Part shown: piece by piece, positions 1 through 64,000 of the stretch
How positions within the stretch are numbered: position 1 is the first letter of the stretch
Layout of the letters: each line of letters starts with the position of its first letter
DNA from: Prevotella communis
Lineage (GTDB): Bacteria > Bacteroidota > Bacteroidia > Bacteroidales > Bacteroidaceae
Length of the DNA stretch: 64,000 bases
Assembly: GCF_022024115.1 (NCBI RefSeq)
Contig: NZ_CP091792.1
Coordinates: 2,790,001-2,854,000 of the forward strand
Direction: 5' to 3'
Program-made: the position numbers and the translations under genes
The notes under the pieces: generated by a model
Seen by the model: only the letters and a program-made list of their open reading frames with translations
Database searches by the model: none
Told to the model about the DNA's origin: nothing

Positions 1-473
1 CGTCCACGACTGGTTGTATTATCAATGACCTCAGCCACCATGGGACCCTCGCCGTCGAAGAACAGCTTATTGCCGATACGGATCTTGCGTGCGGGCTCTA
101 CCAGCACGTCCCACAGACGCAGCTCCTCATTGAGCTCGCGCAGCAGGAATACCTCAATCTGAGCATCAGTCTTCTCCTTAGTACCATAGAGACGAGCAGG
201 GAAAACCTTTGTATCATTAAATATAAAAGTGTCTCCTTCATCGAAGTAATCAAGCAGGTTGCGGAATGTCATGAACTCCTCAGTATCGTTGCCATCAGCA
301 TCCTTCTTGAAGATTTCAATCTTCCCGCTCTTACGGTGCACCACCATCAGTTTACACTGGTCGCGGTTGTACACGCGATCAACAGTACCGTCCTCATTCT
401 CAAAAGCACGGTGAGGCGGGTAAAGAGCCACCAACTCCTCAGGTAGTTTGAATTTGAATTGTGATAGTTTCAT
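1..473 (-). CDS. queA: QueA, S-adenosylmethionine:tRNA ribosyltransferase-isomerase (partial, C-terminus off the left edge)
   Basis: QueA transfers and isomerises the ribosyl part of SAM onto 7-aminomethyl-deazaguanine in tRNA, the penultimate step of queuosine synthesis in the cytoplasm. Reading the minus strand from the ATG at 473 gives an open frame to the window edge (about 157 codons) starting [20 protein letters not shown], the conserved QueA opening. It is followed by [13 protein letters not shown] and [14 protein letters not shown], both typical of the family. The remaining part (about half of a usual protein of 340-350 residues) is outside the window. It is the last visible gene of the minus-strand cluster ftsX-DUF3098-uppP-truB-queA and lies 33 bases after truB, so co-transcription is likely. 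Confidence 0.93.
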
Positions 474-506
474 ATATTATACAATAACTTTTTATTTGTT
501 AATATG

Positions 507-1217
507 TTACTGTGTCTTTAAAGATGGTATTTTGTCTTCCAGCCATGCAGGGAATTCATCCAGTGTCAGACAGTCCTCTATGCGCACATCGCCCAGACGA
601 GTACGACAGAGAGCTGTCAGGAAGGCACCACTTCCCAGTGCCTCGCCGATATCACGGGCCAGGGAGCGGATATAGGTACCCTTTCCACAAGCCACACGGA
701 TGCTCATCTGCATCGTCTCAGGGTTGAAATCAGTCAGTTCTATCTCATCGATATGAATCGTCTTTGCCTTCAGTTCCGCCTCACTGCCCTGACGTGCCAG
801 TGTGTAGGCACGATGCCCGTCGACCATCACAGCCGAATAGATAGGAGGCACCTGCTGGATATCGCCAACAAACTGTGGCAGCACACTTTCTATCAGTTCG
901 CGAGTGATATGGCGCGTGGAGTAGGTCATGTTCACCGTATGCTCACGGTCGTAGCTTGGTGTCGTAGCTCCCAGTTGCAGCGTTGCCGTATACTCCTTGG
1001 AAGCCAGTTGCAGCGACTCAATACGCTTCGTGGCCTTACCCGTACAGAGAATCAGCACACCTGTAGCCAACGGGTCGAGCGTACCGGCATGGCCAGTCTT
1101 CAGTCGCTTCACATGCAACGCCCTCGACAAGCGGGTACGAACATAAGCCAGCGCGCCGAACGACGACATCCGATAGGGCTTATTGATATAGATAAATTCG
1201 CCTCCGTGGAAATCCAT
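507..1217 (-). CDS. truB: TruB, tRNA pseudouridine(55) synthase
   Basis: TruB isomerises U55 of the T-loop of most tRNAs to pseudouridine. The 236-residue protein has the catalytic motif GHAGTLDPLATGVL with the nucleophilic Asp at residue 48, then the Tyr-containing segment around KEYTATLQLG and the motif VACGKGTYIRSLARDIG. The length fits the short Bacteroidota form that lacks the long PUA extension. Its ATG overlaps the TAA of uppP by one base (TAATG), an arrangement suggesting translational coupling. This fixes the start. Confidence 0.96.
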   Translation of the reverse strand: MDFHGGEFIYINKPYRMSSFGALAYVRTRLSRALHVKRLKTGHAGTLDPLATGVLILCTGKATKRIESLQLASKEYTATLQLGATTPSYDREHTVNMTYSTRHITRELIESVLPQFVGDIQQVPPIYSAVMVDGHRAYTLARQGSEAELKAKTIHIDEIELTDFNPETMQMSIRVACGKGTYIRSLARDIGEALGSGAFLTALCRTRLGDVRIEDCLTLDEFPAWLEDKIPSLKTQ

Positions 1218-2017
1218 TAGCCAACCAGACTATAGGTGATAGCAACCAAGCCTACGATGGCACAGTAGATGCCGAAGTAAACCAACTTACCTTTCTTCAC
1301 GATATTAATCATCCACTTACAAGCCAGGCAACCACTGAGGAATGCAGCCACAAAGCCGATAGCCATGGGCAATGCGCCAACACCGCCAAAAGCCTCCTCG
1401 CCCTTTGCAAACTTCATCACAGAGAGCAGGGCCTGACCCAGAATAGGCGGAATCACCATCAGGAAAGAGAACTGCGCCAGCTTTTCCTTCTTATTGCCGA
1501 GCAGCAGACCTGTAGCGATGGTGCTGCCTGAACGCGACACACCAGGCAGTACGGCGATGGCCTGTGCGATACCGATAATCAGGGCATCAAGCCATGAGAG
1601 ATGATCCTTCTGACGAGGTTTTGCGAAATATGTGAACGTGAGCAGCGCTGCCGTCACCAGCAGACAACAGCCCACCAGCAACAGATTACCAGTGAACAAC
1701 TCCTCAATCTGGTCCTTGAACAAGACGCCCACAATACCTACAGGAATCATAGATACCACGATATTCAGCGCATACTTCGTCTCTGCGTTCATCTGGAATT
1801 TGAAGAGACCACGCATAATCCAGTCGATCTCACTCCACAATACCACCAGTGTAGACAGTACGGTAGCTACGTGAAGCATCACGTCAAACGTCAGGTTCTC
1901 TTCAATCTCAACACCCAGCAGCGCATTGCCAATCTCCAGATGGCCACTGCTGCTCACAGGCAGATATTCTGTCAAACCCTGGATGATACCCAGAATCAAT
2001 GCTTGCAACCAATCCAT
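1217..2017 (-). CDS. uppP: UppP/BacA, undecaprenyl-diphosphate phosphatase
   Basis: Integral membrane enzyme that dephosphorylates undecaprenyl pyrophosphate to recycle the lipid carrier for peptidoglycan and other envelope polymers. The 266-residue protein begins with [19 protein letters not shown], which holds the family's Glu-rich active-site signature, and has the second signature [13 protein letters not shown] near residue 160. The rest consists of several hydrophobic helices. It sits 6 bases after the DUF3098 gene and overlaps truB by one base, so it is in the middle of the ftsX-queA transcription unit. Confidence 0.95.
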
Positions 2018-2023
2018 ATCCGA

Positions 2024-2245
2024 TTACTTACTTTTGTGCACCACGGCATAAATCATTGAAACGAAACCAAACAGACACACCAGCGGAGCCACCTTGATAC
2101 GGCGTGCGCTGAAAATATCGGGGTTGTATGCCTGATCAGTAGAACCGTCACCAGCCATCAGGATGAATCCGATGACAACGATAACCATGCTAATGGCCAA
2201 CAGGATGAAATTCATTCGTCCGAATGCAAAATCTTTCTTATCCAT
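2024..2245 (-). CDS. DUF3098 family small membrane protein
   Basis: A 73-residue protein with two predicted membrane segments, about residues 12-31 and 52-68, joined by a short polar loop containing YNPDIFSARRIKVAP. Sequence and position between ftsX and uppP match the DUF3098 family, which is found almost only in Bacteroidota and has no assigned function. The conserved neighbourhood suggests a role in the envelope or division, but that is inference. It lies 28 bases downstream of ftsX and 6 bases upstream of uppP. Confidence 0.85.
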   Translation of the reverse strand: MDKKDFAFGRMNFILLAISMVIVVIGFILMAGDGSTDQAYNPDIFSARRIKVAPLVCLFGFVSMIYAVVHKSK

Positions 2246-2273
2246 TTATATAAATAATTCTTAATTCTTAACT

Positions 2274-3152
2274 CTAAATCTTATACAGTTCTCCAGCTGT
2301 CATTCGCAGGAACTTATTCACAGACAACAGCGTGCAGAATACGGTGATGACGAAGCCGAACACAAAGACTGCAGCAGCAGTGATTGCCAGTTCACGCCAC
2401 GTCATAATCTCCTCAACATGAGGCATGAAAGGCATCAGCATATAGATGATACCACCCAGGAGCGAACAGGTCAGCAAAGCCGAGATAACACCCACCACAA
2501 CAGCCTGTTTCAAGAAAGGTCTGCGGATAAAACCCCAAGACGCTCCCACCAGTTTCATGGTGTGAATCAGGAAACGGCGAGAGTAGATGCTTAACTGGAT
2601 AGAGTTGCTTATCAGCGTATAACATATAAATATAAGTAGTACCGACAAGCCCAGCAATGCAATGCTGACAGGTTCCAGGATACGGTTCATACCGTCAATC
2701 TCATCCTTGGTATAGGCCACATCCACCACGCGTCTGTCCTTCAGCAGTCTCTTCACAATCACAGACAGCGAGTCCGTATTGGCATACTCGGCCTCCATGG
2801 TCACCGTGAGTTCAGGTGAGAAAGGATTGCTGCCCGTAAACTCCGTAGGATCGATACCCATCTCTTCCTTAGCCATCTTCAGGGCCTCCTCACTGCTGAT
2901 GAAAGCCACCTGGTGCGCATAGGGCTTCTTTTGAATCATCTTTCCCAAGGTAACACCATCCTCCTTGGCTATCGTATCACCAAGGATGACGCTGATCTCC
3001 ACGTTCTCCCGTAAGTTCTTCTGTAAGTTGTGAGCTGTCAGTACAGAAAGCATGACCAAGCCCAAAAGTGTCAGCACCATCGTGGTACTGATGCACAAGG
3101 TCACCATCTGCAGCCCGTGCCGACGTTTCTCCAGATTCCTGCTTTTTCTCAT
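2274..3152 (-). CDS. ftsX: FtsX, cell-division ABC-transporter-like permease
   Basis: FtsX is the membrane partner of the ATPase FtsE and activates septal peptidoglycan hydrolases. The 292-residue protein has a basic cytoplasmic N-terminus, a first membrane segment at about 19-41, a periplasmic domain at about 42-160 and three further membrane segments (about 163-185, 208-236, 257-280). The amphipathic permease coupling region follows residue 185 (SIYSRRFLIHTMKLVGAS). ftsE is not adjacent here. It is the first gene after a strong promoter and heads the unit that ends with queA. Confidence 0.93.
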   Translation of the reverse strand: MRKSRNLEKRRHGLQMVTLCISTTMVLTLLGLVMLSVLTAHNLQKNLRENVEISVILGDTIAKEDGVTLGKMIQKKPYAHQVAFISSEEALKMAKEEMGIDPTEFTGSNPFSPELTVTMEAEYANTDSLSVIVKRLLKDRRVVDVAYTKDEIDGMNRILEPVSIALLGLSVLLIFICYTLISNSIQLSIYSRRFLIHTMKLVGASWGFIRRPFLKQAVVVGVISALLTCSLLGGIIYMLMPFMPHVEEIMTWRELAITAAAVFVFGFVITVFCTLLSVNKFLRMTAGELYKI

Positions 3153-3194
3153 TTAAATAAGAGCCTATGAAGGCAAATTCGTAAAATAATTCTG

Positions 3195-3225
3195 CAAAGG
3201 TACTATAAAATGGTATAACAGCAAA
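3195..3225 (-). promoter_or_regulatory. Promoter of the ftsX-queA unit
   Basis: On the minus strand TTTG at 3225-3222 is followed after exactly 19 bases by TACCTTTG at 3202-3195. This matches the Bacteroidota sigma-ABfr consensus (TTTG, 19-21 bases, TAnnTTTG). Transcription would start about 40 bases before the ftsX ATG. Confidence 0.75.
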
Positions 3226-3252
3226 ACGTTTTAAGAATTATTTGCATTCATC

Positions 3253-3288
3253 TTTTGATATGAGATAGCATTTTGCGATATATCAAAA
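3253..3288. repeat. Inverted repeat in the ftsX/purH divergent region
   Basis: TTTTGATAT at 3253-3261 is mirrored exactly by ATATCAAAA at 3280-3288, leaving an 18-base spacer. It lies between the two divergent promoters and could be an operator. No regulator is known for it, and the sequence is AT-rich, so chance is possible. Confidence 0.35.
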
Positions 3289-3329
3289 AATAATTGGCTT
3301 TTCATCACCATTAATTCACAAAACTTTTG

Positions 3330-3337
3330 TACCTTTG
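3330..3337 (+). promoter_or_regulatory. -7 box of the purH-mreBCD-PBP2-rodA operon
   Basis: TACCTTTG followed by CAG matches the Bacteroidota -7 consensus TAnnTTTG. No clear TTTG box lies 19-21 bases upstream, so the promoter may need an activator or use a weak -33. The transcript would have a leader of about 30 bases before the purH ATG. Confidence 0.6.
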
Positions 3338-3348
3338 CAGCCCAAAAC

Positions 3349-3362
3349 ATATAACGTTATAT
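3349..3362. promoter_or_regulatory. 14-bp perfect palindrome in the purH leader
   Basis: ATATAACGTTATAT is an uninterrupted palindrome lying just downstream of the expected transcription start and 10 bases before the purH ATG. Such a position would suit a repressor site or a short leader hairpin. There is no direct evidence for either. Confidence 0.35.
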
Positions 3363-3372
3363 AGAAATAGGT

Positions 3373-3972
3373 ATGGCTGAAGTTAAAAAGATTAAGACTG
3401 CATTGATTTCCGTATTCCACAAAGATGGATTGGATGAGTTATTGAAGAAGTTGAACGCTGAAGGCGTTAAGTTCTTGTCTACTGGTGGTACCCAGAAGTT
3501 TATCGAGGAGCAGGGCTATCCCTGTCAGAAGGTGGAAGACGTGACCACTTACCCCTCTATCCTGGGCGGCCGTGTAAAGACCCTGCACCCAAAGGTATTC
3601 GGAGGTATCCTGGGACGCCGCGACAATGAGGGCGACCGTGAGCAGATGGCAAAGTACGAGATTCCAGAGATCGACCTTGTTATCGTTGACCTGTATCCTT
3701 TCGAGCAGACCGTAGCTAGCGGTGCCAGCGAGGCCGACATCATTGAGAAGATTGATATTGGCGGTATCTCACTGATCCGTGCCGGAGCCAAGAACTTCAA
3801 GGACGTCGTCATCGTACCCTCTAAGGCTGAATACAGTGTATTGCTCGATATCCTGAACAAGAAAGGCGCTCAGACTGACATCGAGGACCGCAAGATGTTT
3901 GCAGCCCGTGCATTCGGCGTGAGCAGTCACTACGACACAGCCATTCACGGTTGGTTTACAGCCAACAAATAA
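3373..3972 (+). CDS. purH: Stand-alone IMP cyclohydrolase (N-terminal half of PurH)
   Basis: IMP cyclohydrolase closes FAICAR to IMP, the last step of purine synthesis. The 199-residue protein covers only the MGS-like N-terminal domain of PurH, with FLSTGGT, GGRVKTLHPKVFGGIL, IVDLYPFEQTV, EKIDIGGISLIRAGAKNF and a final FGVSSHYDTAIHGWF. The usual bifunctional PurH of about 500 residues continues with an AICAR transformylase domain. Here a clean stop ends the frame and mreB begins 34 bases later, so the second activity must come from another gene. No remnant of the transformylase domain is visible downstream. It is the first gene of the cell-shape operon. Confidence 0.9.
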   Translation: MAEVKKIKTALISVFHKDGLDELLKKLNAEGVKFLSTGGTQKFIEEQGYPCQKVEDVTTYPSILGGRVKTLHPKVFGGILGRRDNEGDREQMAKYEIPEIDLVIVDLYPFEQTVASGASEADIIEKIDIGGISLIRAGAKNFKDVVIVPSKAEYSVLLDILNKKGAQTDIEDRKMFAARAFGVSSHYDTAIHGWFTANK

Positions 3973-4006
3973 GAAGAGACACATTTCGTAATCTTAAATT
4001 TTCAGA

Positions 4007-5029
4007 ATGGGATTTTTTAGTTTTAGACAAGAACTGGCCATGGACCTTGGCACGGCCAACACGATTATAATCAGTGATGACAAGATCGTGGTAGATGAAC
4101 CATCTGTGGTGGCACTCGACCGCCGTACGGACAAGATGATTGCCGTAGGACAGATGGCCAAGATGATGTATGAAAAGACACATGACAATATCCGCACCAT
4201 CCGTCCCCTTCGCGACGGTGTGATTGCCGACTTCTCTGCCTGCGAGCAGATGATGCGCGGCCTGATCAAGATGGTGCATACAGGTCATCATTTCTTCTCA
4301 CCCTCCCTGCGTATGGTGATTGGCGTGCCCAGCGGTTCTACTGAAGTGGAGCTGCGTGCTGTGCGCGACTCTGCCGAGCATGCCGACGGACGTGACGTCT
4401 ATCTGATTTTCGAGCCTATGGCAGCAGCCATCGGTATCGGCATCGACGTAGAGGCCCCCGAGGGTAATATGATTGTGGATATCGGTGGTGGTTCTACCGA
4501 GATTGCCGTCATCTCCCTTGGCGGTATCGTATCCAACAATTCCATTCGTACTGCAGGCGACGACCTGACAGCCGACATCCAGGAGTATATGTCACGCCAG
4601 CACAACGTGAAGGTATCTGAGCGTATGGCCGAGCGTATCAAGATTAACGTAGGTTCTGCGCTGACCGACCTGGGCGATGAGGGTCCTGAGGACTATATTG
4701 TCCACGGTCCTAACCGTATCACCGCCCTCCCCATGGAGGTTCCCGTGTGCTATCAGGAGATAGCCCACTGTCTTGACAAGACGATTGCCAAGATTGAGAA
4801 CGCCGTGCTCTCTGCTTTGGAGAACACACCCCCTGAGCTGTATGCCGATATCGTAAAGAACGGTATCTACCTCAGCGGTGGCGGTGCCCTTCTGCGTGGT
4901 CTGGACAAGCGTCTGGAGGACAAGATTAATATTGAGTTCCACGTGCCCGAGGATCCTTTGCATTCAGTAGCAAAGGGTGCCGGTATCGCACTGAAGAACG
5001 TTGACCGTTTCTCATTCTTGATGAGATAG
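4007..5029 (+). CDS. mreB: MreB, rod-shape-determining actin homologue
   Basis: MreB polymerises along the inner membrane and guides the elongasome. The 340-residue protein shows the actin-fold nucleotide motifs: phosphate 1 MDLGTANTI near residue 11, phosphate 2 VDIGGGSTEIAVISLGG near 158, and the adenosine motif LSGGGALLRGL near 287. It is followed after one base by mreC and preceded by the PurH half-gene. Length and motifs are normal for the family. Confidence 0.97.
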   Translation: MGFFSFRQELAMDLGTANTIIISDDKIVVDEPSVVALDRRTDKMIAVGQMAKMMYEKTHDNIRTIRPLRDGVIADFSACEQMMRGLIKMVHTGHHFFSPSLRMVIGVPSGSTEVELRAVRDSAEHADGRDVYLIFEPMAAAIGIGIDVEAPEGNMIVDIGGGSTEIAVISLGGIVSNNSIRTAGDDLTADIQEYMSRQHNVKVSERMAERIKINVGSALTDLGDEGPEDYIVHGPNRITALPMEVPVCYQEIAHCLDKTIAKIENAVLSALENTPPELYADIVKNGIYLSGGGALLRGLDKRLEDKINIEFHVPEDPLHSVAKGAGIALKNVDRFSFLMR

Positions 5030-5030
5030 G

Positions 5031-5891
5031 ATGCACAACCTACTGGCATTCCTTAGCAAATACTACCACTGGCTCATCTTCCTTTTACTGGAAGTGGTCA
5101 GTGGTGTGATGCTGTTTAAATACAACAGTTATCAGGGTAGCGCATGGACTTCGTCAGCCAACGCAGTGGCCGGCAAGGTCTACGAATGGCAGTCGGGCAT
5201 CGAGCATTTCTTCTCCCTCTCCAAGAGCAGTGAGCAACTGACCCAGCGCAACCTCTTCCTGGAGGAAGAAGTGCTGCAGTTGCGCAGGAGTCTGGCAAAG
5301 GCTACAGCCGACTCTTCCTGGTTCCAGAAGCACGAGACGGCACACCTCAGCAAGTATTCACTGATACCCGCCAAGGTGGTGAACAATTCCATTCATAAGA
5401 AAGACAACCTCATCACCATTGACAAAGGCAGTGCCGATGGTGTGAAGACAGATATGGGCGTGGCTTGCGGCAACGGTCTCGTTGGCGTGGTCTACCTCAC
5501 CAGCGAACACTATTCCGTGGTGATTCCCGTGCTCAACCACCTGTCGCATATCAGCGTGACCATCCGCAACCGCGGCTATTTCGGTTACCTGACGTGGGAC
5601 GGCGGCAGTCCTGTGGTGGCCTATGTGGAAGATATCCCCCGCCATGCACAGTTCAAGAAGGGCGACTGGATAGAGACCAGCGGCTATTCCAACATCTTCC
5701 CTGCTGGCATCTCTGTAGGCAAGATTGTGGATATCAAGGACTCCGACGACGGACTGTCCTATCGTCTGAAGCTGAATCTGTCGACCGATTTCTCCTGCCT
5801 GCGCGACGTATGCGTCATTACCGAACAAGGCTTTGCCGAGCGTATGCAGCTGCACGAGGCCGCCGTGGATTCCATGAAGAGTAGACAATAG
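5031..5891 (+). CDS. mreC: MreC, rod-shape-determining protein
   Basis: MreC is a bitopic periplasmic scaffold that activates the PBP2-RodA synthase. The 286-residue protein has one membrane segment at about 12-28, a helical region with heptad character at about 45-95 (EQLTQRNLFLEEEVLQLRRSL), then the two beta-barrel domains, recognisable by DNLITIDKGSADGV, GLVGVVYLTSEHYSVV and GDWIETSGYSNIFPAGISVGKI. The ATG follows the mreB stop by one base, so translation is probably coupled. Confidence 0.94.
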   Translation: MHNLLAFLSKYYHWLIFLLLEVVSGVMLFKYNSYQGSAWTSSANAVAGKVYEWQSGIEHFFSLSKSSEQLTQRNLFLEEEVLQLRRSLAKATADSSWFQKHETAHLSKYSLIPAKVVNNSIHKKDNLITIDKGSADGVKTDMGVACGNGLVGVVYLTSEHYSVVIPVLNHLSHISVTIRNRGYFGYLTWDGGSPVVAYVEDIPRHAQFKKGDWIETSGYSNIFPAGISVGKIVDIKDSDDGLSYRLKLNLSTDFSCLRDVCVITEQGFAERMQLHEAAVDSMKSRQ

Positions 5892-5913
5892 AAAAAACTA
5901 GCATTTCAGAAGT

Positions 5914-6417
5914 ATGATGACGGACATGATACAGCGTATAGTCATGATGGTAGTATTCTGCCTGGTACAGGTCATGGTGCTCAACCGCATCCATGTGTTC
6001 AACTGTGCCACTCCCTTGCTGTATGTCTATTTCGCCATCATGTTTCCCCGCAATTATCCCCGTTGGGCTATCCTGCTGTGGTGTTTCGCCCTCGGCCTCA
6101 TCATCGACACCTTTTCCAACACCCCTGGCGTAGCCTCAGCATCCATGACGCTGATAGGCGCCTTGCAACCCATGTTGCTGGAACTGTTTCTGCCGCGTGA
6201 TGCCGACGACCACCTGAAGGTATCCGCAGAAACGATGAGCGTGGGTAAGTTTGCCCATTTCTCCAGCATCCTCACCCTGCTGTTCTGCATCGTATTCTTT
6301 GCCCTTGAGTCGTTCAGTTTCTTCGACTGGCTCTACTGGCTGCAATGTGTGGCAGGCAGTACCATCCTCACCGTTATTTTCATTTTCACACTCGAGTGTT
6401 TCAGAAAAAGTAAGTAA
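5914..6417 (+). CDS. mreD: MreD, rod-shape-determining membrane protein
   Basis: A 167-residue, very hydrophobic protein with about five predicted membrane helices, lying between mreC and PBP2 as is standard for mreD. Sequence conservation in this family is low. The call rests on length, the segment LWCFALGLIIDTFSNTPGVA near residue 50 (aspartate in a membrane region, as in other MreD proteins) and gene order. It begins 22 bases after mreC. Confidence 0.88.
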   Translation: MMTDMIQRIVMMVVFCLVQVMVLNRIHVFNCATPLLYVYFAIMFPRNYPRWAILLWCFALGLIIDTFSNTPGVASASMTLIGALQPMLLELFLPRDADDHLKVSAETMSVGKFAHFSSILTLLFCIVFFALESFSFFDWLYWLQCVAGSTILTVIFIFTLECFRKSK

Positions 6418-6423
6418 GCAGAC

Positions 6424-8274
6424 GTGAAGAATTACGGACTGGAGTATAGACGGTTTGTGATAGCTGGCGTGGCAACCTTCATTGTCATCGTCTATATCAT
6501 CCGTCTGTTTACCCTTCAGCTGATGAGCGACGACTACAAGAAGAACGCCGACTCCAATGCCTTTCTGAAGAAGATAGCCTACCCCTCGCGAGGCGTCATC
6601 AAGGACCGCAACGGCAAGTTGCTGGTCTACAACCAGCCTTCGTATGATATCATGGTGGTGATGAACGAAGCCAAGAACCACCTTGACACCCTCGAGTTCT
6701 GCGAGGCCCTGGGTATCACCCGTGAAGAGTTCGACGAACGCATGGAGGCCATCAAGGACCGTTCGAAGAACCCCGGCTATTCACGCTTCACCGAACAGAT
6801 GTTCATGAGTCAGCTCTCCGACCACGACTTCAGTGTGCTGCAGGAGAAGATGTACCGCTTCCCTGGCTTCTATGCCCAGAAGCGCAGCATCCGCCAGTAC
6901 GAATATCCCTATGCTGCCCATGTGCTGGGCGACGTGGCAGAGGTGTCACCGTCAGATATTGAGGAAGACGACTACTACCAGTCGGGCGACTATATCGGCA
7001 AACTGGGTGTGGAGCGCTATTACGAGAAATACCTGCGCGGCGAGAAAGGCGTGCAGATTCTGTTGCGCGATGCCCACGGACGTATCCAGGGCAGCTATAA
7101 GGACGGCGAACTGGACCGTCCCCCTGTGCCGGGCAAGAACCTGACCCTGGGTATCGACATAGACCTCCAGGCCCTAGGCGAACGATTGCTGGAAGGCAAG
7201 ATCGGCTCTATTGTAGCCATCGAGCCCAAGACGGGCGAAGTACTCTGCATGGTCAGTTCCCCCACCTACGATCCCCGTATGATGGTAGGACGCCAGCGTT
7301 CCAAGAGTCACATCGAACTGAGCAGGAATTCCTGGAAGCCCCTGCTCAACCGTTCCATCATGGGACAGTATCCCCCTGGCTCCACCTTCAAGACCACCCA
7401 GGCCCTGACCTTCTTGTCGGAAGGCATCATCACCCCACATACAGCCTATCCCTGCTATCATGGCTTTGTGTATAAAGGTCTGCGCGTAGGTTGTCACGGC
7501 CACGGTTCCCCCCTACCCCTCGTTCCGGCCTTGTCCACCTCGTGCAACGGCTATTTCTGCTGGGGACTCTACCATATGATGGGTAACCGCCAGAAATATC
7601 CCACCGTACAGGTAGCGATGGACAAATGGCGCGACTACATGGTGTCTATGGGCTTCGGCTACCGACTTGGCATCGACCTGCCAGGCGAGCGTCGCGGACT
7701 GATACCCAATGCCACGTTCTATGATAAAGCCTATAAAGGTTCGTGGAACGGTCTCACCGTCATCTCCATCTCCATCGGACAGGGTGAGGTCAACGCCACG
7801 CCCCTGCAGATAGCCAACCTTGGTGCGACGATTGCCAACCGCGGCTATTTCATCACACCCCATGTGGTCAAGAAGATTGAGGACAACAAACTGGATACGC
7901 TCTATACCAACCGTCGCTATACGATGGCCAGCAGACAGGCCTACGAAGCCGTGGTGCAAGGCATGCGCTCTGCTGCGCTGGGAGGTACCTGCCATGAACT
8001 GGCGAAATACGACTTCATGGCCTGCGGTAAGACCGGTACCGCCCAGAACCGTGGTCACGACCACTCCGTCTTCATGGGTTTCGCGCCCATGGACGACCCC
8101 AAGATTGCCGTTGCCGTGTATGTGGAGAACGGCGGATGGGGTGCCACCTATGGTGTGCCCATCGGCGGACTGATCATGGAGAAGTACCTCCACGGCGAAC
8201 TCTCAGAGGCTTCAAAGGCCAAAGCTCAGGAAATACAGGATAAACGAATTAACTATGGTACAGCCGACAGATAG
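6424..8274 (+). CDS. mrdA: PBP2 (MrdA), elongasome transpeptidase
   Basis: Class B penicillin-binding protein that cross-links peptidoglycan during side-wall growth together with RodA. The 616-residue protein has one N-terminal membrane segment at about 12-32, a pedestal domain starting with the RGVIKDRNGKLL motif, and a transpeptidase domain. The catalytic motifs are SxxK (STFK, Ser320), SxN (SCN, residues 373-375) and KTG (536-538). The start is GTG at 6424, six bases after mreD; no ATG is better placed. The 3' end overlaps the start of rodA by 20 bases. Confidence 0.95.
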   Translation: MKNYGLEYRRFVIAGVATFIVIVYIIRLFTLQLMSDDYKKNADSNAFLKKIAYPSRGVIKDRNGKLLVYNQPSYDIMVVMNEAKNHLDTLEFCEALGITREEFDERMEAIKDRSKNPGYSRFTEQMFMSQLSDHDFSVLQEKMYRFPGFYAQKRSIRQYEYPYAAHVLGDVAEVSPSDIEEDDYYQSGDYIGKLGVERYYEKYLRGEKGVQILLRDAHGRIQGSYKDGELDRPPVPGKNLTLGIDIDLQALGERLLEGKIGSIVAIEPKTGEVLCMVSSPTYDPRMMVGRQRSKSHIELSRNSWKPLLNRSIMGQYPPGSTFKTTQALTFLSEGIITPHTAYPCYHGFVYKGLRVGCHGHGSPLPLVPALSTSCNGYFCWGLYHMMGNRQKYPTVQVAMDKWRDYMVSMGFGYRLGIDLPGERRGLIPNATFYDKAYKGSWNGLTVISISIGQGEVNATPLQIANLGATIANRGYFITPHVVKKIEDNKLDTLYTNRRYTMASRQAYEAVVQGMRSAALGGTCHELAKYDFMACGKTGTAQNRGHDHSVFMGFAPMDDPKIAVAVYVENGGWGATYGVPIGGLIMEKYLHGELSEASKAKAQEIQDKRINYGTADR

Positions 8275-9727
8275 AAAATACAGCGTCATACGTTCCGTTG
8301 ACTGGTGGACGATTGTCATCTACGTGGCCCTCTTGTCACTGGGATGGCTCAGCGTCTGCGGTGCCAGCTACGACTATGGCAGCGACACCGAACTGCTCTC
8401 GCTCTCTGCCCGTTCCGGCATGCAGATTGTGTGGATCGGCACCTCTATCGTGCTAGGCACCGTCCTGCTCCTGCTCGACGACCGCCTCTACGACACCTTT
8501 GCCTACGTCATCTTCGCCATCCTGCTCCTGCTGCTCTTTGCCACCATCTTCAACCCCCATAGCATCAAGGGCTCCCGATCGTGGCTCGTGCTCGGTCCGC
8601 TGCGCCTGCAACCGGCTGAGTTTGCCAAGTTTGCCACAGCCCTCGCCCTGGCCAAGTTCATGGGCACCTACGGCTACGACATCACCAGGCCGCGCGACTT
8701 CATCAAGACGCTTGCCATCATCCTAACGCCCATGCTGTTTATCGTGATGCAGCGCGAGACAGGTTCCGCCCTGGTCTATCTCGCCTTCTTCCTGATGTTC
8801 TACAGAGAAGGCATGTCGGGCAGTATCCTCTTCACGGGCGTGGCCATGGTCCTCTATTTCGTCATTGGCATCCGCTATGCCGAACCCACCCTGTGGCACA
8901 CCCCCACCTCCATTGGCTATTACGTGGTGTTCCTGATGATACAGCTCTTCTCTGCCGTGATGATAGGCGTGTACTGCCAGCGATGGGACAAGACCATCCT
9001 GTGCCTCAGCATCTGTATCGGCGTCACCCTGGTGAGCACCCTGTTCTCCTTCTTTGTGGTGCCGTTCAACCTGTTCTGGGTGCAACTCCCGCTCACCCTT
9101 TTCCTCATGGGCTACCTGTTGTGGCACGGCCTTCGCACGCGCGTACATAATTATTTATGGATACTGGCCTTCTCAGCCGGTTCACTTGTATTCTTCAATT
9201 TTGCCGACTACGCACTCAATCATGTCCTTGAGCAGCACCAGCGCACCCGTATCAATGTGCTTCTCGGACTGGAAGAAGACCTGAAAGGTGCCGGTTACAA
9301 CGTGCACCAGAGTGAGATTGCCATCGGCTCCGGCGGACTGGAAGGCAAGGGTTTCCTCAATGGCACACAGACCAAGCTGAAGTACGTGCCCGAACAGGAT
9401 ACCGACTTCATCTTCTGTACCGTTGGTGAGGAAGAAGGATTCGTAGGCGCTGCCGGCGTACTGCTGCTGTTCCTCACCCTGATACTACGCCTGATCCACC
9501 TGGCCGAACGCCAGCCCACCACCTTCGGGCGCGTCTATGGCTATTGCGTCCTGTCCATCTTCCTGTTCCATGTCTTCATCAATGTAGGTATGGTATTAGG
9601 TCTCACCCCCGTGATAGGCATCCCCCTGCCCTTCTTCTCCTATGGCGGTTCGTCGCTGTGGGGCTTCACGTTCCTGCTCTTTATCTTCCTGCGTATCGAT
9701 GCAGGGCGCAACGCGGCCAACAGGTAA
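8255..9727 (+). CDS. rodA: RodA, SEDS-family peptidoglycan glycosyltransferase
   Basis: RodA polymerises lipid II into glycan strands as partner of PBP2. The 490-residue polytopic protein carries SEDS hallmarks: GSRSWLVLGPLRLQPAEFAK near residue 110, the YNVHQSEIAIGSGGLEGKGF motif near 350, the PEQDTDFIF segment, and the C-terminal LTPVIGIPLPFFSYGGSS. It is about 110 residues longer than enterobacterial RodA because of extra membrane segments in the middle (about 210-320), which is usual in Bacteroidota. The start overlaps the PBP2 gene. It is the last gene of the operon and converges on gldH with only 8 bases between. Confidence 0.95.
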   Translation: MVQPTDRKYSVIRSVDWWTIVIYVALLSLGWLSVCGASYDYGSDTELLSLSARSGMQIVWIGTSIVLGTVLLLLDDRLYDTFAYVIFAILLLLLFATIFNPHSIKGSRSWLVLGPLRLQPAEFAKFATALALAKFMGTYGYDITRPRDFIKTLAIILTPMLFIVMQRETGSALVYLAFFLMFYREGMSGSILFTGVAMVLYFVIGIRYAEPTLWHTPTSIGYYVVFLMIQLFSAVMIGVYCQRWDKTILCLSICIGVTLVSTLFSFFVVPFNLFWVQLPLTLFLMGYLLWHGLRTRVHNYLWILAFSAGSLVFFNFADYALNHVLEQHQRTRINVLLGLEEDLKGAGYNVHQSEIAIGSGGLEGKGFLNGTQTKLKYVPEQDTDFIFCTVGEEEGFVGAAGVLLLFLTLILRLIHLAERQPTTFGRVYGYCVLSIFLFHVFINVGMVLGLTPVIGIPLPFFSYGGSSLWGFTFLLFIFLRIDAGRNAANR

Positions 9728-9735
9728 TCAACTGA

Positions 9736-10212
9736 TTACCCCTCGTCGGCCCTTGTCATACTGAACCCCACATCCTTGATGCCAGGCAGGTTCTCCCTGT
9801 GCATATAATGACGGATGCTCACGCGCAGCGTGTCGCCATCCTGCAGTTGCATGCGCGATACAGGCGCCGTCAACTGCCTGTAACTGACGCCCTCGCCCTC
9901 GCCGTGTCCCTTCTCGTCCGTCAGGTTCATATAGACCGTATCCTGACGATGCGCGCCCGACGGCTGTGCCTCCTGCGACACGATCAGGGCGATGTTCATA
10001 TAGGGATAGATTCGCGTAGAACGAATCCCCACCTCCTCTTCAAACGTGCCACCCTCGCGCACAGGCACCACATACGCCACACTGTCCCTACGTTCCCATC
10101 CCTCTGTGCCGATGTTCTCGTAGTGACTGTAAACCGTTTGGCGGCTGCAACCGGTCAGTACCAGTTGGGCCGCCATCAGTATCAGCATACTATTCCTGAG
10201 CAGGTTTCTCAT
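9736..10212 (-). CDS. gldH: GldH-type gliding-motility lipoprotein
   Basis: A 158-residue lipoprotein. From the ATG at 10212 it begins MRNLLRNSMLILMAAQL and has the lipobox LTGC with the lipidated Cys at residue 22. The mature part has a beta-sandwich-like pattern with YPYMNIALIVSQEA. GldH proteins were defined in gliding flavobacteria but are widespread in non-gliding Bacteroidota, where their role is unclear. A longer open frame extends to 10410, but those extra residues are basic and simply read the ricT tail in another frame. The lipoprotein signal fixes the shorter start. It overlaps ricT by 23 bases. Confidence 0.82.
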   Translation of the reverse strand: MRNLLRNSMLILMAAQLVLTGCSRQTVYSHYENIGTEGWERRDSVAYVVPVREGGTFEEEVGIRSTRIYPYMNIALIVSQEAQPSGAHRQDTVYMNLTDEKGHGEGEGVSYRQLTAPVSRMQLQDGDTLRVSIRHYMHRENLPGIKDVGFSMTRADEG

Positions 10213-11410
10213 TTCTGTGCTGTTCGCCTCTGTGCTGTTCGCCTCTTGGTTGTCCACCATTGGGTTGTCCGCCGTTGGGCTGTTCCCCCTTAGGTCTCTG
10301 AGGCTTCTTTTTCTTCTTTTTCTTCTTGGCCTTGTCGAAGCGGTGTATATCGTCGCCAGCGAGCAGGTCCACAGGCGCATTCTCCTGCTGCTTCTTGATT
10401 TTCTCCTCATCGGGCTGCAGGTCGGCAGGCTTCTGTCCGCGCTTGTTCATCTCGATGATCTCCTTGGCGCGCTGTGCCGTGATGGTCTCCAGGTTAGCGG
10501 CGATGCGCTTGTCCGTAGAGTACGTCACCAGTCCTGCCAGGATATCAGCCTTGAAATAGTAGTAGTCCGAGTCGAGCGTCTGCAGCACCACCTCACGGTT
10601 AGGCAGCACCTTGCCAGCCTCCATGTAGTCATCCACCTCGTAGTTCAGGCAACATTTCAGTTTGGCACACATACCAGCCAGCTTCTGCGGGTTCAGCGAG
10701 ATATCCTGATAGCGGGCGGCACCCGTGCTCACAGAGACGAAGTTCTTCATCCATGTGGCGCAGCACAACTCACGTCCGCAGGGACCCGTTCCGCCGATGC
10801 GGCCAGCCTCCTGGCGCGCTCCGATCTGCTTCATCTCGATGCGTACGTGGAAGGCAGCAGCCAGGTCCTTGATCAACTGGCGGAAGTCCACGCGCTCGTC
10901 GGCGATATAGTAGAAGATAGCCTTCTGACCGTCGCCCTGATACTCCACGTCGCCAATCTTCATGTCCAGTCCCAGTTTCTTGGCAATCTCACGGCTCTGG
11001 ATCATCGTCTCATGCTCGCGTGCCTTCGCCTCGTGATACTTGTCCATATCCACCTGGCGTGCCAGTCGGTAGATGCGCTTGATATCATCGGCACTCTTCA
11101 GGTTGGCCTTCTTGATCTGCAGCGTCACCAGTCGTCCTGTCAGCGTCACCACGCCGATATCATGACCCGGACTGGCCTCCACGGCCACGATGTCACCCTT
11201 CTTCAGGGGCAGGTTGTTCACATTGTGGTAGTAGCCCTTGCGGGTGTGCTTGAACTGCACCTCCACCAGGTCGGTCGTCTCCAGGTTGCCAGGCACGTCG
11301 GCCAGCCAGTCGTACGTATTCAACTGACGGTCCTGTCGGCCCACGGCAGCTCTGCAGAGTCCACGGTCACAACCGGTTCGTATCTCGTATGTTCTTTGTT
11401 TCTCTTCCAT
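10190..11410 (-). CDS. PSP1/RicT-domain protein with low-complexity C-terminal tail
   Basis: The 406-residue protein has the PSP1 domain at about 70-250, with VAVEASPGHDIGVVTLTG, and the conserved cysteine region GGTGPCGRELCCATWMKNF and CAKLKCCLNYE. These Cys-rich segments resemble those of Bacillus RicT (YaaT), part of an RNA-maturation/phosphorelay-modulating complex; its role in Bacteroidota is not established. The tail from about residue 355 is a run of lysines followed by five-residue repeats (GEQPN, GGQPN, GGQPR, GEQHR, GEQHR). It starts 5 bases after holB, a neighbour shared in many bacteria (yaaT-holB), which supports the call. Confidence 0.88.
   Translation of the reverse strand: MEEKQRTYEIRTGCDRGLCRAAVGRQDRQLNTYDWLADVPGNLETTDLVEVQFKHTRKGYYHNVNNLPLKKGDIVAVEASPGHDIGVVTLTGRLVTLQIKKANLKSADDIKRIYRLARQVDMDKYHEAKAREHETMIQSREIAKKLGLDMKIGDVEYQGDGQKAIFYYIADERVDFRQLIKDLAAAFHVRIEMKQIGARQEAGRIGGTGPCGRELCCATWMKNFVSVSTGAARYQDISLNPQKLAGMCAKLKCCLNYEVDDYMEAGKVLPNREVVLQTLDSDYYYFKADILAGLVTYSTDKRIAANLETITAQRAKEIIEMNKRGQKPADLQPDEEKIKKQQENAPVDLLAGDDIHRFDKAKKKKKKKKPQRPKGEQPNGGQPNGGQPRGEQHRGEQHRNEKPAQE
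10214..10288. repeat. 15-bp minisatellite, five units, in the ricT 3' end
   Basis: Five consecutive 15-base units (10214-10228 through 10274-10288). The first two are identical and the others diverged. In the ricT frame each unit encodes five residues of the form G-x-Q-x-x. The array ends two bases before the gldH start codon, so copy number changes would alter the ricT tail and the sequence directly upstream of gldH without breaking the frame. Confidence 0.8.
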
Positions 11411-11415
11411 GTATC

Positions 11416-12516
11416 TTATTTTTGAATCAACAATACAATCATTTTCAGGGCGTAGTCAAAGAAGACTATCTTGCCGTTGGCATTCTGACCTATGTCACGT
11501 ATGGCCACGTTGGTCAGGTCGTAGAGCGGCAGGATGTTCGCCTCATTGATGAAACGGGCAAAGTTCCTGGCAAAGTCCTCCTCTTCCTGCGTCATGTATA
11601 CCAGTTCCTCCTGACGGAAGTTGTACATGAAGTTCTCGCGAAGCATGCGCAGCACGTACAGCATGAAGGCTTTCTGCTTCTCACGGCCCAGGTTGCCCAG
11701 CGTCTCGCTCCATTTGCGCAACTCGCGTACCTTACGCTGGTAGGCCAGTCGCATCAGCATCACGAAGAGGTCGAAGAAAGCCTGATTATCCGTGCCCACG
11801 CTCAGCGCCTCCATCGCCTTCAGCCACGAGCCGTTGGCCAGTCGGCTGACGCGCTGTGCCGCGTTCTCGTCAATACCCCTGCGCTCTATCAGCGCCTGTC
11901 GGATGGTCTCAGCGGGCAGTTTCTTCACATCGATGCGCTGCACCCTGCTGCGGATGGTCTCCAACAGCTTGTCGGGCTCTTCACACACCATCAGGAACAC
12001 CGTCTGCGAGGGCGGTTCCTCTATGAGCTTCAGCAGCTTGTTCGCACATTCTATGTTCATGCGCTCGGGCAACCAGATGATGCTCACCTTGTAGCCGCCC
12101 TGACTGGACTTCAGACTCAGCTTCCTCACCAGCTCGTCGCTCTCGCCGGCCGTGATGATAGCCTGCTGGTTTTCCGCCCTCATCGCCTTGAGCCATTCCT
12201 CAACCTTGAAATACGGCCCCTTCATCAGCAGGTCGTGCCACTCGTGGATGAAATCATCACTCACGGGCTTGTGGTCGGCACTCATCGAGGGCAACTTGAT
12301 GGTAGGAAATGTGAAATGCAGGTCGGGATGCTCCAGTTTCTGCACCATCGCATTATCCTCGCCCAGCAGATACGAAGCAAAAGCCACCGCCAGTGCCAGC
12401 TTTCCCGTACCCTCAGGTCCGCAAAGCATGATGGCATGCGGCAGACGCCCTTCCTCGACCATCTGCACCAGGCGCTGCTTCACCTCCTCCTGTCCTATAA
12501 CGTCACTGAAGTTCAT
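11416..12516 (-). CDS. holB: HolB-type DNA polymerase III delta' subunit
   Basis: Clamp-loader subunit of the replicative polymerase. The 366-residue AAA+ protein starts MNFSDVIGQEEVKQRLVQMV, with a Walker A-like GPEGTGKLALA near residue 34, the KVSIIWLPERMNIECANKLLKLIEEPP segment split around the sensor region near 145, and the SRVQ arginine motif near 195. The zinc-binding cysteines of typical delta' are not obvious. It is 5 bases upstream of ricT and 39 bases downstream of metF. The leader contains a TTAACTCC-type repeat. Confidence 0.92.
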   Translation of the reverse strand: MNFSDVIGQEEVKQRLVQMVEEGRLPHAIMLCGPEGTGKLALAVAFASYLLGEDNAMVQKLEHPDLHFTFPTIKLPSMSADHKPVSDDFIHEWHDLLMKGPYFKVEEWLKAMRAENQQAIITAGESDELVRKLSLKSSQGGYKVSIIWLPERMNIECANKLLKLIEEPPSQTVFLMVCEEPDKLLETIRSRVQRIDVKKLPAETIRQALIERRGIDENAAQRVSRLANGSWLKAMEALSVGTDNQAFFDLFVMLMRLAYQRKVRELRKWSETLGNLGREKQKAFMLYVLRMLRENFMYNFRQEELVYMTQEEEDFARNFARFINEANILPLYDLTNVAIRDIGQNANGKIVFFDYALKMIVLLIQK

Positions 12517-12528
12517 CAGTCTATCGTC

Positions 12529-12573
12529 TTAACTCCTTTTAACTCCTTAACTCCTTTATCTCCTTAACTCCTT
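12529..12573. repeat. Short tandem repeat of GGAGTTAA type (metF end / holB leader)
   Basis: On the minus strand the units AGGAGATAA, AGGAGTTA, AGGAGTTAAA and AGGAGTTAAG follow one another from the last codons of metF to 13 bases before the holB ATG. The repeat supplies the metF stop codon. The same unit and the same trailing GACGWTAG sequence occur at 15848-15895. Confidence 0.75.
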
Positions 12574-13515
12574 CACAATCTCCACCACGCTATCCACGGC
12601 ACCCACCGTATAGAAATGGATGTCGTTGACGCCATGGGCATATAGCTCCTGACACTGCTTCACGGTCCATTCCACGCCCAACTTACGCGCGTCGGCATCC
12701 GTCTTGCACTTCACTATCTCGCGGGCCAGTGCCTCTGGGATGTCGCAATGGAAGGTGCGCGGCACCACACTGAGCTGTGTCAGCTTTGCCAGCGGTTTGA
12801 TACCAGGGATAATGGGGATGGTGATACCCATCTGGCGCGCCTTGTCCACAAAGGCAAAGTATTTCTCGTTGTCGTAGAACAACTGCGTCACGGCATACTG
12901 TGCACCCAGGTCCTGCTTCTCCTTCAGATACTGCATATCCATCTCCAGGTTGGGCGCCTCCTCGTGCTTCTCAGGATAGCAGGCCACACCGATATCAAAC
13001 TTAGCCCCCGGGTTCTTGATGGCCTCACCATTGGCAAAGAATCCCTCGTTGAAGCGCTGCACCTGACGAATCAGGTCGGTGGTGTGGGCATGACCGCCCG
13101 GCGTAGGCGTGAACACGCGGTCCTCCTTCGCCTTGTCACCACGCAGCAGCAACAGGTCGGTGATACCCAGGAACTGCAAGTCCAGCAGTTCATACTCGAT
13201 ATCCTCAATCGTAGCGCCACTACAAATCACGTGGGGCTGCACCGGAACCTGGAAACGCTGCTGAATGGCTGCTGCCACGGCAATGGTGCCAGGGCGCAGA
13301 CGCATGCGCTGACGCTCAAAGCGCCCGTCGCTCAGTTCCTTATACACATACTCGCTGTGATGCGTCGTAATATTAATGAATGCAGGATTCAGCTTACAAA
13401 GCTTTTCGATATCGGCAAAAAGCTTGTCTGTGCCCGTCCCCTTCAGAGGGGGCAGCACCTCAAACGAGAACTGATGCTCGTCGCTATTCTTGGTTATCAG
13501 GTTTGCTACGGCCAT
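12556..13515 (-). CDS. metF: MetF, 5,10-methylenetetrahydrofolate reductase
   Basis: Flavoenzyme that reduces methylene-THF to methyl-THF for methionine synthesis. The protein of 319 residues has the family's N-terminal FSFEVLPPLKGTG (catalytic Glu), INITTHHSEY, PHVICSGAT, the FAD-binding LLLRGDK, GGHAHTTDLI, and the C-terminal IIPGIKPL. A longer open frame reaches 13557, but a good -7 box lies at 13531-13524 inside that extension. The ATG at 13515, only some 8 bases behind it, is therefore the likely start. It heads the metF-holB-ricT-gldH run. Confidence 0.93.
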   Translation of the reverse strand: MAVANLITKNSDEHQFSFEVLPPLKGTGTDKLFADIEKLCKLNPAFINITTHHSEYVYKELSDGRFERQRMRLRPGTIAVAAAIQQRFQVPVQPHVICSGATIEDIEYELLDLQFLGITDLLLLRGDKAKEDRVFTPTPGGHAHTTDLIRQVQRFNEGFFANGEAIKNPGAKFDIGVACYPEKHEEAPNLEMDMQYLKEKQDLGAQYAVTQLFYDNEKYFAFVDKARQMGITIPIIPGIKPLAKLTQLSVVPRTFHCDIPEALAREIVKCKTDADARKLGVEWTVKQCQELYAHGVNDIHFYTVGAVDSVVEIVKELRR

Positions 13516-13523
13516 AATTGGGT

Positions 13524-13531
13524 GCAAAGAT
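13524..13531 (-). promoter_or_regulatory. -7 box of metF
   Basis: TATCTTTG on the minus strand (13531-13524), followed by CACCC and the metF ATG at 13515. It matches TAnnTTTG. No TTTG is found at the expected upstream distance. The very short leader it implies decides the metF start. Confidence 0.6.
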
Positions 13532-13629
13532 ACTAAAAAATTTCTTTTTTCGAGCATGATTTAGGAATTATTGCTGCAAAACGCCTATGAATCGGGCTAT
13601 TGCACCCTCACACCCTCGAAATTAAAATA

Positions 13630-13660
13630 CGGCTCCTGAAGCGGAATGCTTCGGGAGCCG
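13630..13660 (-). terminator. Hairpin terminator after GH97
   Basis: A 13-base stem (CGGCTCCTGAAGC at 13630-13642 against GCTTCGGGAGCCG at 13648-13660, one G-U type mismatch) with a 5-base loop. On the minus strand it is followed by TATTTTAATTT. It lies 27 bases beyond the GH97 stop and closes that transcription unit before the metF promoter. Confidence 0.75.
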
Positions 13661-13687
13661 TTATTGTTTTGTCGGAAAGAACCCGGG

Positions 13688-15832
13688 TTAGTAGGCCACG
13701 AAACCGCCGTTGGGCTGCATGGTGATCTTTGCCTTGCCCTTCTTCAGCTTCAGGGGACTGATGGCGATGCCGGTGACGGCGCCCTTCTTGTCAACCTGGT
13801 CACAGAACTGACGGGTGACATCGAAGTCGTCGAGGTCGAGAGTCAGCGTGAGGGGCTCCTTCAGGGCATTCAGACCAGCCACATACCACTGGTCACCATG
13901 ACGGCGGGCCAGCACGACATATTTGCCAGGATAGCCATCCACATAGCGGGTCTCGTCCCACGTGGTGGGGATAGCCTTGAGGAAATCCAGTTCGGCCTGA
14001 GGCAGCTCCTGCAGGTTATTGGGCTGCATGGCGATGCACTGGATGGCCGTCTGGTTGGTGAAGGCCGAGGCAATCTCGAAGGCATCGGTGGTCTTACGCG
14101 TATGGCGCGTCTTATTGTCCTTCGACATATACTTATTCATGATGACACCACCCCAGTCCATCGTGGCCACCGCATTACGGCAGAAAGGATGCATGGTGAG
14201 GTCGAAGGGCTGACGCACGGCAGCACCCTCGTTGAAATACACATTCTCGCTGGCCAGCACAGCCTCAGAGGCCACGAAGTTGGGATACATGCGCTCCCAG
14301 CCACGAGGCAGCGTGCAGCCATGGAAGATACACTGGATGCCGTAGCGGTTGGCATCGAAGAGGATATCCTCGTAGAGCTTCATCGTCTCCTGCTTGTCGC
14401 CACCGAAGAAATCGACCTTGATACCCTTCACGCCGATGCTCTGGAGCCAGGCCATCTCGCGCTCACGTGCCATGCTGGTGTTCAGACAGTCGCGTGGCGT
14501 CTGCGGCGCATCGTTCTCGAAGCCGTTGGAGTTGTACCACAGCATCAGCGACACACCCTTTGACTGCGCATACTTAGACAGTTCAGCCATGCGCTCACGA
14601 CCGATGTTCTGGTCCCACCAGTTGTCCACCAGGCAGAACTCATAGCCCATCTCAGAAGCCAGGTCGATGAACTTCACCTGATCGTCGTAGTTGATGGAGT
14701 TGTCCTGCCAGATCAGCCATGACCAGGTGTAGCGGCCGTATGATGGCTGAGGGGTGATGGATGAGGGCTGAGGGGTGATGGATGAGGGCTGAGGGCTGAG
14801 GGCTGATGTTTTTGCGACAGAATCGCTTTTGGTATCGCCAGGGGCACAGGCGGCACAGTCGGCGCTCTCCTGGAACTCCTCCAGATTCTCCATGGTGCCG
14901 AAGGAGTAGCGGGGTGCTACCACATCATAGGCAATGGTAGTCTCGACGATAGGCGCCAGCGTGTTGCCCACGGTGATAGTACGCCAGGGCGTCTTGCCAG
15001 GCAGGGCGATACCCGCCGTGGTGGTGCCGATGCCATTGTTCTCGCCTGCCATGGGGAAAGCAATGGTGTAAGGATAATCAGAGAGGTGAGAGCCGCAATA
15101 CTGACTGCTGACACCCGTCTCAGAGATGAGCACCCAGCCACCCGGCTCTGTGGCCTGCGACTTTGCCGCAGGCAGCTTAAACAGGCAGGGGAACGTATAG
15201 CCCTCGCCATACTGCGAACGGGCCGTCATGGGCATGTCGGCCTTGTACTCCTCCTCGTAACTGGGTTTGGTACGCTCCCATCCCACCATCGCCTTGCTCT
15301 GAGGCGTGAGGAACGTGGTGGTACCATCGGGCAGGACGAAGCCCGTGGACTCATGCTGAATCACGGCACTCTTGGGATTGTCATCCTTCTGACGAGGGAT
15401 ATGATAGCGGAAAGCCACGTCGTTGTTGCTCACAGAAAACTCCACCGTGATCTTCTGACCGGCAGCATTCTTGAAACTGACAAACAACTGGGCAGCCACG
15501 TAGTGCATCCACGAACGCTTCGTCTGATGCATCTGATAGAGACGGTCAGCACCGCCCATCCTGGACGTGGTGATTCGGAGCTTCTGGGTGAAGTCACCGA
15601 AGTCGGCCTTGAATCCCAGTGGCGAGGGCAGCAACACCTGTCGGCCGTCGTACTTGACGGCATAGGTAGCACAGGGGCCGTCGTCACTCACCGTTACCAC
15701 CAGTTTCCCGTCGGGCGAGGAGATGGCATCCTCACGAGCCGAAGCAGTTAAAGGTAAGAAAGTAAAAAGGTAAAAAGGTAAAACACCCATTACCGCCTTT
15801 CTTACCAATGATAATTTCATCTGTTTCTTCAT
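13688..15832 (-). CDS. GH97 family glycoside hydrolase, secreted
   Basis: GH97 enzymes cleave alpha-galactosides or alpha-glucosides. The 714-residue protein has a signal peptide (about 1-32, ending PLTASA), an N-terminal beta-sandwich (33-320), a catalytic barrel from about 368 (YTWSWLIWQDNSINYDDQ) and a C-terminal beta domain. VKGIKVDFFGGD places an Asp at 474 where retaining GH97 alpha-galactosidases have their nucleophile, and Glu523 (ASEAVLASEN) may be the acid/base. This favours alpha-galactosidase over SusB-like glucosidase, by inference. Residues 323-364 are a low-complexity insert with repeated SSITPQP units. It follows the two-domain esterase by 62 bases in the same orientation. Confidence 0.9.
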   Translation of the reverse strand: MKKQMKLSLVRKAVMGVLPFYLFTFLPLTASAREDAISSPDGKLVVTVSDDGPCATYAVKYDGRQVLLPSPLGFKADFGDFTQKLRITTSRMGGADRLYQMHQTKRSWMHYVAAQLFVSFKNAAGQKITVEFSVSNNDVAFRYHIPRQKDDNPKSAVIQHESTGFVLPDGTTTFLTPQSKAMVGWERTKPSYEEEYKADMPMTARSQYGEGYTFPCLFKLPAAKSQATEPGGWVLISETGVSSQYCGSHLSDYPYTIAFPMAGENNGIGTTTAGIALPGKTPWRTITVGNTLAPIVETTIAYDVVAPRYSFGTMENLEEFQESADCAACAPGDTKSDSVAKTSALSPQPSSITPQPSSITPQPSYGRYTWSWLIWQDNSINYDDQVKFIDLASEMGYEFCLVDNWWDQNIGRERMAELSKYAQSKGVSLMLWYNSNGFENDAPQTPRDCLNTSMAREREMAWLQSIGVKGIKVDFFGGDKQETMKLYEDILFDANRYGIQCIFHGCTLPRGWERMYPNFVASEAVLASENVYFNEGAAVRQPFDLTMHPFCRNAVATMDWGGVIMNKYMSKDNKTRHTRKTTDAFEIASAFTNQTAIQCIAMQPNNLQELPQAELDFLKAIPTTWDETRYVDGYPGKYVVLARRHGDQWYVAGLNALKEPLTLTLDLDDFDVTRQFCDQVDKKGAVTGIAISPLKLKKGKAKITMQPNGGFVAY
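14741..14808. repeat. In-frame 21-bp/7-bp tandem repeat inside GH97
   Basis: The 21-base unit GATGGATGAGGGCTGAGGGG(T) occurs about two and a half times and runs into four GAGGGCT heptamers. Read in the gene's frame it gives SSITPQP repeats in an insert between the N-terminal domain and the catalytic barrel. Confidence 0.8.
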
Positions 15833-15847
15833 TTTATTTCTTTTTTA

Positions 15848-15891
15848 GGAGTTAAAGGAGTTAAAAGGAGTTAAGGAGTTAAGGAGTTAAG
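15848..15891. repeat. Short tandem repeat of GGAGTTAA type (esterase/GH97 junction)
   Basis: Five GGAGTTAA-type units on the plus strand fill most of the gap between the esterase stop and the GH97 start. They are followed by GACGTTAGTC. It is the second copy in this window of the array at 12529-12573, in the opposite orientation. Confidence 0.75.
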
Positions 15892-15894
15892 ACG

Positions 15895-17337
15895 TTAGTC
15901 TTTTAAGATTCCGTAAACTGTCTTCGCAATCTGCGCATCGCCAGCCTCGGTGGGATGGATGCCGTCAGCCTGCATGGCCTTACCATCGGCATTATTGAAG
16001 ATGGAGTGCAGGTCTATCACCTCCAGATGCTCGTCCTGTGCCACTTTGTTGATGATAGGAATGATCTGATTGACGATGACTGAATCGCTGATATTCCATG
16101 AAGGTTTGTAGGCAGGGATTGGCGTGCAGAGGATGATGCGCGGCTTGGCAGAGCGCTGCATCTTCTTCGTGGGCTTGCCCTTCTTGTTGAGCACGGGCAC
16201 CTTCGGGTTCAACTGGTCAATCATTGAGCGAAGATTACTCTCGAACTCATTGCCATGCTGCCAGTTCTCAGGTTTCGAGTCGTTGGTACCCAGTTTGATA
16301 ATCACCACATCAGCCTTGAACGCCACGGCATCGCGCCATGCCTGTTCGTTCCAGATAGGCTGGTCACCCTTCTTCAGGAGCGTGCGGGCACTGCGTCCGT
16401 AGTTCTTCACCACATAGTCGCTGCCCAACAGCTTCTGCAACTGTCCGGGCCATGCCTTTGCATCACTCATATCGATGCCGTGGCCATCGGTGATACTGTT
16501 GCCGATACAAGCCACGCGCACAGCATCACGACGAGGCGCCTTGTGGCAGTTGAGCCAGGCGGTGAGGTCGCTCAGCATCTGGTCGTGGAAAGGCCAGGTA
16601 GAACGGAAGCCGAAGCCGTGGCCCCCACTGGGATAGACATGCAGCGTACAGTCGTTGCCCATACGGCGCATAGCCGAATAATAGGCCACGCCATTGGTTA
16701 CAGGCGGCACCACACCGTCGTCGTTGGCCGTGAGGATGATGGCAGGAGGCGTCAGATGGCGCACCACCGCATTCTGGTTGGAGAACAGGCGTACCAGTCG
16801 CTCGTCCTTCTGTCCGTCCTTGCCCAGGAAGTTCACACACGAGCCCTTATGACTCTCGCGCTCGTTCATCGAGATGACAGGATAGAAGAGGATAGAGAAA
16901 TTTGGACGACAGTCGTACTCGCTATGTGTAGACACGGTAGAGGCCAGATGACCACCAGCCGAGAAACCCATGATACCCACATCCTCAGGATTGATGCCCC
17001 ATACCAGGGCAGAGTCCCTCACGGTGCGGATAGCCTGCTGGGCGTCGCCCATAGGGATAGAGCGGTCGCCACCAGGCATGCGGTAGGTGAGCACGAAGAA
17101 GGCGATGCCCTGACGGTTGAAATACTCAGCCCAGTCGTGCCCCTCGTGCTGGGTAGCCAGGTGGCTATAGCCGCCACCAGGACAGTCTACGATAGCGCGT
17201 CCTGAAGGTGTCTCTGGCAGATAGCCCACCATATTGGCCTTGCCGTCGGGGGTGATATTCACTGTGATTTTCCGTGCTGTCTGTGCCTGGAGGGTCAGTG
17301 CCAGCAGCAACAATCCAAAAGAAACAATCTTTCGCAT
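15895..17337 (-). CDS. Two-domain secreted esterase: alpha/beta-hydrolase plus SGNH hydrolase
   Basis: The 480-residue protein has a signal peptide (about 1-19). An alpha/beta-hydrolase of BD-FAE/acetyl-xylan-esterase type spans about 25-265: CPGGGY oxyanion region, nucleophile Ser126 in GFSAGGH, Asp206 and His240 in GGHGFGF. An SGNH/GDSL domain spans about 273-478: Ser281 in GNSITDG, Asn352 in GTND, and Asp458/His461 in DGIHP. Both catalytic sets look complete, so it may remove two kinds of acyl groups or act at two positions of pectin or xylan. It precedes GH97 in one unit and has its own promoter. Confidence 0.88.
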   Translation of the reverse strand: MRKIVSFGLLLLALTLQAQTARKITVNITPDGKANMVGYLPETPSGRAIVDCPGGGYSHLATQHEGHDWAEYFNRQGIAFFVLTYRMPGGDRSIPMGDAQQAIRTVRDSALVWGINPEDVGIMGFSAGGHLASTVSTHSEYDCRPNFSILFYPVISMNERESHKGSCVNFLGKDGQKDERLVRLFSNQNAVVRHLTPPAIILTANDDGVVPPVTNGVAYYSAMRRMGNDCTLHVYPSGGHGFGFRSTWPFHDQMLSDLTAWLNCHKAPRRDAVRVACIGNSITDGHGIDMSDAKAWPGQLQKLLGSDYVVKNYGRSARTLLKKGDQPIWNEQAWRDAVAFKADVVIIKLGTNDSKPENWQHGNEFESNLRSMIDQLNPKVPVLNKKGKPTKKMQRSAKPRIILCTPIPAYKPSWNISDSVIVNQIIPIINKVAQDEHLEVIDLHSIFNNADGKAMQADGIHPTEAGDAQIAKTVYGILKD

Positions 17338-17366
17338 CTTAGTCTACGTTTTAAGTTTTTCTGTCG

Positions 17367-17397
17367 CAAAGGTACGAAAAAAAAGTAGAACCACAAA
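17367..17397 (-). promoter_or_regulatory. Promoter of the esterase-GH97 unit
   Basis: On the minus strand TTTG (17397-17394), 19 bases, TACCTTTG (17374-17367): a full Bacteroidota consensus. The -33 box lies inside the T-run of the preceding SusD terminator, so the two units are packed back to back. Confidence 0.8.
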
Positions 17398-17402
17398 AAA
17401 AA

Positions 17403-17426
17403 GGCCCCCGAATCACTTCGGGAGCC
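17403..17426 (-). terminator. Rho-independent terminator of the Sus operon
   Basis: Stem of ten pairs (17417-17426 with 17403-17412, one G-U), loop of four bases, followed on the minus strand by eight T residues. It lies about 60 bases beyond the stop of the last SusD gene. Confidence 0.85.
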
Positions 17427-17484
17427 TTTGTTTGTAACCACTGTTACACCTTGTAAACCAAATATTCTTTTATCAATATGAATC

Positions 17485-19533
17485 TTATTTATACGGCAGG
17501 TAACAGTTCTGCGTGGTGATACCAGGGGCATTGTTCTGCAGTTTGGTGCTGAGCCACTTGTCACCGAAGTTGCCACCATAGAGGCCCGACTGGTTCTTGT
17601 GGAGTGCCAGACGTCGCAGGTCAGAGAAGCGAGTGCCCTCAAAAGCAAACTCCATGGCATACTCATCGCAGAGCAGGTCTTCCATCGCATTGATATAGTC
17701 GTCCTTGGTATAAGTAGTCAGACCGAGACTGAACTTACTGTTGATATCAGCCAACTTAGCAGCGAGGACATTACTGTAGCGATAAGTAGAATAGAGATCT
17801 TCCACAGCACCGGCGCCATGCATGTGGATACCCACGAACGATTTCTGCGCACCGTTTCTGAAAATCTCAGAGTTTTCCTGAGCCAGGAAAGGCAACTTCG
17901 TGGTCAGCAGTTCGTAAGACTCAGGCGTCAGGTAATACTTGTCATCCAAGTGCGACTGGGTCATATCGAGCACCTTATTGCCGTCGCCATCCAGAGAGTC
18001 GTTGCCCTCAGCATCCTTCAGATAAACCTCCAGATAACGATAGTTGGGCAGTTCGGTGTGCAGACCGTTCTTCAGCACGGCGAAGGCGGCATCAGGATAG
18101 CCCATGCGGTTGATAGCCTCGGCCAGGTGGAGCCACACCGTGGCGTTACGATACAGATAGACATAAGCCGTAGAGGGCTTGTAGGTATAGACGAAGGTGG
18201 AGTCGGCACCAACACCCTGACAGATGCTCTGGGCACGGGCATCACCCACAGCCACATTCTTCACAATCCAGTTGAAAGGCGTCACCTTTACCTGCTCAGT
18301 ATAGTAATAATACTGGGCACGACGGGCTGAATCGCAGTAGGCCTGTGAGGGCACAATCTGGATATCCTCGGTCTTGGGACAATCAAAGATACTCTCCATA
18401 GGATCGTTCACATCTACCGTAGATGTTCTCTCGGTACCATAGTAATTATAACCGTAAGAGGCAGGGATATCAGTCGTCTTACCCATGGTGTAGTTCACGG
18501 CCATGGGGATGTAAGAGATCACATCGCCTGGTGAGGCCGCATGTGTAAACGAGTTTTCCCAAATAGGCGTATTATTAAATATGGATGAATTCTTTCCGTC
18601 GTTAAAGTCGGCTGGCCATTCAGTGAAGTTCTTGAATATTGGACTATAGCGACTATAGGAGGGAGACATATAGTTGTTGTAGTTTACAGAGATATTGGAA
18701 GTATTCAACTGTCCCTCGTAGCGCAGGTACTGATAGTAGCAGGTGGCTGCTTTCTCGTACTCACCCAGTTCCAGGTAGATATCTCCCAGCACCACGTTGA
18801 AGGGCACGAAGCACTTCTTTGGTGAGAAGAATTTCTCGCCTCCGCCCCAGTTGAGCATACCAGCAGAACGTGAATTCTGGTTGAAGGTAGGCACAGCCAA
18901 CTGTTCGTCGGTATAGCGGGCTTTCAAGGTCTCCATCATCTTAGCTTCTTCTGTCAGGATAGTGCGATAGTCGGTCATCTGCGTATTAGCATTGATCTGA
19001 CCGATGGTGGTGACAGGGTCGGTGACATAAGGCACCTGACCATACTGACGAGTCAGTTGCAGGTAGGTCCATGCACGGAAAGATGCCACAGCGGCATACT
19101 CGTTGCACACCACATTACGGGCACCTGTGGCCAATGTGGTATCACGATGAGCCAGATAATAGTTACAGTTGTTGATTACCTTATAATAAAGGTACACACT
19201 GTCGTACTTATTCGTGGCATCGGCCGTAAACGATGCCAGGTTGCGCAGGTGAGTGGTAGCCTTGGAAGTGGGGCTCACCAGATCACCACGCATCTCGTTC
19301 TGATAGTAATACTGATCGGCCAGTTCCTGCATGGCCTGCATGATGCCATAGGCATAGAATACAGAGTCTGTCTTCTGGTCGAGGGCAGGGTCGAACAACT
19401 GGCGTGAGCTGTCTGACTCAAGCATATCTGAGCAAGAGGAGACCCCCATCCAGCCTCCCCCTATGAGGGGGAGGAGGATATAGACCATAAAACGACGTAA
19501 CTCCTTTGTCTTATTATATATATAATATTTCAT
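17485..19533 (-). CDS. SusD/RagB-family lipoprotein (second Sus pair)
   Basis: Surface glycan-binding lipoprotein that forms the lid of the SusC transporter. From the ATG at 19533 it has 682 residues; a further in-frame TTG at 19545 is less likely. The signal peptide (31 codons) comes wholly from the repeat element at 19441-19612 and is followed by Ser-Ser-Cys (lipid Cys34). The TPR-like SusD fold is seen in FRAWTYLQLTRQYGQVPYV (near 150), GDIYLELGEYEKAATCYY, WLHLAEAINRMGYPDAA and the C-terminal YAMEFAFEGTRFSDLRRLAL. Last gene of the seven-gene operon. Confidence 0.92.
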   Translation of the reverse strand: MKYYIYNKTKELRRFMVYILLPLIGGGWMGVSSCSDMLESDSSRQLFDPALDQKTDSVFYAYGIMQAMQELADQYYYQNEMRGDLVSPTSKATTHLRNLASFTADATNKYDSVYLYYKVINNCNYYLAHRDTTLATGARNVVCNEYAAVASFRAWTYLQLTRQYGQVPYVTDPVTTIGQINANTQMTDYRTILTEEAKMMETLKARYTDEQLAVPTFNQNSRSAGMLNWGGGEKFFSPKKCFVPFNVVLGDIYLELGEYEKAATCYYQYLRYEGQLNTSNISVNYNNYMSPSYSRYSPIFKNFTEWPADFNDGKNSSIFNNTPIWENSFTHAASPGDVISYIPMAVNYTMGKTTDIPASYGYNYYGTERTSTVDVNDPMESIFDCPKTEDIQIVPSQAYCDSARRAQYYYYTEQVKVTPFNWIVKNVAVGDARAQSICQGVGADSTFVYTYKPSTAYVYLYRNATVWLHLAEAINRMGYPDAAFAVLKNGLHTELPNYRYLEVYLKDAEGNDSLDGDGNKVLDMTQSHLDDKYYLTPESYELLTTKLPFLAQENSEIFRNGAQKSFVGIHMHGAGAVEDLYSTYRYSNVLAAKLADINSKFSLGLTTYTKDDYINAMEDLLCDEYAMEFAFEGTRFSDLRRLALHKNQSGLYGGNFGDKWLSTKLQNNAPGITTQNCYLPYK

Positions 19534-19612
19534 AATCTTTATCAATTAAGTATATTTTCTATTTGCATTTCCAACTACTCCCCTCCATTCAGGGAGGGGC
19601 AGGGGGAGGGTC
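19441..19612. mobile_element. MITE/REP-like element, copy 1 (172 bp), encoding a lipoprotein signal peptide
   Basis: Starts GACCCCCATCCAGCC and ends with the related inverted sequence GGGGCAGGGGGAGGGTC. Each end folds into a hairpin; the left one is CCTCCCCC (19454-19461) against GGGGGAGG (19467-19474). Read on the minus strand the left part contains the ATG (19533) and first 31 codons of the SusD gene. The right end lies at the SusC stop: its final C is the last base of the complementary TAG. No transposase and no clear target duplication are visible. Confidence 0.75.
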
Positions 19613-22600
19613 TACAGGTTTATCTTCACACCCATAGAGAAGATGCGTCCCTGGGCGATGGTGCCGCAGTCGATGCCTTGGTAGAGTTGATTATTGCCAG
19701 CGGCAAACTCAGGATCGCTACCCGTATACTTCGTCAAAGTGAAGAGGTTACGACCTTCGGCCCATACAGAGATACCCTGGAGCCATGACTGCCAAGCCTC
19801 GGGCATAGGCACCTGATAAGTCAGCATCACACTCTTCATACGCAGATAAGAGCCATCCTCAATCCAACGGTCAGAGAAGCGGTTGTTACCCATGGGGTCG
19901 CCATAGTTCAGACGAGGCAGAGAGGTCTGCTGACCCTCGTAACGCCAGTGGGCAATCTCGGCCACCTGCTGGTTGTAGAGCGTAGAACCACTATTCAGGA
20001 TAGAGCGCTGATAGTTGTACACATCATTACCCAGACTGTAGTTGAAGGTCATGCCCAGCGTGAAACGCTTCCAGTTGAGGTTAAGGAAGATATTTCCGTA
20101 GATATCGGGATTGGGATCGCCGATGATGGTCTTGTCGCGCTCGTCAATCTGGTGGTCACCGTTCAGGTCATCGAAAATCACGTCACCAGCCTGGAAATAC
20201 TGCTGAGCACCAGTCTCGTCAACCAGATAGAGGGCTGCAGCCTGTGCATCGGCAGTAGTAGAGAACACGCCCTTGGTCTTGTAACCATAGAACACACCGA
20301 CAGGGTTGCCTACAGACGTCAGGATATTGTCGGTGCCATAGATAGAAGATGTGTAGTTGCCATTGGCCAGTGCCTTCACCTCATTCTTGTAGTGGCCCAC
20401 GGTAGCACCGATCTCCAGATGCCAGTCCTTCAGTGAGATGGGCTTACCGTTGATACCAACCTCGAAACCAGTGTTGCGCAGTTCGCCGTCGTTGGTCCAG
20501 TAGTTATTGATACCACCGATAGGATTCTCAAAACTCTTCAGTGCCAGCAGGTCCTTGGTGTTGTGGATGAAGTAGTTGGCATTAAAGCCCAGACGGTTGT
20601 GCAGGAAGTTGGCCTGCAGACCGATATTGAACTTAGACGTGGTCTCCCACTTAATCTCCTCATTACCTACATTGGTGAGCTGTGTACCAATCTCCTGATA
20701 GTTGTAGCGAACAGCATTGAACGAAGTGCGTGCAGCATAGTTGCTGATGTCGTCATTACCACTCATATCGAAGCCCGCATTCAGGCGCAGGTAGTTGATA
20801 CCAGCATTCTTGGGGAACCAATCCTCGTTAGAGAGCACCCAGCCCAACTGCACGCTGGGGAAGATGGCCCATTTCACGCCAGCCAGTTTCACACCGCCGT
20901 TGGCATTAGAGCCAAAACGGCTGTTAGCCTCGGCCAGCAGAGAAACAGTAGCGAAGTATTTGTTCATGTAGTTATAGTCGCCAGAAGCATACCACTGCAT
21001 GTTCTTCCACACATCATCAACACCAGCTACAGTATCATAGACATCATTACCTGTAGCCAGTTTGGGGTTCTTATCATCCTCACCCTTGGTAGAGTACTGT
21101 GTTGACAGGTCGCTGTTGTCGTAAGAGAAATAGGTGTAGCGGAAACCACCCGTTGCAGCGATGGTGTGAGCACCGATTTTCTTTTTCCAGTCCACATGCG
21201 TATTACTCAGCACATTAATCTCCTTAGAGAAGATTGAGGCGGTCTTAGAATAAACAGTACCCAGGTTCTTAATGGCAAACGAAGGCATACCGATGTTGGG
21301 ACGGTAGTAGGCCTGTGAGTTGCGATTCAGATAATAGCTGAAATGAGAGGTCACTGACCAGTCACTGTTAATCTCATAGGTAGGAGCGATAGCCACGTTG
21401 AAGAATGTGTTCTCGTTGCGGTTCTTACGCTCACCGTTACCATTTCTCATCAGTGCCAAGGGGTTGGCCTGTGAATAGTTGCCTTCCTTCAGAGTGCTGT
21501 ACAAATCATCGGCATCGGCCAGCAGCGAGGTGAAGGCATTGATATTCTTGTTGTACTGATAGGGATTGAGCAGCGGACTCTTAATCAGCGACAGGAAGGC
21601 AGGCGAGGTGATCACGCCTGAGTTCAGGTCTTCAGCGATACCGTCGTCGAAGAGGTTCGTGTTTGTACGTGAGAACGACATGTCGAACTTCGTGGTGAGG
21701 TTCCACAGCAGACGGATGTCAGTATTGAAACGTACGTTGATACGGTCAAAACTGGTTGACTTGATATTCTTCATCGTCTGGATGTAGGCCACAGAGAGGT
21801 TGTACATACCGACATCATCACCACCCTGCACATTGATACTGTAGTTGTGGGTCAATGCAGTGCGATAGACATACTTGCTCCAATCAGTATCATTATGATA
21901 GGTATTATAATAGTAGCCGTCCTTAGCATCGTTGAGGAAATTGAACTGCAAGGGGTTCGTTGAAGAACCAATACGGTTCTGCACCTCAGCGATAGTACCC
22001 AACTGTTCCACAGCATAGTTACGGTACTGCGCGGCATTCATCATCTTAGGATAACTGGGCGTGAAGGTCCACCCTACTCCCAGTTTGGCATCGATACGAG
22101 TGGCCATGGAGTGACCGCGCTTGGTATCGATGATGATGACACCATTGGCACCACGGGCACCGTAGAGGGCAGTGGCATTCTTGAGCACCGTCACCTTGTC
22201 GATATCCTCAGGAGAGATGGTTGACAGCATATTGAAGATGTCGCCCAGATGCAGTGAACTGCGGCTCTGCTGCATGTCGAGCTCCACGCCATCAAGGATA
22301 ACGAGGGGCTGGGCATTGCCGTTGAGCGAACTGATACCACGGATAAACATGGCGGCTCCCTGTTCCAAGTTGCCGGAATGCATGTTCATACGGATGTCGC
22401 CACCCAGTTTGGCGGTCATCTCTTCATCGATAGACAGACCGTTGCCGTTAGAGACAAAACTGTTCTGAGCGGTGATGGTAGTACCATCGGCATACATCGT
22501 GGCAAAGGCATCACTCAACAGGTAGATGCTCACGCGCTGCTGCTCGTCACCAGGTTTGATGCTTACCTGCTGAGAGAGGTAGGTAGGTGTCTGCACGAAG

Positions 22601-22932
22601 AGGGCAGTAGTGAAGGTTGGCACCTTGATAAAAAACTTACCATCATCATCGGTCATGGCTACATAACGCTTGTCGTTAAGTGCCTGGATACGTACACCTG
22701 CCAAGGGCAGTTTGGTGGCGTCGTCAAACACAATACCTTGCACATTGCAGGTGGGGTTATTGTCAACAACCTGTGTGCGCTTAGGAGCTTTGAAACCAGT
22801 GGATTCCTCCTCGGCATCGACGTCGTCCTGAGCATAAGCCACCGAACATGCTGTCAAAGCAATGGCACAGAGTGAGAGTCTGAGACTCTGACGCTGTATG
22901 TAGTTATATATCATACTTTTCATCGTTGTCAT
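19612..22932 (-). CDS. SusC/RagA-family TonB-dependent outer-membrane transporter (second pair)
   Basis: Imports oligosaccharides across the outer membrane with its SusD partner. The 1106-residue protein has a signal peptide ending SVAYA, an acidic stretch, a carboxypeptidase-regulatory-like domain at about 62-150 (CNVQGIVFDDATKLPLAGV), a plug with MFIRGISSLNGNAQPLVILDG and ATALYGARGANGVIIIDTKRG, and a large beta-barrel ending in GRIFSMGVKINL, as expected for an outer-membrane C-terminus. The ATG at 22932 overlaps the TAA of the upstream FAS1 gene (TAATG). The stop codon TAG is completed by repeat element copy 1. Confidence 0.94.
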   Translation of the reverse strand: MTTMKSMIYNYIQRQSLRLSLCAIALTACSVAYAQDDVDAEEESTGFKAPKRTQVVDNNPTCNVQGIVFDDATKLPLAGVRIQALNDKRYVAMTDDDGKFFIKVPTFTTALFVQTPTYLSQQVSIKPGDEQQRVSIYLLSDAFATMYADGTTITAQNSFVSNGNGLSIDEEMTAKLGGDIRMNMHSGNLEQGAAMFIRGISSLNGNAQPLVILDGVELDMQQSRSSLHLGDIFNMLSTISPEDIDKVTVLKNATALYGARGANGVIIIDTKRGHSMATRIDAKLGVGWTFTPSYPKMMNAAQYRNYAVEQLGTIAEVQNRIGSSTNPLQFNFLNDAKDGYYYNTYHNDTDWSKYVYRTALTHNYSINVQGGDDVGMYNLSVAYIQTMKNIKSTSFDRINVRFNTDIRLLWNLTTKFDMSFSRTNTNLFDDGIAEDLNSGVITSPAFLSLIKSPLLNPYQYNKNINAFTSLLADADDLYSTLKEGNYSQANPLALMRNGNGERKNRNENTFFNVAIAPTYEINSDWSVTSHFSYYLNRNSQAYYRPNIGMPSFAIKNLGTVYSKTASIFSKEINVLSNTHVDWKKKIGAHTIAATGGFRYTYFSYDNSDLSTQYSTKGEDDKNPKLATGNDVYDTVAGVDDVWKNMQWYASGDYNYMNKYFATVSLLAEANSRFGSNANGGVKLAGVKWAIFPSVQLGWVLSNEDWFPKNAGINYLRLNAGFDMSGNDDISNYAARTSFNAVRYNYQEIGTQLTNVGNEEIKWETTSKFNIGLQANFLHNRLGFNANYFIHNTKDLLALKSFENPIGGINNYWTNDGELRNTGFEVGINGKPISLKDWHLEIGATVGHYKNEVKALANGNYTSSIYGTDNILTSVGNPVGVFYGYKTKGVFSTTADAQAAALYLVDETGAQQYFQAGDVIFDDLNGDHQIDERDKTIIGDPNPDIYGNIFLNLNWKRFTLGMTFNYSLGNDVYNYQRSILNSGSTLYNQQVAEIAHWRYEGQQTSLPRLNYGDPMGNNRFSDRWIEDGSYLRMKSVMLTYQVPMPEAWQSWLQGISVWAEGRNLFTLTKYTGSDPEFAAGNNQLYQGIDCGTIAQGRIFSMGVKINL

Positions 22933-24779
22933 TATTCATTAGAAGCGTTAGTCCAGTAATCGTTATACTCCTTTGGTACGAGATAAACACCTGCCACACG
23001 CATCTGCTGGTCGTACTTCTTACGGTTAGCAGAAGAGGTATAGCTCTTGGTGTGCATCATCATCAGACTGGGATAAGCATCCAGGCCGTAGTAGCACACA
23101 GGGAAGGTGAACTCACCCAGGTCGAAGACATTCACACGACCGGGGTCGCCGATGCAAGTCAGTTTCTTAGTATCCGTACCATTGTCTGTGGTCATCTCCA
23201 GATCCTTAGCGGCTCCCTGAGGCAATACAGTGAGCTGCTGCTTGTTGGCAGCATCCGTCCAACTGAGGTAGAAGCGCAGGTAGTAAGGCTTCACATCAGC
23301 CGCAGGTTCCTCCACCTGAGCAGGAACGGTAACAACATAGATATGATAGGTAGCAGAGCGAACGCCTTCGAGGGCGAAGTTGAACTCTGGCTTACCTGTA
23401 GTACCCTCGACATTGGCACTATCCACAGCCACGTATGAGAAGAAACGAGAAGTTTTGGGGAAGAGCCACTGATGGAACATCGCAGGCACCTTCGAGAAGA
23501 GACTGTCGCGACCTGCCAGACTATCCAGAGGGATATTGTGCGTGGTCAACTTGTTCACCTTCATCGTTGCGTCAGGACGCATAGTTCTAATCACCGGATT
23601 ATAACTGTTCCATGAGTCGAAAGTCAGCGAGTCGATAGTACGTGTGATACCATTACTCATCTCATTGATGGCAAGCGTGTGGTCCAGCACCCTATCGGCA
23701 TGACGCAAATAACGTCCGTTCGTAGTAACCACCGTGTCCTTGCTTGTCAGTGTGCCCTGACCAAACAGCGGACCGTTCTGAGGATAGCTGGCAGAGAACA
23801 CCAGGTTGTTTACAATATTGCGGCAGGTCAGCGAGTCCTGCAGCTCGCTGGTTGCCTCAGAAGCCTTGTCGGCCTTGGCATCGGTAGCCTTGATAGAAGA
23901 GGCAACAGTGCTCTTCTTTGCAAGATCCATGTAGTCCAGCTTGGCAATATAGTTGTAGCAGGGATTGATGGCTGAGTAAGCAGCGTTCCATGCCTTGTCG
24001 TTGGGAATCAGCATGCAGAATGTGCTATCCTCATCTTCCAGGTCGGCTTTCATAATAGTACGAATCACGTTGTTACGCTTCTTCATCACAGAGTCCAGAT
24101 AGGTCTGCTTACCATCACGCAACGGACCAATGACAGAGGCATTGACATCGAGGTAGTACTCGTCATATTTCTGGATATACTTCTTGATGGAGTCGCATCC
24201 CTGCAGGTTGTCAATATTCTCATAGAGGTTATTATGGAACTCAGACATACCGTTGAGCTTGTGCATCACACCATTATTCGAAGCGATATTGACAGCGTTA
24301 TAGCTGTAGCCGTCGAATGAGGTCTGAGTGAAGGGATGGTGCTTCATGTTGAGCGACACAATAGTGGTGCTGTCGAGCGCAGCAGAAACAGGATAGTTAT
24401 ACTCCGTGATATGCTGCTGCATAAACTGCTTCAGCACGGTAGCACTGTCGCTGGCCATCAAGCGGTTATACTCTGCATCGCTGATAGCATCATTAACGGG
24501 TGCCCATACGGTGTAGAAACGAGGACTGTTGAGAACCTCCGAGAAACTGCATTTACGGGCAAGATCAGCAAAACGGGTCAGCTGCTGATCGTTGGAGATA
24601 TTCTCCCACAACGTGTTGTTGGCTCCAGTCTGGTCACCACCAAACACGCCAGGCACCGTATTGTAGTCATCATAGTCGGAGCAGGAGACCCCCACCCAGC
24701 CTCCCCCTGTGAGGGGGAGGAGTATATAGACCATAAAACGAAGTAACTCCTTTGTTTTATTACATATTAGATGTTTCAT
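22932..24779 (-). CDS. FAS1 (fasciclin)-domain lipoprotein, third of the operon
   Basis: The 615-residue protein starts with a signal peptide of 31 codons supplied by repeat element copy 2, then Ser-Cys (lipid Cys33). FAS1-type motifs are FADLARKCSFSEVLNSPRF followed by YTVWAPVNDAI near residue 90, and a second divergent unit with DSTFCMLIPNDKAWNAAYSA near 260. FAS1 domains mediate adhesion or binding. In this setting a surface glycan-binding or adhesin role is inferred. Translationally coupled to the following SusC. Confidence 0.82.
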   Translation of the reverse strand: MKHLICNKTKELLRFMVYILLPLTGGGWVGVSCSDYDDYNTVPGVFGGDQTGANNTLWENISNDQQLTRFADLARKCSFSEVLNSPRFYTVWAPVNDAISDAEYNRLMASDSATVLKQFMQQHITEYNYPVSAALDSTTIVSLNMKHHPFTQTSFDGYSYNAVNIASNNGVMHKLNGMSEFHNNLYENIDNLQGCDSIKKYIQKYDEYYLDVNASVIGPLRDGKQTYLDSVMKKRNNVIRTIMKADLEDEDSTFCMLIPNDKAWNAAYSAINPCYNYIAKLDYMDLAKKSTVASSIKATDAKADKASEATSELQDSLTCRNIVNNLVFSASYPQNGPLFGQGTLTSKDTVVTTNGRYLRHADRVLDHTLAINEMSNGITRTIDSLTFDSWNSYNPVIRTMRPDATMKVNKLTTHNIPLDSLAGRDSLFSKVPAMFHQWLFPKTSRFFSYVAVDSANVEGTTGKPEFNFALEGVRSATYHIYVVTVPAQVEEPAADVKPYYLRFYLSWTDAANKQQLTVLPQGAAKDLEMTTDNGTDTKKLTCIGDPGRVNVFDLGEFTFPVCYYGLDAYPSLMMMHTKSYTSSANRKKYDQQMRVAGVYLVPKEYNDYWTNASNE

Positions 24780-24852
24780 ATTATTATATTTTTAATTTTC
24801 AATTTAATGTCTAACCACTCCCCTCCCTGCAGGGAGGGGTCGGGGGTGGGTC
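24687..24852. mobile_element. MITE/REP-like element, copy 2 (166 bp), encoding a lipoprotein signal peptide
   Basis: Same structure as copy 1: GACCCCCACCCAGCC at the left, GGGGTCGGGGGTGGGTC at the right, hairpins CCTCCCCC/GGGGGAGG and CCCCTCCCTGCAGGGAGGGG. The start ATG (24779) of the downstream FAS1 gene and its first 31 codons lie inside, ending exactly at the left tip. The right tip is one base from the stop codon of the upstream gene (TAA at 24856-24854). Confidence 0.75.
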
Positions 24853-24853
24853 T

Positions 24854-27139
24854 TTAATACCAGTCCTCAGACATAGACTGACTGTTCACGATATCCAGAG
24901 GTACCAGTTCCACGAAGTCGAACGACCAACCCAGGTTGGTATCGTTCACCAGGTTCTTGATGCGCAACCAGTAGTCCTTACCCTGCTCAAAACGCTGGGC
25001 AGTGATAATGCGGCGCAGCATCATCGTACCATAACCAGTCTCTGAACGACAGCTGGTAGAACCGATAATCTGACTAGCTGCAGAATAGATATCGTCTGGC
25101 GAATAACTCAGAGGATCGGTAACAGAATTGTATGTACCACGAGAGAAAGATGCCGGAGCACGCATATAGCCACGTACATGCATACGCTGGTCGCTCTCTA
25201 CGCCACAGTCTGAAGTCTCGTCGTCGGCGCGGTTAATCAGATCCTCATAACCGATGGTAGCATCCTCGTAAGGATTAGCACAAGCATCGAAAGGAATACC
25301 TACAGCCACCATGTCCGACTGCTTGGGTGAGTTACCCAGGTAGAACTGCATCAGGCCACCACGAGCCATTGGCGGATAGATGATACGCAACTCGTAGTCA
25401 CCTGTCGGCACGTGAGGCAGTTTGATGGCGAAGTCATACACGTCCCATCCCTGGAACTGGTCTGAGTTGTGTGCACGCCAAGCACCCATCACGTTGAAAC
25501 GGAGCAGTGTGCCGGGGTTGTAGCATACGATATTATCGAAATAGGTGTTGTGGAAAGCCACACGGTTACCGTCACCACCACCATTCATTGAACTAACCTC
25601 GGCAGCTGTTGCACCACGCAGACCATTATTGATCAGCTCATAGAGGAAGGTAGAAGAATCCAGGCGCAGACGCTCGTGGAGGCCGTCCTTGGCATTCTGG
25701 TCGTACTTCAGGATACCCTTGATACGGTGGATATAACCATTCAGTGTCTCCACGCTGTTATCACGATCCACGGGCACGCCCTTGAAGATGAGCTGGTGGT
25801 CCTCATCACCATCGCCCAGGGCACAGAGTCCCAGTTTCTTTGTCAGCGTATTGTTTGACAAATAGCGGTTCAGCCACAGGTTCTTGGTGCTCTTAGGATT
25901 CGTCTCCCACACCTTCAACAAGGTATTGGGCAACATTGTCTCAAAATACTCCTGAGGTTCATAGCCGAAGCAGAAGTTCCATGAGCCATCCGTCTGCTTG
26001 TTCTTCTCATAGACAATACGGTCGATAGGCATACCTGCACGCAAGATGTGGTAAGCCACAAACATATTCACCACGTTGAAGGGGTTCGTATAGTCGTCGC
26101 CCGTGCTGATGGTGATATTCTTCTCGTTGATATAGTCATACCAAGCACCACAGTTGCCATACCACTCCACGCACTTTGCCTTCAGGTCGTCAAAGTTATT
26201 GATACCTGCAGCACGGAACACGTCGTCGGTCTCAGCAAAGACGGTCCATTTAATCATACACTCCTTAGGATAATAAAGTGGGTTGCCGTCACGGTCATTA
26301 TGGTTGGTACCCAGGTCATAGGTCTTCACCGTGCCGTCGGCATTATACTTCTTCTCAATCAGCAGTGTATCCGTATAACCAGTAGCCTCAAGAGCAGCAT
26401 AGAAGATGCTCAGATCCTTCTCACCCTCTACACGCAACTGGTCGTCTGTTGTACGGTCTGAACGAGGAATCACATTCGAGCATACATGAAGCACACCATT
26501 GATGGCCTCGATATCACCGTCAATGATAGCTGAGACATCGTTCAGACTGGTGAGTCCCACGAAATCAGGGAAATGGGTATTGTTATACTCGTTGTCCAAG
26601 AACACACCCACACGGATGCTACGACCGGTCTTCATCGTGGTCCATGTCGTCGTAGTACCGTCGAGGTCAACCTGCAGATGCTCTTCACCAGAGAGGTGGA
26701 AGCGTGCAATGTCCTCACAAAGCGAGTCGGACATCAGATCTACCTTTGACATCACATCCAGGTTTTCCCAGTTGCCATCCTCCTTAATACCATTATGTTT
26801 AACCTTTGCCTTTGAAATGAGGTACGACTCGTCATTATACAGACTGTCGAGATAAACATTCACACCATCATTCAACGGAGCAAAACAGGTGTACTCACCA
26901 TAGGTTGCCATATACTTATCGAAGCCACCCTTCTCAAGGATACGGTAGAAAGCAGTCAGATCGCTTCTGTCGCGCAGCAACTCTGCAATAGTCTTATCGT
27001 CTGTAGAGAAGAGGTTTGAGCCGTCGGGTTCCTCAGTACAAGAGGAGACCCCCACCCAGCCTCCCCCTATGAGAGGGAGGAGTATATAGACCACAAAACG
27101 AAGCAACTCCTTTGTTTTATTTATAATTATTTGTTTCAT
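24854..27139 (-). CDS. FAS1 (fasciclin)-domain lipoprotein, second of the operon
   Basis: The 761-residue protein has a signal peptide from repeat element copy 3 (31 codons) followed by Ser-Ser-Cys (Cys34). A FAS1 unit covers about 45-220: LTAFYRILEKGGFDKYMATYG, YTCFAPLNDGVNVYLDSLY, and the closing GVLHVCSNVIPRS. A second FAS1-like region lies at about 235-490 (FYAALEATGYTDTLL ... GYIHRIKGIL). The C-terminal part from 500 resembles a beta-sandwich (YDFAIKLPHVPTGDYELRI) and may bind carbohydrate. The function is inferred. Confidence 0.82.
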   Translation of the reverse strand: MKQIIINKTKELLRFVVYILLPLIGGGWVGVSSCTEEPDGSNLFSTDDKTIAELLRDRSDLTAFYRILEKGGFDKYMATYGEYTCFAPLNDGVNVYLDSLYNDESYLISKAKVKHNGIKEDGNWENLDVMSKVDLMSDSLCEDIARFHLSGEEHLQVDLDGTTTTWTTMKTGRSIRVGVFLDNEYNNTHFPDFVGLTSLNDVSAIIDGDIEAINGVLHVCSNVIPRSDRTTDDQLRVEGEKDLSIFYAALEATGYTDTLLIEKKYNADGTVKTYDLGTNHNDRDGNPLYYPKECMIKWTVFAETDDVFRAAGINNFDDLKAKCVEWYGNCGAWYDYINEKNITISTGDDYTNPFNVVNMFVAYHILRAGMPIDRIVYEKNKQTDGSWNFCFGYEPQEYFETMLPNTLLKVWETNPKSTKNLWLNRYLSNNTLTKKLGLCALGDGDEDHQLIFKGVPVDRDNSVETLNGYIHRIKGILKYDQNAKDGLHERLRLDSSTFLYELINNGLRGATAAEVSSMNGGGDGNRVAFHNTYFDNIVCYNPGTLLRFNVMGAWRAHNSDQFQGWDVYDFAIKLPHVPTGDYELRIIYPPMARGGLMQFYLGNSPKQSDMVAVGIPFDACANPYEDATIGYEDLINRADDETSDCGVESDQRMHVRGYMRAPASFSRGTYNSVTDPLSYSPDDIYSAASQIIGSTSCRSETGYGTMMLRRIITAQRFEQGKDYWLRIKNLVNDTNLGWSFDFVELVPLDIVNSQSMSEDWY

Positions 27140-27213
27140 AATCTTTAATTATTTGTTTTCATTTTACACGTCTGCCTACTCCCCTCCATTCAGGGAGGGG
27201 CAGGGGGTGGGTC
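27047..27213. mobile_element. MITE/REP-like element, copy 3 (167 bp), encoding a lipoprotein signal peptide
   Basis: Left end GACCCCCACCCAGCC, right end GGGGCAGGGGGTGGGTC. The left hairpin has one mismatch (GAGAGGG). The ATG at 27139 and 31 codons of the FAS1 gene are inside. The right tip reaches the SusD stop codon: its terminal C is the last base of the complementary TAG (27215-27213). Over the first 79 bases it differs from copy 2 at only about four positions. Confidence 0.75.
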
Positions 27214-28973
27214 TAATATTTCGCAGCTGATTTGTAGACAGGGTTCTGCTGAAGGTTGGTGTTCAACTCTACCTCGTCCTGATTGATAGGCATATAGAGA
27301 TAGCGCTCATCACGCATCTTTGCCTTCATAGCAGAAGGAACAGCATACTTGCGCAGGGCCAGTTCAAAGAATTCCGAACTATTTGGCACCACCGCATAGT
27401 CCTTGTCAGACAGTTTCTTTGTCAGATCAGCCTTGGTTGTCATGTGGCGATAGTTATAACGCATCAGGTCAAACCAACGCTTACCCTCAAAGCACAGTTC
27501 ACGTGCACGCTCAGCCAGTACCAACGACTCCATCTTATCCTTATAAGTGCTATACTTCATAGCGTATGACGACTTGTTGGCATCCGACAGCGCACGGTCG
27601 TTCACAAACTTACAGATATCGAAGGCAGCCTGATTGTATGTCTCATCGGCTGCTCGGCTGTCAGCCAGTGCTGCCTGCTTCTCAAACTCATAGAGCTGAA
27701 CAAGGGCCTCGGCCTTCATCAGCATCACGTCTGTAAGACGATACAGAATCCAGTTCTGCATCACGTTGGCACGTGTCTCGCGATGACTGTCGGCAGCATT
27801 GTTCACACCGGCAGAGACGGTAGCAACGAACTTACGTACGCCAAACTGCTCAACACTTGAGCTGGTGGCATCGTAAAGATACTCGTAGAGACGCTGGTCC
27901 ACACTATTGAACCAAATGCCAGAACCGTCGGACTTCACCGTACCGTAGAGGGGTGCTGCCTTCAGGTAGCCATAGCTGTTGCTGCTGGCATTGTTGTAAC
28001 GGTAATACATCTGGTCCAGTCCCTTGTTGGTAGCATTTGAATTGCGGAACTGCAGTTCAAAGATGCTCTCGTCAGCATTCTGACCATTCTGACCGAAGAG
28101 GTCGCTATACATGTCATCATAATCAGACAGGTAATAGTCCTTCTCTACATCATCCTCGCCCCAGCGACGACGCTGTCCACTCTCCTCGTAAGCCTGCTTC
28201 TTAGCCTTGATAATGGCATCGCAATAGTCCACACACTTCTGATAGTCGGCAGCATCGCGGTTCACAGAAGCACGCCACAGGTAGATATCAGCCAGCACAG
28301 CATTGATACCATCCTTGTTCAGGTAGCCCTTATCGCGCCAGTCGCCATAGGTATTACCAGGAATAGCATTCTTTGAAGCCTCCTCCAAATCGCGGATACA
28401 CATTGTGAGCACAGAGTCGGGCGTAGCCTGAGGAGCATTGAGGTCGGCACTGCTGTTCATATAAGCACCCGGTGTCACGGGAATATCGTGGAACACCTTT
28501 GTCAGATAGAAGTAACAGAAAGCTCTCAACGCCAATGCCTGGGCCTTGTTGGCCTCATAGTCACCACGAGTATAGTCAGGGTCAACGGCAATCACGTTCT
28601 CAGCCTTTTCCAACACCAAGTTACAATAGTTAATTGCCGAGTAGAAAGGATACCAAGAGGTAAATGCATTCTCGGTCTCGATATTGAGAGAATAAATCTG
28701 CTGCAGGGCTGTACGATAGGCAGCACCAGTAGGCAGTCCGGTTGTCATATTCAATTCGTCAGAGCGGAAGTCGCCCCAAACAATCATATTGCGTATAGCA
28801 GTCTCGTCGCGCAACTGTGCATAGGCAGTTGACACCACGGCATCCACCTCGCTCTTCTTCTGCCAGAAGTCATCATCGACAGTCTTATTGTCGGGCAGGA
28901 TAACTGTGTCAACACAAGAGACCATCGCAACACTTGCCAGCATAACAGAAAATATCTTTTTCATAATTTTCAT
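27213..28973 (-). CDS. SusD/RagB-family lipoprotein (first Sus pair)
   Basis: A 586-residue surface lipoprotein with an ordinary signal peptide (MKIMKKIFSVMLASVAMVSC, lipid Cys20; an ATG three codons on is equally possible). SusD features include FWQKKSEVDAVVSTAYAQLRD near residue 40, AQALALRAFCYFYLTKVF near 145, LADIYLWRASVN and the C-terminal LVLAERARELCFEGKRWFDLMRYN near 490. It follows its SusC by 26 bases. Its signal peptide is unrelated to the three repeat-encoded ones. Confidence 0.94.
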   Translation of the reverse strand: MKIMKKIFSVMLASVAMVSCVDTVILPDNKTVDDDFWQKKSEVDAVVSTAYAQLRDETAIRNMIVWGDFRSDELNMTTGLPTGAAYRTALQQIYSLNIETENAFTSWYPFYSAINYCNLVLEKAENVIAVDPDYTRGDYEANKAQALALRAFCYFYLTKVFHDIPVTPGAYMNSSADLNAPQATPDSVLTMCIRDLEEASKNAIPGNTYGDWRDKGYLNKDGINAVLADIYLWRASVNRDAADYQKCVDYCDAIIKAKKQAYEESGQRRRWGEDDVEKDYYLSDYDDMYSDLFGQNGQNADESIFELQFRNSNATNKGLDQMYYRYNNASSNSYGYLKAAPLYGTVKSDGSGIWFNSVDQRLYEYLYDATSSSVEQFGVRKFVATVSAGVNNAADSHRETRANVMQNWILYRLTDVMLMKAEALVQLYEFEKQAALADSRAADETYNQAAFDICKFVNDRALSDANKSSYAMKYSTYKDKMESLVLAERARELCFEGKRWFDLMRYNYRHMTTKADLTKKLSDKDYAVVPNSSEFFELALRKYAVPSAMKAKMRDERYLYMPINQDEVELNTNLQQNPVYKSAAKY

Positions 28974-28999
28974 TTCTCAGTTTTCAATGTTCAATACTC

Positions 29000-31900
29000 T
29001 TAGAAACCAAAGTTCAAGCTGGCAGTGATAGACTTAGACCTTGGTGTAGTAGCACCGTCAGATGCTGGTGAATAGGTACCGGCACCAATTTCCGGATCAA
29101 TACCACTATACTTTGTCCAGCAGAAGAGGTTGTTCATAGTCACGTAGGCCGAGAGATTATTCAAACCAAATTTCTTGATAGCACTCTTAGGCACGCTGTA
29201 AGACAACTGCAAATTGTTCAGACGCAGGAACGAACCGCTCTCTACGAAGCGTGAGCTCACCTGGTAGTTGTAACCTGTACCATAGAGGGCACGTGGGATA
29301 GGTGTCACGTCACCATCCTTACGCCAACGGTAGGTCACAGAAGAGCACTGGTTCTGAGTGCCATACATGCTCTCCAGTCCCATACGTGCGGTGTTGATAA
29401 TCTTGTTGCCCCAACGGTAGTTGAAACGTGACACAAGTTTCCAGTTGCCATACTGCAGTGTCAGACTGAAACCACCCTGCATCTTAGGCAGTGAGTTACC
29501 CAGATACTTGATATCAAGTTCGTTGATATTACCATCGTGGTTCACATCCTCATAGATGGCATCACCACCCTTGAACTCATATTCCGTATCACCATAATAA
29601 TAGGTAAGACGCTTGGGCACACCAGTATTGGTCATGATAACCTTACCGTTTTCGTCGGTAGCTACAGGGAAGGTCTTGCCTTCAGCCAACTGCTGGTTGA
29701 TCCATGCCTCGTAGTTCCAGTCGTAAGACTCGCCACGCGCTGCGGCCTGAGTCTGCAACTGCTGCTGCTTGGTGTTATAGTTCTGCAGGTAGTCGTAAGA
29801 ATACTGGAACACACCCTTGCTGTTGAATCCATAGATAGAACAGAGAGGATCGCCCACCACAACACGGTTCAGGATTGAAGCAGAACCACGCTTACTGTAG
29901 CTGGGCTGAGAGTTCAGGTTATCCAGCACGCGCTGATCCATCTCCAGCAACTTGTTGATGTTCTGAGCCATGTTGAAGCTGGCAGAGAGCGAGAACTTCT
30001 TGTACGTGATAATCTTATTGGCAGAAACAGACATTTCCCAACCTCTGTTCTCCATCTCACCCACGTTACCGTAAGAGAGTGTTGTAGAGGTGTTCCATGC
30101 AGCTGATGTAGGAATGGGGATACCCTTCATAATCAGGTCCTTGGTCTTCTCCTTGTAGAAGTTCAGGTCCACCTCGAACTTATCATCCAGGAAACCGATG
30201 TTAAGACCAATGTTTGTACCAATCTTCTTCTGAGGACGCAGGTCATCGAGCTTCATGCCACTCATGGTGGTGAAGTAGCTGGTGCCATAACGTCCGGCAC
30301 GAGAGGTGTACTGGTTGAAGTAGTTGTCCACAGAAACGCTTGAGCTACCAGTGATACCCCATGAGCCGCGGATACCAAACATAGACACATATTTCTTCAG
30401 AGGAGTGAAGAATGGTTCCTCACTGAGGTTGTAACGCAGCGAGACAGAAGGAGAATAGAACCAGGGGTTCTTTGGACCGAACTTAGAGTTGCCATCACCA
30501 CGCAGTGAGAAGCCTACGCTATAGCGTGACTTGTAAGAGAAGTGGGCATTATAGACAAAGTCCTGCCATGCCGACTTCGTAGCGCTGGGCTGGTTGTTCA
30601 TGTCGTTCAGACGTGCATCAATCGTAGCAGACTCCATACCGTTGGGAATAGAGCTCTGCGCAATATACTGATAGGTATTCTTCTGTGTACCAGCCTCATA
30701 GCGTGCAAACATCGTCAGGTAGAAATCCTCGTTCTTGAATGCAGGCGTATAGGTCAGGGTGACACGAGAACCCATCTTGAACTGGTTAGTCTCTGTATTG
30801 GTCAGGTAGTTATAGTTGGTATCCGTATAACTGCCGTTTGACAGGCTGCCAGGCATATAGGTTGGCTTAGAATAGGCATAGATATCAAAGTACACGCGAC
30901 CATCGAAAGTCAGACGGTGCTGTCCGGTGCCTGTTCCAAGCAGTTCGTACTTCAGGTTGAAGTCGGGCACAATGCTATAGGTCTGTTCCTTCTGCCAAGA
31001 GCTGTTAGCATAAGCCACAGGGTTACCGATAGCCACGACGTCGGCCAACTGTGTAGAAGTGTAGTTACCATCGTCAGGTGTCATACCTGTCACGGTGGGG
31101 TTCATCAGGAAATACTCGCCCGTGTTGTTGTTATAACGGTCGTAGCGATAGATGCTGGCGTTAGGAGCCATAGCCAGAGCCATAGCCAGCAGGTTGTTGT
31201 GCGAGCCACTGCTCTTACTACTACCATAAGTATAGTTCTTCAGGTTGTCTGTATAGGTCAACGCAAAGTTGGTAGAGAAGCGGATACGGTCAGACACGTT
31301 GTAGTCCAACACCAGACGGGTGGTCAGACGGTCCATCTTCTGCTTGATAACAGTACCCGTCTGATGGTTGTAGCTGGCAGAGATACGGAAAGTAGCTTTC
31401 TGACCACCACCAGAGATATTGAAGTTAGCCTCGTGCTGCTCACCAAACTGCTTGATAGCGCTCACCCAGTCGGTGTTCTTGTTCCAGTTGTTTGCCTCGG
31501 CCCAAGACTCAGCAGGCACGTAGTTGATTTCGTTGATAGTAGAAGTAGCCGATGAACTCTGGGTGGGATTATAGAACTCCTCCTTCAGCATCATGGTGTA
31601 GTTGTCACCATTCAGCAGGTCGTAGCCGGCAGGCATCCAAGTGCCAGTGAACTTATAGCCCAGTGTCACTTTAGGTTTACCGCGAGCACCACGCTTGGTG
31701 GTAATCTGGATAACACCATTAGCACCCTGAGAACCCCAGATAGCCGTAGCAGCAGCATCCTTCAATACGGTAATGCTGGCAATATCGTCCACGCTGACAG
31801 CCAACATAGAAGAGAACTTCTCCTCGTCCATATTCTCGGGGTCGAAGTCAGCGGCATCGTACTCAAAGATCTTGTCATCGACAACAATCAGAGGTTCTGC

Positions 31901-32452
31901 ACTACCACTCAGCGTAGAGACACCACGCAGACGCATAGAAGTACCGGCACCCAGGTTACCAGAGTTGGTAACGATATCCAGACCGGCGATCTCACCCTGC
32001 AGGGCCTCATCGGCAGAGGTAAAGGCCATACCTTCCACCTCAGCCATATTCATGGTCTGCTGTGATACAGAGACTTCGCGCTTATCGATATTCAGACCTC
32101 CAGCGTTGGTGCGGCGTCCAACAACCTTCACCTCGCCGAGCACGGTCTTATCGTCCTCCAACTTAATCTTGAAGGTCTTCTGGTTACCAATAGGGAGAAT
32201 CTTCGTCTTACTACCTACATAGGAAACGACGAGCTTATTCTTCGGGTTCTTAATCTCCATTGAGAAATTACCCATCATATCAGTCTGCGTGGCGCTGATA
32301 ATACGGTTGTTACCGTCGCGTTCCACCACGTTGGCCATCATAATAGGACCCATGGCATCTTCCACCGTACCTGATATGACTCTACTCTGTGCCATCATCA
32401 CCTGAGCGATGAAGGTAAACAGGATTGTCAATAGGAATTTTGACTTTGACAT
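29000..32452 (-). CDS. SusC/RagA-family TonB-dependent outer-membrane transporter (first pair)
   Basis: A 1150-residue outer-membrane transporter. The ATG at 32452 gives a good signal peptide (MSKSKFLLTILFTFIAQV...MA). An upstream in-frame TTG at 32461 is less likely. Domains: carboxypeptidase-regulatory-like at about 24-110 (SGTVEDAMGPIMMANV), plug with MRLRGVSTLSGSAEPLIVVDD and TAIWGSQGANGVIQITTKRG, then a beta-barrel to SITASLNFGF, a typical aromatic-ended C-terminus. It is preceded by a FAS1 lipoprotein and followed by SusD. Confidence 0.95.
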   Translation of the reverse strand: MSKSKFLLTILFTFIAQVMMAQSRVISGTVEDAMGPIMMANVVERDGNNRIISATQTDMMGNFSMEIKNPKNKLVVSYVGSKTKILPIGNQKTFKIKLEDDKTVLGEVKVVGRRTNAGGLNIDKREVSVSQQTMNMAEVEGMAFTSADEALQGEIAGLDIVTNSGNLGAGTSMRLRGVSTLSGSAEPLIVVDDKIFEYDAADFDPENMDEEKFSSMLAVSVDDIASITVLKDAAATAIWGSQGANGVIQITTKRGARGKPKVTLGYKFTGTWMPAGYDLLNGDNYTMMLKEEFYNPTQSSSATSTINEINYVPAESWAEANNWNKNTDWVSAIKQFGEQHEANFNISGGGQKATFRISASYNHQTGTVIKQKMDRLTTRLVLDYNVSDRIRFSTNFALTYTDNLKNYTYGSSKSSGSHNNLLAMALAMAPNASIYRYDRYNNNTGEYFLMNPTVTGMTPDDGNYTSTQLADVVAIGNPVAYANSSWQKEQTYSIVPDFNLKYELLGTGTGQHRLTFDGRVYFDIYAYSKPTYMPGSLSNGSYTDTNYNYLTNTETNQFKMGSRVTLTYTPAFKNEDFYLTMFARYEAGTQKNTYQYIAQSSIPNGMESATIDARLNDMNNQPSATKSAWQDFVYNAHFSYKSRYSVGFSLRGDGNSKFGPKNPWFYSPSVSLRYNLSEEPFFTPLKKYVSMFGIRGSWGITGSSSVSVDNYFNQYTSRAGRYGTSYFTTMSGMKLDDLRPQKKIGTNIGLNIGFLDDKFEVDLNFYKEKTKDLIMKGIPIPTSAAWNTSTTLSYGNVGEMENRGWEMSVSANKIITYKKFSLSASFNMAQNINKLLEMDQRVLDNLNSQPSYSKRGSASILNRVVVGDPLCSIYGFNSKGVFQYSYDYLQNYNTKQQQLQTQAAARGESYDWNYEAWINQQLAEGKTFPVATDENGKVIMTNTGVPKRLTYYYGDTEYEFKGGDAIYEDVNHDGNINELDIKYLGNSLPKMQGGFSLTLQYGNWKLVSRFNYRWGNKIINTARMGLESMYGTQNQCSSVTYRWRKDGDVTPIPRALYGTGYNYQVSSRFVESGSFLRLNNLQLSYSVPKSAIKKFGLNNLSAYVTMNNLFCWTKYSGIDPEIGAGTYSPASDGATTPRSKSITASLNFGF

Positions 32453-32489
32453 AATTATCAATTTTCAATTATCAATTTTCAATTATTAA
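32453..32489. repeat. AT-rich tandem repeat between FAS1 and SusC
   Basis: Alternating CAATTATC and AATTTTC units (ATTATCAATTTTCAATTATC and onward) fill the gap between the first FAS1 gene and SusC and include the FAS1 stop codon. Shorter versions of the same motif occur near 24785-24805 and 28978-28992. No hairpin of note. Confidence 0.6.
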
Positions 32490-35365
32490 TACTTCCCGTT
32501 GCTGTTATAGCACAGAGGTGTACCAATGCCGTGAACGGTGACAAAAGAAGAGGTCTCGATAGCCTTGTACTTACCATACGTAGCATTAGTCTTCTCTACT
32601 GTCGTGATATCACGTGCTATGAGGTTAGCCAGGTTTGAAGAGGCATTCACAGTCACCACCTTGCCAGAGGCATCCTTCACATTGAGCTTGTCGCCACCAC
32701 CAGTCACGATCAGTGTCTGAGCGATACCAAGAGCGTTTGAGCAGAAGGTAGAGAACGAAGGCTCAGGCGTGGTGAGTCCTGTATTGGGATCGTAATTCTT
32801 GAAATAGCGATCAGCAAAGAGCGAGCTATTCTGAGTGTGATAACGCACGAAGCGTGACATCTTATCCAACTGAGCCTTCACGTAGGCAGCAGCAGCTTCC
32901 TGAGAAGCGAAGCCATACTGGTCCTTCACGCTCTCCCAGTCGTTGACGATAGCCAGCACATCCTTCCACTTGGGCAGACCCATATCCTTCTGTGCCTTCA
33001 CCATAGCCTCGTAGGTAGGTGCATAAACGGTGTAGTTGTAGGCACTGAGCATACCCCAGTTATCGTTGTCATCGATGACGCGGTAAGCCTTCATCTTTGT
33101 CTTTTTCTGTGCATCCTTATCGCTGTCGCTAACGATACCTGCAAAGGTGTAGAGGTCTTCGTTATTGAACTGCAGACAGAAGTTCAGGAAGTGGTCGTAT
33201 TCAGGAGCAGCCGCGTCATAGTCGGCATCCTCGTCGTAGAACTCGGAACGCGACAGGGTCTGCATCACGCTGGTGATAGTAGGCTGGAGCGGATAGTTCA
33301 GACGATAAACAGTACCGTTCTCAATCTTGGCATCAGCACTGTTGGCATCAAAGGTCTCAGTGATGGTTGACCACTGTGAAGCATCCTTCTGCTGCAGTCC
33401 GCCTGCCACCTTATTGCCGCTGACGATGACAGCACCGCCATGCTTGGTCTTATAATACTTATTACCATAGAGGCCATACTGCGCCTTACCCTTACCAGTC
33501 TCTGTAGAGTCGGCAAGCACAATGGTGCAGTAGTCCAGCATGTCCTTAATCTGACTGTTGAAGATACCACTCTCGATATTGATATCCTGTGCACCGGCAG
33601 TCTCAACATACGAGCTGAGTTCGTTGTAGGGACCACTCTGATAGATATATTTCTTCACCAGCACGTGGAAAGAACCGTCGGCCTGGGGGTCGAAGCGGAA
33701 GCGCAAGCCCTTCAGTCCGTCGTCGTCCTTCACAGAGGTGGGGTCGATAACAATGAACTGTGTCTCATTATCTGTAGGAACAAACAGGCCATAGCGGGCC
33801 TTCATTGAGAGCAGATAGTAGTACATATCGGCACCCAGTTTAGAAGGTGTACCAGCAGTAGTCTGGTGGTCGTTGAGCATCTCACCCATCGTGCGCATAT
33901 CCTTATATACAGAAGCAGGACCGAGCACAGAGTTATACAACTTTGGTCCGAAGAGCTTACCCATCTTGTAGATGACGCCATTGTTGGCAATCGTCACGTC
34001 GTAGTTGCCGTTGCTCTTCTTGTTGATATCATCCTTTGTCACATCGAGAAACTCGAAGGCATCGTTCTGAACAGTAGAGAACGAACTGGGCACTGTCTTT
34101 GTGAGATAAGGTTTCATCACATTGTTCAGCACGCTGGCAAAGATTGAAGGGTCGTTATTGTAAACAGCATCGAGGTGCGCATTGAGGTTGGCTGCAGAAA
34201 TCTCGAGTGAAGGCACACCCAAGTTCTTCAGGATATAAGCAGCCTCCTTCAGGAAATACTCCTCTACGGCCTTGTCGTCAGGAGCCAGGAAGGCAGCAAT
34301 CTCTGCATTATCGTCGCTGCTGCCGCCTTTCAGCGTGGGGTTATAGTTGTTCCAACCTGGGTCGAAGTTGAGCAACTGGTTGTCGGCTACCGTCATACCA
34401 CGTACGGGCTGGGCCAACTTGGCACGCTGAGAGTTCTTACTCAGATAGCGGATAGCAAACACGGTGTCCTGTGTGGCTGCGTTTGATTCGCTGTTGTACT
34501 GCTCCGTCAGCGTCATGTCGGCATCGGGGAAGCTGTAGTAGTCCAGCATACGAGAGATGTACTTCGTATCATCGCCGGCACGCAGCACCTCTGCCATGTT
34601 ACCAGGATTCACCAGTACCTCGTCAAGCTGATGGATATAACCGTTTTGGCAGACTACGTCGCCCTTGATCACCTTGTGGTTGAAGATATAAGCATCACCC
34701 TCGTTATACGCATGACCAGTAAGCACCTCGAAGTCGCTCTCGTTGCCTGCGATGGTCATATTGTTGTTCAGCATATACTCGCCCGTGAGGTGCACCATAG
34801 GAGCCACGGTATTGTCGAATACAGCAAGCATAGAATTGCGGTCGGCCGTCTGGAAACGAGAAAAATACTTGTTGTTTGCAGGCATCTGCTCGGCCTTGAA
34901 AGGTGCCACAGCATAAGTCAGACGCATGTTGGTGCCGTGCTTCACCAGCTGGCCCTGCAACATATTGCCTGCGCTGTTCTGGCTGTTTGAAAGTGTACCC
35001 ACCAGAATGGCATTGTCGAGCATAGTAGAGAAAAGCAACTCAGCTTTCTGAGCATGTGTCAGCTCTTCGTAGCTGCTGACACCAAACTTGTTGTTACCGC
35101 CTTCAAAGAATTTGGCGAACGCTTCATCATTGGCAGGGAAGATAGTCTTACTACCCGTTCTACTCAGCACATCGGCATAACCCAGATCATCAATCAGTTT
35201 GCAATACGTCTTAAACGTACCCTGCAGTTCCTTGGGCTGCTGAAGCTCTTTGTAGATACTCTCGCCAAGCCATGATGGCAATTCTCCCTCAGGTACCAAG
35301 AAGTCCTTTGAGCAGGACCCTAGGCCTAAGCACATAAGGGATGCGTATAAAAAGAGTTTTTTCAT
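32486..35365 (-). CDS. Large FAS1 (fasciclin)-domain lipoprotein, first gene of the Sus operon
   Basis: A 959-residue lipoprotein: MKKLFLYASLMCLGLGSC with lipid Cys18. The first FAS1 unit at about 50-255 shows FKTYCKLIDDLGYADVLSRTG, TIFPANDEAFAKFF and NGYIHQLDEVLVNPG. Two or more further FAS1-like units follow (around 270-470, with NNGVIYKMGKLF, and around 690-950, with YNYTVYAPTYEAMVKAQ). Its place at the head of a SusC/SusD operon suggests a surface-exposed adhesin or glycan-binding protein. Confidence 0.83.
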   Translation of the reverse strand: MKKLFLYASLMCLGLGSCSKDFLVPEGELPSWLGESIYKELQQPKELQGTFKTYCKLIDDLGYADVLSRTGSKTIFPANDEAFAKFFEGGNNKFGVSSYEELTHAQKAELLFSTMLDNAILVGTLSNSQNSAGNMLQGQLVKHGTNMRLTYAVAPFKAEQMPANNKYFSRFQTADRNSMLAVFDNTVAPMVHLTGEYMLNNNMTIAGNESDFEVLTGHAYNEGDAYIFNHKVIKGDVVCQNGYIHQLDEVLVNPGNMAEVLRAGDDTKYISRMLDYYSFPDADMTLTEQYNSESNAATQDTVFAIRYLSKNSQRAKLAQPVRGMTVADNQLLNFDPGWNNYNPTLKGGSSDDNAEIAAFLAPDDKAVEEYFLKEAAYILKNLGVPSLEISAANLNAHLDAVYNNDPSIFASVLNNVMKPYLTKTVPSSFSTVQNDAFEFLDVTKDDINKKSNGNYDVTIANNGVIYKMGKLFGPKLYNSVLGPASVYKDMRTMGEMLNDHQTTAGTPSKLGADMYYYLLSMKARYGLFVPTDNETQFIVIDPTSVKDDDGLKGLRFRFDPQADGSFHVLVKKYIYQSGPYNELSSYVETAGAQDINIESGIFNSQIKDMLDYCTIVLADSTETGKGKAQYGLYGNKYYKTKHGGAVIVSGNKVAGGLQQKDASQWSTITETFDANSADAKIENGTVYRLNYPLQPTITSVMQTLSRSEFYDEDADYDAAAPEYDHFLNFCLQFNNEDLYTFAGIVSDSDKDAQKKTKMKAYRVIDDNDNWGMLSAYNYTVYAPTYEAMVKAQKDMGLPKWKDVLAIVNDWESVKDQYGFASQEAAAAYVKAQLDKMSRFVRYHTQNSSLFADRYFKNYDPNTGLTTPEPSFSTFCSNALGIAQTLIVTGGGDKLNVKDASGKVVTVNASSNLANLIARDITTVEKTNATYGKYKAIETSSFVTVHGIGTPLCYNSNGKY

Positions 35366-35462
35366 AAATAAGTTTGTTTGTTATAGTGATTTTGTTGATT
35401 TGTCTGTTAGTATTAACATCGCCATAGGTTTCAAGTGCCATCAAGGCACAATAACCAGTTTG

Positions 35463-35493
35463 CAAAATAACAAAAAATAATTGAAACTTACAA
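35463..35493 (-). promoter_or_regulatory. Probable promoter of the FAS1-SusC/D operon
   Basis: On the minus strand GTTG (TTG at 35493-35491), 20 bases, TTATTTTG (35470-35463): one mismatch to the -7 consensus. It implies a leader of about 95 bases. No better match lies in the 97 bases between 35366 and 35462. Confidence 0.45.
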
Positions 35494-35595
35494 CAATTTA
35501 ACTTTCAAATTTGCGAATTAAGCATTTTTCAAAGATTTAGACGCAAAAAACAGAGCCAAGGAGGAACTATTCCTAAAGGAATAATAAAAAGAAAA

Positions 35596-35623
35596 ACGGG
35601 AATGCCCGTCAAAGCATTCCCGT
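35596..35623 (-). terminator. Rho-independent terminator of the 925-residue protein gene
   Basis: A perfect 10-bp stem (ACGGGAATGC at 35596-35605, GCATTCCCGT at 35614-35623) with an 8-base loop, followed on the minus strand by TTTTCTTTTTATT. Confidence 0.85.
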
Positions 35624-35647
35624 GAGAATTATGTTAGGGGAAGTTTT

Positions 35648-38425
35648 TTACTTCACCAGCATACCATTGATAGCATACTTGCCATTGATGATGATGCGAC
35701 CGTTCTTCAGCACCTTGGTAGGAGCCTTCACCTTAGCAGCGGCATTCACCTCAGTGATACCTGTAACGGCATCAGCCTTGATGCGCTGGATCTTCAGGTT
35801 GTCAAACCAGCAACGACGATCAGCATTATTATAATCACTCTTTACGATAAACTTAGCCATCTTAGAACCATCAAATGCTACGGGAGTGGTAGTCTGTGAT
35901 CCTTTTGCAGCCACAGTAGAACAATACATCAACTGTGTACCGTAGTCAACGACTACCTCAAAATGGGTCTTATTAGAAGCTGCGGCAATTGCTGCGTTGA
36001 AATTGTTACGATCACCGATTCCCGGAATATAAGTTGCAGAGTAATCCAGACCGAAAGTATTAGCACTTGCTTCTCTATTATACGAAGTGAAGAAGAACTC
36101 TGCAATAGCGTCTGTACCATTCTTAAGAACAAATCCAGCATACTTACCTACAAGATTACCGAAGTAGTAATCAAAGTCTATCTTCAGAATATCTGTACCA
36201 CCAACCTGCTGATCTTCGGGGATATCCACAACGGCTTCGCCATTACCCACGCGGAGTGTGTCGGCAAGAATACGTTCGCCGTTGCTAAACAAACCTTGTC
36301 CATAAGTGGTACCAGAAGCATCTTCAGTATAGTTTGGCAATACCATCTGATTAACTGCACCAGGAATAATCCATTGAGATACATCGGTTCCTTCTACACT
36401 GACTGTAGTCTCTGTAGCCATTTGAGAGAAATCAATGTCAGCGACAGTTGCAATTGCACTTGCAGGAACAGTCGTCTTGAACAATTCAACAGCCTCTGCC
36501 AACTCGGCATTAGCAGCCACGATAGCAGCAGCATTCTCTTCGCTGTACTGACCAGCCTTCATCTGTGCCTGAATGCCCTTTGCCTTGGTAATAGCTGACT
36601 GAAGAGCATCCATGCCTGTAGCTGCATTATAGAGACGGTTACTCAAAGTAGCCTCAGCTCTGTCAATGGCAACCTGAATTGAAGCAAGCGTGTCATTCAC
36701 AGCAATGAACTTCTTGTTAGCAGCAATGATATCCTTTACAGCTGCCTGATAGATAGTACATACTAAATAGCCAGTCTCTTCAGTGGTTGACTTTGCATAA
36801 TCATCTTCAAAAGTAGCGATGATAGCATCCTGATCCATCAGCTCATAAGCAGCAATCTTTGTCTCAACAGAGTCAACACAAGCCTGCAGTTCTGCCTTAC
36901 CCCAGAGATATTCTGCATTTGCAATATTCTCCTTAGCGGTGGTCAGTTGTGTGCGACCAGTAGTAATCTGCTCGCGTACATCAGCCTCATAGCCCAACTG
37001 TTTCTGGCTATACTGATTTTCGGTCTTACCAAAAATGGAAGCATTACGAATGTATGTTACAGAACCCTGTGTCAAATCCTTGTGAGTGTCCTTACAATAT
37101 GCCTTAAAGCCAATCTCATATTTGCCGGCCTCTTTAATCTCTGCAGTAACAAAGAACTGACTCATCTTAGTAGGATATAGTCCCTTAACAACAGATGCGA
37201 TAGTATCTGGAGTCTCCTGGCCGTCAACAATTTTCACAATATATGCTACACCATAAGCAGGCTTCAAACCATCTTCATCACTCCAGTCATTTTTCTTAGG
37301 CTCACGCAAACATGCCCTACTCTCGATACCAAAAACATAAGAACCGGGATCAAGATTTTTCTGTGTATAAACACCCATTGGGCTATCAGGAGAACCATTA
37401 TTCCATTTTGCACCATTTTGGAAGTGACCTAAATCAGCGCAACCCTGGTCAGCTTTTTCCCAGAATCCACGACCTTCAGGCAGACAATTCCAATCACCCC
37501 AAGTAATGGCTTTCTGAACTTTTGCCAACCAATTGCTGAATTTAATATCGACTTTAGGAGTACCTGCACCATTCGTTGTTGCAGTGTAAGCACCATCAGG
37601 CAAGAAGTCGTCCATATTGGCCTTGATAAATTCATCAAGAACTTCCTGAGCAGTACCCAGAGCCTCATCCAACGTAGCCTGACCTGACTCGTCGCCGATA
37701 GCCTCAAGATTAGAGATAGTCTCATTCATAGAGAAATCATCAAGCAAGCCCTCTGGCCAGGCATAGCAGTTCTTGTAAATTTTCAGTTTCTCCAGCATAG
37801 CGTCACGCTGACGCAGGTCAGCAAACTGCACAGCAGGAGCAATCTGCACGTCAGCGATCTCGATGTTGGTAGCCATACCAGTGAATGAGATAAAATAGGT
37901 ACGAGAAGTACCGTCACCTACGATAGCATAGTTGAAAGTCTGCCAATTATCGGTCAATTCCTCAGCAGTATTGACTACAAGCACATCATTAGTACCACCA
38001 AAAGTATTATCAGAGTTACCCTCAACCTTTGCAAGGTTTGTAGAAACGGCATAAGTCTTTACACGAGTTGAAACAGCTGTTGCACCTTTCATCTTGTAGC
38101 TTACGACATAAGCTGTACTTGCATCAGAAGGTTCAAACTTGAAGTACATACCTTCACCTGCAGTTGCATCGAGACTTACCACCGAGTTCAGACCCTCTGC
38201 ATAGCCATTGGCATTAACATTGAAGTTGTCAGCCAATGTCTTGTCATTAGAAGCTGAAACTACAGTCCAACCTGATAAATCCTGGAATGCGTTGTTAGCA
38301 TTCACATTAGCACCCGTAATCTGGAAACGTCCTTGAGGGGTATAGACGAACTCACCCCGCTCAAGTGCGTAACCTGAAGCGACTGCACTCATTGCCATAA
38401 AGGCCAAAAGTAAACGTTTTTTCAT
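35648..38425 (-). CDS. Secreted multidomain protein with FIVAR-like helices, unknown function
   Basis: I do not recognise a named family for the whole 925-residue protein. It has a signal peptide (about 1-20), an N-terminal beta-sandwich-like region at 25-195 resembling carbohydrate-binding jelly rolls, and a second beta region at about 280-470 with PGSYVFGIESRACLREP. A helical part at about 480-680 resembles FIVAR repeats (ALQSAITKAKGIQAQMKAGQ). A third beta domain at about 690-880 contains CWFDNLKIQRIK. The C-terminal tail is of secreted-enzyme type (NGRIIINGKYAINGM). No catalytic motif is seen. It is monocistronic by promoter and terminator and shares its promoter element with the GH28 gene, so a pectin-binding role is inferred. 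Confidence 0.7.
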   Translation of the reverse strand: MKKRLLLAFMAMSAVASGYALERGEFVYTPQGRFQITGANVNANNAFQDLSGWTVVSASNDKTLADNFNVNANGYAEGLNSVVSLDATAGEGMYFKFEPSDASTAYVVSYKMKGATAVSTRVKTYAVSTNLAKVEGNSDNTFGGTNDVLVVNTAEELTDNWQTFNYAIVGDGTSRTYFISFTGMATNIEIADVQIAPAVQFADLRQRDAMLEKLKIYKNCYAWPEGLLDDFSMNETISNLEAIGDESGQATLDEALGTAQEVLDEFIKANMDDFLPDGAYTATTNGAGTPKVDIKFSNWLAKVQKAITWGDWNCLPEGRGFWEKADQGCADLGHFQNGAKWNNGSPDSPMGVYTQKNLDPGSYVFGIESRACLREPKKNDWSDEDGLKPAYGVAYIVKIVDGQETPDTIASVVKGLYPTKMSQFFVTAEIKEAGKYEIGFKAYCKDTHKDLTQGSVTYIRNASIFGKTENQYSQKQLGYEADVREQITTGRTQLTTAKENIANAEYLWGKAELQACVDSVETKIAAYELMDQDAIIATFEDDYAKSTTEETGYLVCTIYQAAVKDIIAANKKFIAVNDTLASIQVAIDRAEATLSNRLYNAATGMDALQSAITKAKGIQAQMKAGQYSEENAAAIVAANAELAEAVELFKTTVPASAIATVADIDFSQMATETTVSVEGTDVSQWIIPGAVNQMVLPNYTEDASGTTYGQGLFSNGERILADTLRVGNGEAVVDIPEDQQVGGTDILKIDFDYYFGNLVGKYAGFVLKNGTDAIAEFFFTSYNREASANTFGLDYSATYIPGIGDRNNFNAAIAAASNKTHFEVVVDYGTQLMYCSTVAAKGSQTTTPVAFDGSKMAKFIVKSDYNNADRRCWFDNLKIQRIKADAVTGITEVNAAAKVKAPTKVLKNGRIIINGKYAINGMLVK

Positions 38426-38479
38426 AAGTTTTGTTTTTAGTTGATATTTAAAAATGAATAATATTCGTAGTTTTCGGCT

Positions 38480-38555
38480 GCAAAGATAGTGCTTTTCTTG
38501 ACTTACCGCAAGAAAAGCACTACCTAAAATTTGACTTTTTCCTATACTTTTTGTA
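38480..38555 (-). promoter_or_regulatory. Promoter and operator A (76 bp, shared with the GH28 promoter)
   Basis: Minus strand: TTG (38511-38509), 20 bases, TATCTTTG (38488-38481). A perfect 13-bp inverted repeat (AGTGCTTTTCTTG / CAAGAAAAGCACT, 38489-38501 region to 38522) covers -33 to just before -7. Upstream are two TAGG-A type hexamers spaced 18 bases (38526-38521 and 38544-38539). The whole block aligns without gaps to 44641-44716 with 68 of 76 positions identical. Confidence 0.8.
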
Positions 38556-38560
38556 CTCTA

Positions 38561-41500
38561 CTACCTAATAATGACCTTTTTACCACCACGAATGTAGATT
38601 CCTGCCTTAGTTTGCTGACCATTTATCTTGCGCCCCTGCAGGTCGTAAACATTCTTTGAATCAGCATCGATAAAAGAGGAACGAATGCCTGTACTAATTG
38701 CCGTTACGCTGATGATGCCTTCGCTGATACGACTGGTATCCCATGTATAGGCTTCTGGCAATTCGAACTTAGGCGTACCACTGAACGTGCCGCTGACTGT
38801 CCAAAGCTTTAATTCATCACCCACATTCAGTTCACGACTGGCAGTAAATGTCACCTTAATTGTTCCGTTTATGGTGAGGTTCTTCGTGGTAAGCGTAGAG
38901 TTTTTCGACGCATTCACCAGGAAGTTGACTACGGCACCATCGTTAACAGTAATGGTATTATTACAAGTAATAGTACCAGGAGAGGTTTCAATGACTGCCG
39001 AAGCGCAAGGAACCACTTCTCCCCCACTCTGCACACTCAGGTTGTTGAGCAGCATCTGTCCAGCTAGACGTCCACTGCCTTTCACGATGGTGTTGTTTGA
39101 ACCATTCAGCAACGAGGCTGGCTTATACTTATAAGCTGCCACCGTACCATTCTCAATAGTGAGCACACCATTCATCTTACCTTCCGTCATCGTCATCTTA
39201 CCCGTACCACGTTTAGTCAGAGGCGATGCGCTCACAGCTATCGTATTGCCATAGTCATCAGTACGTTCCGAGGTGATACCCACCTCAGTAGTCAGTGTAA
39301 AGTTCTCATCACAGTCCACAATCCATGTGCCCGTACCAACCAAGGCCCCCGTACCACCAAACTTCTTCACGCGGATGCTCTTGCCCTGATTCTGCAGGCG
39401 AGCATTGGCATTCACATTAACCACAGCCTTTGGCATACCGTTGGTATTACCCAACAGAAACTCTGGATCATAGCTCTTCTTGTTCTGACGGTTGTTCTTA
39501 CCTATATTAATAGTACCCTCGAAAGCACTCCAGTTACCATTGAAGTAGGCTCGCACGCCACCTGTATAGACATTGAAAGTACCAGCACCTGTGAGTGTAC
39601 CAGTATAGGTAGAACGGAATCCGCTGTAGAAAGAACCCGTCTTACCTTGTGGTACGACAAAATTTGTGGAGTTGTTGATATTGGTACTCTCGTTGTTTGC
39701 ACCCCATATTGTGCCACCCTGGAACTCTACAGTTTTTGGCAGTGTCTCAGTGTATGACGAATTGTAATTGCTGGTTACAGTACCTGCCTTGACAACCAAT
39801 TTGGCAAAGGTATTCGTCACCGTACCCAACTCCAGCGAACCAGCACCAGTCTTATTGACTATTGCACCACTGCCCTTGATGGCCTTGTTGAAGATAACAC
39901 TCTTGCCATTGGGCACCTCTATCGTTGTTTCACCACTGACATTCAGCGTCTGGTCTGTGATGATTGTACCATTGGTTACCAACGTGGTACCATCATTCAG
40001 TGTGATTGGTGAAGATGCACTACCCAGTGAACCCCAATCCTGACCAGCATTATTAGCCAGCATAGCCACCGTCAGCTTACCACCATTGACAACTGTAGAG
40101 CCGATATGATTCCAGTTATTGAAAATGACATTCCCATTACCATTCTTGATGATGGATCCCATTCCTACGATACTATCACCAGAAAGCGTATAGTTCGTTG
40201 TCTCATTATTAAATGTCACCGACTTAGGACTGACGGCACCACTGATAACAACATTGGTAGAAGCTGCGTTATCATCGAAGACTACATCATCGCCTGAAGC
40301 CATATAACTGGCCTGTCCGTCATAAAGGAAGTTCTCGCTGACAGCCTGTTGCCAGATGCTGTTATCACTGATTCCATTCCATGTTACCTGTCCAGCCTCT
40401 CGCATGCCCTCAACAACAAGCAGCAGTTTACCATCCTGATAAGCCAGAGAAGCCTTGAGACTATTGCCTATGCCCTCAATGAGCAGATCAGACACATCAC
40501 CATTAACACTACCGATAGAACCCAACTCGTAAGTGCCAGCTTCCAGTGTGCCTGCATAGTTAAGCAGAATCACAGGCGTCTTATAGCGTGGACCGAACTC
40601 TTTCCAGACGTCATCCGTTTTGGCTTCGACGGTCAGCGTATTGGCATTGATTTTATCCAGCTGTCCGTTGCTACCGTCAATGACGATGCGGGAACCAAAG
40701 CCCAGTTCCAACGTAGAGGCAGTAATAGCCCCCACATTATCCTTTCCGCCAGGATAAATGGTAGCGTTATAGTCAGCCTTCAAGCCTCCCATAAACTGTC
40801 CGCCATTACTAATCAGCGTGGTATGACGATTCAGCCACACAGGACTTGACTCCATCTTACCATCAAACACTAGTGTTCCCTGCCATACATTCGTCTCGCC
40901 AGTATGCTTCTCTGTGACATTAGGCAACACGAGAATGCCTTCACCTTGTTTAATAATACGCGTAGCACCACTAAAGGCACCACCAGTAAGCGTTGTGGTA
41001 TAGGTCTCAACAGTCTGGGCAGGTTGCTTAGGGGTACTTGCCACAGCCTGCTGTGCGCCACTACCCTTCACCCATGCAGGTGCATTCACCGTTAATATAT
41101 AAGGTGAAGCCCCATCGGCTACAGCGATAGACTTGTTCTCATAACCCGAAATCAGCAGATGGTCATCCGTAGTCTGAATAGTTCCCGATACCTCCGTACG
41201 TCCTTCCATCACTACAGCAGGAGGCTCTTTGGTGATACCCTCCATCTCACCAAGGAAGAAACTGGGGTGAGGCGGCTGGTTATAGCCTACCGACTGCCAC
41301 GCCATGGCATTACGATATTCATGGTCGGCCCACAAAGTGGTGATACCCCAAGGGGAAGGATAACTCGTAGTCTGAATGATCAGTTTATCGCTGGTGCGGG
41401 TAACAATCTCCTCACGCCAGTCACCAAGGATATCGCCCAAGAAACAGGGATTGTTCTTTGAAGAGTTGTTCAGGTTACCCTGTCCCATCCAACAACGGCT

Positions 41501-43141
41501 GTTGGCATAACTGCGGTTTGTCCCTACCTCATTCTGACCAGGTGCCTTATAGACACATGGTGATTTCTCTGTACCTGGTGAGTCCATGAACTCGTCGAGC
41601 AAATCGCCATCCCAATAGACACGCATATTGACGTGATCATCAGAGAAGCCTGTGTGATTAGAAGCCTTATCAGCTACGAGACTGATGCCAGCCCCACCAG
41701 AGACACCTATAGCACCAGGAATATTATGATAGAAATTGCCTGCCATACAACGACCATTGTCACTGCCGCCACCTGTGGTATAGCGCAAGGTTGACGTAGT
41801 GGCATCGGTATAGGCAATGCCTGGCACCGTAGAACCCTCCAAACAGACGAACTGTTCCAATCCCCAACGATAGGGATCCAAATCACCGCAATGCTGGGCA
41901 TCACCATGACCAAAGCCCGTGGTAGAGAGTCCATAGCCCGTATCGTCGATCATCATGGAGCCGAATACGATCTCATCGCGTCCATCCATATCCACATCAG
42001 CAATGGCGAAGTTATGGAAACCATTACCAAACCAAGGAGAATTGCCGTCGTAGCAATTCCAGCGCCAACGCTGCGTCAACTCGTGGGTCTCCTTGTTCAC
42101 ATCAAGGGCACAGAACTTATGGCGCGTATAACAGCCACGTCCCAAAAAGATACTGGCATTACGACCATCCAGATAAGGTGCACCAAAGTAATGCTTGGTT
42201 GCACGGTGGCCTGTATCGTTAGCACCCCAAACCGCAGCATAGTCGCTCTCGCCACTCTCAAAACGAGGTAGTGGATAGGCCTCAGGCGTCCAGTTGGCAT
42301 TACCATCCCAAGCATAGGGCACACCCGTAGCACCATCCATATATAATAGGTATTCTGCACCAGCCTTGGTATATTCATCACGTGGCGCATAATAGTTCAT
42401 GTTGCCAATCTGGATATCACCCTTCGTAGCCGTATGGATAATCATATTATCGGCACCACGCATCAGAGCCTCGGCCTTGCCGTCCTGATCCCAGTCATAG
42501 AGAATCAGGTCAAACTGCTCATCAGGTCCTGCCATCAGGTTGGGTCCCATATCTATGGACCAGAGCAGCGTGCCGTCCATCTTATAACACTCATGACGGT
42601 TGAAGTCGGTCTTGTTGGTTGACTCACGCAGATTACCAGAGTCGTTACGACGCTTCACCACGAACTCCATCTGTCCGTCGCCATCGACATCGGCCACCGA
42701 ACAGTCGTTCAGCGTATAGCCAGAAGTCACATCATCGCCATTACGATTAGTCACCGCCGCCACAGGAATTTCCCAATACTGGTGATCCCAAGGCGTGCAT
42801 GAAGCAGCCAGGTCAGTACGTTCCGTTCCCCTAATCACAGGCACCACCTTATAGACGGATGTCTTCGTACCACTATTGTCCTGATAGTTTGAAACCGTCA
42901 GGTTGCTGGCAATCTTCTCTGTGCCACGATACAGATTATATTTCGTGTCGTAGTATTCAGTAGGCAGGATACGCCAACTGACGAAAATACCAGTTCCAGA
43001 CACGCCATAGCGATCATCCTGACCTGTCTTGTCACCCTGAGGAATAGCCACAAGACCACGTGACAGATTGTCGGCAATGCGCTGTGCATGAGCATTCACA
43101 GCTACCACAGCCATAAAAAGTCCCAATAACACCTTTTTCAT
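38561..43141 (-). CDS. PL11 rhamnogalacturonan lyase fused to autotransporter-type beta-strand repeats
   Basis: PL11 enzymes cleave rhamnogalacturonan-I by beta-elimination. The 1526-residue protein has a signal peptide (1-19), then a PL11 domain to about 640: SRGLVAIPQ, YTLNDCSVADVDGDGQMEF, the calcium-binding DWDQDGKAEALMR and DVDMDGRDEIVFGSM, GDILGDWREEIVTR and VGYNQPPHPSFFLG. From about 690 to 1470 it has repeated autotransporter-associated strand units (GEGILVLPNV, NGNGNVIFNNWNHIGSTVVNGGKL, RGTGKMTMTEGKM), predicting a long beta-helix. A tail (YDLQGRKINGQ ... GIYIRGGKKVIIR) closes it. It follows GH28 closely and is probably co-transcribed with it. Confidence 0.9.
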   Translation of the reverse strand: MKKVLLGLFMAVVAVNAHAQRIADNLSRGLVAIPQGDKTGQDDRYGVSGTGIFVSWRILPTEYYDTKYNLYRGTEKIASNLTVSNYQDNSGTKTSVYKVVPVIRGTERTDLAASCTPWDHQYWEIPVAAVTNRNGDDVTSGYTLNDCSVADVDGDGQMEFVVKRRNDSGNLRESTNKTDFNRHECYKMDGTLLWSIDMGPNLMAGPDEQFDLILYDWDQDGKAEALMRGADNMIIHTATKGDIQIGNMNYYAPRDEYTKAGAEYLLYMDGATGVPYAWDGNANWTPEAYPLPRFESGESDYAAVWGANDTGHRATKHYFGAPYLDGRNASIFLGRGCYTRHKFCALDVNKETHELTQRWRWNCYDGNSPWFGNGFHNFAIADVDMDGRDEIVFGSMMIDDTGYGLSTTGFGHGDAQHCGDLDPYRWGLEQFVCLEGSTVPGIAYTDATTSTLRYTTGGGSDNGRCMAGNFYHNIPGAIGVSGGAGISLVADKASNHTGFSDDHVNMRVYWDGDLLDEFMDSPGTEKSPCVYKAPGQNEVGTNRSYANSRCWMGQGNLNNSSKNNPCFLGDILGDWREEIVTRTSDKLIIQTTSYPSPWGITTLWADHEYRNAMAWQSVGYNQPPHPSFFLGEMEGITKEPPAVVMEGRTEVSGTIQTTDDHLLISGYENKSIAVADGASPYILTVNAPAWVKGSGAQQAVASTPKQPAQTVETYTTTLTGGAFSGATRIIKQGEGILVLPNVTEKHTGETNVWQGTLVFDGKMESSPVWLNRHTTLISNGGQFMGGLKADYNATIYPGGKDNVGAITASTLELGFGSRIVIDGSNGQLDKINANTLTVEAKTDDVWKEFGPRYKTPVILLNYAGTLEAGTYELGSIGSVNGDVSDLLIEGIGNSLKASLAYQDGKLLLVVEGMREAGQVTWNGISDNSIWQQAVSENFLYDGQASYMASGDDVVFDDNAASTNVVISGAVSPKSVTFNNETTNYTLSGDSIVGMGSIIKNGNGNVIFNNWNHIGSTVVNGGKLTVAMLANNAGQDWGSLGSASSPITLNDGTTLVTNGTIITDQTLNVSGETTIEVPNGKSVIFNKAIKGSGAIVNKTGAGSLELGTVTNTFAKLVVKAGTVTSNYNSSYTETLPKTVEFQGGTIWGANNESTNINNSTNFVVPQGKTGSFYSGFRSTYTGTLTGAGTFNVYTGGVRAYFNGNWSAFEGTINIGKNNRQNKKSYDPEFLLGNTNGMPKAVVNVNANARLQNQGKSIRVKKFGGTGALVGTGTWIVDCDENFTLTTEVGITSERTDDYGNTIAVSASPLTKRGTGKMTMTEGKMNGVLTIENGTVAAYKYKPASLLNGSNNTIVKGSGRLAGQMLLNNLSVQSGGEVVPCASAVIETSPGTITCNNTITVNDGAVVNFLVNASKNSTLTTKNLTINGTIKVTFTASRELNVGDELKLWTVSGTFSGTPKFELPEAYTWDTSRISEGIISVTAISTGIRSSFIDADSKNVYDLQGRKINGQQTKAGIYIRGGKKVIIR

Positions 43142-43243
43142 ATCTTTCTTTTTTTGATTTGTTTGTTTTCTCAGTTTACTTTCTTATCACCTGTTCAACG
43201 CCCTCTTCCGTCGGCGCATCCAGATGTCGTATCACGTCATTCT

Positions 43244-44623
43244 TCACGTCATCAAGCAGCACGGCAGGCCGATAGTCAGGAGTTCATAGCGGAAAGTCAC
43301 ATCATTCACATACAACCCATCTACATGACGGGCATAGAGTCCATAGGCAGGCGTCCATCCAGCGAATTTCGGCTCAGGATAGTTCGTGCCTTGTTCACGA
43401 TAGTTCTTATCTGCCAAGTCCTTTGTGCCATCGCCTTTAAAGTAAAGACGAATGTTTGACAACCACACATTCTTCACAGGAACGCCAGGCATACCTGTAA
43501 CGATGATGCTGCAAAGCGAGTCGCAGTCATCGGCTATGACATTGGATATCTGGATATCGCGAGCCGTAGAAGGTGTCGTCACCTCCTTGGGACCTCGATT
43601 TCGACAGCCCGTAGTAATATAAATAGGATAATGATGTACGTGACTCATCGTGATGTTCGACACCACGATATTCTCCATCCGGCCCTGATCCACCTCCTCG
43701 AAAGCCAGTCCACTACTATACATAAAGGTGCAGTTGGTAAGTGAGATATTGCGATAGCCGCCATTGCTCTCCGTGCCCAACTTAAAGCGTCCGCACACCC
43801 AGTTGACAGGTTCGGGGATATAGGTGCCGTCAAGCAACGTGCCACATTTATAGCCTGTGATATTACAGTTGCTGATAGCGATATGCTCACAGAGCACAGG
43901 CTTCTTCAGGGCATACGAGGACTTGAGCACTAAGGCATCGTCACGCGGTGTGTTGATACGACAATTGGTAATGGTCATATATTTACAACAGTCGATATCG
44001 AAGCCATCACGATTCGTGTCGATAGTTACATTATCAATGGTTGAGAGGTCGCATCCTGTCATGATAATGCCAAAGTGACCTCCACGATAGATGGTGATGT
44101 CACGAATCGTCACCTGGCGACATAGTTTCAGAGCGATAGCCTTGTCGCCTGTGCCGATAGAGCCACCCTGGATATTACCGCTATTCTCTGTATCCTTGTG
44201 CGTGAGTCCCTTACCGTCAATCATGCCGTGACCAGTGATGCTGACGTTTTTCTCGCCTTCAGCCCAGATCAGCGAATTATGGAAATAGGTATGTCCGCCA
44301 TCCTGATACTCTGGGAAATCGAACGGCTCTGATGCGTCGTAGGCATTCATCTTTGCAGGTGCTGCCAAGATGGTGCAGCCAGCCGAAAGATGCAGGTCGA
44401 TATTGGACTTCATCCTGATACTACCACATAGATAGGTGCCTGCAGGCAGTAACACCTGCCCTCCTCCATCGCGAACAGCAGCCTCAATGGCTGCATTAAT
44501 CGCAGGTGAGTCCAGCGTTTGTCCGTCACCTTTAGCACCAAAATCACGCACGTTGTAAACGCCTGTGGCAGAAACTGCGCCACAGCACAAAAGAAAGAAT
44601 AGTTGTATCAGTAGTTGTTTCAT
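43244..44623 (-). CDS. GH28 polygalacturonase-type hydrolase with C-terminal frameshift
   Basis: GH28 enzymes hydrolyse galacturonan or rhamnogalacturonan. The right-handed beta-helix protein has a signal peptide, the N-terminal YNVRDFGAKGDG, catalytic segments with Asp in NRDGFDID and RDDALVLKS, and KLGTES. The ATG at 44623 is chosen because the -7 box lies at 44649-44642, inside a longer frame reaching 44644. The last codons read ELLTIGLPCCLMT-stop. Restoring one base near 43279-43282 gives the usual ending PDYRPAVLLDDVKND and on to GVEQVIRK, stopping at 43176. So the gene is shortened by about 22 residues with a garbled end, either a real mutation or a sequencing error. Activity may survive because the catalytic helix is complete. 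Confidence 0.88.
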   Translation of the reverse strand: MKQLLIQLFFLLCCGAVSATGVYNVRDFGAKGDGQTLDSPAINAAIEAAVRDGGGQVLLPAGTYLCGSIRMKSNIDLHLSAGCTILAAPAKMNAYDASEPFDFPEYQDGGHTYFHNSLIWAEGEKNVSITGHGMIDGKGLTHKDTENSGNIQGGSIGTGDKAIALKLCRQVTIRDITIYRGGHFGIIMTGCDLSTIDNVTIDTNRDGFDIDCCKYMTITNCRINTPRDDALVLKSSYALKKPVLCEHIAISNCNITGYKCGTLLDGTYIPEPVNWVCGRFKLGTESNGGYRNISLTNCTFMYSSGLAFEEVDQGRMENIVVSNITMSHVHHYPIYITTGCRNRGPKEVTTPSTARDIQISNVIADDCDSLCSIIVTGMPGVPVKNVWLSNIRLYFKGDGTKDLADKNYREQGTNYPEPKFAGWTPAYGLYARHVDGLYVNDVTFRYELLTIGLPCCLMT

Positions 44624-44640
44624 AGACGTAGTTGTTGGGT

Positions 44641-44716
44641 GCAAAGATAGTGCATTTATTGACTTAAAGCAAGAAAAGCACTACCTAAAATTTGCCTTTT
44701 ACCTATAGTTTTTGAA
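44641..44716 (-). promoter_or_regulatory. Promoter and operator B of the GH28-PL11 unit
   Basis: Minus strand TTG, 20 bases, TATCTTTG (44649-44642). Two exact TAGGTA hexamers (44687-44682 and 44705-44700) are spaced 18 bases upstream of the -33 box. The inverted repeat present in element A is kept with two mismatches in one arm. Gapless 68/76 identity to 38480-38555 suggests a common regulator binding both. Confidence 0.8.
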
Positions 44717-44786
44717 CAAACACGTTAAGAGAAAGGTATTATCTGCAACATTATTCTTATTTCCACGACGTGGGATAAGAAAACGA

Positions 44787-44813
44787 CCCTCGCTCTGGAA
44801 TCAGAAGCGAGGG
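44787..44813 (-). terminator. Hairpin terminator after the SGNH esterase gene
   Basis: An 8-bp perfect stem (CCCTCGCT at 44787-44794, AGCGAGGG at 44806-44813), 11-base loop, followed on the minus strand by TCGTTTTCTTAT. It separates this gene from the GH28 promoter. Confidence 0.7.
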
Positions 44814-44866
44814 CAGTAAGAGTTCTAAGGTCTATTTGCTCGACAATCAGGCGTAGTCTGGGACTA

Positions 44867-45682
44867 TCAGAATACGCATGGCAGGGCAAGCAACTGGTAA
44901 TAGAGGGTACGGGCCAAGCGCTCGTGCCCTTTATCATTGGGATGCAGGCGATCAGTGTCTGCATTGTTGAAATAGGAAGCGTACTGGTCCATCAAGGGGA
45001 AGAGTCCACCCAGGGCATTCCAGTCAATAACGGGGACTGCCCAGATATTGCCTGCCTGCTTCACAGCCTCAACATAGACATCCAGATACTCGCCACACTG
45101 GTTGGTATACGACTCGTCGCACTGCCAGTTCTTCTCGTTAGCATGGAAGTCGGCACGATGGATAGGCGTGAGGAGCACTATCTGCTTCGTGGGGAAGGTA
45201 CGCTTCAGGGAGTCCATAGCGATATTGATACGTCCGCAATAGGTATTGGGATCCATTGACGGGGTGCGCTGACGGCGTGTCACCATCTTCTTAGGCTGTC
45301 CGTGTCCGTACTCCACCTGTGCCTCGTGCTCGTCCCACCACTTACCAACTGGCACACCATTATTATAGTCGTTGGTACCCATGAAGACAATGATGGCATC
45401 CACATCCTGTCCATGTTCACGGAGCAGCTTATCCGTCTGACGGGGGATATCGTTCCACTGGCGTCCACTCACGCCATAGACGTAGGCCTCGATACCGAGC
45501 CAGTCAGAGAGCAAGCCCCAGAATTTCTTCTTCGACGCCTTATTATTGGGGTCGGTAATAGAATCACCGAAATAAGCCACACGCTTACCCTGCCAAGGGT
45601 GCTGAACGATGGTACTGGGCTGGGCAAAGCCTAATGACAGTTGACATATGACAAATAAAGAACTAATCAGTAAACGTTTCAT
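44867..45682 (-). CDS. Secreted SGNH/GDSL esterase, probable rhamnogalacturonan acetylesterase
   Basis: A 271-residue protein with a signal peptide (about 1-20). SGNH blocks: Ser41 in FGDSITD, Gly in GVSGRQW (block II, about residue 73), Asn104 in MGTNDY, and Asp244/His247 in DRLHPND. It lies in a rhamnogalacturonan locus directly after GH115, which suggests removal of O-acetyl groups from pectin; the exact substrate is inferred. Separated from GH115 by 10 bases. Confidence 0.85.
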   Translation of the reverse strand: MKRLLISSLFVICQLSLGFAQPSTIVQHPWQGKRVAYFGDSITDPNNKASKKKFWGLLSDWLGIEAYVYGVSGRQWNDIPRQTDKLLREHGQDVDAIIVFMGTNDYNNGVPVGKWWDEHEAQVEYGHGQPKKMVTRRQRTPSMDPNTYCGRINIAMDSLKRTFPTKQIVLLTPIHRADFHANEKNWQCDESYTNQCGEYLDVYVEAVKQAGNIWAVPVIDWNALGGLFPLMDQYASYFNNADTDRLHPNDKGHERLARTLYYQLLALPCVF

Positions 45683-45692
45683 ATCTTATTCG

Positions 45693-47957
45693 TTATTTAT
45701 TTACAGGAATTACATAAAACTGTCGATTGGGACAGAAGTCTATCATCCACTGGTCAACGATGATGTGCTCATCGAGGGCTTTTATCTTCAACGTATGCGG
45801 ACCCTTGGCCAGATGAACAGGTGTCTTATTCAACGACTGTCCCCGCAAGACACTCTGTTTCCAGCGCTCCGAGCGATAAGGCGTCTTCAGCGAGATGACG
45901 ACAGGCTCTTGGTCATCAATCGTCACCTGATAACGCAGGTCGCCACGATTGCTGGGCTGGGTAGGTATCATCGCGGTATAGAGAACGGCCTCGCCCTCGG
46001 ATGGGCTATCGAAATCGTACATAAGTGCAGCATCTTTTGTTAGAGCTACGGCATTCATCGAGTGACCCAGCATGGAGACTACAGACACGCCATTTGAGGC
46101 TGTCTGGTAGTCGCAGGCATTGCGGGCTATCAGGCGTCCTATGGAAGGATGCTGCGGGAACTTGGTATGCACTTTTCCAAAAACGGGCAGGTCGCGAGGG
46201 GCTGCCGACATCAGGCCACGCCATTTGCCGCCATTCATGGCATTATAGCGCTCTGTCAACTGTTGTATTTCCTCGTAAGCTTGCAAACTGGCGGGCTCAT
46301 TAGCCAACATCTTCCGGGTCATTGCCGCAGCAGCATGAACGGGATAGAGCACATGGGCGAAGTAGGCATCCTGACGTCCCACATTCACCAACGGGCGCCA
46401 GGTATCAACAACTGCCTCTATACGGGCAAAGGCTTCCATGCGCTCATAGCCTTCCTGCAAGGAAAACTCCGTATAGTCAGGTACCGACTTTCCTCCAGGA
46501 TACTTCTTCTTATCGAGTTCAACCTGCGTCCAGCCCATAAACTCTGGCTTACGAATAGCATTGAGATGATAGAACTCCTTCATAGCAGGAAAGACAGCAT
46601 TACCAACCTGTGCTCCAAACTGCGTACAAAGCCAACGCTGCAAATGCAGATCTAGTGGAGAGTTTATATCCCATGCCAAATCCAGAAACAGCTCCAAATC
46701 ATACGCCGCCACCTTCGGATCATGCACGTTGGCAATCCAAAGCTTACGACAGTTGTGGTCATAGGCCGTACGCATCTCATGATAGATAAGTCCGGGCTGG
46801 GTGGTAGTCAGCCATAAGTAATCATGGGGACGTCCCCAGTAAGAGAGATGATAATAGACGCCTCCCCCACCCCTGCGCTTCTGCTGGTTGGCATCGGGCA
46901 GGCGTGTCAAGTAACCATAGTTATCGTCGCACCACATCAGCGTGACATCATCGGGCACACGCAGTCCGCTCTCCATAATCTCGAGCACCTCCTTATAAGG
47001 AATAAAGACCTGAGGCACCTGCTCCACATTCTTACTGTAGTACTGCCGGATAAGTTGGCGCTGATCGTCGATGACCTGCTGAAGAGCCGCGAGTTGTTCC
47101 TGTTTGGTCTTCACACCTTCCATCGCCCCGTCGTGGATGCCACGCATGCCTATGGTAAAGAGTTTCTCTGAACCTTTCACCTCCTTCAGGCGTTCTATCC
47201 AATACTGTTGTACCTGCTGGTGATTGGTGATATAGTTATACGAGCCACGGGTATCACGGTTCCACTCTGCCACATTGTTTCTGAGCAAAGGTTCGCAATG
47301 GGAAGAACCTACAACAATACCAAACGAGTCTGCCATCTCACGATTACCAGGTACGGTAAAGAAGCCTGGCGTGCCTTCGTGCATAGCAGGCCAGATGGTA
47401 TTGGCACGCAGACGCAACATCAGTTCAAAGAGCCGACGATAGGTCTGCGGTCCCATCTTATCCTTGGACCACTGACGCAGGCTCCAGTCCTCATCATTAA
47501 TGAAGATGCCTCGATAAGCCACAGAAGGTGTATGCTCTATACAGAAGGTGTCGGCCACAGAGATTGGAGTAGATCGGGAATAGGGACGCACATCACCCCA
47601 CCACACCCAAGGAGAGACACCAGCCATACGCGATAGCTCCAACAGCCCATAGGCCGTGCCACGGGCATTATGTCCCTCGACAACGAGTTGACCTTTCTGC
47701 ACACTCAAACAGAAGCCATCATCACTGCCCTTGCCCTGAATGATACGGATGGCGGCCTCACGAGCCGCAACAGGTTTCATGCCTGTCACCAGTTGCATAT
47801 CATCACAAAACATCCGGAGGGCTTGCTTCACAACAGGGTCAACCCTGCCTGCCAGTTGGTAACTGACAGAATGCTGCCCGTCGAACCACACCACATTGGA
47901 GGCCATCGAAGAAAGGCATACACCAAGAAAAAGGAGTATCAGTAGTCTGTGTCTCAT
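45693..47957 (-). CDS. GH115-family glycoside hydrolase
   Basis: GH115 enzymes release (methyl)glucuronic acid from xylan or related side chains, and some act on arabinogalactan or pectin. The 754-residue protein has a signal peptide (1-19), an N-terminal GH20-like beta/alpha domain (DGFCLSVQKGQLVVEGHNARG), then YRGIFINDEDWSLRQW, RLRANTIWPAMHEG, PDDVTLMWCDDNYGYLTRLP and VYYHLSYWGRPHDYLWL, all hallmarks of GH115. The C-terminal beta domain seems shorter than in the largest members. It starts 4 bases after PL4, so one transcript is likely. Confidence 0.9.
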   Translation of the reverse strand: MRHRLLILLFLGVCLSSMASNVVWFDGQHSVSYQLAGRVDPVVKQALRMFCDDMQLVTGMKPVAAREAAIRIIQGKGSDDGFCLSVQKGQLVVEGHNARGTAYGLLELSRMAGVSPWVWWGDVRPYSRSTPISVADTFCIEHTPSVAYRGIFINDEDWSLRQWSKDKMGPQTYRRLFELMLRLRANTIWPAMHEGTPGFFTVPGNREMADSFGIVVGSSHCEPLLRNNVAEWNRDTRGSYNYITNHQQVQQYWIERLKEVKGSEKLFTIGMRGIHDGAMEGVKTKQEQLAALQQVIDDQRQLIRQYYSKNVEQVPQVFIPYKEVLEIMESGLRVPDDVTLMWCDDNYGYLTRLPDANQQKRRGGGGVYYHLSYWGRPHDYLWLTTTQPGLIYHEMRTAYDHNCRKLWIANVHDPKVAAYDLELFLDLAWDINSPLDLHLQRWLCTQFGAQVGNAVFPAMKEFYHLNAIRKPEFMGWTQVELDKKKYPGGKSVPDYTEFSLQEGYERMEAFARIEAVVDTWRPLVNVGRQDAYFAHVLYPVHAAAAMTRKMLANEPASLQAYEEIQQLTERYNAMNGGKWRGLMSAAPRDLPVFGKVHTKFPQHPSIGRLIARNACDYQTASNGVSVVSMLGHSMNAVALTKDAALMYDFDSPSEGEAVLYTAMIPTQPSNRGDLRYQVTIDDQEPVVISLKTPYRSERWKQSVLRGQSLNKTPVHLAKGPHTLKIKALDEHIIVDQWMIDFCPNRQFYVIPVNK

Positions 47958-47961
47958 CTTA

Positions 47962-49821
47962 CTATTGAAGTATTGTTCCTGTCAGTGAATAACGGTGACC
48001 TGCCTGCTCTATCACAAGACGCCCGTTGACGATATGCTTAAAGGGGGTGCTGCTGCCAGCCACAGACTCACGGATGGCTTCCACGCCAGAGGTGACAAGA
48101 CTGCCAGCCTCCAGTTTGATGCAGTCATAGAGAATGCCATTCTTGCCACCTGTGTTACTGGTCTGGAAGGTAATGAGGTTAGTGCCTACCTTCAGATCGG
48201 TGCAGGGGAAGTCAACGGTATAGAGATAATGGCGGCCGCTGTTCACGGCACTGCGATAGACTGAGGCATCCTTATAGCCTGGCTTCCACGTGGCTTTCAC
48301 CGTACCGTTGAGCTTCACGGCAACAGTGGCTTTCTCACTGGCACATCCTGCGATAGAAGCCGTGAGGTAAGCACGCCCGGAGGGGCGCTCATCCACATTG
48401 AACTTCACCGTCCATGTGCCGTCCTTGGTCTGGGCATAATACCAGTCGGTATTCTCCTTGCTCTCGCCAATGGTATAGGTCAGCGTCTGTGGCACCTGTT
48501 CCCAAAGGCCATACTGACGGGGGACATCACTCAGGCAGAACTCGCTGCTGCGTCGGTCGTTCTGACCAATCATCCACAGCATCTCACTATATTTCTTGGG
48601 TGTCCACGAGATAGTGCCCAGGTCATTGTCGCCTGCGCTGACGGTGATATCATCCTGCTCCAGCATATCGGTCACCTCGCCAGCCTTCGCGTAGGCAAAG
48701 AGGTTATAGTCGCCAGGACGTACATGCTTCAGTTCAAAATCGCCATTTGCGTCGGTCAGTGTCCAGAACTGATAACCGTGCATCATTGTCAGGGGATCTT
48801 TTCCCTTCTCCTGAGCCAGGATAACACGTACGCTGTCGTTGCGCTGGCCTGTGGTCACATTCAGATGACCACGCACCGTACCGCGCTCACGGGGATAGAG
48901 GTCGTTCTCGAACCACTGGTAGGGCCACTCTGCCACCTCCTTTGCCCACTGGTTACGGGCACTGGTCACAGGATTCTTACTGTAGGTCGTGCAGATAAGG
49001 AACGGGCCATAGAGTTTCTGCTCGCCCTCGTTCAGCACCATTGCCTGTCCACCGAAGTGCTCGCCTTGCAACATCTGGATGGTGATGGGCGACTTACTGG
49101 TGGCATGGACGGTGAGTTCCTGACGCTCGCATCCGCCATTAATCCATTCGTAGCTCACGGGGATATTATAGAGGCCATAGTAGGTATTGTCACGCAGGCC
49201 GTGCAGGGTATCGCGCTCAATATAGTTGGCCCAGTTATATTTTGTATAGACACTACCATCGCTCAGATAATAGGTAGCGTCCTGAATCGTATTCTCTTCC
49301 TTTTCGGCAGTAGCCATCTCGCTATTCGAGGGGATACGTCCGTTCATGCGCCAGTCCACGTAGCCATTCAGCATATTGTCGCTCAGGCGGGCACAGACAC
49401 GTGCCTCCTTGATTGGCTCGTTAGCAGAGGTTGCAGTACCCGTAGCAATGACATACGAATAAAGGCCGGGCACACCTTTACGCATGATAAATCCCTGTTC
49501 AAAAATGGTGTTGCCGGAGGTAGCGCTATAGAGCACCTCACAATGTTCAGCAGTATTCTTGATAACAGTCACCTTCGAGGGACTGAGACCTTTGTTGCCT
49601 TCGGATGTGGTATAGTCGAAATAGATGCCATTGCTCGACAGGAACTCTGTACCCTTACGCTGCAATGAACTGACACGTCCGTTGCTGTTAATGGTAATAC
49701 TCCACGTGCCGTCAGACATCTTGGTTGTCATGCCGCTGACTGTCATCGTCACATCACCATCGGCTGCCATAGCACCCAACGACAGAAGAAAAGCAGATAA
49801 TGATAGTAGTAGTTTAGTCAT
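47962..49821 (-). CDS. PL4 rhamnogalacturonan lyase
   Basis: PL4 lyases cleave the rhamnose-galacturonate bond of rhamnogalacturonan-I. The 619-residue protein has a signal peptide (1-19), an N-terminal beta-sandwich lyase domain (about 20-310, with YFDYTTSEGNKGL and YNWANYIERDTLHGL), an FnIII-like domain (about 315-410, RGTVRGHLNV ... VRPGDYNLFAYA) and a galactose-binding-like C-terminal domain (about 430-580). A short tail (NGRLVIEQAGHRYSLTGTI) follows. This three-domain order is that of fungal and bacterial PL4. Confidence 0.88.
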   Translation of the reverse strand: MTKLLLSLSAFLLSLGAMAADGDVTMTVSGMTTKMSDGTWSITINSNGRVSSLQRKGTEFLSSNGIYFDYTTSEGNKGLSPSKVTVIKNTAEHCEVLYSATSGNTIFEQGFIMRKGVPGLYSYVIATGTATSANEPIKEARVCARLSDNMLNGYVDWRMNGRIPSNSEMATAEKEENTIQDATYYLSDGSVYTKYNWANYIERDTLHGLRDNTYYGLYNIPVSYEWINGGCERQELTVHATSKSPITIQMLQGEHFGGQAMVLNEGEQKLYGPFLICTTYSKNPVTSARNQWAKEVAEWPYQWFENDLYPRERGTVRGHLNVTTGQRNDSVRVILAQEKGKDPLTMMHGYQFWTLTDANGDFELKHVRPGDYNLFAYAKAGEVTDMLEQDDITVSAGDNDLGTISWTPKKYSEMLWMIGQNDRRSSEFCLSDVPRQYGLWEQVPQTLTYTIGESKENTDWYYAQTKDGTWTVKFNVDERPSGRAYLTASIAGCASEKATVAVKLNGTVKATWKPGYKDASVYRSAVNSGRHYLYTVDFPCTDLKVGTNLITFQTSNTGGKNGILYDCIKLEAGSLVTSGVEAIRESVAGSSTPFKHIVNGRLVIEQAGHRYSLTGTILQ

Positions 49822-49836
49822 AAGTTTTAATAAAAA

Positions 49837-49878
49837 GCCACGAATTTCGCGGGGTATTCATCCAACGAAATTCGTGGC
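49837..49878 (-). terminator. Rho-independent terminator after the 569-residue protein gene
   Basis: A perfect 13-bp stem (GCCACGAATTTCG at 49837-49849, CGAAATTCGTGGC at 49866-49878), 16-base loop, then TTTTTATT on the minus strand. It sits between this gene and PL4, so PL4-GH115-SGNH must be read by read-through or an unseen promoter. Confidence 0.8.
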
Positions 49879-49896
49879 CGTATTGTTATATTTGAA

Positions 49897-51606
49897 TTAC
49901 TTTACCTGTACACCAACAGCGTTGAAGGTACCAGCTGCAGTCTGAATCAGGATGCGACCATCCTTAGCCACCTTGCGGGCCACAACCTTCTTAGCGTCCT
50001 TCACCTCGCTGATGCCATCGGGATCCTCAGGAGCATCGGTAGAAGCGTAGATCATGATTGCATCAAGACCTGTGGTATCATTACCACCAGCCTTCAGAGT
50101 GATATTAGTTGCCTCTGTGATCTCAAACAAGTCAGACTCGACCTCTGAGAAGTTTACGAGGGTTGATGTGAGATAAATCTCATTCTCTACGCCCTCACCC
50201 TTAGTCAGAGTTACGGTATAACCAAGAGCTGATGTTGCATCGAAGATCACGGCACGAACTTTATATGAACCGGGCTGCAATGTGCAGAGATTCACATCCT
50301 CAGCAAAATAAGCTGATTTACCCATAGAAGAACGCACTACGGCATTATTACTACCGCAAAGCGTAGCACCTGTGAGGTCCTCACCTTCTGAGAGGAATGC
50401 GACACCTGAGAAGGCGGTCTTGTTGTAGTTGACAACAAACGTTGTATCACCTTCGCCATTCTTCAAATCAAACGACTCTACGAATTCTGAACCTCTTGTT
50501 CCGTGAGTATAAGCATTGCCATCGGCATCAGTCAGCCAGAAAGGATATTTTACTTTAACGGTTGAACCAGTAGTACCTTCTGTCTTTCCTACAAGTTCTT
50601 TAAGAGTGACCTCTTTCTCCTCATCTACAAATTTTGCTACAACATTATAGTTGCGAGGAAGCTTTTCCTGACCTTCCTCAATAGTAATAGCAGTCATCAA
50701 GGTATTACCAATCTTGAAGGTCACATCGCCTTCAACCTGAACCTCAAATTTATGACTGGCCAGACCAGAACCCATAGGAATAGAGTCTTTCAATCCTGTA
50801 ACAGTAGACACCAAGCCTTCTGGAGCAAGAGCGCAACCGTCCATAGCCTGAATATAAGTATTATTTTTTGAAGAACGTAAAGCGCTAAATGTAATAACAT
50901 CGCCTACTTTACAATCGGGGATGACCAGCATTTGATTGTTGTTATTAAAACAAATGCGGTCTTTATATGAACCATTATTATACTCACCTACATAGAACGA
51001 TTTATTGCCAAACTTAAACAGCAAATCTTCAGTCATAGGCAGGGCTGTACCATCTGGGAGCATGATCTCTTCGTAGTTACGGGAAGGAACATACCAGCGA
51101 TTCTTGCTACCAACAGGCTGATACTTTGTCGCATCACCTTCGGTATTGGCATTACCCTCTTCCATAATTTGAGTACAAGATTTTTCGTCAATTACAAACG
51201 TCCATGACATTTTGCGCTCAGAACCACGAGTCTTGAAGTTCAGCTTGTAACCACCTTCTGCAGCAAGCTCAGCACCATCAACCTTCACAGATGTAATTGT
51301 CAAGGTATATTCTGTGCCTGGCTCCAAGCCGTAATCATCAGCAAAGTCAATAGTGATACCACTTGCGAGAGTACCCTCTGCATCAAAATCATTCTCAGGA
51401 CCGAAATTACCTGCAATGAAGAGAGTTGACGCTGTAGGATCCTCAACTCCTGTAACATCAGGGAATGTCACAGTAATCTTACCTGTTGTGGGATTCAGCT
51501 TAGCACCATCCTTGATGCTAAACTTGATGTCGCCCAACACTACCTGAGCCATAGCGCTCATGCAGCAGAAAAATGCCATAAAGGCAAGCGTAGAAATTTT
51601 TCTCAT
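49897..51606 (-). CDS. Secreted beta-rich protein of unknown function
   Basis: Not recognised as a named family. The 569-residue protein has a signal peptide (about 1-20), an Ig-like domain at 25-130 resembling SbsA/Big-type repeats (TGKITVTFPDVTGVEDPTAS, YGLEPGTEYTLTITS), a middle beta region and a C-terminal region ending in GGNDTTGLDAIMIYA. It closes with a secretion-type tail (KDGRILIQTAAGTFNAVGV). No catalytic residues stand out. Position between a PL4 and a PL11 lyase suggests carbohydrate binding or display. It has its own promoter and terminator. Confidence 0.65.
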   Translation of the reverse strand: MRKISTLAFMAFFCCMSAMAQVVLGDIKFSIKDGAKLNPTTGKITVTFPDVTGVEDPTASTLFIAGNFGPENDFDAEGTLASGITIDFADDYGLEPGTEYTLTITSVKVDGAELAAEGGYKLNFKTRGSERKMSWTFVIDEKSCTQIMEEGNANTEGDATKYQPVGSKNRWYVPSRNYEEIMLPDGTALPMTEDLLFKFGNKSFYVGEYNNGSYKDRICFNNNNQMLVIPDCKVGDVITFSALRSSKNNTYIQAMDGCALAPEGLVSTVTGLKDSIPMGSGLASHKFEVQVEGDVTFKIGNTLMTAITIEEGQEKLPRNYNVVAKFVDEEKEVTLKELVGKTEGTTGSTVKVKYPFWLTDADGNAYTHGTRGSEFVESFDLKNGEGDTTFVVNYNKTAFSGVAFLSEGEDLTGATLCGSNNAVVRSSMGKSAYFAEDVNLCTLQPGSYKVRAVIFDATSALGYTVTLTKGEGVENEIYLTSTLVNFSEVESDLFEITEATNITLKAGGNDTTGLDAIMIYASTDAPEDPDGISEVKDAKKVVARKVAKDGRILIQTAAGTFNAVGVQVK

Positions 51607-51681
51607 TAGTACTTATGTTTAGTTAGATATATATCCGTAGTTTGGTAGAATCCACAGTGTGCGTACACCACAGAAGCGTTG

Positions 51682-51689
51682 CAAAGGTA
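51682..51689 (-). promoter_or_regulatory. -7 box of the 569-residue protein gene
   Basis: TACCTTTG on the minus strand, about 75 bases before the ATG. No TTTG box at the usual spacing, so activation by a regulator is possible. Confidence 0.55.
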
Positions 51690-51774
51690 CATAAATTTCC
51701 ATTAGCTTATTATAAAACAGTTCAAATTTTAAAAGATTTAACATTCTGCAATCTCAACTTTATTATAAAAGGTG

Positions 51775-51782
51775 TACCTTTG
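51775..51782 (+). promoter_or_regulatory. -7 box of the plus-strand PL11 gene
   Basis: TACCTTTG followed by CAAA, 45 bases before the ATG at 51828. It is divergent from the -7 box at 51682-51689. No canonical -33 box is seen. Confidence 0.55.
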
Positions 51783-51827
51783 CAAATAAATGAGACAGGA
51801 ATACTACATTAAAAACTAACGATAAAT

Positions 51828-54245
51828 ATGAAAAGAATCAAACTACAAACATTGACCCTATTGTCTTTGACGGCACTTAGCATCCAGGCACAACACACGC
51901 CTGCGAGCCAGATGGAGAAATTGGATCGCGGCCTCACGGTCATCCCATCGACTAACACAAAACATTTTATCTCGTGGCGTATGCTGGGCACTGACAATGA
52001 GGACGATATCCGTTTCGACATCCTGCGCAATGGCATTGCCATCGCCAAGGATGTCTATACAACTTGCTACGAGACAACGGGTGGCAACGCCAGTTCTGAA
52101 TACCGGGTGGTGACGAAAGTGAACGGCGAGGCTGTTGACACTTCCAATATCGTGAAGCCCTGGGCCAAGAACTATCTGCCACTGACGTTAGACCATCCCG
52201 CAACAGGAGCCTTAGGCGGTACTTACTCGCCCAACGACTGTTCGGTGGGCGATGTCGATGGCGACGGGCAGTATGAGATATTTGTGAAATGGGACCCCAG
52301 CAACTCAAAAGATAACTCCCAGGGCGGCAAGACGGATAATGTCTATATCGACTGCTACAAGCTGGACGGTACCAAACTGTGGCGCATTGACTTGGGGGTA
52401 AATATCCGAGCCGGTGCCCACTACACGCAGTTCCAGGTATATGACTACGACGGCGACGGCAAGGCGGAGCTGATGTGCAAGACGGCACCCGGATCAAAAG
52501 ACGGTAAAGGGCTTTACGTGAATCAGGCGGCTACCGACGAGAAGATAAAGGCGGCATCAAACACAAAAGACTGGCGCAACAGCGATGGCCGCATTGACGG
52601 CGGACAGGAATATCTGACCGTGTTCAACGGCCTTACAGGAGAAGCCATCCACACCATTGCCTACTACCCTACCCGCAATGCGAAAGCCGAACTGAGCGAG
52701 GCCACGGGCTCGTTCAACTGGGATGACCGTTCGGGCAAGACTGATAAGGCCAGCTATGGCAACCGCGGCGAACGCTACCTCGCCGCCACAGCCTATCTCG
52801 ACGGACCCGACAGCAATCCTTCCGGCATCTTCTGCCGTGGCTACTATACCTACGCCTATGTCTGGGCAGTGGATTTCGATGGTACTCAGCTGAAGACACG
52901 CTGGCTCCACATGAGCGACACAAAGACGCAGTACAAGGTGATGGATGCCAGTGGCACCACAAAGACGTATACTGGAAAGACGTGTTTCTCCGGACTGGGA
53001 CGCTACACAATGTACGCCAACGGCAACCACAACATGTCGGTTGCTGATGTCGACGGCGACGGAAAGGATGAGATTATCTGGGGTTCGGCAGCATGTGATG
53101 ACGACGGAAAGATGCTCTATGCGGTAGGTTTCGGTCATGGCGATGCAATCCATCTGGCCGACCTCGACCCGGACCGTCCTGGTTTGGAACTGTTTGATGT
53201 ACATGAGGAGAAAGGTACGTATGCCTGGGATATGCACGATGCTGCTACCGGAGAGATTATATGGAAGGGCGGACAGAGCGGACAGGATAATGGACGCGGC
53301 TGCGCTGCTGACATCGTAGCAGATAAGAGAGGACAGGAATTCTGGTCGGCTTATGGCGGATTTGACAGCAGTGCACGCATCCAGAACCCATTTAATGCCA
53401 TCACAGGAACACAGGTGGGCACCAGCAAGCCGTCAATGAACTTCCGTATCTACTGGGATGGCGACTTGCAGGACGAACTGCTTGACGGTGTGACTATCTC
53501 GAAATATGGTGGTTCTACACTGGGCGTCGGTTCCACACCGATTGGCAATATCGGCAGTCCGTCATCATGCAACGGCACAAAGGCGACACCGTGCCTGTCG
53601 GCAGATATCTTCGGCGACTGGCGTGAGGAGGTTATCCTATGGAGCACTACCGACAATGCCACACTGAACATCTACAGCACTGTCACTACCAGCAACTATC
53701 GCATGCCTACCCTGATGCACGACCATACTTACCGTATGGGCATCTGCTGGCAGAACACGGCCTACAACCAGCCGCCTCACCTGGGCTACTACCTGCCTGA
53801 TGCCATGCAGCCACTGTTCCTGGAGAAAGAGTTTACCGTCAACATGGGTGAGGAATTTGAATTTAACATCAAGACCCGCTACGTCAAGTCGGTGACGCTG
53901 AAGACCAGCACCCTGCCTGATGGTACCAAGAAATCATACCTTCTGCCCGATGGCATGACGCGCTCTTTCGACTCCAACAGCAAGATATACACGCTGAAGG
54001 GTGTCGCAGACCAGGCTGGCGACTATGAGATTGCCATAGGCTTAACGCAACTGGGCGGTGGCAGCGTAGCCGATACGATTACGATTCACTCGGTAAATAC
54101 CACTGGTATAGAGATGGTGAACAACGAGCCTGTATCCAACGATTTGTATTACGACCTGCAGGGACGACAGCAAAAAGCCCTAAAGCCAGGCATCAACATT
54201 ATCCGCCAAGGCAATAGGGCTAAAAAGATTTTCGTTAAACCGTAA
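51828..54245 (+). CDS. PL11 rhamnogalacturonan lyase
   Basis: The 805-residue protein has a signal peptide (1-21, ending LSIQA), the PL11 eight-bladed propeller with calcium-binding repeats YSPNDCSVGDVDGDGQYEIF, YDYDGDGKAELMCKTAPGS and SVADVDGDGKDEIIWGS, the ADIFGDWREEVILW motif and YNQPPHLGYYL. A C-terminal domain then leads to a tail (YDLQGRQQKALKPGINII ... KKIFVKP). It is single-copy on the plus strand and divergent from the rest of the locus. It is closer to canonical secreted PL11 than the repeat-fused paralogue at 38561-43141. Confidence 0.93.
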   Translation: MKRIKLQTLTLLSLTALSIQAQHTPASQMEKLDRGLTVIPSTNTKHFISWRMLGTDNEDDIRFDILRNGIAIAKDVYTTCYETTGGNASSEYRVVTKVNGEAVDTSNIVKPWAKNYLPLTLDHPATGALGGTYSPNDCSVGDVDGDGQYEIFVKWDPSNSKDNSQGGKTDNVYIDCYKLDGTKLWRIDLGVNIRAGAHYTQFQVYDYDGDGKAELMCKTAPGSKDGKGLYVNQAATDEKIKAASNTKDWRNSDGRIDGGQEYLTVFNGLTGEAIHTIAYYPTRNAKAELSEATGSFNWDDRSGKTDKASYGNRGERYLAATAYLDGPDSNPSGIFCRGYYTYAYVWAVDFDGTQLKTRWLHMSDTKTQYKVMDASGTTKTYTGKTCFSGLGRYTMYANGNHNMSVADVDGDGKDEIIWGSAACDDDGKMLYAVGFGHGDAIHLADLDPDRPGLELFDVHEEKGTYAWDMHDAATGEIIWKGGQSGQDNGRGCAADIVADKRGQEFWSAYGGFDSSARIQNPFNAITGTQVGTSKPSMNFRIYWDGDLQDELLDGVTISKYGGSTLGVGSTPIGNIGSPSSCNGTKATPCLSADIFGDWREEVILWSTTDNATLNIYSTVTTSNYRMPTLMHDHTYRMGICWQNTAYNQPPHLGYYLPDAMQPLFLEKEFTVNMGEEFEFNIKTRYVKSVTLKTSTLPDGTKKSYLLPDGMTRSFDSNSKIYTLKGVADQAGDYEIAIGLTQLGGGSVADTITIHSVNTTGIEMVNNEPVSNDLYYDLQGRQQKALKPGINIIRQGNRAKKIFVKP

Positions 54246-54265
54246 ACGTTTTAATTCGAACAGAC

Positions 54266-57118
54266 TTATTTCGAATGCATCAACCGACCGTCGCTGGTAA
54301 CCCCGGCGGCGGTCATTCGTATGCGGGTCTCCTTACCGTTATTATAGAATGTGGCAGTGAAACGTCCTTGTTCATCGGTCACGGCATTGGGATTCCAGTA
54401 GAGGGTGCGACGATAGTCTACTGGCTTCTCATCGAGCGCGCGATTGCTATAGTCGGGCTGATAGAAATCCTCAGCCATATTGAAGCCCCTGAATACAATA
54501 TGACGGTCACGGAACGATGGTTGCACGCCATCATTGGGAATTGTTTCCATCTCCACCGTAGCGTCAGCCAACAGGCTGCTGACTACCATTGTGGAGTCTT
54601 CCGTACGGGGTTCGTAGTCAGAGAACACACGAATATTCTGCAGGCGCTTCAACTTCAGTTTCTTATAGAGCGACTGTGAGGTGCGATTAGCACGGAAGAT
54701 ACCGGCCTTCTCTGCATCTGAAGCACCATTCGTAACAGGGGAATAGTTACGATAATAAGTTGAACCGTCAATACGTCCATCAACATTGAACTTCACATAG
54801 CGGTTCATATTTCCATACAGATACTTACATACCTGTACAGGGAACTGGCGCATATCCAGTTTACCGAATGAAAGTCCGCGATCGGTAACCTCATTGTAAA
54901 GTTCATAGGCATCCATCACGAAGGCAGGCTTTTTCCAGTCAATAGCCCTGCGGCCACGGCGACGACCTTTCACATTAATATTCTGCAACTGATGCACATC
55001 ATTCTCCATAGAGAATTCTGACACAGTATCAATTAGCATCTCGTCAGTATATTCCGGCTGGTGCTTCTCGTAATAGGTATAGTCATGAGTGTACATGGGG
55101 AAGAACAACTCACGCTTCACATAGAAATCGGGGAAGGCATCCTCGTCCAGGACCTTCGAATCCTTTCTGGCCATCATACTCTTCTTGATAGAGTCGTTCT
55201 CCTTATAGGCTTTCATATTCAGATAAGCACTGCCATAGAATGGGGGCACGTCAAAAAGGAAATGTCCTCCCTCTGTCTTCTGCACACCGCCAACAAAGAC
55301 ACCACCAACAGAAAGTTCAGCCTCTATCAGCACCTCATGCCGCAGATTGCCATGATTCACGCCCAGGTGATCATTGGCATTACCGATAGAACCATATTCA
55401 AAAGTCGAAGCTGACGTCCAGGTATCTTCCATGTCGGGAATCTCGTCCGTAGATGACAACAGGGCATCTTCGCTATCAGTATTATCCCCAAAAGGATCAA
55501 CGGGGTCTTGTTCTTCTGCAGCCTTACGTCCCAGCACACCTACGCCATCCTGCCAGTTGAGTATTTCGTCGGGTTCAACTTCATTCAAGCTTAGCATCTT
55601 ATAGACATAGCCTTCTATCGTCATACCTTTTTCCGGCTGATAGCGCATCTGACGAGCCGTATCACTCAGTTCCGCCCAGTTATACTTACGCCAGCCCTGT
55701 ACCATCATCAGCAGATCCAGATGGCGGCGGTGCAGAGCATCATCACTCTCAAAATAATGGGCAGGGTAAGCTATAAAACCTTTCAGCTCACTGGAAAGGA
55801 GCAGGTCGGTCATAATATTACCGTCATTATAGGTTGGCTCGTCCGTATTGGTATCAAAGATGGAAAGTGAGAATACCGTGGGTTCTGTCGTTGCAGCCAA
55901 CTGCACAGGGATATCTACCTTCTCATAAGGCTGATAGGTATGGGTGGGATCGATCTCTGCTGTGACGATATTTCCATCATTCTCATGACGATTAACAAAG
56001 AACAGGCGGTCTGCCAGAATCTGACCGTTGCTGTCAAAGATGGTCAGGTCATTCACGCCAGTAGACAAGGAATCGATGGGAAGAGTGATTCTGGTTGTAC
56101 TAGTTAAACTAGTTGAACTAGTCGTACTAGTAAACCCTGTGATACCTGTAAAATACTTCAGCTTTCCCCTGCACAGCACAGAAAGGCCATACTCACACTC
56201 AGGAAGCAGCTGACGCATATGAATCGTGACCTGATTATCCTCCAGTTGTATGGCAACGCCCTCCTTTTCAGCCTTTGGCAGACTGAAGCTATATTCTTTG
56301 TCATGGAAGGTAAAACGGGCCTTAAGGCGCTTGTCTGACGGCGTCACCGTAAAGGAGCCACGTCCCATATACTCCGTCTTGATTTCCATATCCGGCATAC
56401 CATCGGCACTAAGTGTACCCGTGATATTGGCTGCCTCTCCATGCTGGTTGACGGCTTCGAAAGCCACACGGTTTTCCACGCCCTGTATCAGATGGCCACC
56501 CTCGGGGTAGAATGTTACAATCAGGTCTTCCTTCTTCTGCTTAGGAATACGGGTCTTAGGACGCTGGTACATACTGCGCACATCATAGTCGCCAGCCTCC
56601 TCTGGTTTACTGTATATAGGAAACACACGCGAATAGAGGCCGTCCCATACACGGAAATAGTCGGCAGCCATCTGCTTATTATAGAACGACCAGGTCTCAT
56701 CCCTACGATAACGATGATGACGCACATTGAAATTGAGCATCCAGCGGGTATAGGCGCGTAACTCATAATAACCAGAATAGAGCGAGTCACGCAACGTGAA
56801 CTGTCCGCAGGTATACCCCTGAGAGTTGATGATAATATTCTGACGCTCCACAACCAATCCGTCGGGCGACAACAGTTCCACATACAAAATACGGCTCATA
56901 TCGGTGGGCTGCAGATTATCAGCCCTCACGACATAAGCCTTATACCATAGTGTGTCACCAACGAAATAGCACTGGTTATCCGTATGGACAAACACCTTTT
57001 CCTGTATCTGCGAAACCGACGAATGTTCTAATGCCTGACGGATATCATCAATACCACCTGCATACGACCTGACAGCCGTCAAAGAAAGCAATAGGATAGA
57101 GAGTAGTAATTTAGTCAT
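54266..57118 (-). CDS. MG2-domain (macroglobulin-like) outer-envelope protein
   Basis: A 950-residue protein from the ATG at 57118 (MTKLLLSILLLSLTAVRSYA signal peptide; an ATG three codons earlier at 57127 is possible). The N-terminal half has MG-type beta domains: KVFVHTDNQCYFVGDTLWYKAYV near residue 45, RILYVELLSPDGLVVERQ, YSGYYELRAYTRWMLN. A plug-like or carboxypeptidase-regulatory region may occur in the middle. The end (NGKETRIRMTAAGVTSDGRL) resembles the closing domain of large Bacteroidota MG2 proteins often placed near TonB-dependent systems. Function unknown. It ends convergently 20 bases from PL11. Confidence 0.75.
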   Translation of the reverse strand: MTKLLLSILLLSLTAVRSYAGGIDDIRQALEHSSVSQIQEKVFVHTDNQCYFVGDTLWYKAYVVRADNLQPTDMSRILYVELLSPDGLVVERQNIIINSQGYTCGQFTLRDSLYSGYYELRAYTRWMLNFNVRHHRYRRDETWSFYNKQMAADYFRVWDGLYSRVFPIYSKPEEAGDYDVRSMYQRPKTRIPKQKKEDLIVTFYPEGGHLIQGVENRVAFEAVNQHGEAANITGTLSADGMPDMEIKTEYMGRGSFTVTPSDKRLKARFTFHDKEYSFSLPKAEKEGVAIQLEDNQVTIHMRQLLPECEYGLSVLCRGKLKYFTGITGFTSTTSSTSLTSTTRITLPIDSLSTGVNDLTIFDSNGQILADRLFFVNRHENDGNIVTAEIDPTHTYQPYEKVDIPVQLAATTEPTVFSLSIFDTNTDEPTYNDGNIMTDLLLSSELKGFIAYPAHYFESDDALHRRHLDLLMMVQGWRKYNWAELSDTARQMRYQPEKGMTIEGYVYKMLSLNEVEPDEILNWQDGVGVLGRKAAEEQDPVDPFGDNTDSEDALLSSTDEIPDMEDTWTSASTFEYGSIGNANDHLGVNHGNLRHEVLIEAELSVGGVFVGGVQKTEGGHFLFDVPPFYGSAYLNMKAYKENDSIKKSMMARKDSKVLDEDAFPDFYVKRELFFPMYTHDYTYYEKHQPEYTDEMLIDTVSEFSMENDVHQLQNINVKGRRRGRRAIDWKKPAFVMDAYELYNEVTDRGLSFGKLDMRQFPVQVCKYLYGNMNRYVKFNVDGRIDGSTYYRNYSPVTNGASDAEKAGIFRANRTSQSLYKKLKLKRLQNIRVFSDYEPRTEDSTMVVSSLLADATVEMETIPNDGVQPSFRDRHIVFRGFNMAEDFYQPDYSNRALDEKPVDYRRTLYWNPNAVTDEQGRFTATFYNNGKETRIRMTAAGVTSDGRLMHSK

Positions 57119-57145
57119 TGTGCACATCTTTTATATGAATGACGA

Positions 57146-57175
57146 AAAAAGGCCAGTTTCGTTTAACCAGCCTTT
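57146..57175 (-). terminator. Probable terminator of dnaA
   Basis: An outer stem AAAAGGC/GCC-TTTT with an imperfect inner part, followed on the minus strand by a T-run (TTTTTTCG). Weaker than the other terminators in the window. Confidence 0.5.
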
Positions 57176-57182
57176 TCAATTT

Positions 57183-58592
57183 TTATGATTTTAATTTAAA
57201 GGAATGTTCAATGCTATTCAACTCTTCCACGAAAGCCTTGTCCAACTTCATGCGCTGCTCGATAGCTGAGCAACTGTGAATCACTGTAGAGTGATCACGG
57301 CCACCAATCAGCTGACCGATACGTGATGCTGGCATCTTCGTGTATTTCTGAGCCAGATACATTGATACCTGACGCACCTGCACATAATCGCGCTTCCGAC
57401 TCTTACTGAGCACATGCTGCTGAGAGACGCCAAAGTGCTGACATACCTTTTCCAGGATATCATCAATGGTAAGGGGATGATTGTCCACCTTCACGGCACG
57501 CTTGATAACGCGCTCAGCCAGGTGCATGTCAATATTAGAGTTATAGACAATACTGTAGGCCATCAGGGAATTGAGCACACCCTCCAGGTCACGTACAGAA
57601 CCGTTGGCTGTCTGGGCAACAAACTGGATCACCTCCATAGGAATCTTCAAGCCATCACGACGGCACTTTGAATTCAGAATATCCACACAAAGCTGCACGT
57701 TAGGTTTCTCAAGCTCTGCAATCAGACCACAAGAGAAGCGGGTGAGCAGACGGTCCTTCACGCCAACCAAGTCCACAGGGGGACGGTCACTTGCCAGAAT
57801 AATCTGCTTGCCAAGGCGGAACAGATGATCGAAGATGTGGAAGAAGGTATCCAAAGTCTTGGGAGAATTAACCCATTCCTGAATATCATCAACAATCAGC
57901 ACGTCAATGGTCTGATAGAAGTTAATGAAATCATTCGTGGTATTCTGACGCACAGAGTCCGTGAACTGTACCTGGAACAGACGGGCAGAGACATAAAGCA
58001 CACGCTTCTGCGGATACATACGCTTGCACTGCACACCAATGGCATTGATCAGATGGGTCTTACCGCAACCGGAAGGACCATAGATAAAGAATGGGTTGAA
58101 GGTCGACTTACCCGGATGCTCTGCGATAGACAGACCTACCGTGCGTGGCAGTTTATTGGAGTTTCCCTCAATATAATTATCAAACGTCTTCTTGGGATCC
58201 AGCTGAGGATTCAAGTTCTGGGGCACGGCTGCATCAAGAACCGTAGGCGACTTATTGCCACGTGTTGTTGGACGGGGTGCCTCGATATCACTGGGTGCAT
58301 CACTCTCCCACTCCTGATTCTTCTTATTCTCCTTGTCGGTAACCAAACGGTACTTCAGACGCACATTAGCCTTGAAACTATTCTGAAGTGCCCACGCCAT
58401 CAGACGCACGTAGTACTGCTCCAAGTATTCGTAGATATACGGACTTGGAACCTGCACCAATACGGTCTTCTCTTCCTCGTCGTAAGACTCGAAGACGATT
58501 GGCTCGAACCACGTTTTAAAGATCTGCTTCGTGACGTTCTGGCTGATGAGATGCAGGCAGTTGTCCCAAAGCGCCTTATGACTATTTTGCAT
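57183..58592 (-). CDS. dnaA: DnaA, chromosomal replication initiator
   Basis: AAA+ initiator that binds oriC. The 469-residue protein has domain I (1-85, LWDNCLHLISQNVTKQIFKTWF), a short linker (86-130), Walker A GPSGCGKT at 172-179, Walker B around VLIVDDIQEW near 235, sensor LASDRPP, and the C-terminal DNA-binding domain with GGRDHSTVIHSCSAI near 438. The start is well supported by the leader and promoter. No DnaA box cluster (TTATCCACA type) was seen in the flanking non-coding DNA, so oriC is probably elsewhere. Confidence 0.97.
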   Translation of the reverse strand: MQNSHKALWDNCLHLISQNVTKQIFKTWFEPIVFESYDEEEKTVLVQVPSPYIYEYLEQYYVRLMAWALQNSFKANVRLKYRLVTDKENKKNQEWESDAPSDIEAPRPTTRGNKSPTVLDAAVPQNLNPQLDPKKTFDNYIEGNSNKLPRTVGLSIAEHPGKSTFNPFFIYGPSGCGKTHLINAIGVQCKRMYPQKRVLYVSARLFQVQFTDSVRQNTTNDFINFYQTIDVLIVDDIQEWVNSPKTLDTFFHIFDHLFRLGKQIILASDRPPVDLVGVKDRLLTRFSCGLIAELEKPNVQLCVDILNSKCRRDGLKIPMEVIQFVAQTANGSVRDLEGVLNSLMAYSIVYNSNIDMHLAERVIKRAVKVDNHPLTIDDILEKVCQHFGVSQQHVLSKSRKRDYVQVRQVSMYLAQKYTKMPASRIGQLIGGRDHSTVIHSCSAIEQRMKLDKAFVEELNSIEHSFKLKS

Positions 58593-58667
58593 CTAGGCGT
58601 TATTATTTTTTAGTTGTTTACTATTAAATTCGCTATTCCTTAATGGCAAGATTATGACTTGCGAGTG

Positions 58668-58699
58668 CAAAGTTCGCAAAAAAAATCGAAACCTGCAAA
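58668..58699 (-). promoter_or_regulatory. Promoter of dnaA
   Basis: Minus strand TTTG (58699-58696), 20 bases, GAACTTTG (58675-58668): one mismatch in the -7 box. Leader of about 70 bases. Confidence 0.55.
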
Positions 58700-58830
58700 T
58701 AGTTAAAAAACAGATAATGTGTGTACAAATAACGTAACTAGCTATATTTAGGGTAATTATAGTGTTTCACGCTTTTTCGTCAAGAAAAGGCCTTGTGGGA
58801 TATAAAGTACCTATTTTTCAATTAGTTACA

Positions 58831-58866
58831 AAATAGCAAATGGGCGTTTCCGCCCATTTTACTATT
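58831..58866 (-). terminator. Terminator of the mlaD unit
   Basis: Core stem AAATGGGCG (58838-58846) with CGCCCATTT (58851-58859) and a 4-base loop, extended by AAATAG/CTATTT on the flanks. The minus-strand exit reads TTTGCTATTTTG. It lies about 20 bases after the mlaD stop. Confidence 0.75.
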
Positions 58867-58881
58867 TAGACAAAATTAAAT

Positions 58882-59784
58882 TTACCTGTCTTTTCTGCCA
58901 AAAATAGAGAAGTGTACATAGCGTTTTGGATGCAGTCTCATATCCATCAGCAATGAATCAGCACTACGCATCGTAGCATTCATGTTGTTATAGAGACCCG
59001 GATCACGCATCAGCAATCCAAGTGTACCTTCATTACTGTTCAACTTAGCCGTGGTCTGCTCCAGGTTACCCACAGCACGGTCTACCTTCTGCATCGTGGC
59101 TCCAAAATCCATCTCATTCAACTGACGGGTCACGCCCTCTGTATTTGTAAGCACACCATCCACCTTTGCCAGCATCTGGGGCATCTGATGGTTCAACTGT
59201 GAAGACAACTGGTTCAGTTCATTGGTAGTAGAACCAAGATTTGTCGTAATCTGATCCACGTTATGGACAGAACGCGTGATTGCAGAATCATGCAACAAAG
59301 TATTCAGTGCGGCTAGAATAGAATCCAACTTGGGCAACATGACTTCTACCTGAGGTATCATATCTGCAGCCTTATCCATCAATCCACTGGCCATACCACC
59401 ATCAATGGTATCACCTTTTTGCACCAAGTCAATAGGATTGGGGCCGAACTTCAGTTCCAATTTCACATTTCCAAGCAGGTCACTTGAGATTTCTGCTTTA
59501 GTGCCTCTCGGCAACATCAGGTTCTTGTCGAGCCCCATAACAGCAACGATATTGTTTGGCTGAGAATAGTCGTACAGGACTTTTTCCACCACGCCAACTT
59601 TATAACCATTAGCATAGACGGGACTAGAGGCCGACAAGCCACTAATATCAGAGAAACGTACATAATACTTATCTGCAGAAGAGAATATATTGAGTCCCTT
59701 CAAAAACTGCATGCCAGCAAACAGAATGACAATACCTACGATAGCAGCCAATGCTATTTTTACCTCATTTGTCAAAAATTTCAT
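58882..59784 (-). CDS. MlaD/MCE-family lipid-transport protein
   Basis: The 300-residue protein has one N-terminal membrane segment (about 9-26) and an MCE domain at about 38-115 (YYVRFSDISGLSASSPVYANGYKVGVVEKV, read in two parts). A helical tail with repeated Gln/Asn and leucine heptads (residues 150-270) could form the tube-like assembly seen in MCE proteins. It is the membrane-anchored, substrate-binding part of a phospholipid transporter; its permease and ATPase are not adjacent. It follows the amidase by 23 bases, a pairing common in Bacteroidota. Confidence 0.87.
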   Translation of the reverse strand: MKFLTNEVKIALAAIVGIVILFAGMQFLKGLNIFSSADKYYVRFSDISGLSASSPVYANGYKVGVVEKVLYDYSQPNNIVAVMGLDKNLMLPRGTKAEISSDLLGNVKLELKFGPNPIDLVQKGDTIDGGMASGLMDKAADMIPQVEVMLPKLDSILAALNTLLHDSAITRSVHNVDQITTNLGSTTNELNQLSSQLNHQMPQMLAKVDGVLTNTEGVTRQLNEMDFGATMQKVDRAVGNLEQTTAKLNSNEGTLGLLMRDPGLYNNMNATMRSADSLLMDMRLHPKRYVHFSIFGRKDR

Positions 59785-59807
59785 AGCCGAATATTTTATT
59801 AGATTTC

Positions 59808-61088
59808 TTACTTCTTTTGTTGTGACTCTCTGATGGCCTTCTGGGTATCCATCTTCTCACCATTCTTGAAAGCCACTATAAATGCCTGAGGGAACACCTT
59901 TACCACTTGTGCACGGAGCTGTCTGACTTCCGCATAACTCTCCGTAGAGCCCACAGTATATTTCCAGAGTCCACCCTCCTGGTAACTGTCTACGCCATCC
60001 AATCCCTTGAAACGGGCATCTCCCGCCTTAATCCTGGTATTGCTTGCCAGGAACTGAACCTTGAAGACAGGCGCAGCAACGGCTACCGTCTTGACGGTAT
60101 CAGCTTTTGCAGGCTGTGCCGGCTTTACAGACGTCTTTTTTTGTACAGGCTGTTCCTGTTTGACTGGAGCCTCCTGCTTGGCTGGTGCATTCTGCTTAAC
60201 AGCAACCTCCGGTGTTTCTGCTGGCACAACAGGTGCTTCCTGGACCTCCTGCTTGACGGGTGCTTCTTCCTTTACGCTTTGCTCAGGAACTTCAGGCTCC
60301 TCCACCTTTACCGGCATAGGCTGATGGGTAGCCCTGGCCTTGTATTCCACGAAAGCCTGATAGATACCGCGTCCCATGGCCTCCTGATTACTTGGAGCAT
60401 TCAGATAAGCCTCTTCCGATGGTGTCGTAATATAACCCAATTCTATCAGGCAGGCAGGCATTGATGTCTCACGTAACACAAGGAAGGCATCCTGCTTCAC
60501 GCCCTTATTGGGACGATTAGCCGTGCGGCAGACATTCTTCTGGATTCCCTTTGCCAGTTCAACACTCTCCAGCATGTTCTTATCGTTGAGCACCTCAAAC
60601 ATGATATAGCTTTCAGGTGAACGGGGATCGAAACCGGAATAATGCTGCTGATAATTATCCTCAATCAGGATCACATCATTCTCACGCATAGCAGCACTGA
60701 GTTTCTCGCCTGAGCGACGCATACCCATGGTATAGGTCTCCAGACCCGAGATAGGTTTCTTGCTGGCTACAGAGTTGGTATGTATACTGATAAACACGTC
60801 AGCCTTATTCCTGTTGGCAATAGCGGCACGCTCATGCAAAGGGATAAACACATCCGTCTTACGTGTATAGATGACCTTCACGTCAGGACAGTTCTTCTCC
60901 ACATAACGTCCAAAAGCCAATGCCACCTTCAGGTTGATGTTCTTCTCATACGAGTATTTTCCAGGAGCACCTGCATCCTTACCTCCGTGGCCGGCATCAA
61001 TCACTAGCGTAAATGGACGTTTCGCCGCAAATGAAGTCACGGCGAAACAGCATATCAACAATAGAAAAACATAAAATTTTCTACTCAT
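59808..61088 (-). CDS. N-acetylmuramoyl-L-alanine amidase with C-terminal SPOR-like domain
   Basis: Amidase_3-type zinc enzyme that removes stem peptides from peptidoglycan. The 426-residue protein has a signal peptide (1-21), a catalytic domain at about 25-245 with VIDAGHGGKDAGAPG (zinc His), the SIHTNS motif (second His) and LIELGYITTPSEE (catalytic Glu). A Pro/Val/Glu/Lys/Gln-rich linker follows (about 255-340), then a SPOR-like domain at about 343-415 (FKVQFLASNTRIK ... LWKYTVGSTESYAEV) that would target septal glycan strands. Confidence 0.93.
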   Translation of the reverse strand: MSRKFYVFLLLICCFAVTSFAAKRPFTLVIDAGHGGKDAGAPGKYSYEKNINLKVALAFGRYVEKNCPDVKVIYTRKTDVFIPLHERAAIANRNKADVFISIHTNSVASKKPISGLETYTMGMRRSGEKLSAAMRENDVILIEDNYQQHYSGFDPRSPESYIMFEVLNDKNMLESVELAKGIQKNVCRTANRPNKGVKQDAFLVLRETSMPACLIELGYITTPSEEAYLNAPSNQEAMGRGIYQAFVEYKARATHQPMPVKVEEPEVPEQSVKEEAPVKQEVQEAPVVPAETPEVAVKQNAPAKQEAPVKQEQPVQKKTSVKPAQPAKADTVKTVAVAAPVFKVQFLASNTRIKAGDARFKGLDGVDSYQEGGLWKYTVGSTESYAEVRQLRAQVVKVFPQAFIVAFKNGEKMDTQKAIRESQQKK

Positions 61089-61106
61089 ACTTTATAGAAT
61101 CAACTG

Positions 61107-61114
61107 CAAAATTA
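61107..61114 (-). promoter_or_regulatory. Possible -7 box of amidase-mlaD
   Basis: TAATTTTG on the minus strand, 19 bases before the amidase ATG. It fits TAnnTTTG but no -33 box is evident. It lies in the 55-base gap after folB. Confidence 0.45.
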
Positions 61115-61143
61115 CGGCTTTTTTGCGAAAAACCCGACAATCA

Positions 61144-61524
61144 TTACAGAGTTTTATCATTTATTAAATGTACACTGACTCCAGCTCCTGCAGAGTCAGC
61201 CCCCATGGGTGGATTCAGTTTCGTTAATGTCAAGTCTACAGACTCAGCCAGGGGAAATTCCTTGAAGACAGCCTTTCCTATACGGCCCACCACATGTTCC
61301 AATAAGCTTGAAGGACAAGCCATCTCCCGTTTCACGAGTTCAAGCAGCAGGGCATAGTTCAACGTGTCTGAAACGTCATCAGACTCCATCGCCTTATATA
61401 TATTATAATGTACGCGCAAGGAGACGGAATACTCGCCTCCCACCCTACGCTCCTGTTCCAATACGCCATGATAGGCATAGAGGCGTACATCATTCAGGAA
61501 TATACTACTCTCCGACAGCTTCAT
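61144..61524 (-). CDS. folB: FolB, dihydroneopterin aldolase
   Basis: Converts dihydroneopterin to 6-hydroxymethyl-dihydropterin in folate synthesis. The 126-residue protein has the family's FLNDVRLYAYHGVLEQERRVGG (substrate-binding His and Glu), a central LNYALLLELVKREM and LLEHVVGRI, and a C-terminal LTKLNPPMGAD where the catalytic Lys is expected. Its ATG overlaps the TGA of the preceding gene (ATGA), so the two are translationally coupled. Confidence 0.93.
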   Translation of the reverse strand: MKLSESSIFLNDVRLYAYHGVLEQERRVGGEYSVSLRVHYNIYKAMESDDVSDTLNYALLLELVKREMACPSSLLEHVVGRIGKAVFKEFPLAESVDLTLTKLNPPMGADSAGAGVSVHLINDKTL

Positions 61525-62201
61525 TCGTCTTGCGTATCATCAACATCGCTACTGCCCGGTGCATACTTCTTCAAGGCACGCTCCACGCCGTTTTTCCAGG
61601 TATTGATACTCTCTGACTGCAACTGCAGCGAGCCAACCAGCTTAATCACATGCTCTATAGGCATCCTGTAACGCAGCACGCCACTGATCAGTTTGGCATA
61701 ATTCCAGTATTCAGGATTGAATTTCTCCGACAAACCCTCTACCGTAATCTTATAGCCACGGGTATTCTCAAACTGGAAGTCATAACGTTTAGTGCCATCA
61801 GGATTTGTCTGCTTGACAATCTTACCCTTAGTCACAGACTTAGGCAGCACGATACCTTCGTCATCATCCTGCAATCCTGTGAAGATTTCGTATGGGTATC
61901 CGTCGAGCAGACCAACCAGAGCCACCCATTTCTCCTTGTTGTTCTGGAAACGCACCACGTCACATTCCAGTGCCATAGGACGAACCTCAGTAACCTGAGG
62001 GCCCAGGCAAGCACTCAGATTTCCAACAGGTTGTATATCACGGAAATGCTCTCCCAAGCGTTTCATCTGTTCCTCCGTAACGGGTTTCTTACAGCCTTGT
62101 TCACGTTTCAGCAGTTCACTAACCAGACGTTCCTCGCCACCATAGGCAGCTACCAACGCCTGAAGTATTGCGTCGCTCGACGTATTTTTCTGTGTATCCA
62201 T
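61521..62201 (-). CDS. Detached C-terminal region of a class II (B12-dependent) ribonucleotide reductase
   Basis: The 226-residue protein resembles the region after the catalytic barrel of Bacteroidota NrdJ: ECDVVRFQNNKEKWVALVGL, PYEIFTGLQDDDEGIVLPKSV, the KISGVLRY-like ISGVLRYRMPIEHVIKLVGS, and SESINTWKNGVERALKKY. It has none of the catalytic cysteines or the barrel, and the terminal zinc-ribbon CPxCG of full NrdJ is absent. It may work in trans with a separate catalytic subunit or be a regulator. Co-transcribed with folB. The identification is from remembered family motifs, so only moderately sure. Confidence 0.6.
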   Translation of the reverse strand: MDTQKNTSSDAILQALVAAYGGEERLVSELLKREQGCKKPVTEEQMKRLGEHFRDIQPVGNLSACLGPQVTEVRPMALECDVVRFQNNKEKWVALVGLLDGYPYEIFTGLQDDDEGIVLPKSVTKGKIVKQTNPDGTKRYDFQFENTRGYKITVEGLSEKFNPEYWNYAKLISGVLRYRMPIEHVIKLVGSLQLQSESINTWKNGVERALKKYAPGSSDVDDTQDE

Positions 62202-62239
62202 TTTGTTGCTTTATCTATATCTTGACATTTTTATTGCTG

Positions 62240-62270
62240 CAAAGTTACTATTTAGTGGACACAAAACAAA
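62240..62270 (-). promoter_or_regulatory. Promoter of the NrdJ-tail/folB unit
   Basis: Minus strand TTTG (62270-62267), 19 bases, TAACTTTG (62247-62240): full consensus, about 40 bases before the start codon. Confidence 0.75.
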
Positions 62271-62287
62271 GAAAAATAAACCTAATT

Positions 62288-62318
62288 TTTGTTTTGCGTC
62301 CGTTTTTTCGTACTTTTG
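62288..62318 (+). promoter_or_regulatory. Promoter of the AGCS symporter gene
   Basis: TTTG (62288-62291), 19 bases, TACTTTTG (62311-62318). This consensus promoter lies inside the upstream part of a longer open frame beginning at 62203 and so supports the start at 62359. Confidence 0.75.
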
Positions 62319-62358
62319 CATCCAAATTAAGCACCAAAAAGACTTGGAACAGACAACG

Positions 62359-63801
62359 ATGGAACTAAACGAACTGATTACCTCCATAAATGATGCCGTA
62401 TGGGGCTATGTATTAATCTTCGCACTTGTAGGATGTGGAATATGGTTTACATGGCGTACGCGCTTTGTACAATTCCGCATGGTGGGCGAGATGATACGCC
62501 TGCTGACAGACTCGGCAGTAGATACCATAGAGGATCAGACACGAGGAAAGAAAGACGGAGAGTCAGGCAAGCGGAAGCATATCTCCTCATTCCAGGCCTT
62601 TGCCGTTTCTGTAGCCACCCGTGTAGGCACTGGCAACCTGGCAGGCGTAGCTACAGCCATCGCCATTGGAGGACCAGGCGCCGTCTTCTGGATGTGGATT
62701 ATTGCCTTGGTAGGCTCTGCCACCGCCTTCGTAGAATCAACCTTGGCCCAGCTGTTCAAGCAGAAACACAAAGACTCGTTCATTGGTGGACCGGCATACT
62801 ATATCCAGCGGGGCCTGCACCAGCGATGGATGGCTGTGCTGTTTGCCATACTCATCACACTGCAGTTCGGACTATCCAACAACTCCATACAGGCCAACAC
62901 CATCTGCGGCGCCATGCAAGAAGCTTTCGGCTGGTCCCCCGTCTGGGTTGGAATCATACTGGCTGTTCTCGGCCTGTTCATTGTCTTTGGCGGCATCCAG
63001 CGTATCGCTCATGTCAGTGCGGTACTGGTACCCGTGATGGCTATTGGCTATGTGGTATTGGCGATTGTTGTCATCGCCATGAATATCAACCTGATTCCCC
63101 ACGTCTTCAAGGTTATCGTACTTGATGCCTTTGGCATTGAACAGATTGCTGGCGGCGGTATTGGCGCAACCATCATGAATGGTGTCAAGCGCGGTCTTTT
63201 CTCCAACGAGGCTGGTGAGGGCAGTGCTCCCAACGTGGCTGCTACCGCAACGGTATCACATCCCGTCAAGCAAGGCCTCATCCAGGCATTGGGCGTCTTC
63301 ACGGACACACTACTGGTATGCTCATGCACGGCATTTATCATCCTGATAAGCGGACTCTATAACGTCCCGGAACTCAACGGCATCGCACTCACACAGTCAG
63401 CCCTGCAATCAGAGGTAGGCAGCGCCGGTCCCGTCTTTGTAGCCATTGCCATCTTCCTGTTTGCCTTTTCAAGTATCATTGGCAACTACTATTACGGTGA
63501 GGCCAATATCCGTTTCATCACCCCTAACACGAAAGTGATGACAACATACCGTATTTTCTCTGCAGGCGTGATGGTCATATTCGGTGCTTTGGCCAGTTTC
63601 GAACTGGTATGGAATATCGTTGACTTCTTCATGGCCTTCCTCACGGCCTGCAACCTCATAGCCATCGTGCTCCTGGGACGCTATGCCTTCCGCCTGCTCG
63701 ACGACTATCGCAACCAGAAGCGCCAGGGTATTAAAGAGCCTGTATTCCACAGGGAATTACTACCTGAACTGGAAAAAGAACTTGATTGCTGGGAATCATA
63801 A
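62359..63801 (+). CDS. AGCS-family alanine/glycine:sodium symporter
   Basis: Imports small amino acids with sodium. The 480-residue protein from the ATG at 62359 begins MELNELITSINDAVWGYVLI, typical for the family, and has about eleven membrane segments. Signature regions are SVATRVGTGNLAGVATAIAIGGPGAVFWMW, FVESTLAQLFK, GGPAYYIQRG, NGVKRGLFSNEAGEGSAPN and FAFSSIIGNYYYGEAN. A frame extends to 62203, but those 52 residues precede the promoter and have no family similarity. Confidence 0.93.
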   Translation: MELNELITSINDAVWGYVLIFALVGCGIWFTWRTRFVQFRMVGEMIRLLTDSAVDTIEDQTRGKKDGESGKRKHISSFQAFAVSVATRVGTGNLAGVATAIAIGGPGAVFWMWIIALVGSATAFVESTLAQLFKQKHKDSFIGGPAYYIQRGLHQRWMAVLFAILITLQFGLSNNSIQANTICGAMQEAFGWSPVWVGIILAVLGLFIVFGGIQRIAHVSAVLVPVMAIGYVVLAIVVIAMNINLIPHVFKVIVLDAFGIEQIAGGGIGATIMNGVKRGLFSNEAGEGSAPNVAATATVSHPVKQGLIQALGVFTDTLLVCSCTAFIILISGLYNVPELNGIALTQSALQSEVGSAGPVFVAIAIFLFAFSSIIGNYYYGEANIRFITPNTKVMTTYRIFSAGVMVIFGALASFELVWNIVDFFMAFLTACNLIAIVLLGRYAFRLLDDYRNQKRQGIKEPVFHRELLPELEKELDCWES

Positions 63802-63816
63802 ATAAAAGATATCGAT

Positions 63817-64000
63817 ATGAAAAACTTACTCACACGACGCAGCATTCGCAAATACAGCGAGAAAGAGGTCAGCGAGGAACTGCTGAACCGATTAATGAAT
63901 GAGGCTGCACGCACACAGACCATGGGCAACCTGCAGCTCTACAGTGTAGTCATCACCCGCTCCAACGAGATGAAAGCGAAGTTGGCGCCTGCCCATTTCA
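63817..64000 (+). CDS. Nitroreductase-family protein (partial, cut by the right edge)
   Basis: The first 61 codons of a flavin-dependent nitroreductase-like protein, starting MKNLLTRRSIRKYSEKEVSE, the family's RRSIRKY FMN-phosphate-binding motif, then EAARTQTMGNLQLYSVVITR. The frame is open to the window edge. It starts 15 bases after the symporter stop, so both may share the promoter at 62288-62318. Substrate unknown. Confidence 0.82.
   Translation, partial: MKNLLTRRSIRKYSEKEVSEELLNRLMNEAARTQTMGNLQLYSVVITRSNEMKAKLAPAHF

Follow-up and report, generated by a model that had tools for sequence, protein, structure and literature searches.

The window, a 64,000-nucleotide stretch of the Prevotella communis contig NZ_CP091792.1, harbours an operon of SusD and FAS1 genes on its minus strand. 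By Pfam, the lipoprotein gene SusD_A (17485..19533) belongs to the SusD_RagB family (PF07980), while the lipoprotein genes FAS1a (22932..24779) and FAS1b (24854..27139) belong to the Fasciclin family (PF02469), and these different families agree with the initial annotation, made from the sequence alone, in which SusD and FAS1 proteins were treated as non-homologous. Equally recognized by Pfam, the genes SusD1 (27213..28973) and FAS1c (32486..35365) start with the signals MKIMKKIFSVMLASVAMVSC and MKKLFLYASLMCLGLGSC, which are, as had been noted, unrelated to the cassette described below; the SusD1 signal is hypervariable across orthologues, and the FAS1c signal is kept in close orthologues and serves as internal control. 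A reading of the repeat at this locus as non-coding RNA was rejected upon zero matches in an Rfam gathering search of the window and no tRNA or tmRNA found in it.

Three copies of this repeat each contain the start codon and exactly 31 codons of SusD_A, FAS1a and FAS1b, as first annotated and as seen in sequence and translations. With the ATG at 19533, 24779 and 27139 on the minus strand, the 31-codon peptides MKYYIYNKTKELRRFMVYILLPLIGGGWMGV, MKHLICNKTKELLRFMVYILLPLTGGGWVGV and MKQIIINKTKELLRFVVYILLPLIGGGWVGV end with Gly-Val at 19441, 24687 and 27047, whereafter the host gene continues with Ser-Cys in FAS1a and with Ser-Ser-Cys in SusD_A and FAS1b. The string NKTKELLRFMVYILLPL, proposed as common to all three, is exact in FAS1a and carries one substitution each in SusD_A and FAS1b. 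The repeat itself is real, but longer than the left arm initially described, as it occupies the 172-177 nt between the upstream stop codon and the Cys codon: module 1 extends from the SusC2 stop to the SusD_A Cys (19437..19613), module 2 from the FAS1b stop to the FAS1a Cys (24683..24858) and module 3 from the SusD1 stop to the FAS1b Cys (27043..27214), all on the minus strand. In alignments, the modules are 81-84% identical pairwise, with the SusD_A (over 177 nt) and FAS1b modules matching the FAS1a copy at 82 and 84% identity, far above chance (E = 6.4e-48 and 1.7e-42 for the other two copies). A second hairpin is located directly after the upstream stop codon (upstream arms 19576..19613, 24816..24853 and 27176..27214, delimited by sequence and alignments), and the module end overlaps the SusC2 stop (TAG 19614-19612) in module 1 and the SusD1 stop (TAG 27215-27213) in module 3. 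The downstream hairpin arms (19440..19474, 24686..24720 and 27046..27080) are read as LPLIGGGWMGV, LPLTGGGWVGV and LPLIGGGWVGV, respectively, upon translation.

With a basic n-region, a hydrophobic core and a small residue before the Cys, the cassettes fit a putative lipoprotein signal of the signal peptidase II type, and the proteins are probably lipidated and processed by this peptidase. Residue -3 is Gly in ..VGVSC, a position where Leu is more canonical. That the GC hairpin encodes the hydrophobic core applies to the back half of the core, whereas its front half is encoded by AT-rich sequence beyond the arm; the best 9-residue hydrophobic stretches of the three cassettes are MVYILLPLI, FMVYILLPL and VVYILLPLI. 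The conserved mature start carries a Cys, preceded by at least 11 residues, in 118 of 120 FAS1a, 115 of 120 SusD and 118 of 120 FAS1b homologues (the best 120 of 378, 1963 and 759 for the three query proteins), those missing from the count being cut or short entries or outside the rule (P0240), and this Cys is kept under other signals in the compared genomes E15-14 and G112. Because the listed homologues, most of them without cassette, already carry the Cys at the mature start, the cassette exchanges one signal for another, and the initial suggestion that it spreads lipidation is not supported in that form. Equally, a spreading of surface-export signals is not borne out, as the acidic residues after the Cys belong to the host gene and lie outside the cassette.

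Beyond the window, all exact arm matches in Prevotellaceae among the GTDB contigs found (28/28) are predicted lipoprotein signal peptides which lead in the same frame into a lipobox; outside this family none of the exact matches is a lipoprotein signal (0/20 in Alphaproteobacteria, 0/1 in Marinimicrobia). For the alphaproteobacterial arms, which occur in Devosia, Hyphomonas and others, the match to the core is exact. A looser rule, which allows up to 3 mismatches and asks for frame 0 to stay open over 60 nt and for a Cys no more than 4 codons away, was passed by 40 of 44 distinct Prevotella copies versus 4 of 29 distinct alphaproteobacterial copies; judged by eye, L050 is a 41st Prevotella signal, and L040, L041 and L051 are not signals. 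Variability is lowest at codon position 2 in the cassettes and flat in the alphaproteobacterial arms, and in relatives the cassettes remain similar for 9 or more codons ahead of the arm. Carriers include SusD, FAS1, FKBP, TIG, BACON and Peptidase_Mx1 proteins and comprise at least seven kinds, the nine carrier proteins for domain identification having been picked and not randomly drawn. On the level of genomes, the arm is present in 14 of 150 drawn from a larger genus set, at 31 places. With 72-100% identity to the query, the best 120 listed homologues of each protein include only 2, 6 and 2 in which the rule detects the cassette motif, and one protein, P0124, is 99% identical to the window SusD, yet has the n-region of FAS1a. 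The 28 arms, the at least seven protein kinds and the block difference between two strains described below uphold the central proposal of the initial annotation, a signal-peptide cassette that is portable among non-homologous proteins.

The cassette is part of a broader hairpin family, with related arms at 24 other merged sites in this genome. Four of 25 examined sites are signal peptides, namely the three window copies and L015, and at 20 of 22 examined non-window sites an open frame of at least 190 codons contains an arm, not all of these frames being necessarily genes and some of the sites being mutual copies. The arm sites represent a lower bound, hand-picked with 40 of 56 candidates scored and weak matches above E 0.02 partly omitted; among the 25 merged sites, 444182 matches the AT-rich middle and not the arm, and three are without locus. 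An arm-like match at 26645 was among the weak ones left out. A majority of out-of-frame or intergenic copies, which had been named as an argument against the cassette, is not seen in the cassette sub-family; in the whole family most copies are not signal peptides, though many are in open frames. Besides the common form LPLxGGGWVGVSC, other registers or arm types form the apparent signals LPSLTGRGWGVGLL in L134 (DNA) and in L137 and L138 (peptide only), APLTLGGVGGGCLLTSC in L117 (DNA) and, in this genome, STPLHIGRSLGVGLLLSLMLTSC at L015.

Comparison of strains shows the module as a unit. The window and Prevotella communis E15-14, apparently one species, show 98.9% identity over 16,041 bp and then 98.8% over 3,369 bp, both gap-free, and the break between these stretches extends from the SusC stop to the SusD Cys. 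At this break, E15-14 has, in place of the 178-nt GC-hairpin module of the window, an AT-rich module of 91 nt whose signal peptide is unrelated, with joints at the last SusC2 codon plus stop and, on the other side, at TCTTGCTCAGATATGCTT; in each of the FAS1a (over 171 nt) and FAS1b modules, the two strains differ by a single nucleotide. A second block difference occurs at FAS1b in G112, where the flanks are 93.6/93.7% identical. No empty site is present at these two sites, another leader standing there, in E15-14 one with its own signal peptide. The clean block difference between two strains supports portability of the leader. The imported piece may include some flank, because 24 differences fall in the 1 kb adjoining the E15-14 joint on its upstream side, versus 175 in 16,041 overall, with other 500-nt bins reaching 16-18. 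As the window modules are 16-19% diverged and the strains approximately 1%, the SusD_A module has not been freshly copied from its neighbours.

The sharing of signal DNA inside operons can equally be seen in relatives, mostly represented by fragmented assemblies. Orthologues of four of the operon lipoproteins have mostly unrelated signals: at 13 close loci, the 75 nt before the Cys reach a mean pairwise score of 10.7-11.3 for SusD1, FAS1b, FAS1a and SusD_A, at a baseline of 9.5 for random cross-locus SusD x FAS1 pairs, while the first mature 75 nt of the same four sets score 29-46 and the FAS1c signal 40.2. Unlike proteins within one operon of these loci, on the other hand, score 21.5 versus 10.2 permuted in signal DNA (0/2000) and 13.9 versus 10.0 permuted in the 5' leader (0/2000), with 930/2000 shuffles for the FAS1c control. 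The GC repeat is not essential for this sharing: 18 loci without GGGW, GWG or GGG in their signals share other signals alike (17.3 versus 10.0 permuted, 0/2000; FAS1c control 697/2000), and a need for GC hairpins was hence rejected. These loci were sorted by the three peptide motifs, a GC-block test that flagged only L137 being too strict, and supersede a 19-locus set including L117 with its hairpin signal (17.44 versus 9.88, 0/2000). Scores of at least 30 are reached by 16 of 101 within-locus pairs versus 1.6% of 3000 random cross-locus pairs. Sharing at this level is limited to 10 of the 27 loci whose pairs could be tested, and of the 14 more distant ones among them only 2 show it. In 16 chosen pairs, the shared block begins 92-224 nt upstream of the Cys codon and stops at -14 to +15 nt relative to it; SusD_A and FAS1b of L118 share a block of 152 nt at 94.7%. 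A small within-locus excess at mature starts (9, 2 and 16 of 2000 in three sets, 26/2000 in the 18-locus set) derives perhaps from a common TGC-TCN-GA start, and the FAS1c signal control goes down to 39/2000 in the set of all 30 loci. The underlying operon table holds one gene per family and locus, with an L135 FAS1c without fitting Cys, a gap at FAS1b of L131 (masked by a spurious opposite ORF) and no rows for L132, L136, L141, L143 and L144. PF14322 yields 14 SusD genes in the genome of the window, of which only SusD_A of the window shares its signal, and exchange is therefore not rampant among SusD genes here; a spread of the cassette over many SusD genes of this genome was rejected on the same ground.

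We consider it probable that in this operon the DNA from stop codon to Cys codon is an exchangeable module, copied between lipoprotein genes of an operon and genome and swapped between strains by recombination, of which the hairpin cassette is one kind. Such a module would comprise the 5' leader, the start codon and the whole signal peptide, and recombination, the likely way of movement, would leave both neighbouring coding sequences intact, with the stop codon and the TCnTGy lipobox codons as putative sites of joining through microhomology. Exchange would be tolerated because processing would remove any hydrophobic signal that leads up to the Ser-Cys of the host gene, and the mature lipoprotein would remain unchanged. 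The hairpin cassette would go back to a palindromic repeat family of Prevotella, of which one arm was probably taken up into a signal peptide, in that one of its three forward registers which by inspection looks hydrophobic, and the resulting hairpin leader would then have spread over SusD, FAS1 and other lipoproteins. A more far-reaching, speculative extension is that signal peptides in Prevotella, perhaps in Bacteroidota, are a mobile currency, with a pool of stop-to-Cys leaders, derived in part from palindromic and AT-rich repeats, circulating within and between genomes by dedicated or at least strongly favoured exchange, giving surface lipoproteins new leaders and tuning the output of each operon gene while the mature protein stays the same.

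Alternatively, the module might be kept for expression, with hairpins and leader setting translation or mRNA decay for each gene and the signal peptide as hitch-hiker. The shared blocks do include the leader, the predicted RNA fold of module 2 has -68.6 kcal/mol and a z of -5.7 with the start codon unpaired, and cleavage of signal peptides would make selection on surface exposure unlikely; in the same place, however, E15-14 has an AT-rich leader without GC hairpin, and we regard this explanation as possible but doubtful. Independent random insertions of arms at gene starts, of which those in a hydrophobic frame survive as lipoprotein signals without copying between genes, would fit the several registers and arm types that appear as signals and the arms at starts of the non-secreted-looking genes L010 and L020. 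Such insertions may explain the first entry of arms into signals but not their spread, as relatives share sequence upstream of the arm as well, the similarity of genes in one operon continues into the 5' leader, and operons with other than hairpin-type signals show the same sharing of leaders, which makes this account rather improbable as a whole. Transposition of the GC element as a MITE, whole with start codon and signal peptide, each cassette representing one event, could draw on the module ends, two inverted arms (AGACCC...GGGTCT) that pair in the predicted RNA fold and resemble MITE terminal inverted repeats, and on the related arms elsewhere in the genome. Yet the E15-14 alternative is another leader and not an empty site, operons lacking hairpin-type signals share signals alike, and the AT-rich middle with the start codon is limited to the three window copies in this genome (E <= 0.001), so that a MITE is quite unlikely. 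Ordinary inheritance, with shared signals as strongly conserved remnants of an old whole-gene lipoprotein duplication, is hardly credible even though FAS1a and FAS1b, both Fasciclin, may be distant paralogues, as the different Pfam families of SusD and FAS1, the homologues mostly without motif and the strain block differences bear out the initial statement that gene duplication alone is insufficient.

Signal peptides are usually treated as evolving together with their own gene. Signals as exchangeable modules are separate units, with a history that follows the operon or strain and not the protein, and, judged from sequence, a repeat appears to have become an export signal, which offers a testable route for the birth of new export signals out of repeats. 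The use of N-termini in orthology or start-site calls consequently demands caution. Furthermore, naturally interchangeable secretion leaders become available for Bacteroidota, and the difference between two strains makes module swapping directly testable.

REP/BIME and MITE families are paired inverted GC-rich hairpins beside stop codons and classically extragenic; the Prevotella hairpins are also paired beside stop codons, but are translated. Among the matches listed from open-licence PMC papers, no precedent was found for signal-peptide sharing between unlike Bacteroidota lipoproteins. The host residues after the Cys (CSDYDD, CTEEPD and CSDMLESD) are similar to the lipoprotein export signal (LES) of SDDDD type in B. 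fragilis as given in PMC5080379, although this Bacteroidota LES is not part of the Prevotella cassette. Rickettsia palindromic elements, according to the review PMC10969869, insert into unrelated genes and occur in frame in protein genes, and the Prevotella arms, often in open frames, may be alike in this; the term 'signal peptide' is absent from the text of that review, and one Prevotella arm type is, unlike the elements described there, specialised as signal peptide. A similar architecture is seen in the Mycoplasma vpma/vsp surface lipoproteins, described in PMC2268961 as a family of phase-variable genes under switching by the Xer1 recombinase, where equally the 5' untranslated region and signal-peptide part are conserved and the remaining coding sequence differs. 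Unlike in this family as described, the Prevotella modules reside on unrelated families, SusD, FAS1, FKBP, BACON and metallopeptidase, and come in several competing types.

The window's minus strand carries, in this order, the genes FAS1c, SusC1, SusD1, FAS1b, FAS1a, SusC2 and SusD_A, and because of their shared strand and the short gaps between them these seven genes, encoding SusD_RagB lipoproteins, Fasciclin lipoproteins (FAS1a-c) and SusC partners, are here called an operon. A block of 172-177 nt is common to three of the junctions, SusD1/FAS1b, FAS1b/FAS1a and SusC2/SusD_A; compared with the copy at FAS1a, the other two show 82 and 84% identity. This cassette begins with a GC hairpin arm that overlaps the upstream stop codon or lies immediately 3' of it, continues with an AT-rich middle containing the start codon and ends with a second, inverted GC arm reading in frame LPLxGGGW(V/M)GV, after which Ser-(Ser)-Cys is supplied by the host gene. 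The initial annotation had assigned the start codon and 31 codons of each gene to an arm of the repeat at 19441-19533, 24687-24779 and 27047-27139, of which the coordinates and the codon count are correct on sequence and translation. The cassette might also bring an advantage, for example through expression level: its predicted RNA fold is strong (z -5.7) and leaves the start codon unpaired. Elsewhere in the window, a 96-nt direct repeat (86%) lies close to two gene boundaries (38461-38556 and 44622-44717), both copies containing an inverted repeat.

The SusD_A module reaching from the stop codon to the lipobox Cys differs between the window and Prevotella communis E15-14 (NZ_CP091794.1; locus L166). 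The two align ungapped along 16,041 bp at 98.9% identity and along a further 3,369 bp at 98.8%, which makes it very likely that the window is P. communis as well. Between these stretches the window has 178 nt containing the GC cassette, MKYYIYNKTKELRRFMVYILLPLIGGGWMGVSSC, and E15-14 has 91 nt containing an AT-rich leader and MITKAKYFIGGICMICGLASC. One joint coincides with the last SusC2 codon and its stop, the other with the lipobox codons TCTTGC. A single base separates the two strains in the FAS1a cassette, and likewise in the FAS1b cassette; the window's SusD_A module diverges by 16-19% from its relatives in the same genome. Upstream of the joint 24 differences occur in the first 1 kb, the average being 11 per kb and single 500-nt bins elsewhere reaching 16-18; downstream, 3 occur in the first 500 nt. 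The E15-14 leader starts with an AT-rich 7-nt repeat common in the window's genome (AATTGAT/AATTGAC, for example at G000:C1:172309-172370), for which 150 matches, overlapping ones counted, stand against 11 in a reversed control. Equally, genome G112 carries a similar block difference at FAS1b between flanks 93.6 and 93.7% identical, and homologue P0124, 99% identical to the window SusD, opens like the FAS1a signal in its first residues and is a third allele.

Among the best 120 listed homologues each of FAS1a, SusD_A and FAS1b, the cassette motif was recognized by rule, which misses the SusD P0130, in 2, 6 and 2, while 118, 115 and 118 have a Cys where the conserved mature part begins, preceded by 11 or more residues; mostly quite different signals are thus joined at the same Cys. 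The same alternative signals, as judged by eye among the listed homologues, reappear on the unlike proteins. In 13 closely related loci, most relatives being fragmented assemblies, pairwise comparison of the 75 nt before the Cys gives scores of 10.7-11.3 for orthologous SusD1, FAS1b, FAS1a and SusD_A. The first 75 mature nt reach 29-46, and random cross-locus SusD x FAS1 pairs have a baseline of 9.5; 70/78, 73/78, 62/66 and 63/66 of the pre-Cys pairs, respectively, fall below 25. FAS1c retains its signal (score 40.2; 0/66 pairs below 25).

Signals are, on the other hand, shared within one operon. SusD/FAS1 signal DNA of the 13 close loci scores 21.5 within operons versus 10.2 after shuffling of loci (0/2000 shuffles), and the 5' leader is equally shared beyond shuffling (0/2000). 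For 18 loci that lack hairpin-type signal motifs the values are 17.3 versus 10.0 (0/2000; leader 0/2000). The FAS1c control has no excess in the close set (930/2000) or the 18 loci (697/2000) but gives 39/2000 across all 30 loci. For mature parts the within-locus excess is slight, at 9, 2, 16 and 26 of 2000 for the four sets. Scores of at least 30 are reached by 16/101 within-locus pairs versus 1.6% between loci and occur in 10/27 loci, sharing being strong in close relatives of the operon (8/13) and weak in distant ones (2/14). In 16 chosen pairs the shared blocks begin 92-224 nt ahead of the Cys codon, their other end being at most 15 nt from it. The other SusD genes of the window's genome show no signal sharing. 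At locus L118, SusC2 and SusD1 of one operon both carry MKKLSRIKRMANGITVIGYxLLVIGM; as SusC is a TonB-dependent receptor with a non-lipoprotein signal, exchange may extend beyond lipoproteins.

Across GTDB contigs the exact arm pattern matched 46 stretches. All 28 Prevotellaceae matches, in 26 stretches and, some being orthologous, not all independent, read as putative lipoprotein signals, compared with 0/20 in 19 alphaproteobacterial stretches and 0/1 in Marinimicrobia; the pattern includes the TGGGTGGGGGTC ending and therefore selects the cassette type. The Prevotella non-signal arms seen end in GGGAGGGGGTC (L018, L031, L041) or have a stop in the same frame (L040, L051). When as many as 3 mismatches are allowed, signals are found in 41 of 44 distinct Prevotella copies (40 by rule, L050 by eye). 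Variability in cassettes is lowest at codon position 2 (0.155 versus 0.259 and 0.273) and in alphaproteobacterial arms is flat (0.345, 0.358, 0.361). The 34-nt GC hairpin core also occurs, without signal-peptide reading, in L067-L109 from Devosia, Hyphomonas, Arsenicitalea and other Alphaproteobacteria. Cassette-bearing proteins include SusD, FAS1, FKBP, TIG, BACON, Peptidase_Mx1 and DUF4973/BT_3044-like proteins. In genome G129, SusD, Peptidase_Mx1 and BACON genes lying within ~5 kb all carry MYT/MCK..MKRKSFQHKWS..LLLPIIGGGW, which is a separate local spread. A further GC-arm signal type, YILPSLTGRGWGVGLL, is seen at L134 and L137 on FAS1, SusD and other genes, a variant having GDLVLKRTKSS within the hairpin.

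Within the one contig of the 3.57-Mb genome the full cassette was detected at the three junctions only. Related arms occur at 24 or more further merged sites, a lower bound, and at 20 of the 22 readable ones lie inside open frames of at least 190 codons, some of which may not be genes; we take these to include RimO-like, RsmB/F-like and helicase-like proteins. At L019, L032, L020 and L010 arms stand in frame inside conserved genes or where these begin, the genes being presumably RimO-like, RsmB/F-like, PaaK-like and an ABC transporter ATPase. One further arm lies in a different register in the signal peptide of L015 (MKIKMNKILKKKASTPLHIGRSLGVGLLLSLMLTSC), presumably an efflux-type lipoprotein, so that signal peptides account for 4 of 25 sites examined (22 readable plus the three cassettes). 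At L020 (~1501-2010; genome 3113197-3113701) two inverted arms flank a short ORF, MSYKTAIPNSYGVLKAHARENRKNPTPAETILWDCLRNNR..., which presumably resembles a DUF559-type endonuclease and might serve the repeat as an autonomous partner.

The unit of exchange would most likely be the stretch from stop codon to Cys, carrying its own initiation region and signal, with the host gene retaining the Cys and the acidic residues behind it. Modules would presumably move through recombination, joined at short words common to both partners (the stop codon; TCnTGy), and since the mature protein would be unaltered, many exchanges would be tolerated. Alternative modules could then spread within the species via ordinary homologous recombination.

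Among the open-licence literature matches listed, none describes Bacteroidota lipoproteins that share or swap their signals. The arms in open frames resemble Rickettsia palindromic elements, similarly described in protein genes (PMC10969869), and the host-encoded acidic residues after the Cys resemble the LES (PMC5080379). Of the systems found, Mycoplasma vpma/vsp genes come nearest, with a conserved 5' leader and signal peptide in a switched gene family (PMC2268961); here a palindromic repeat is combined with shared-leader behaviour on unrelated proteins, differing between two strains of apparently one species.
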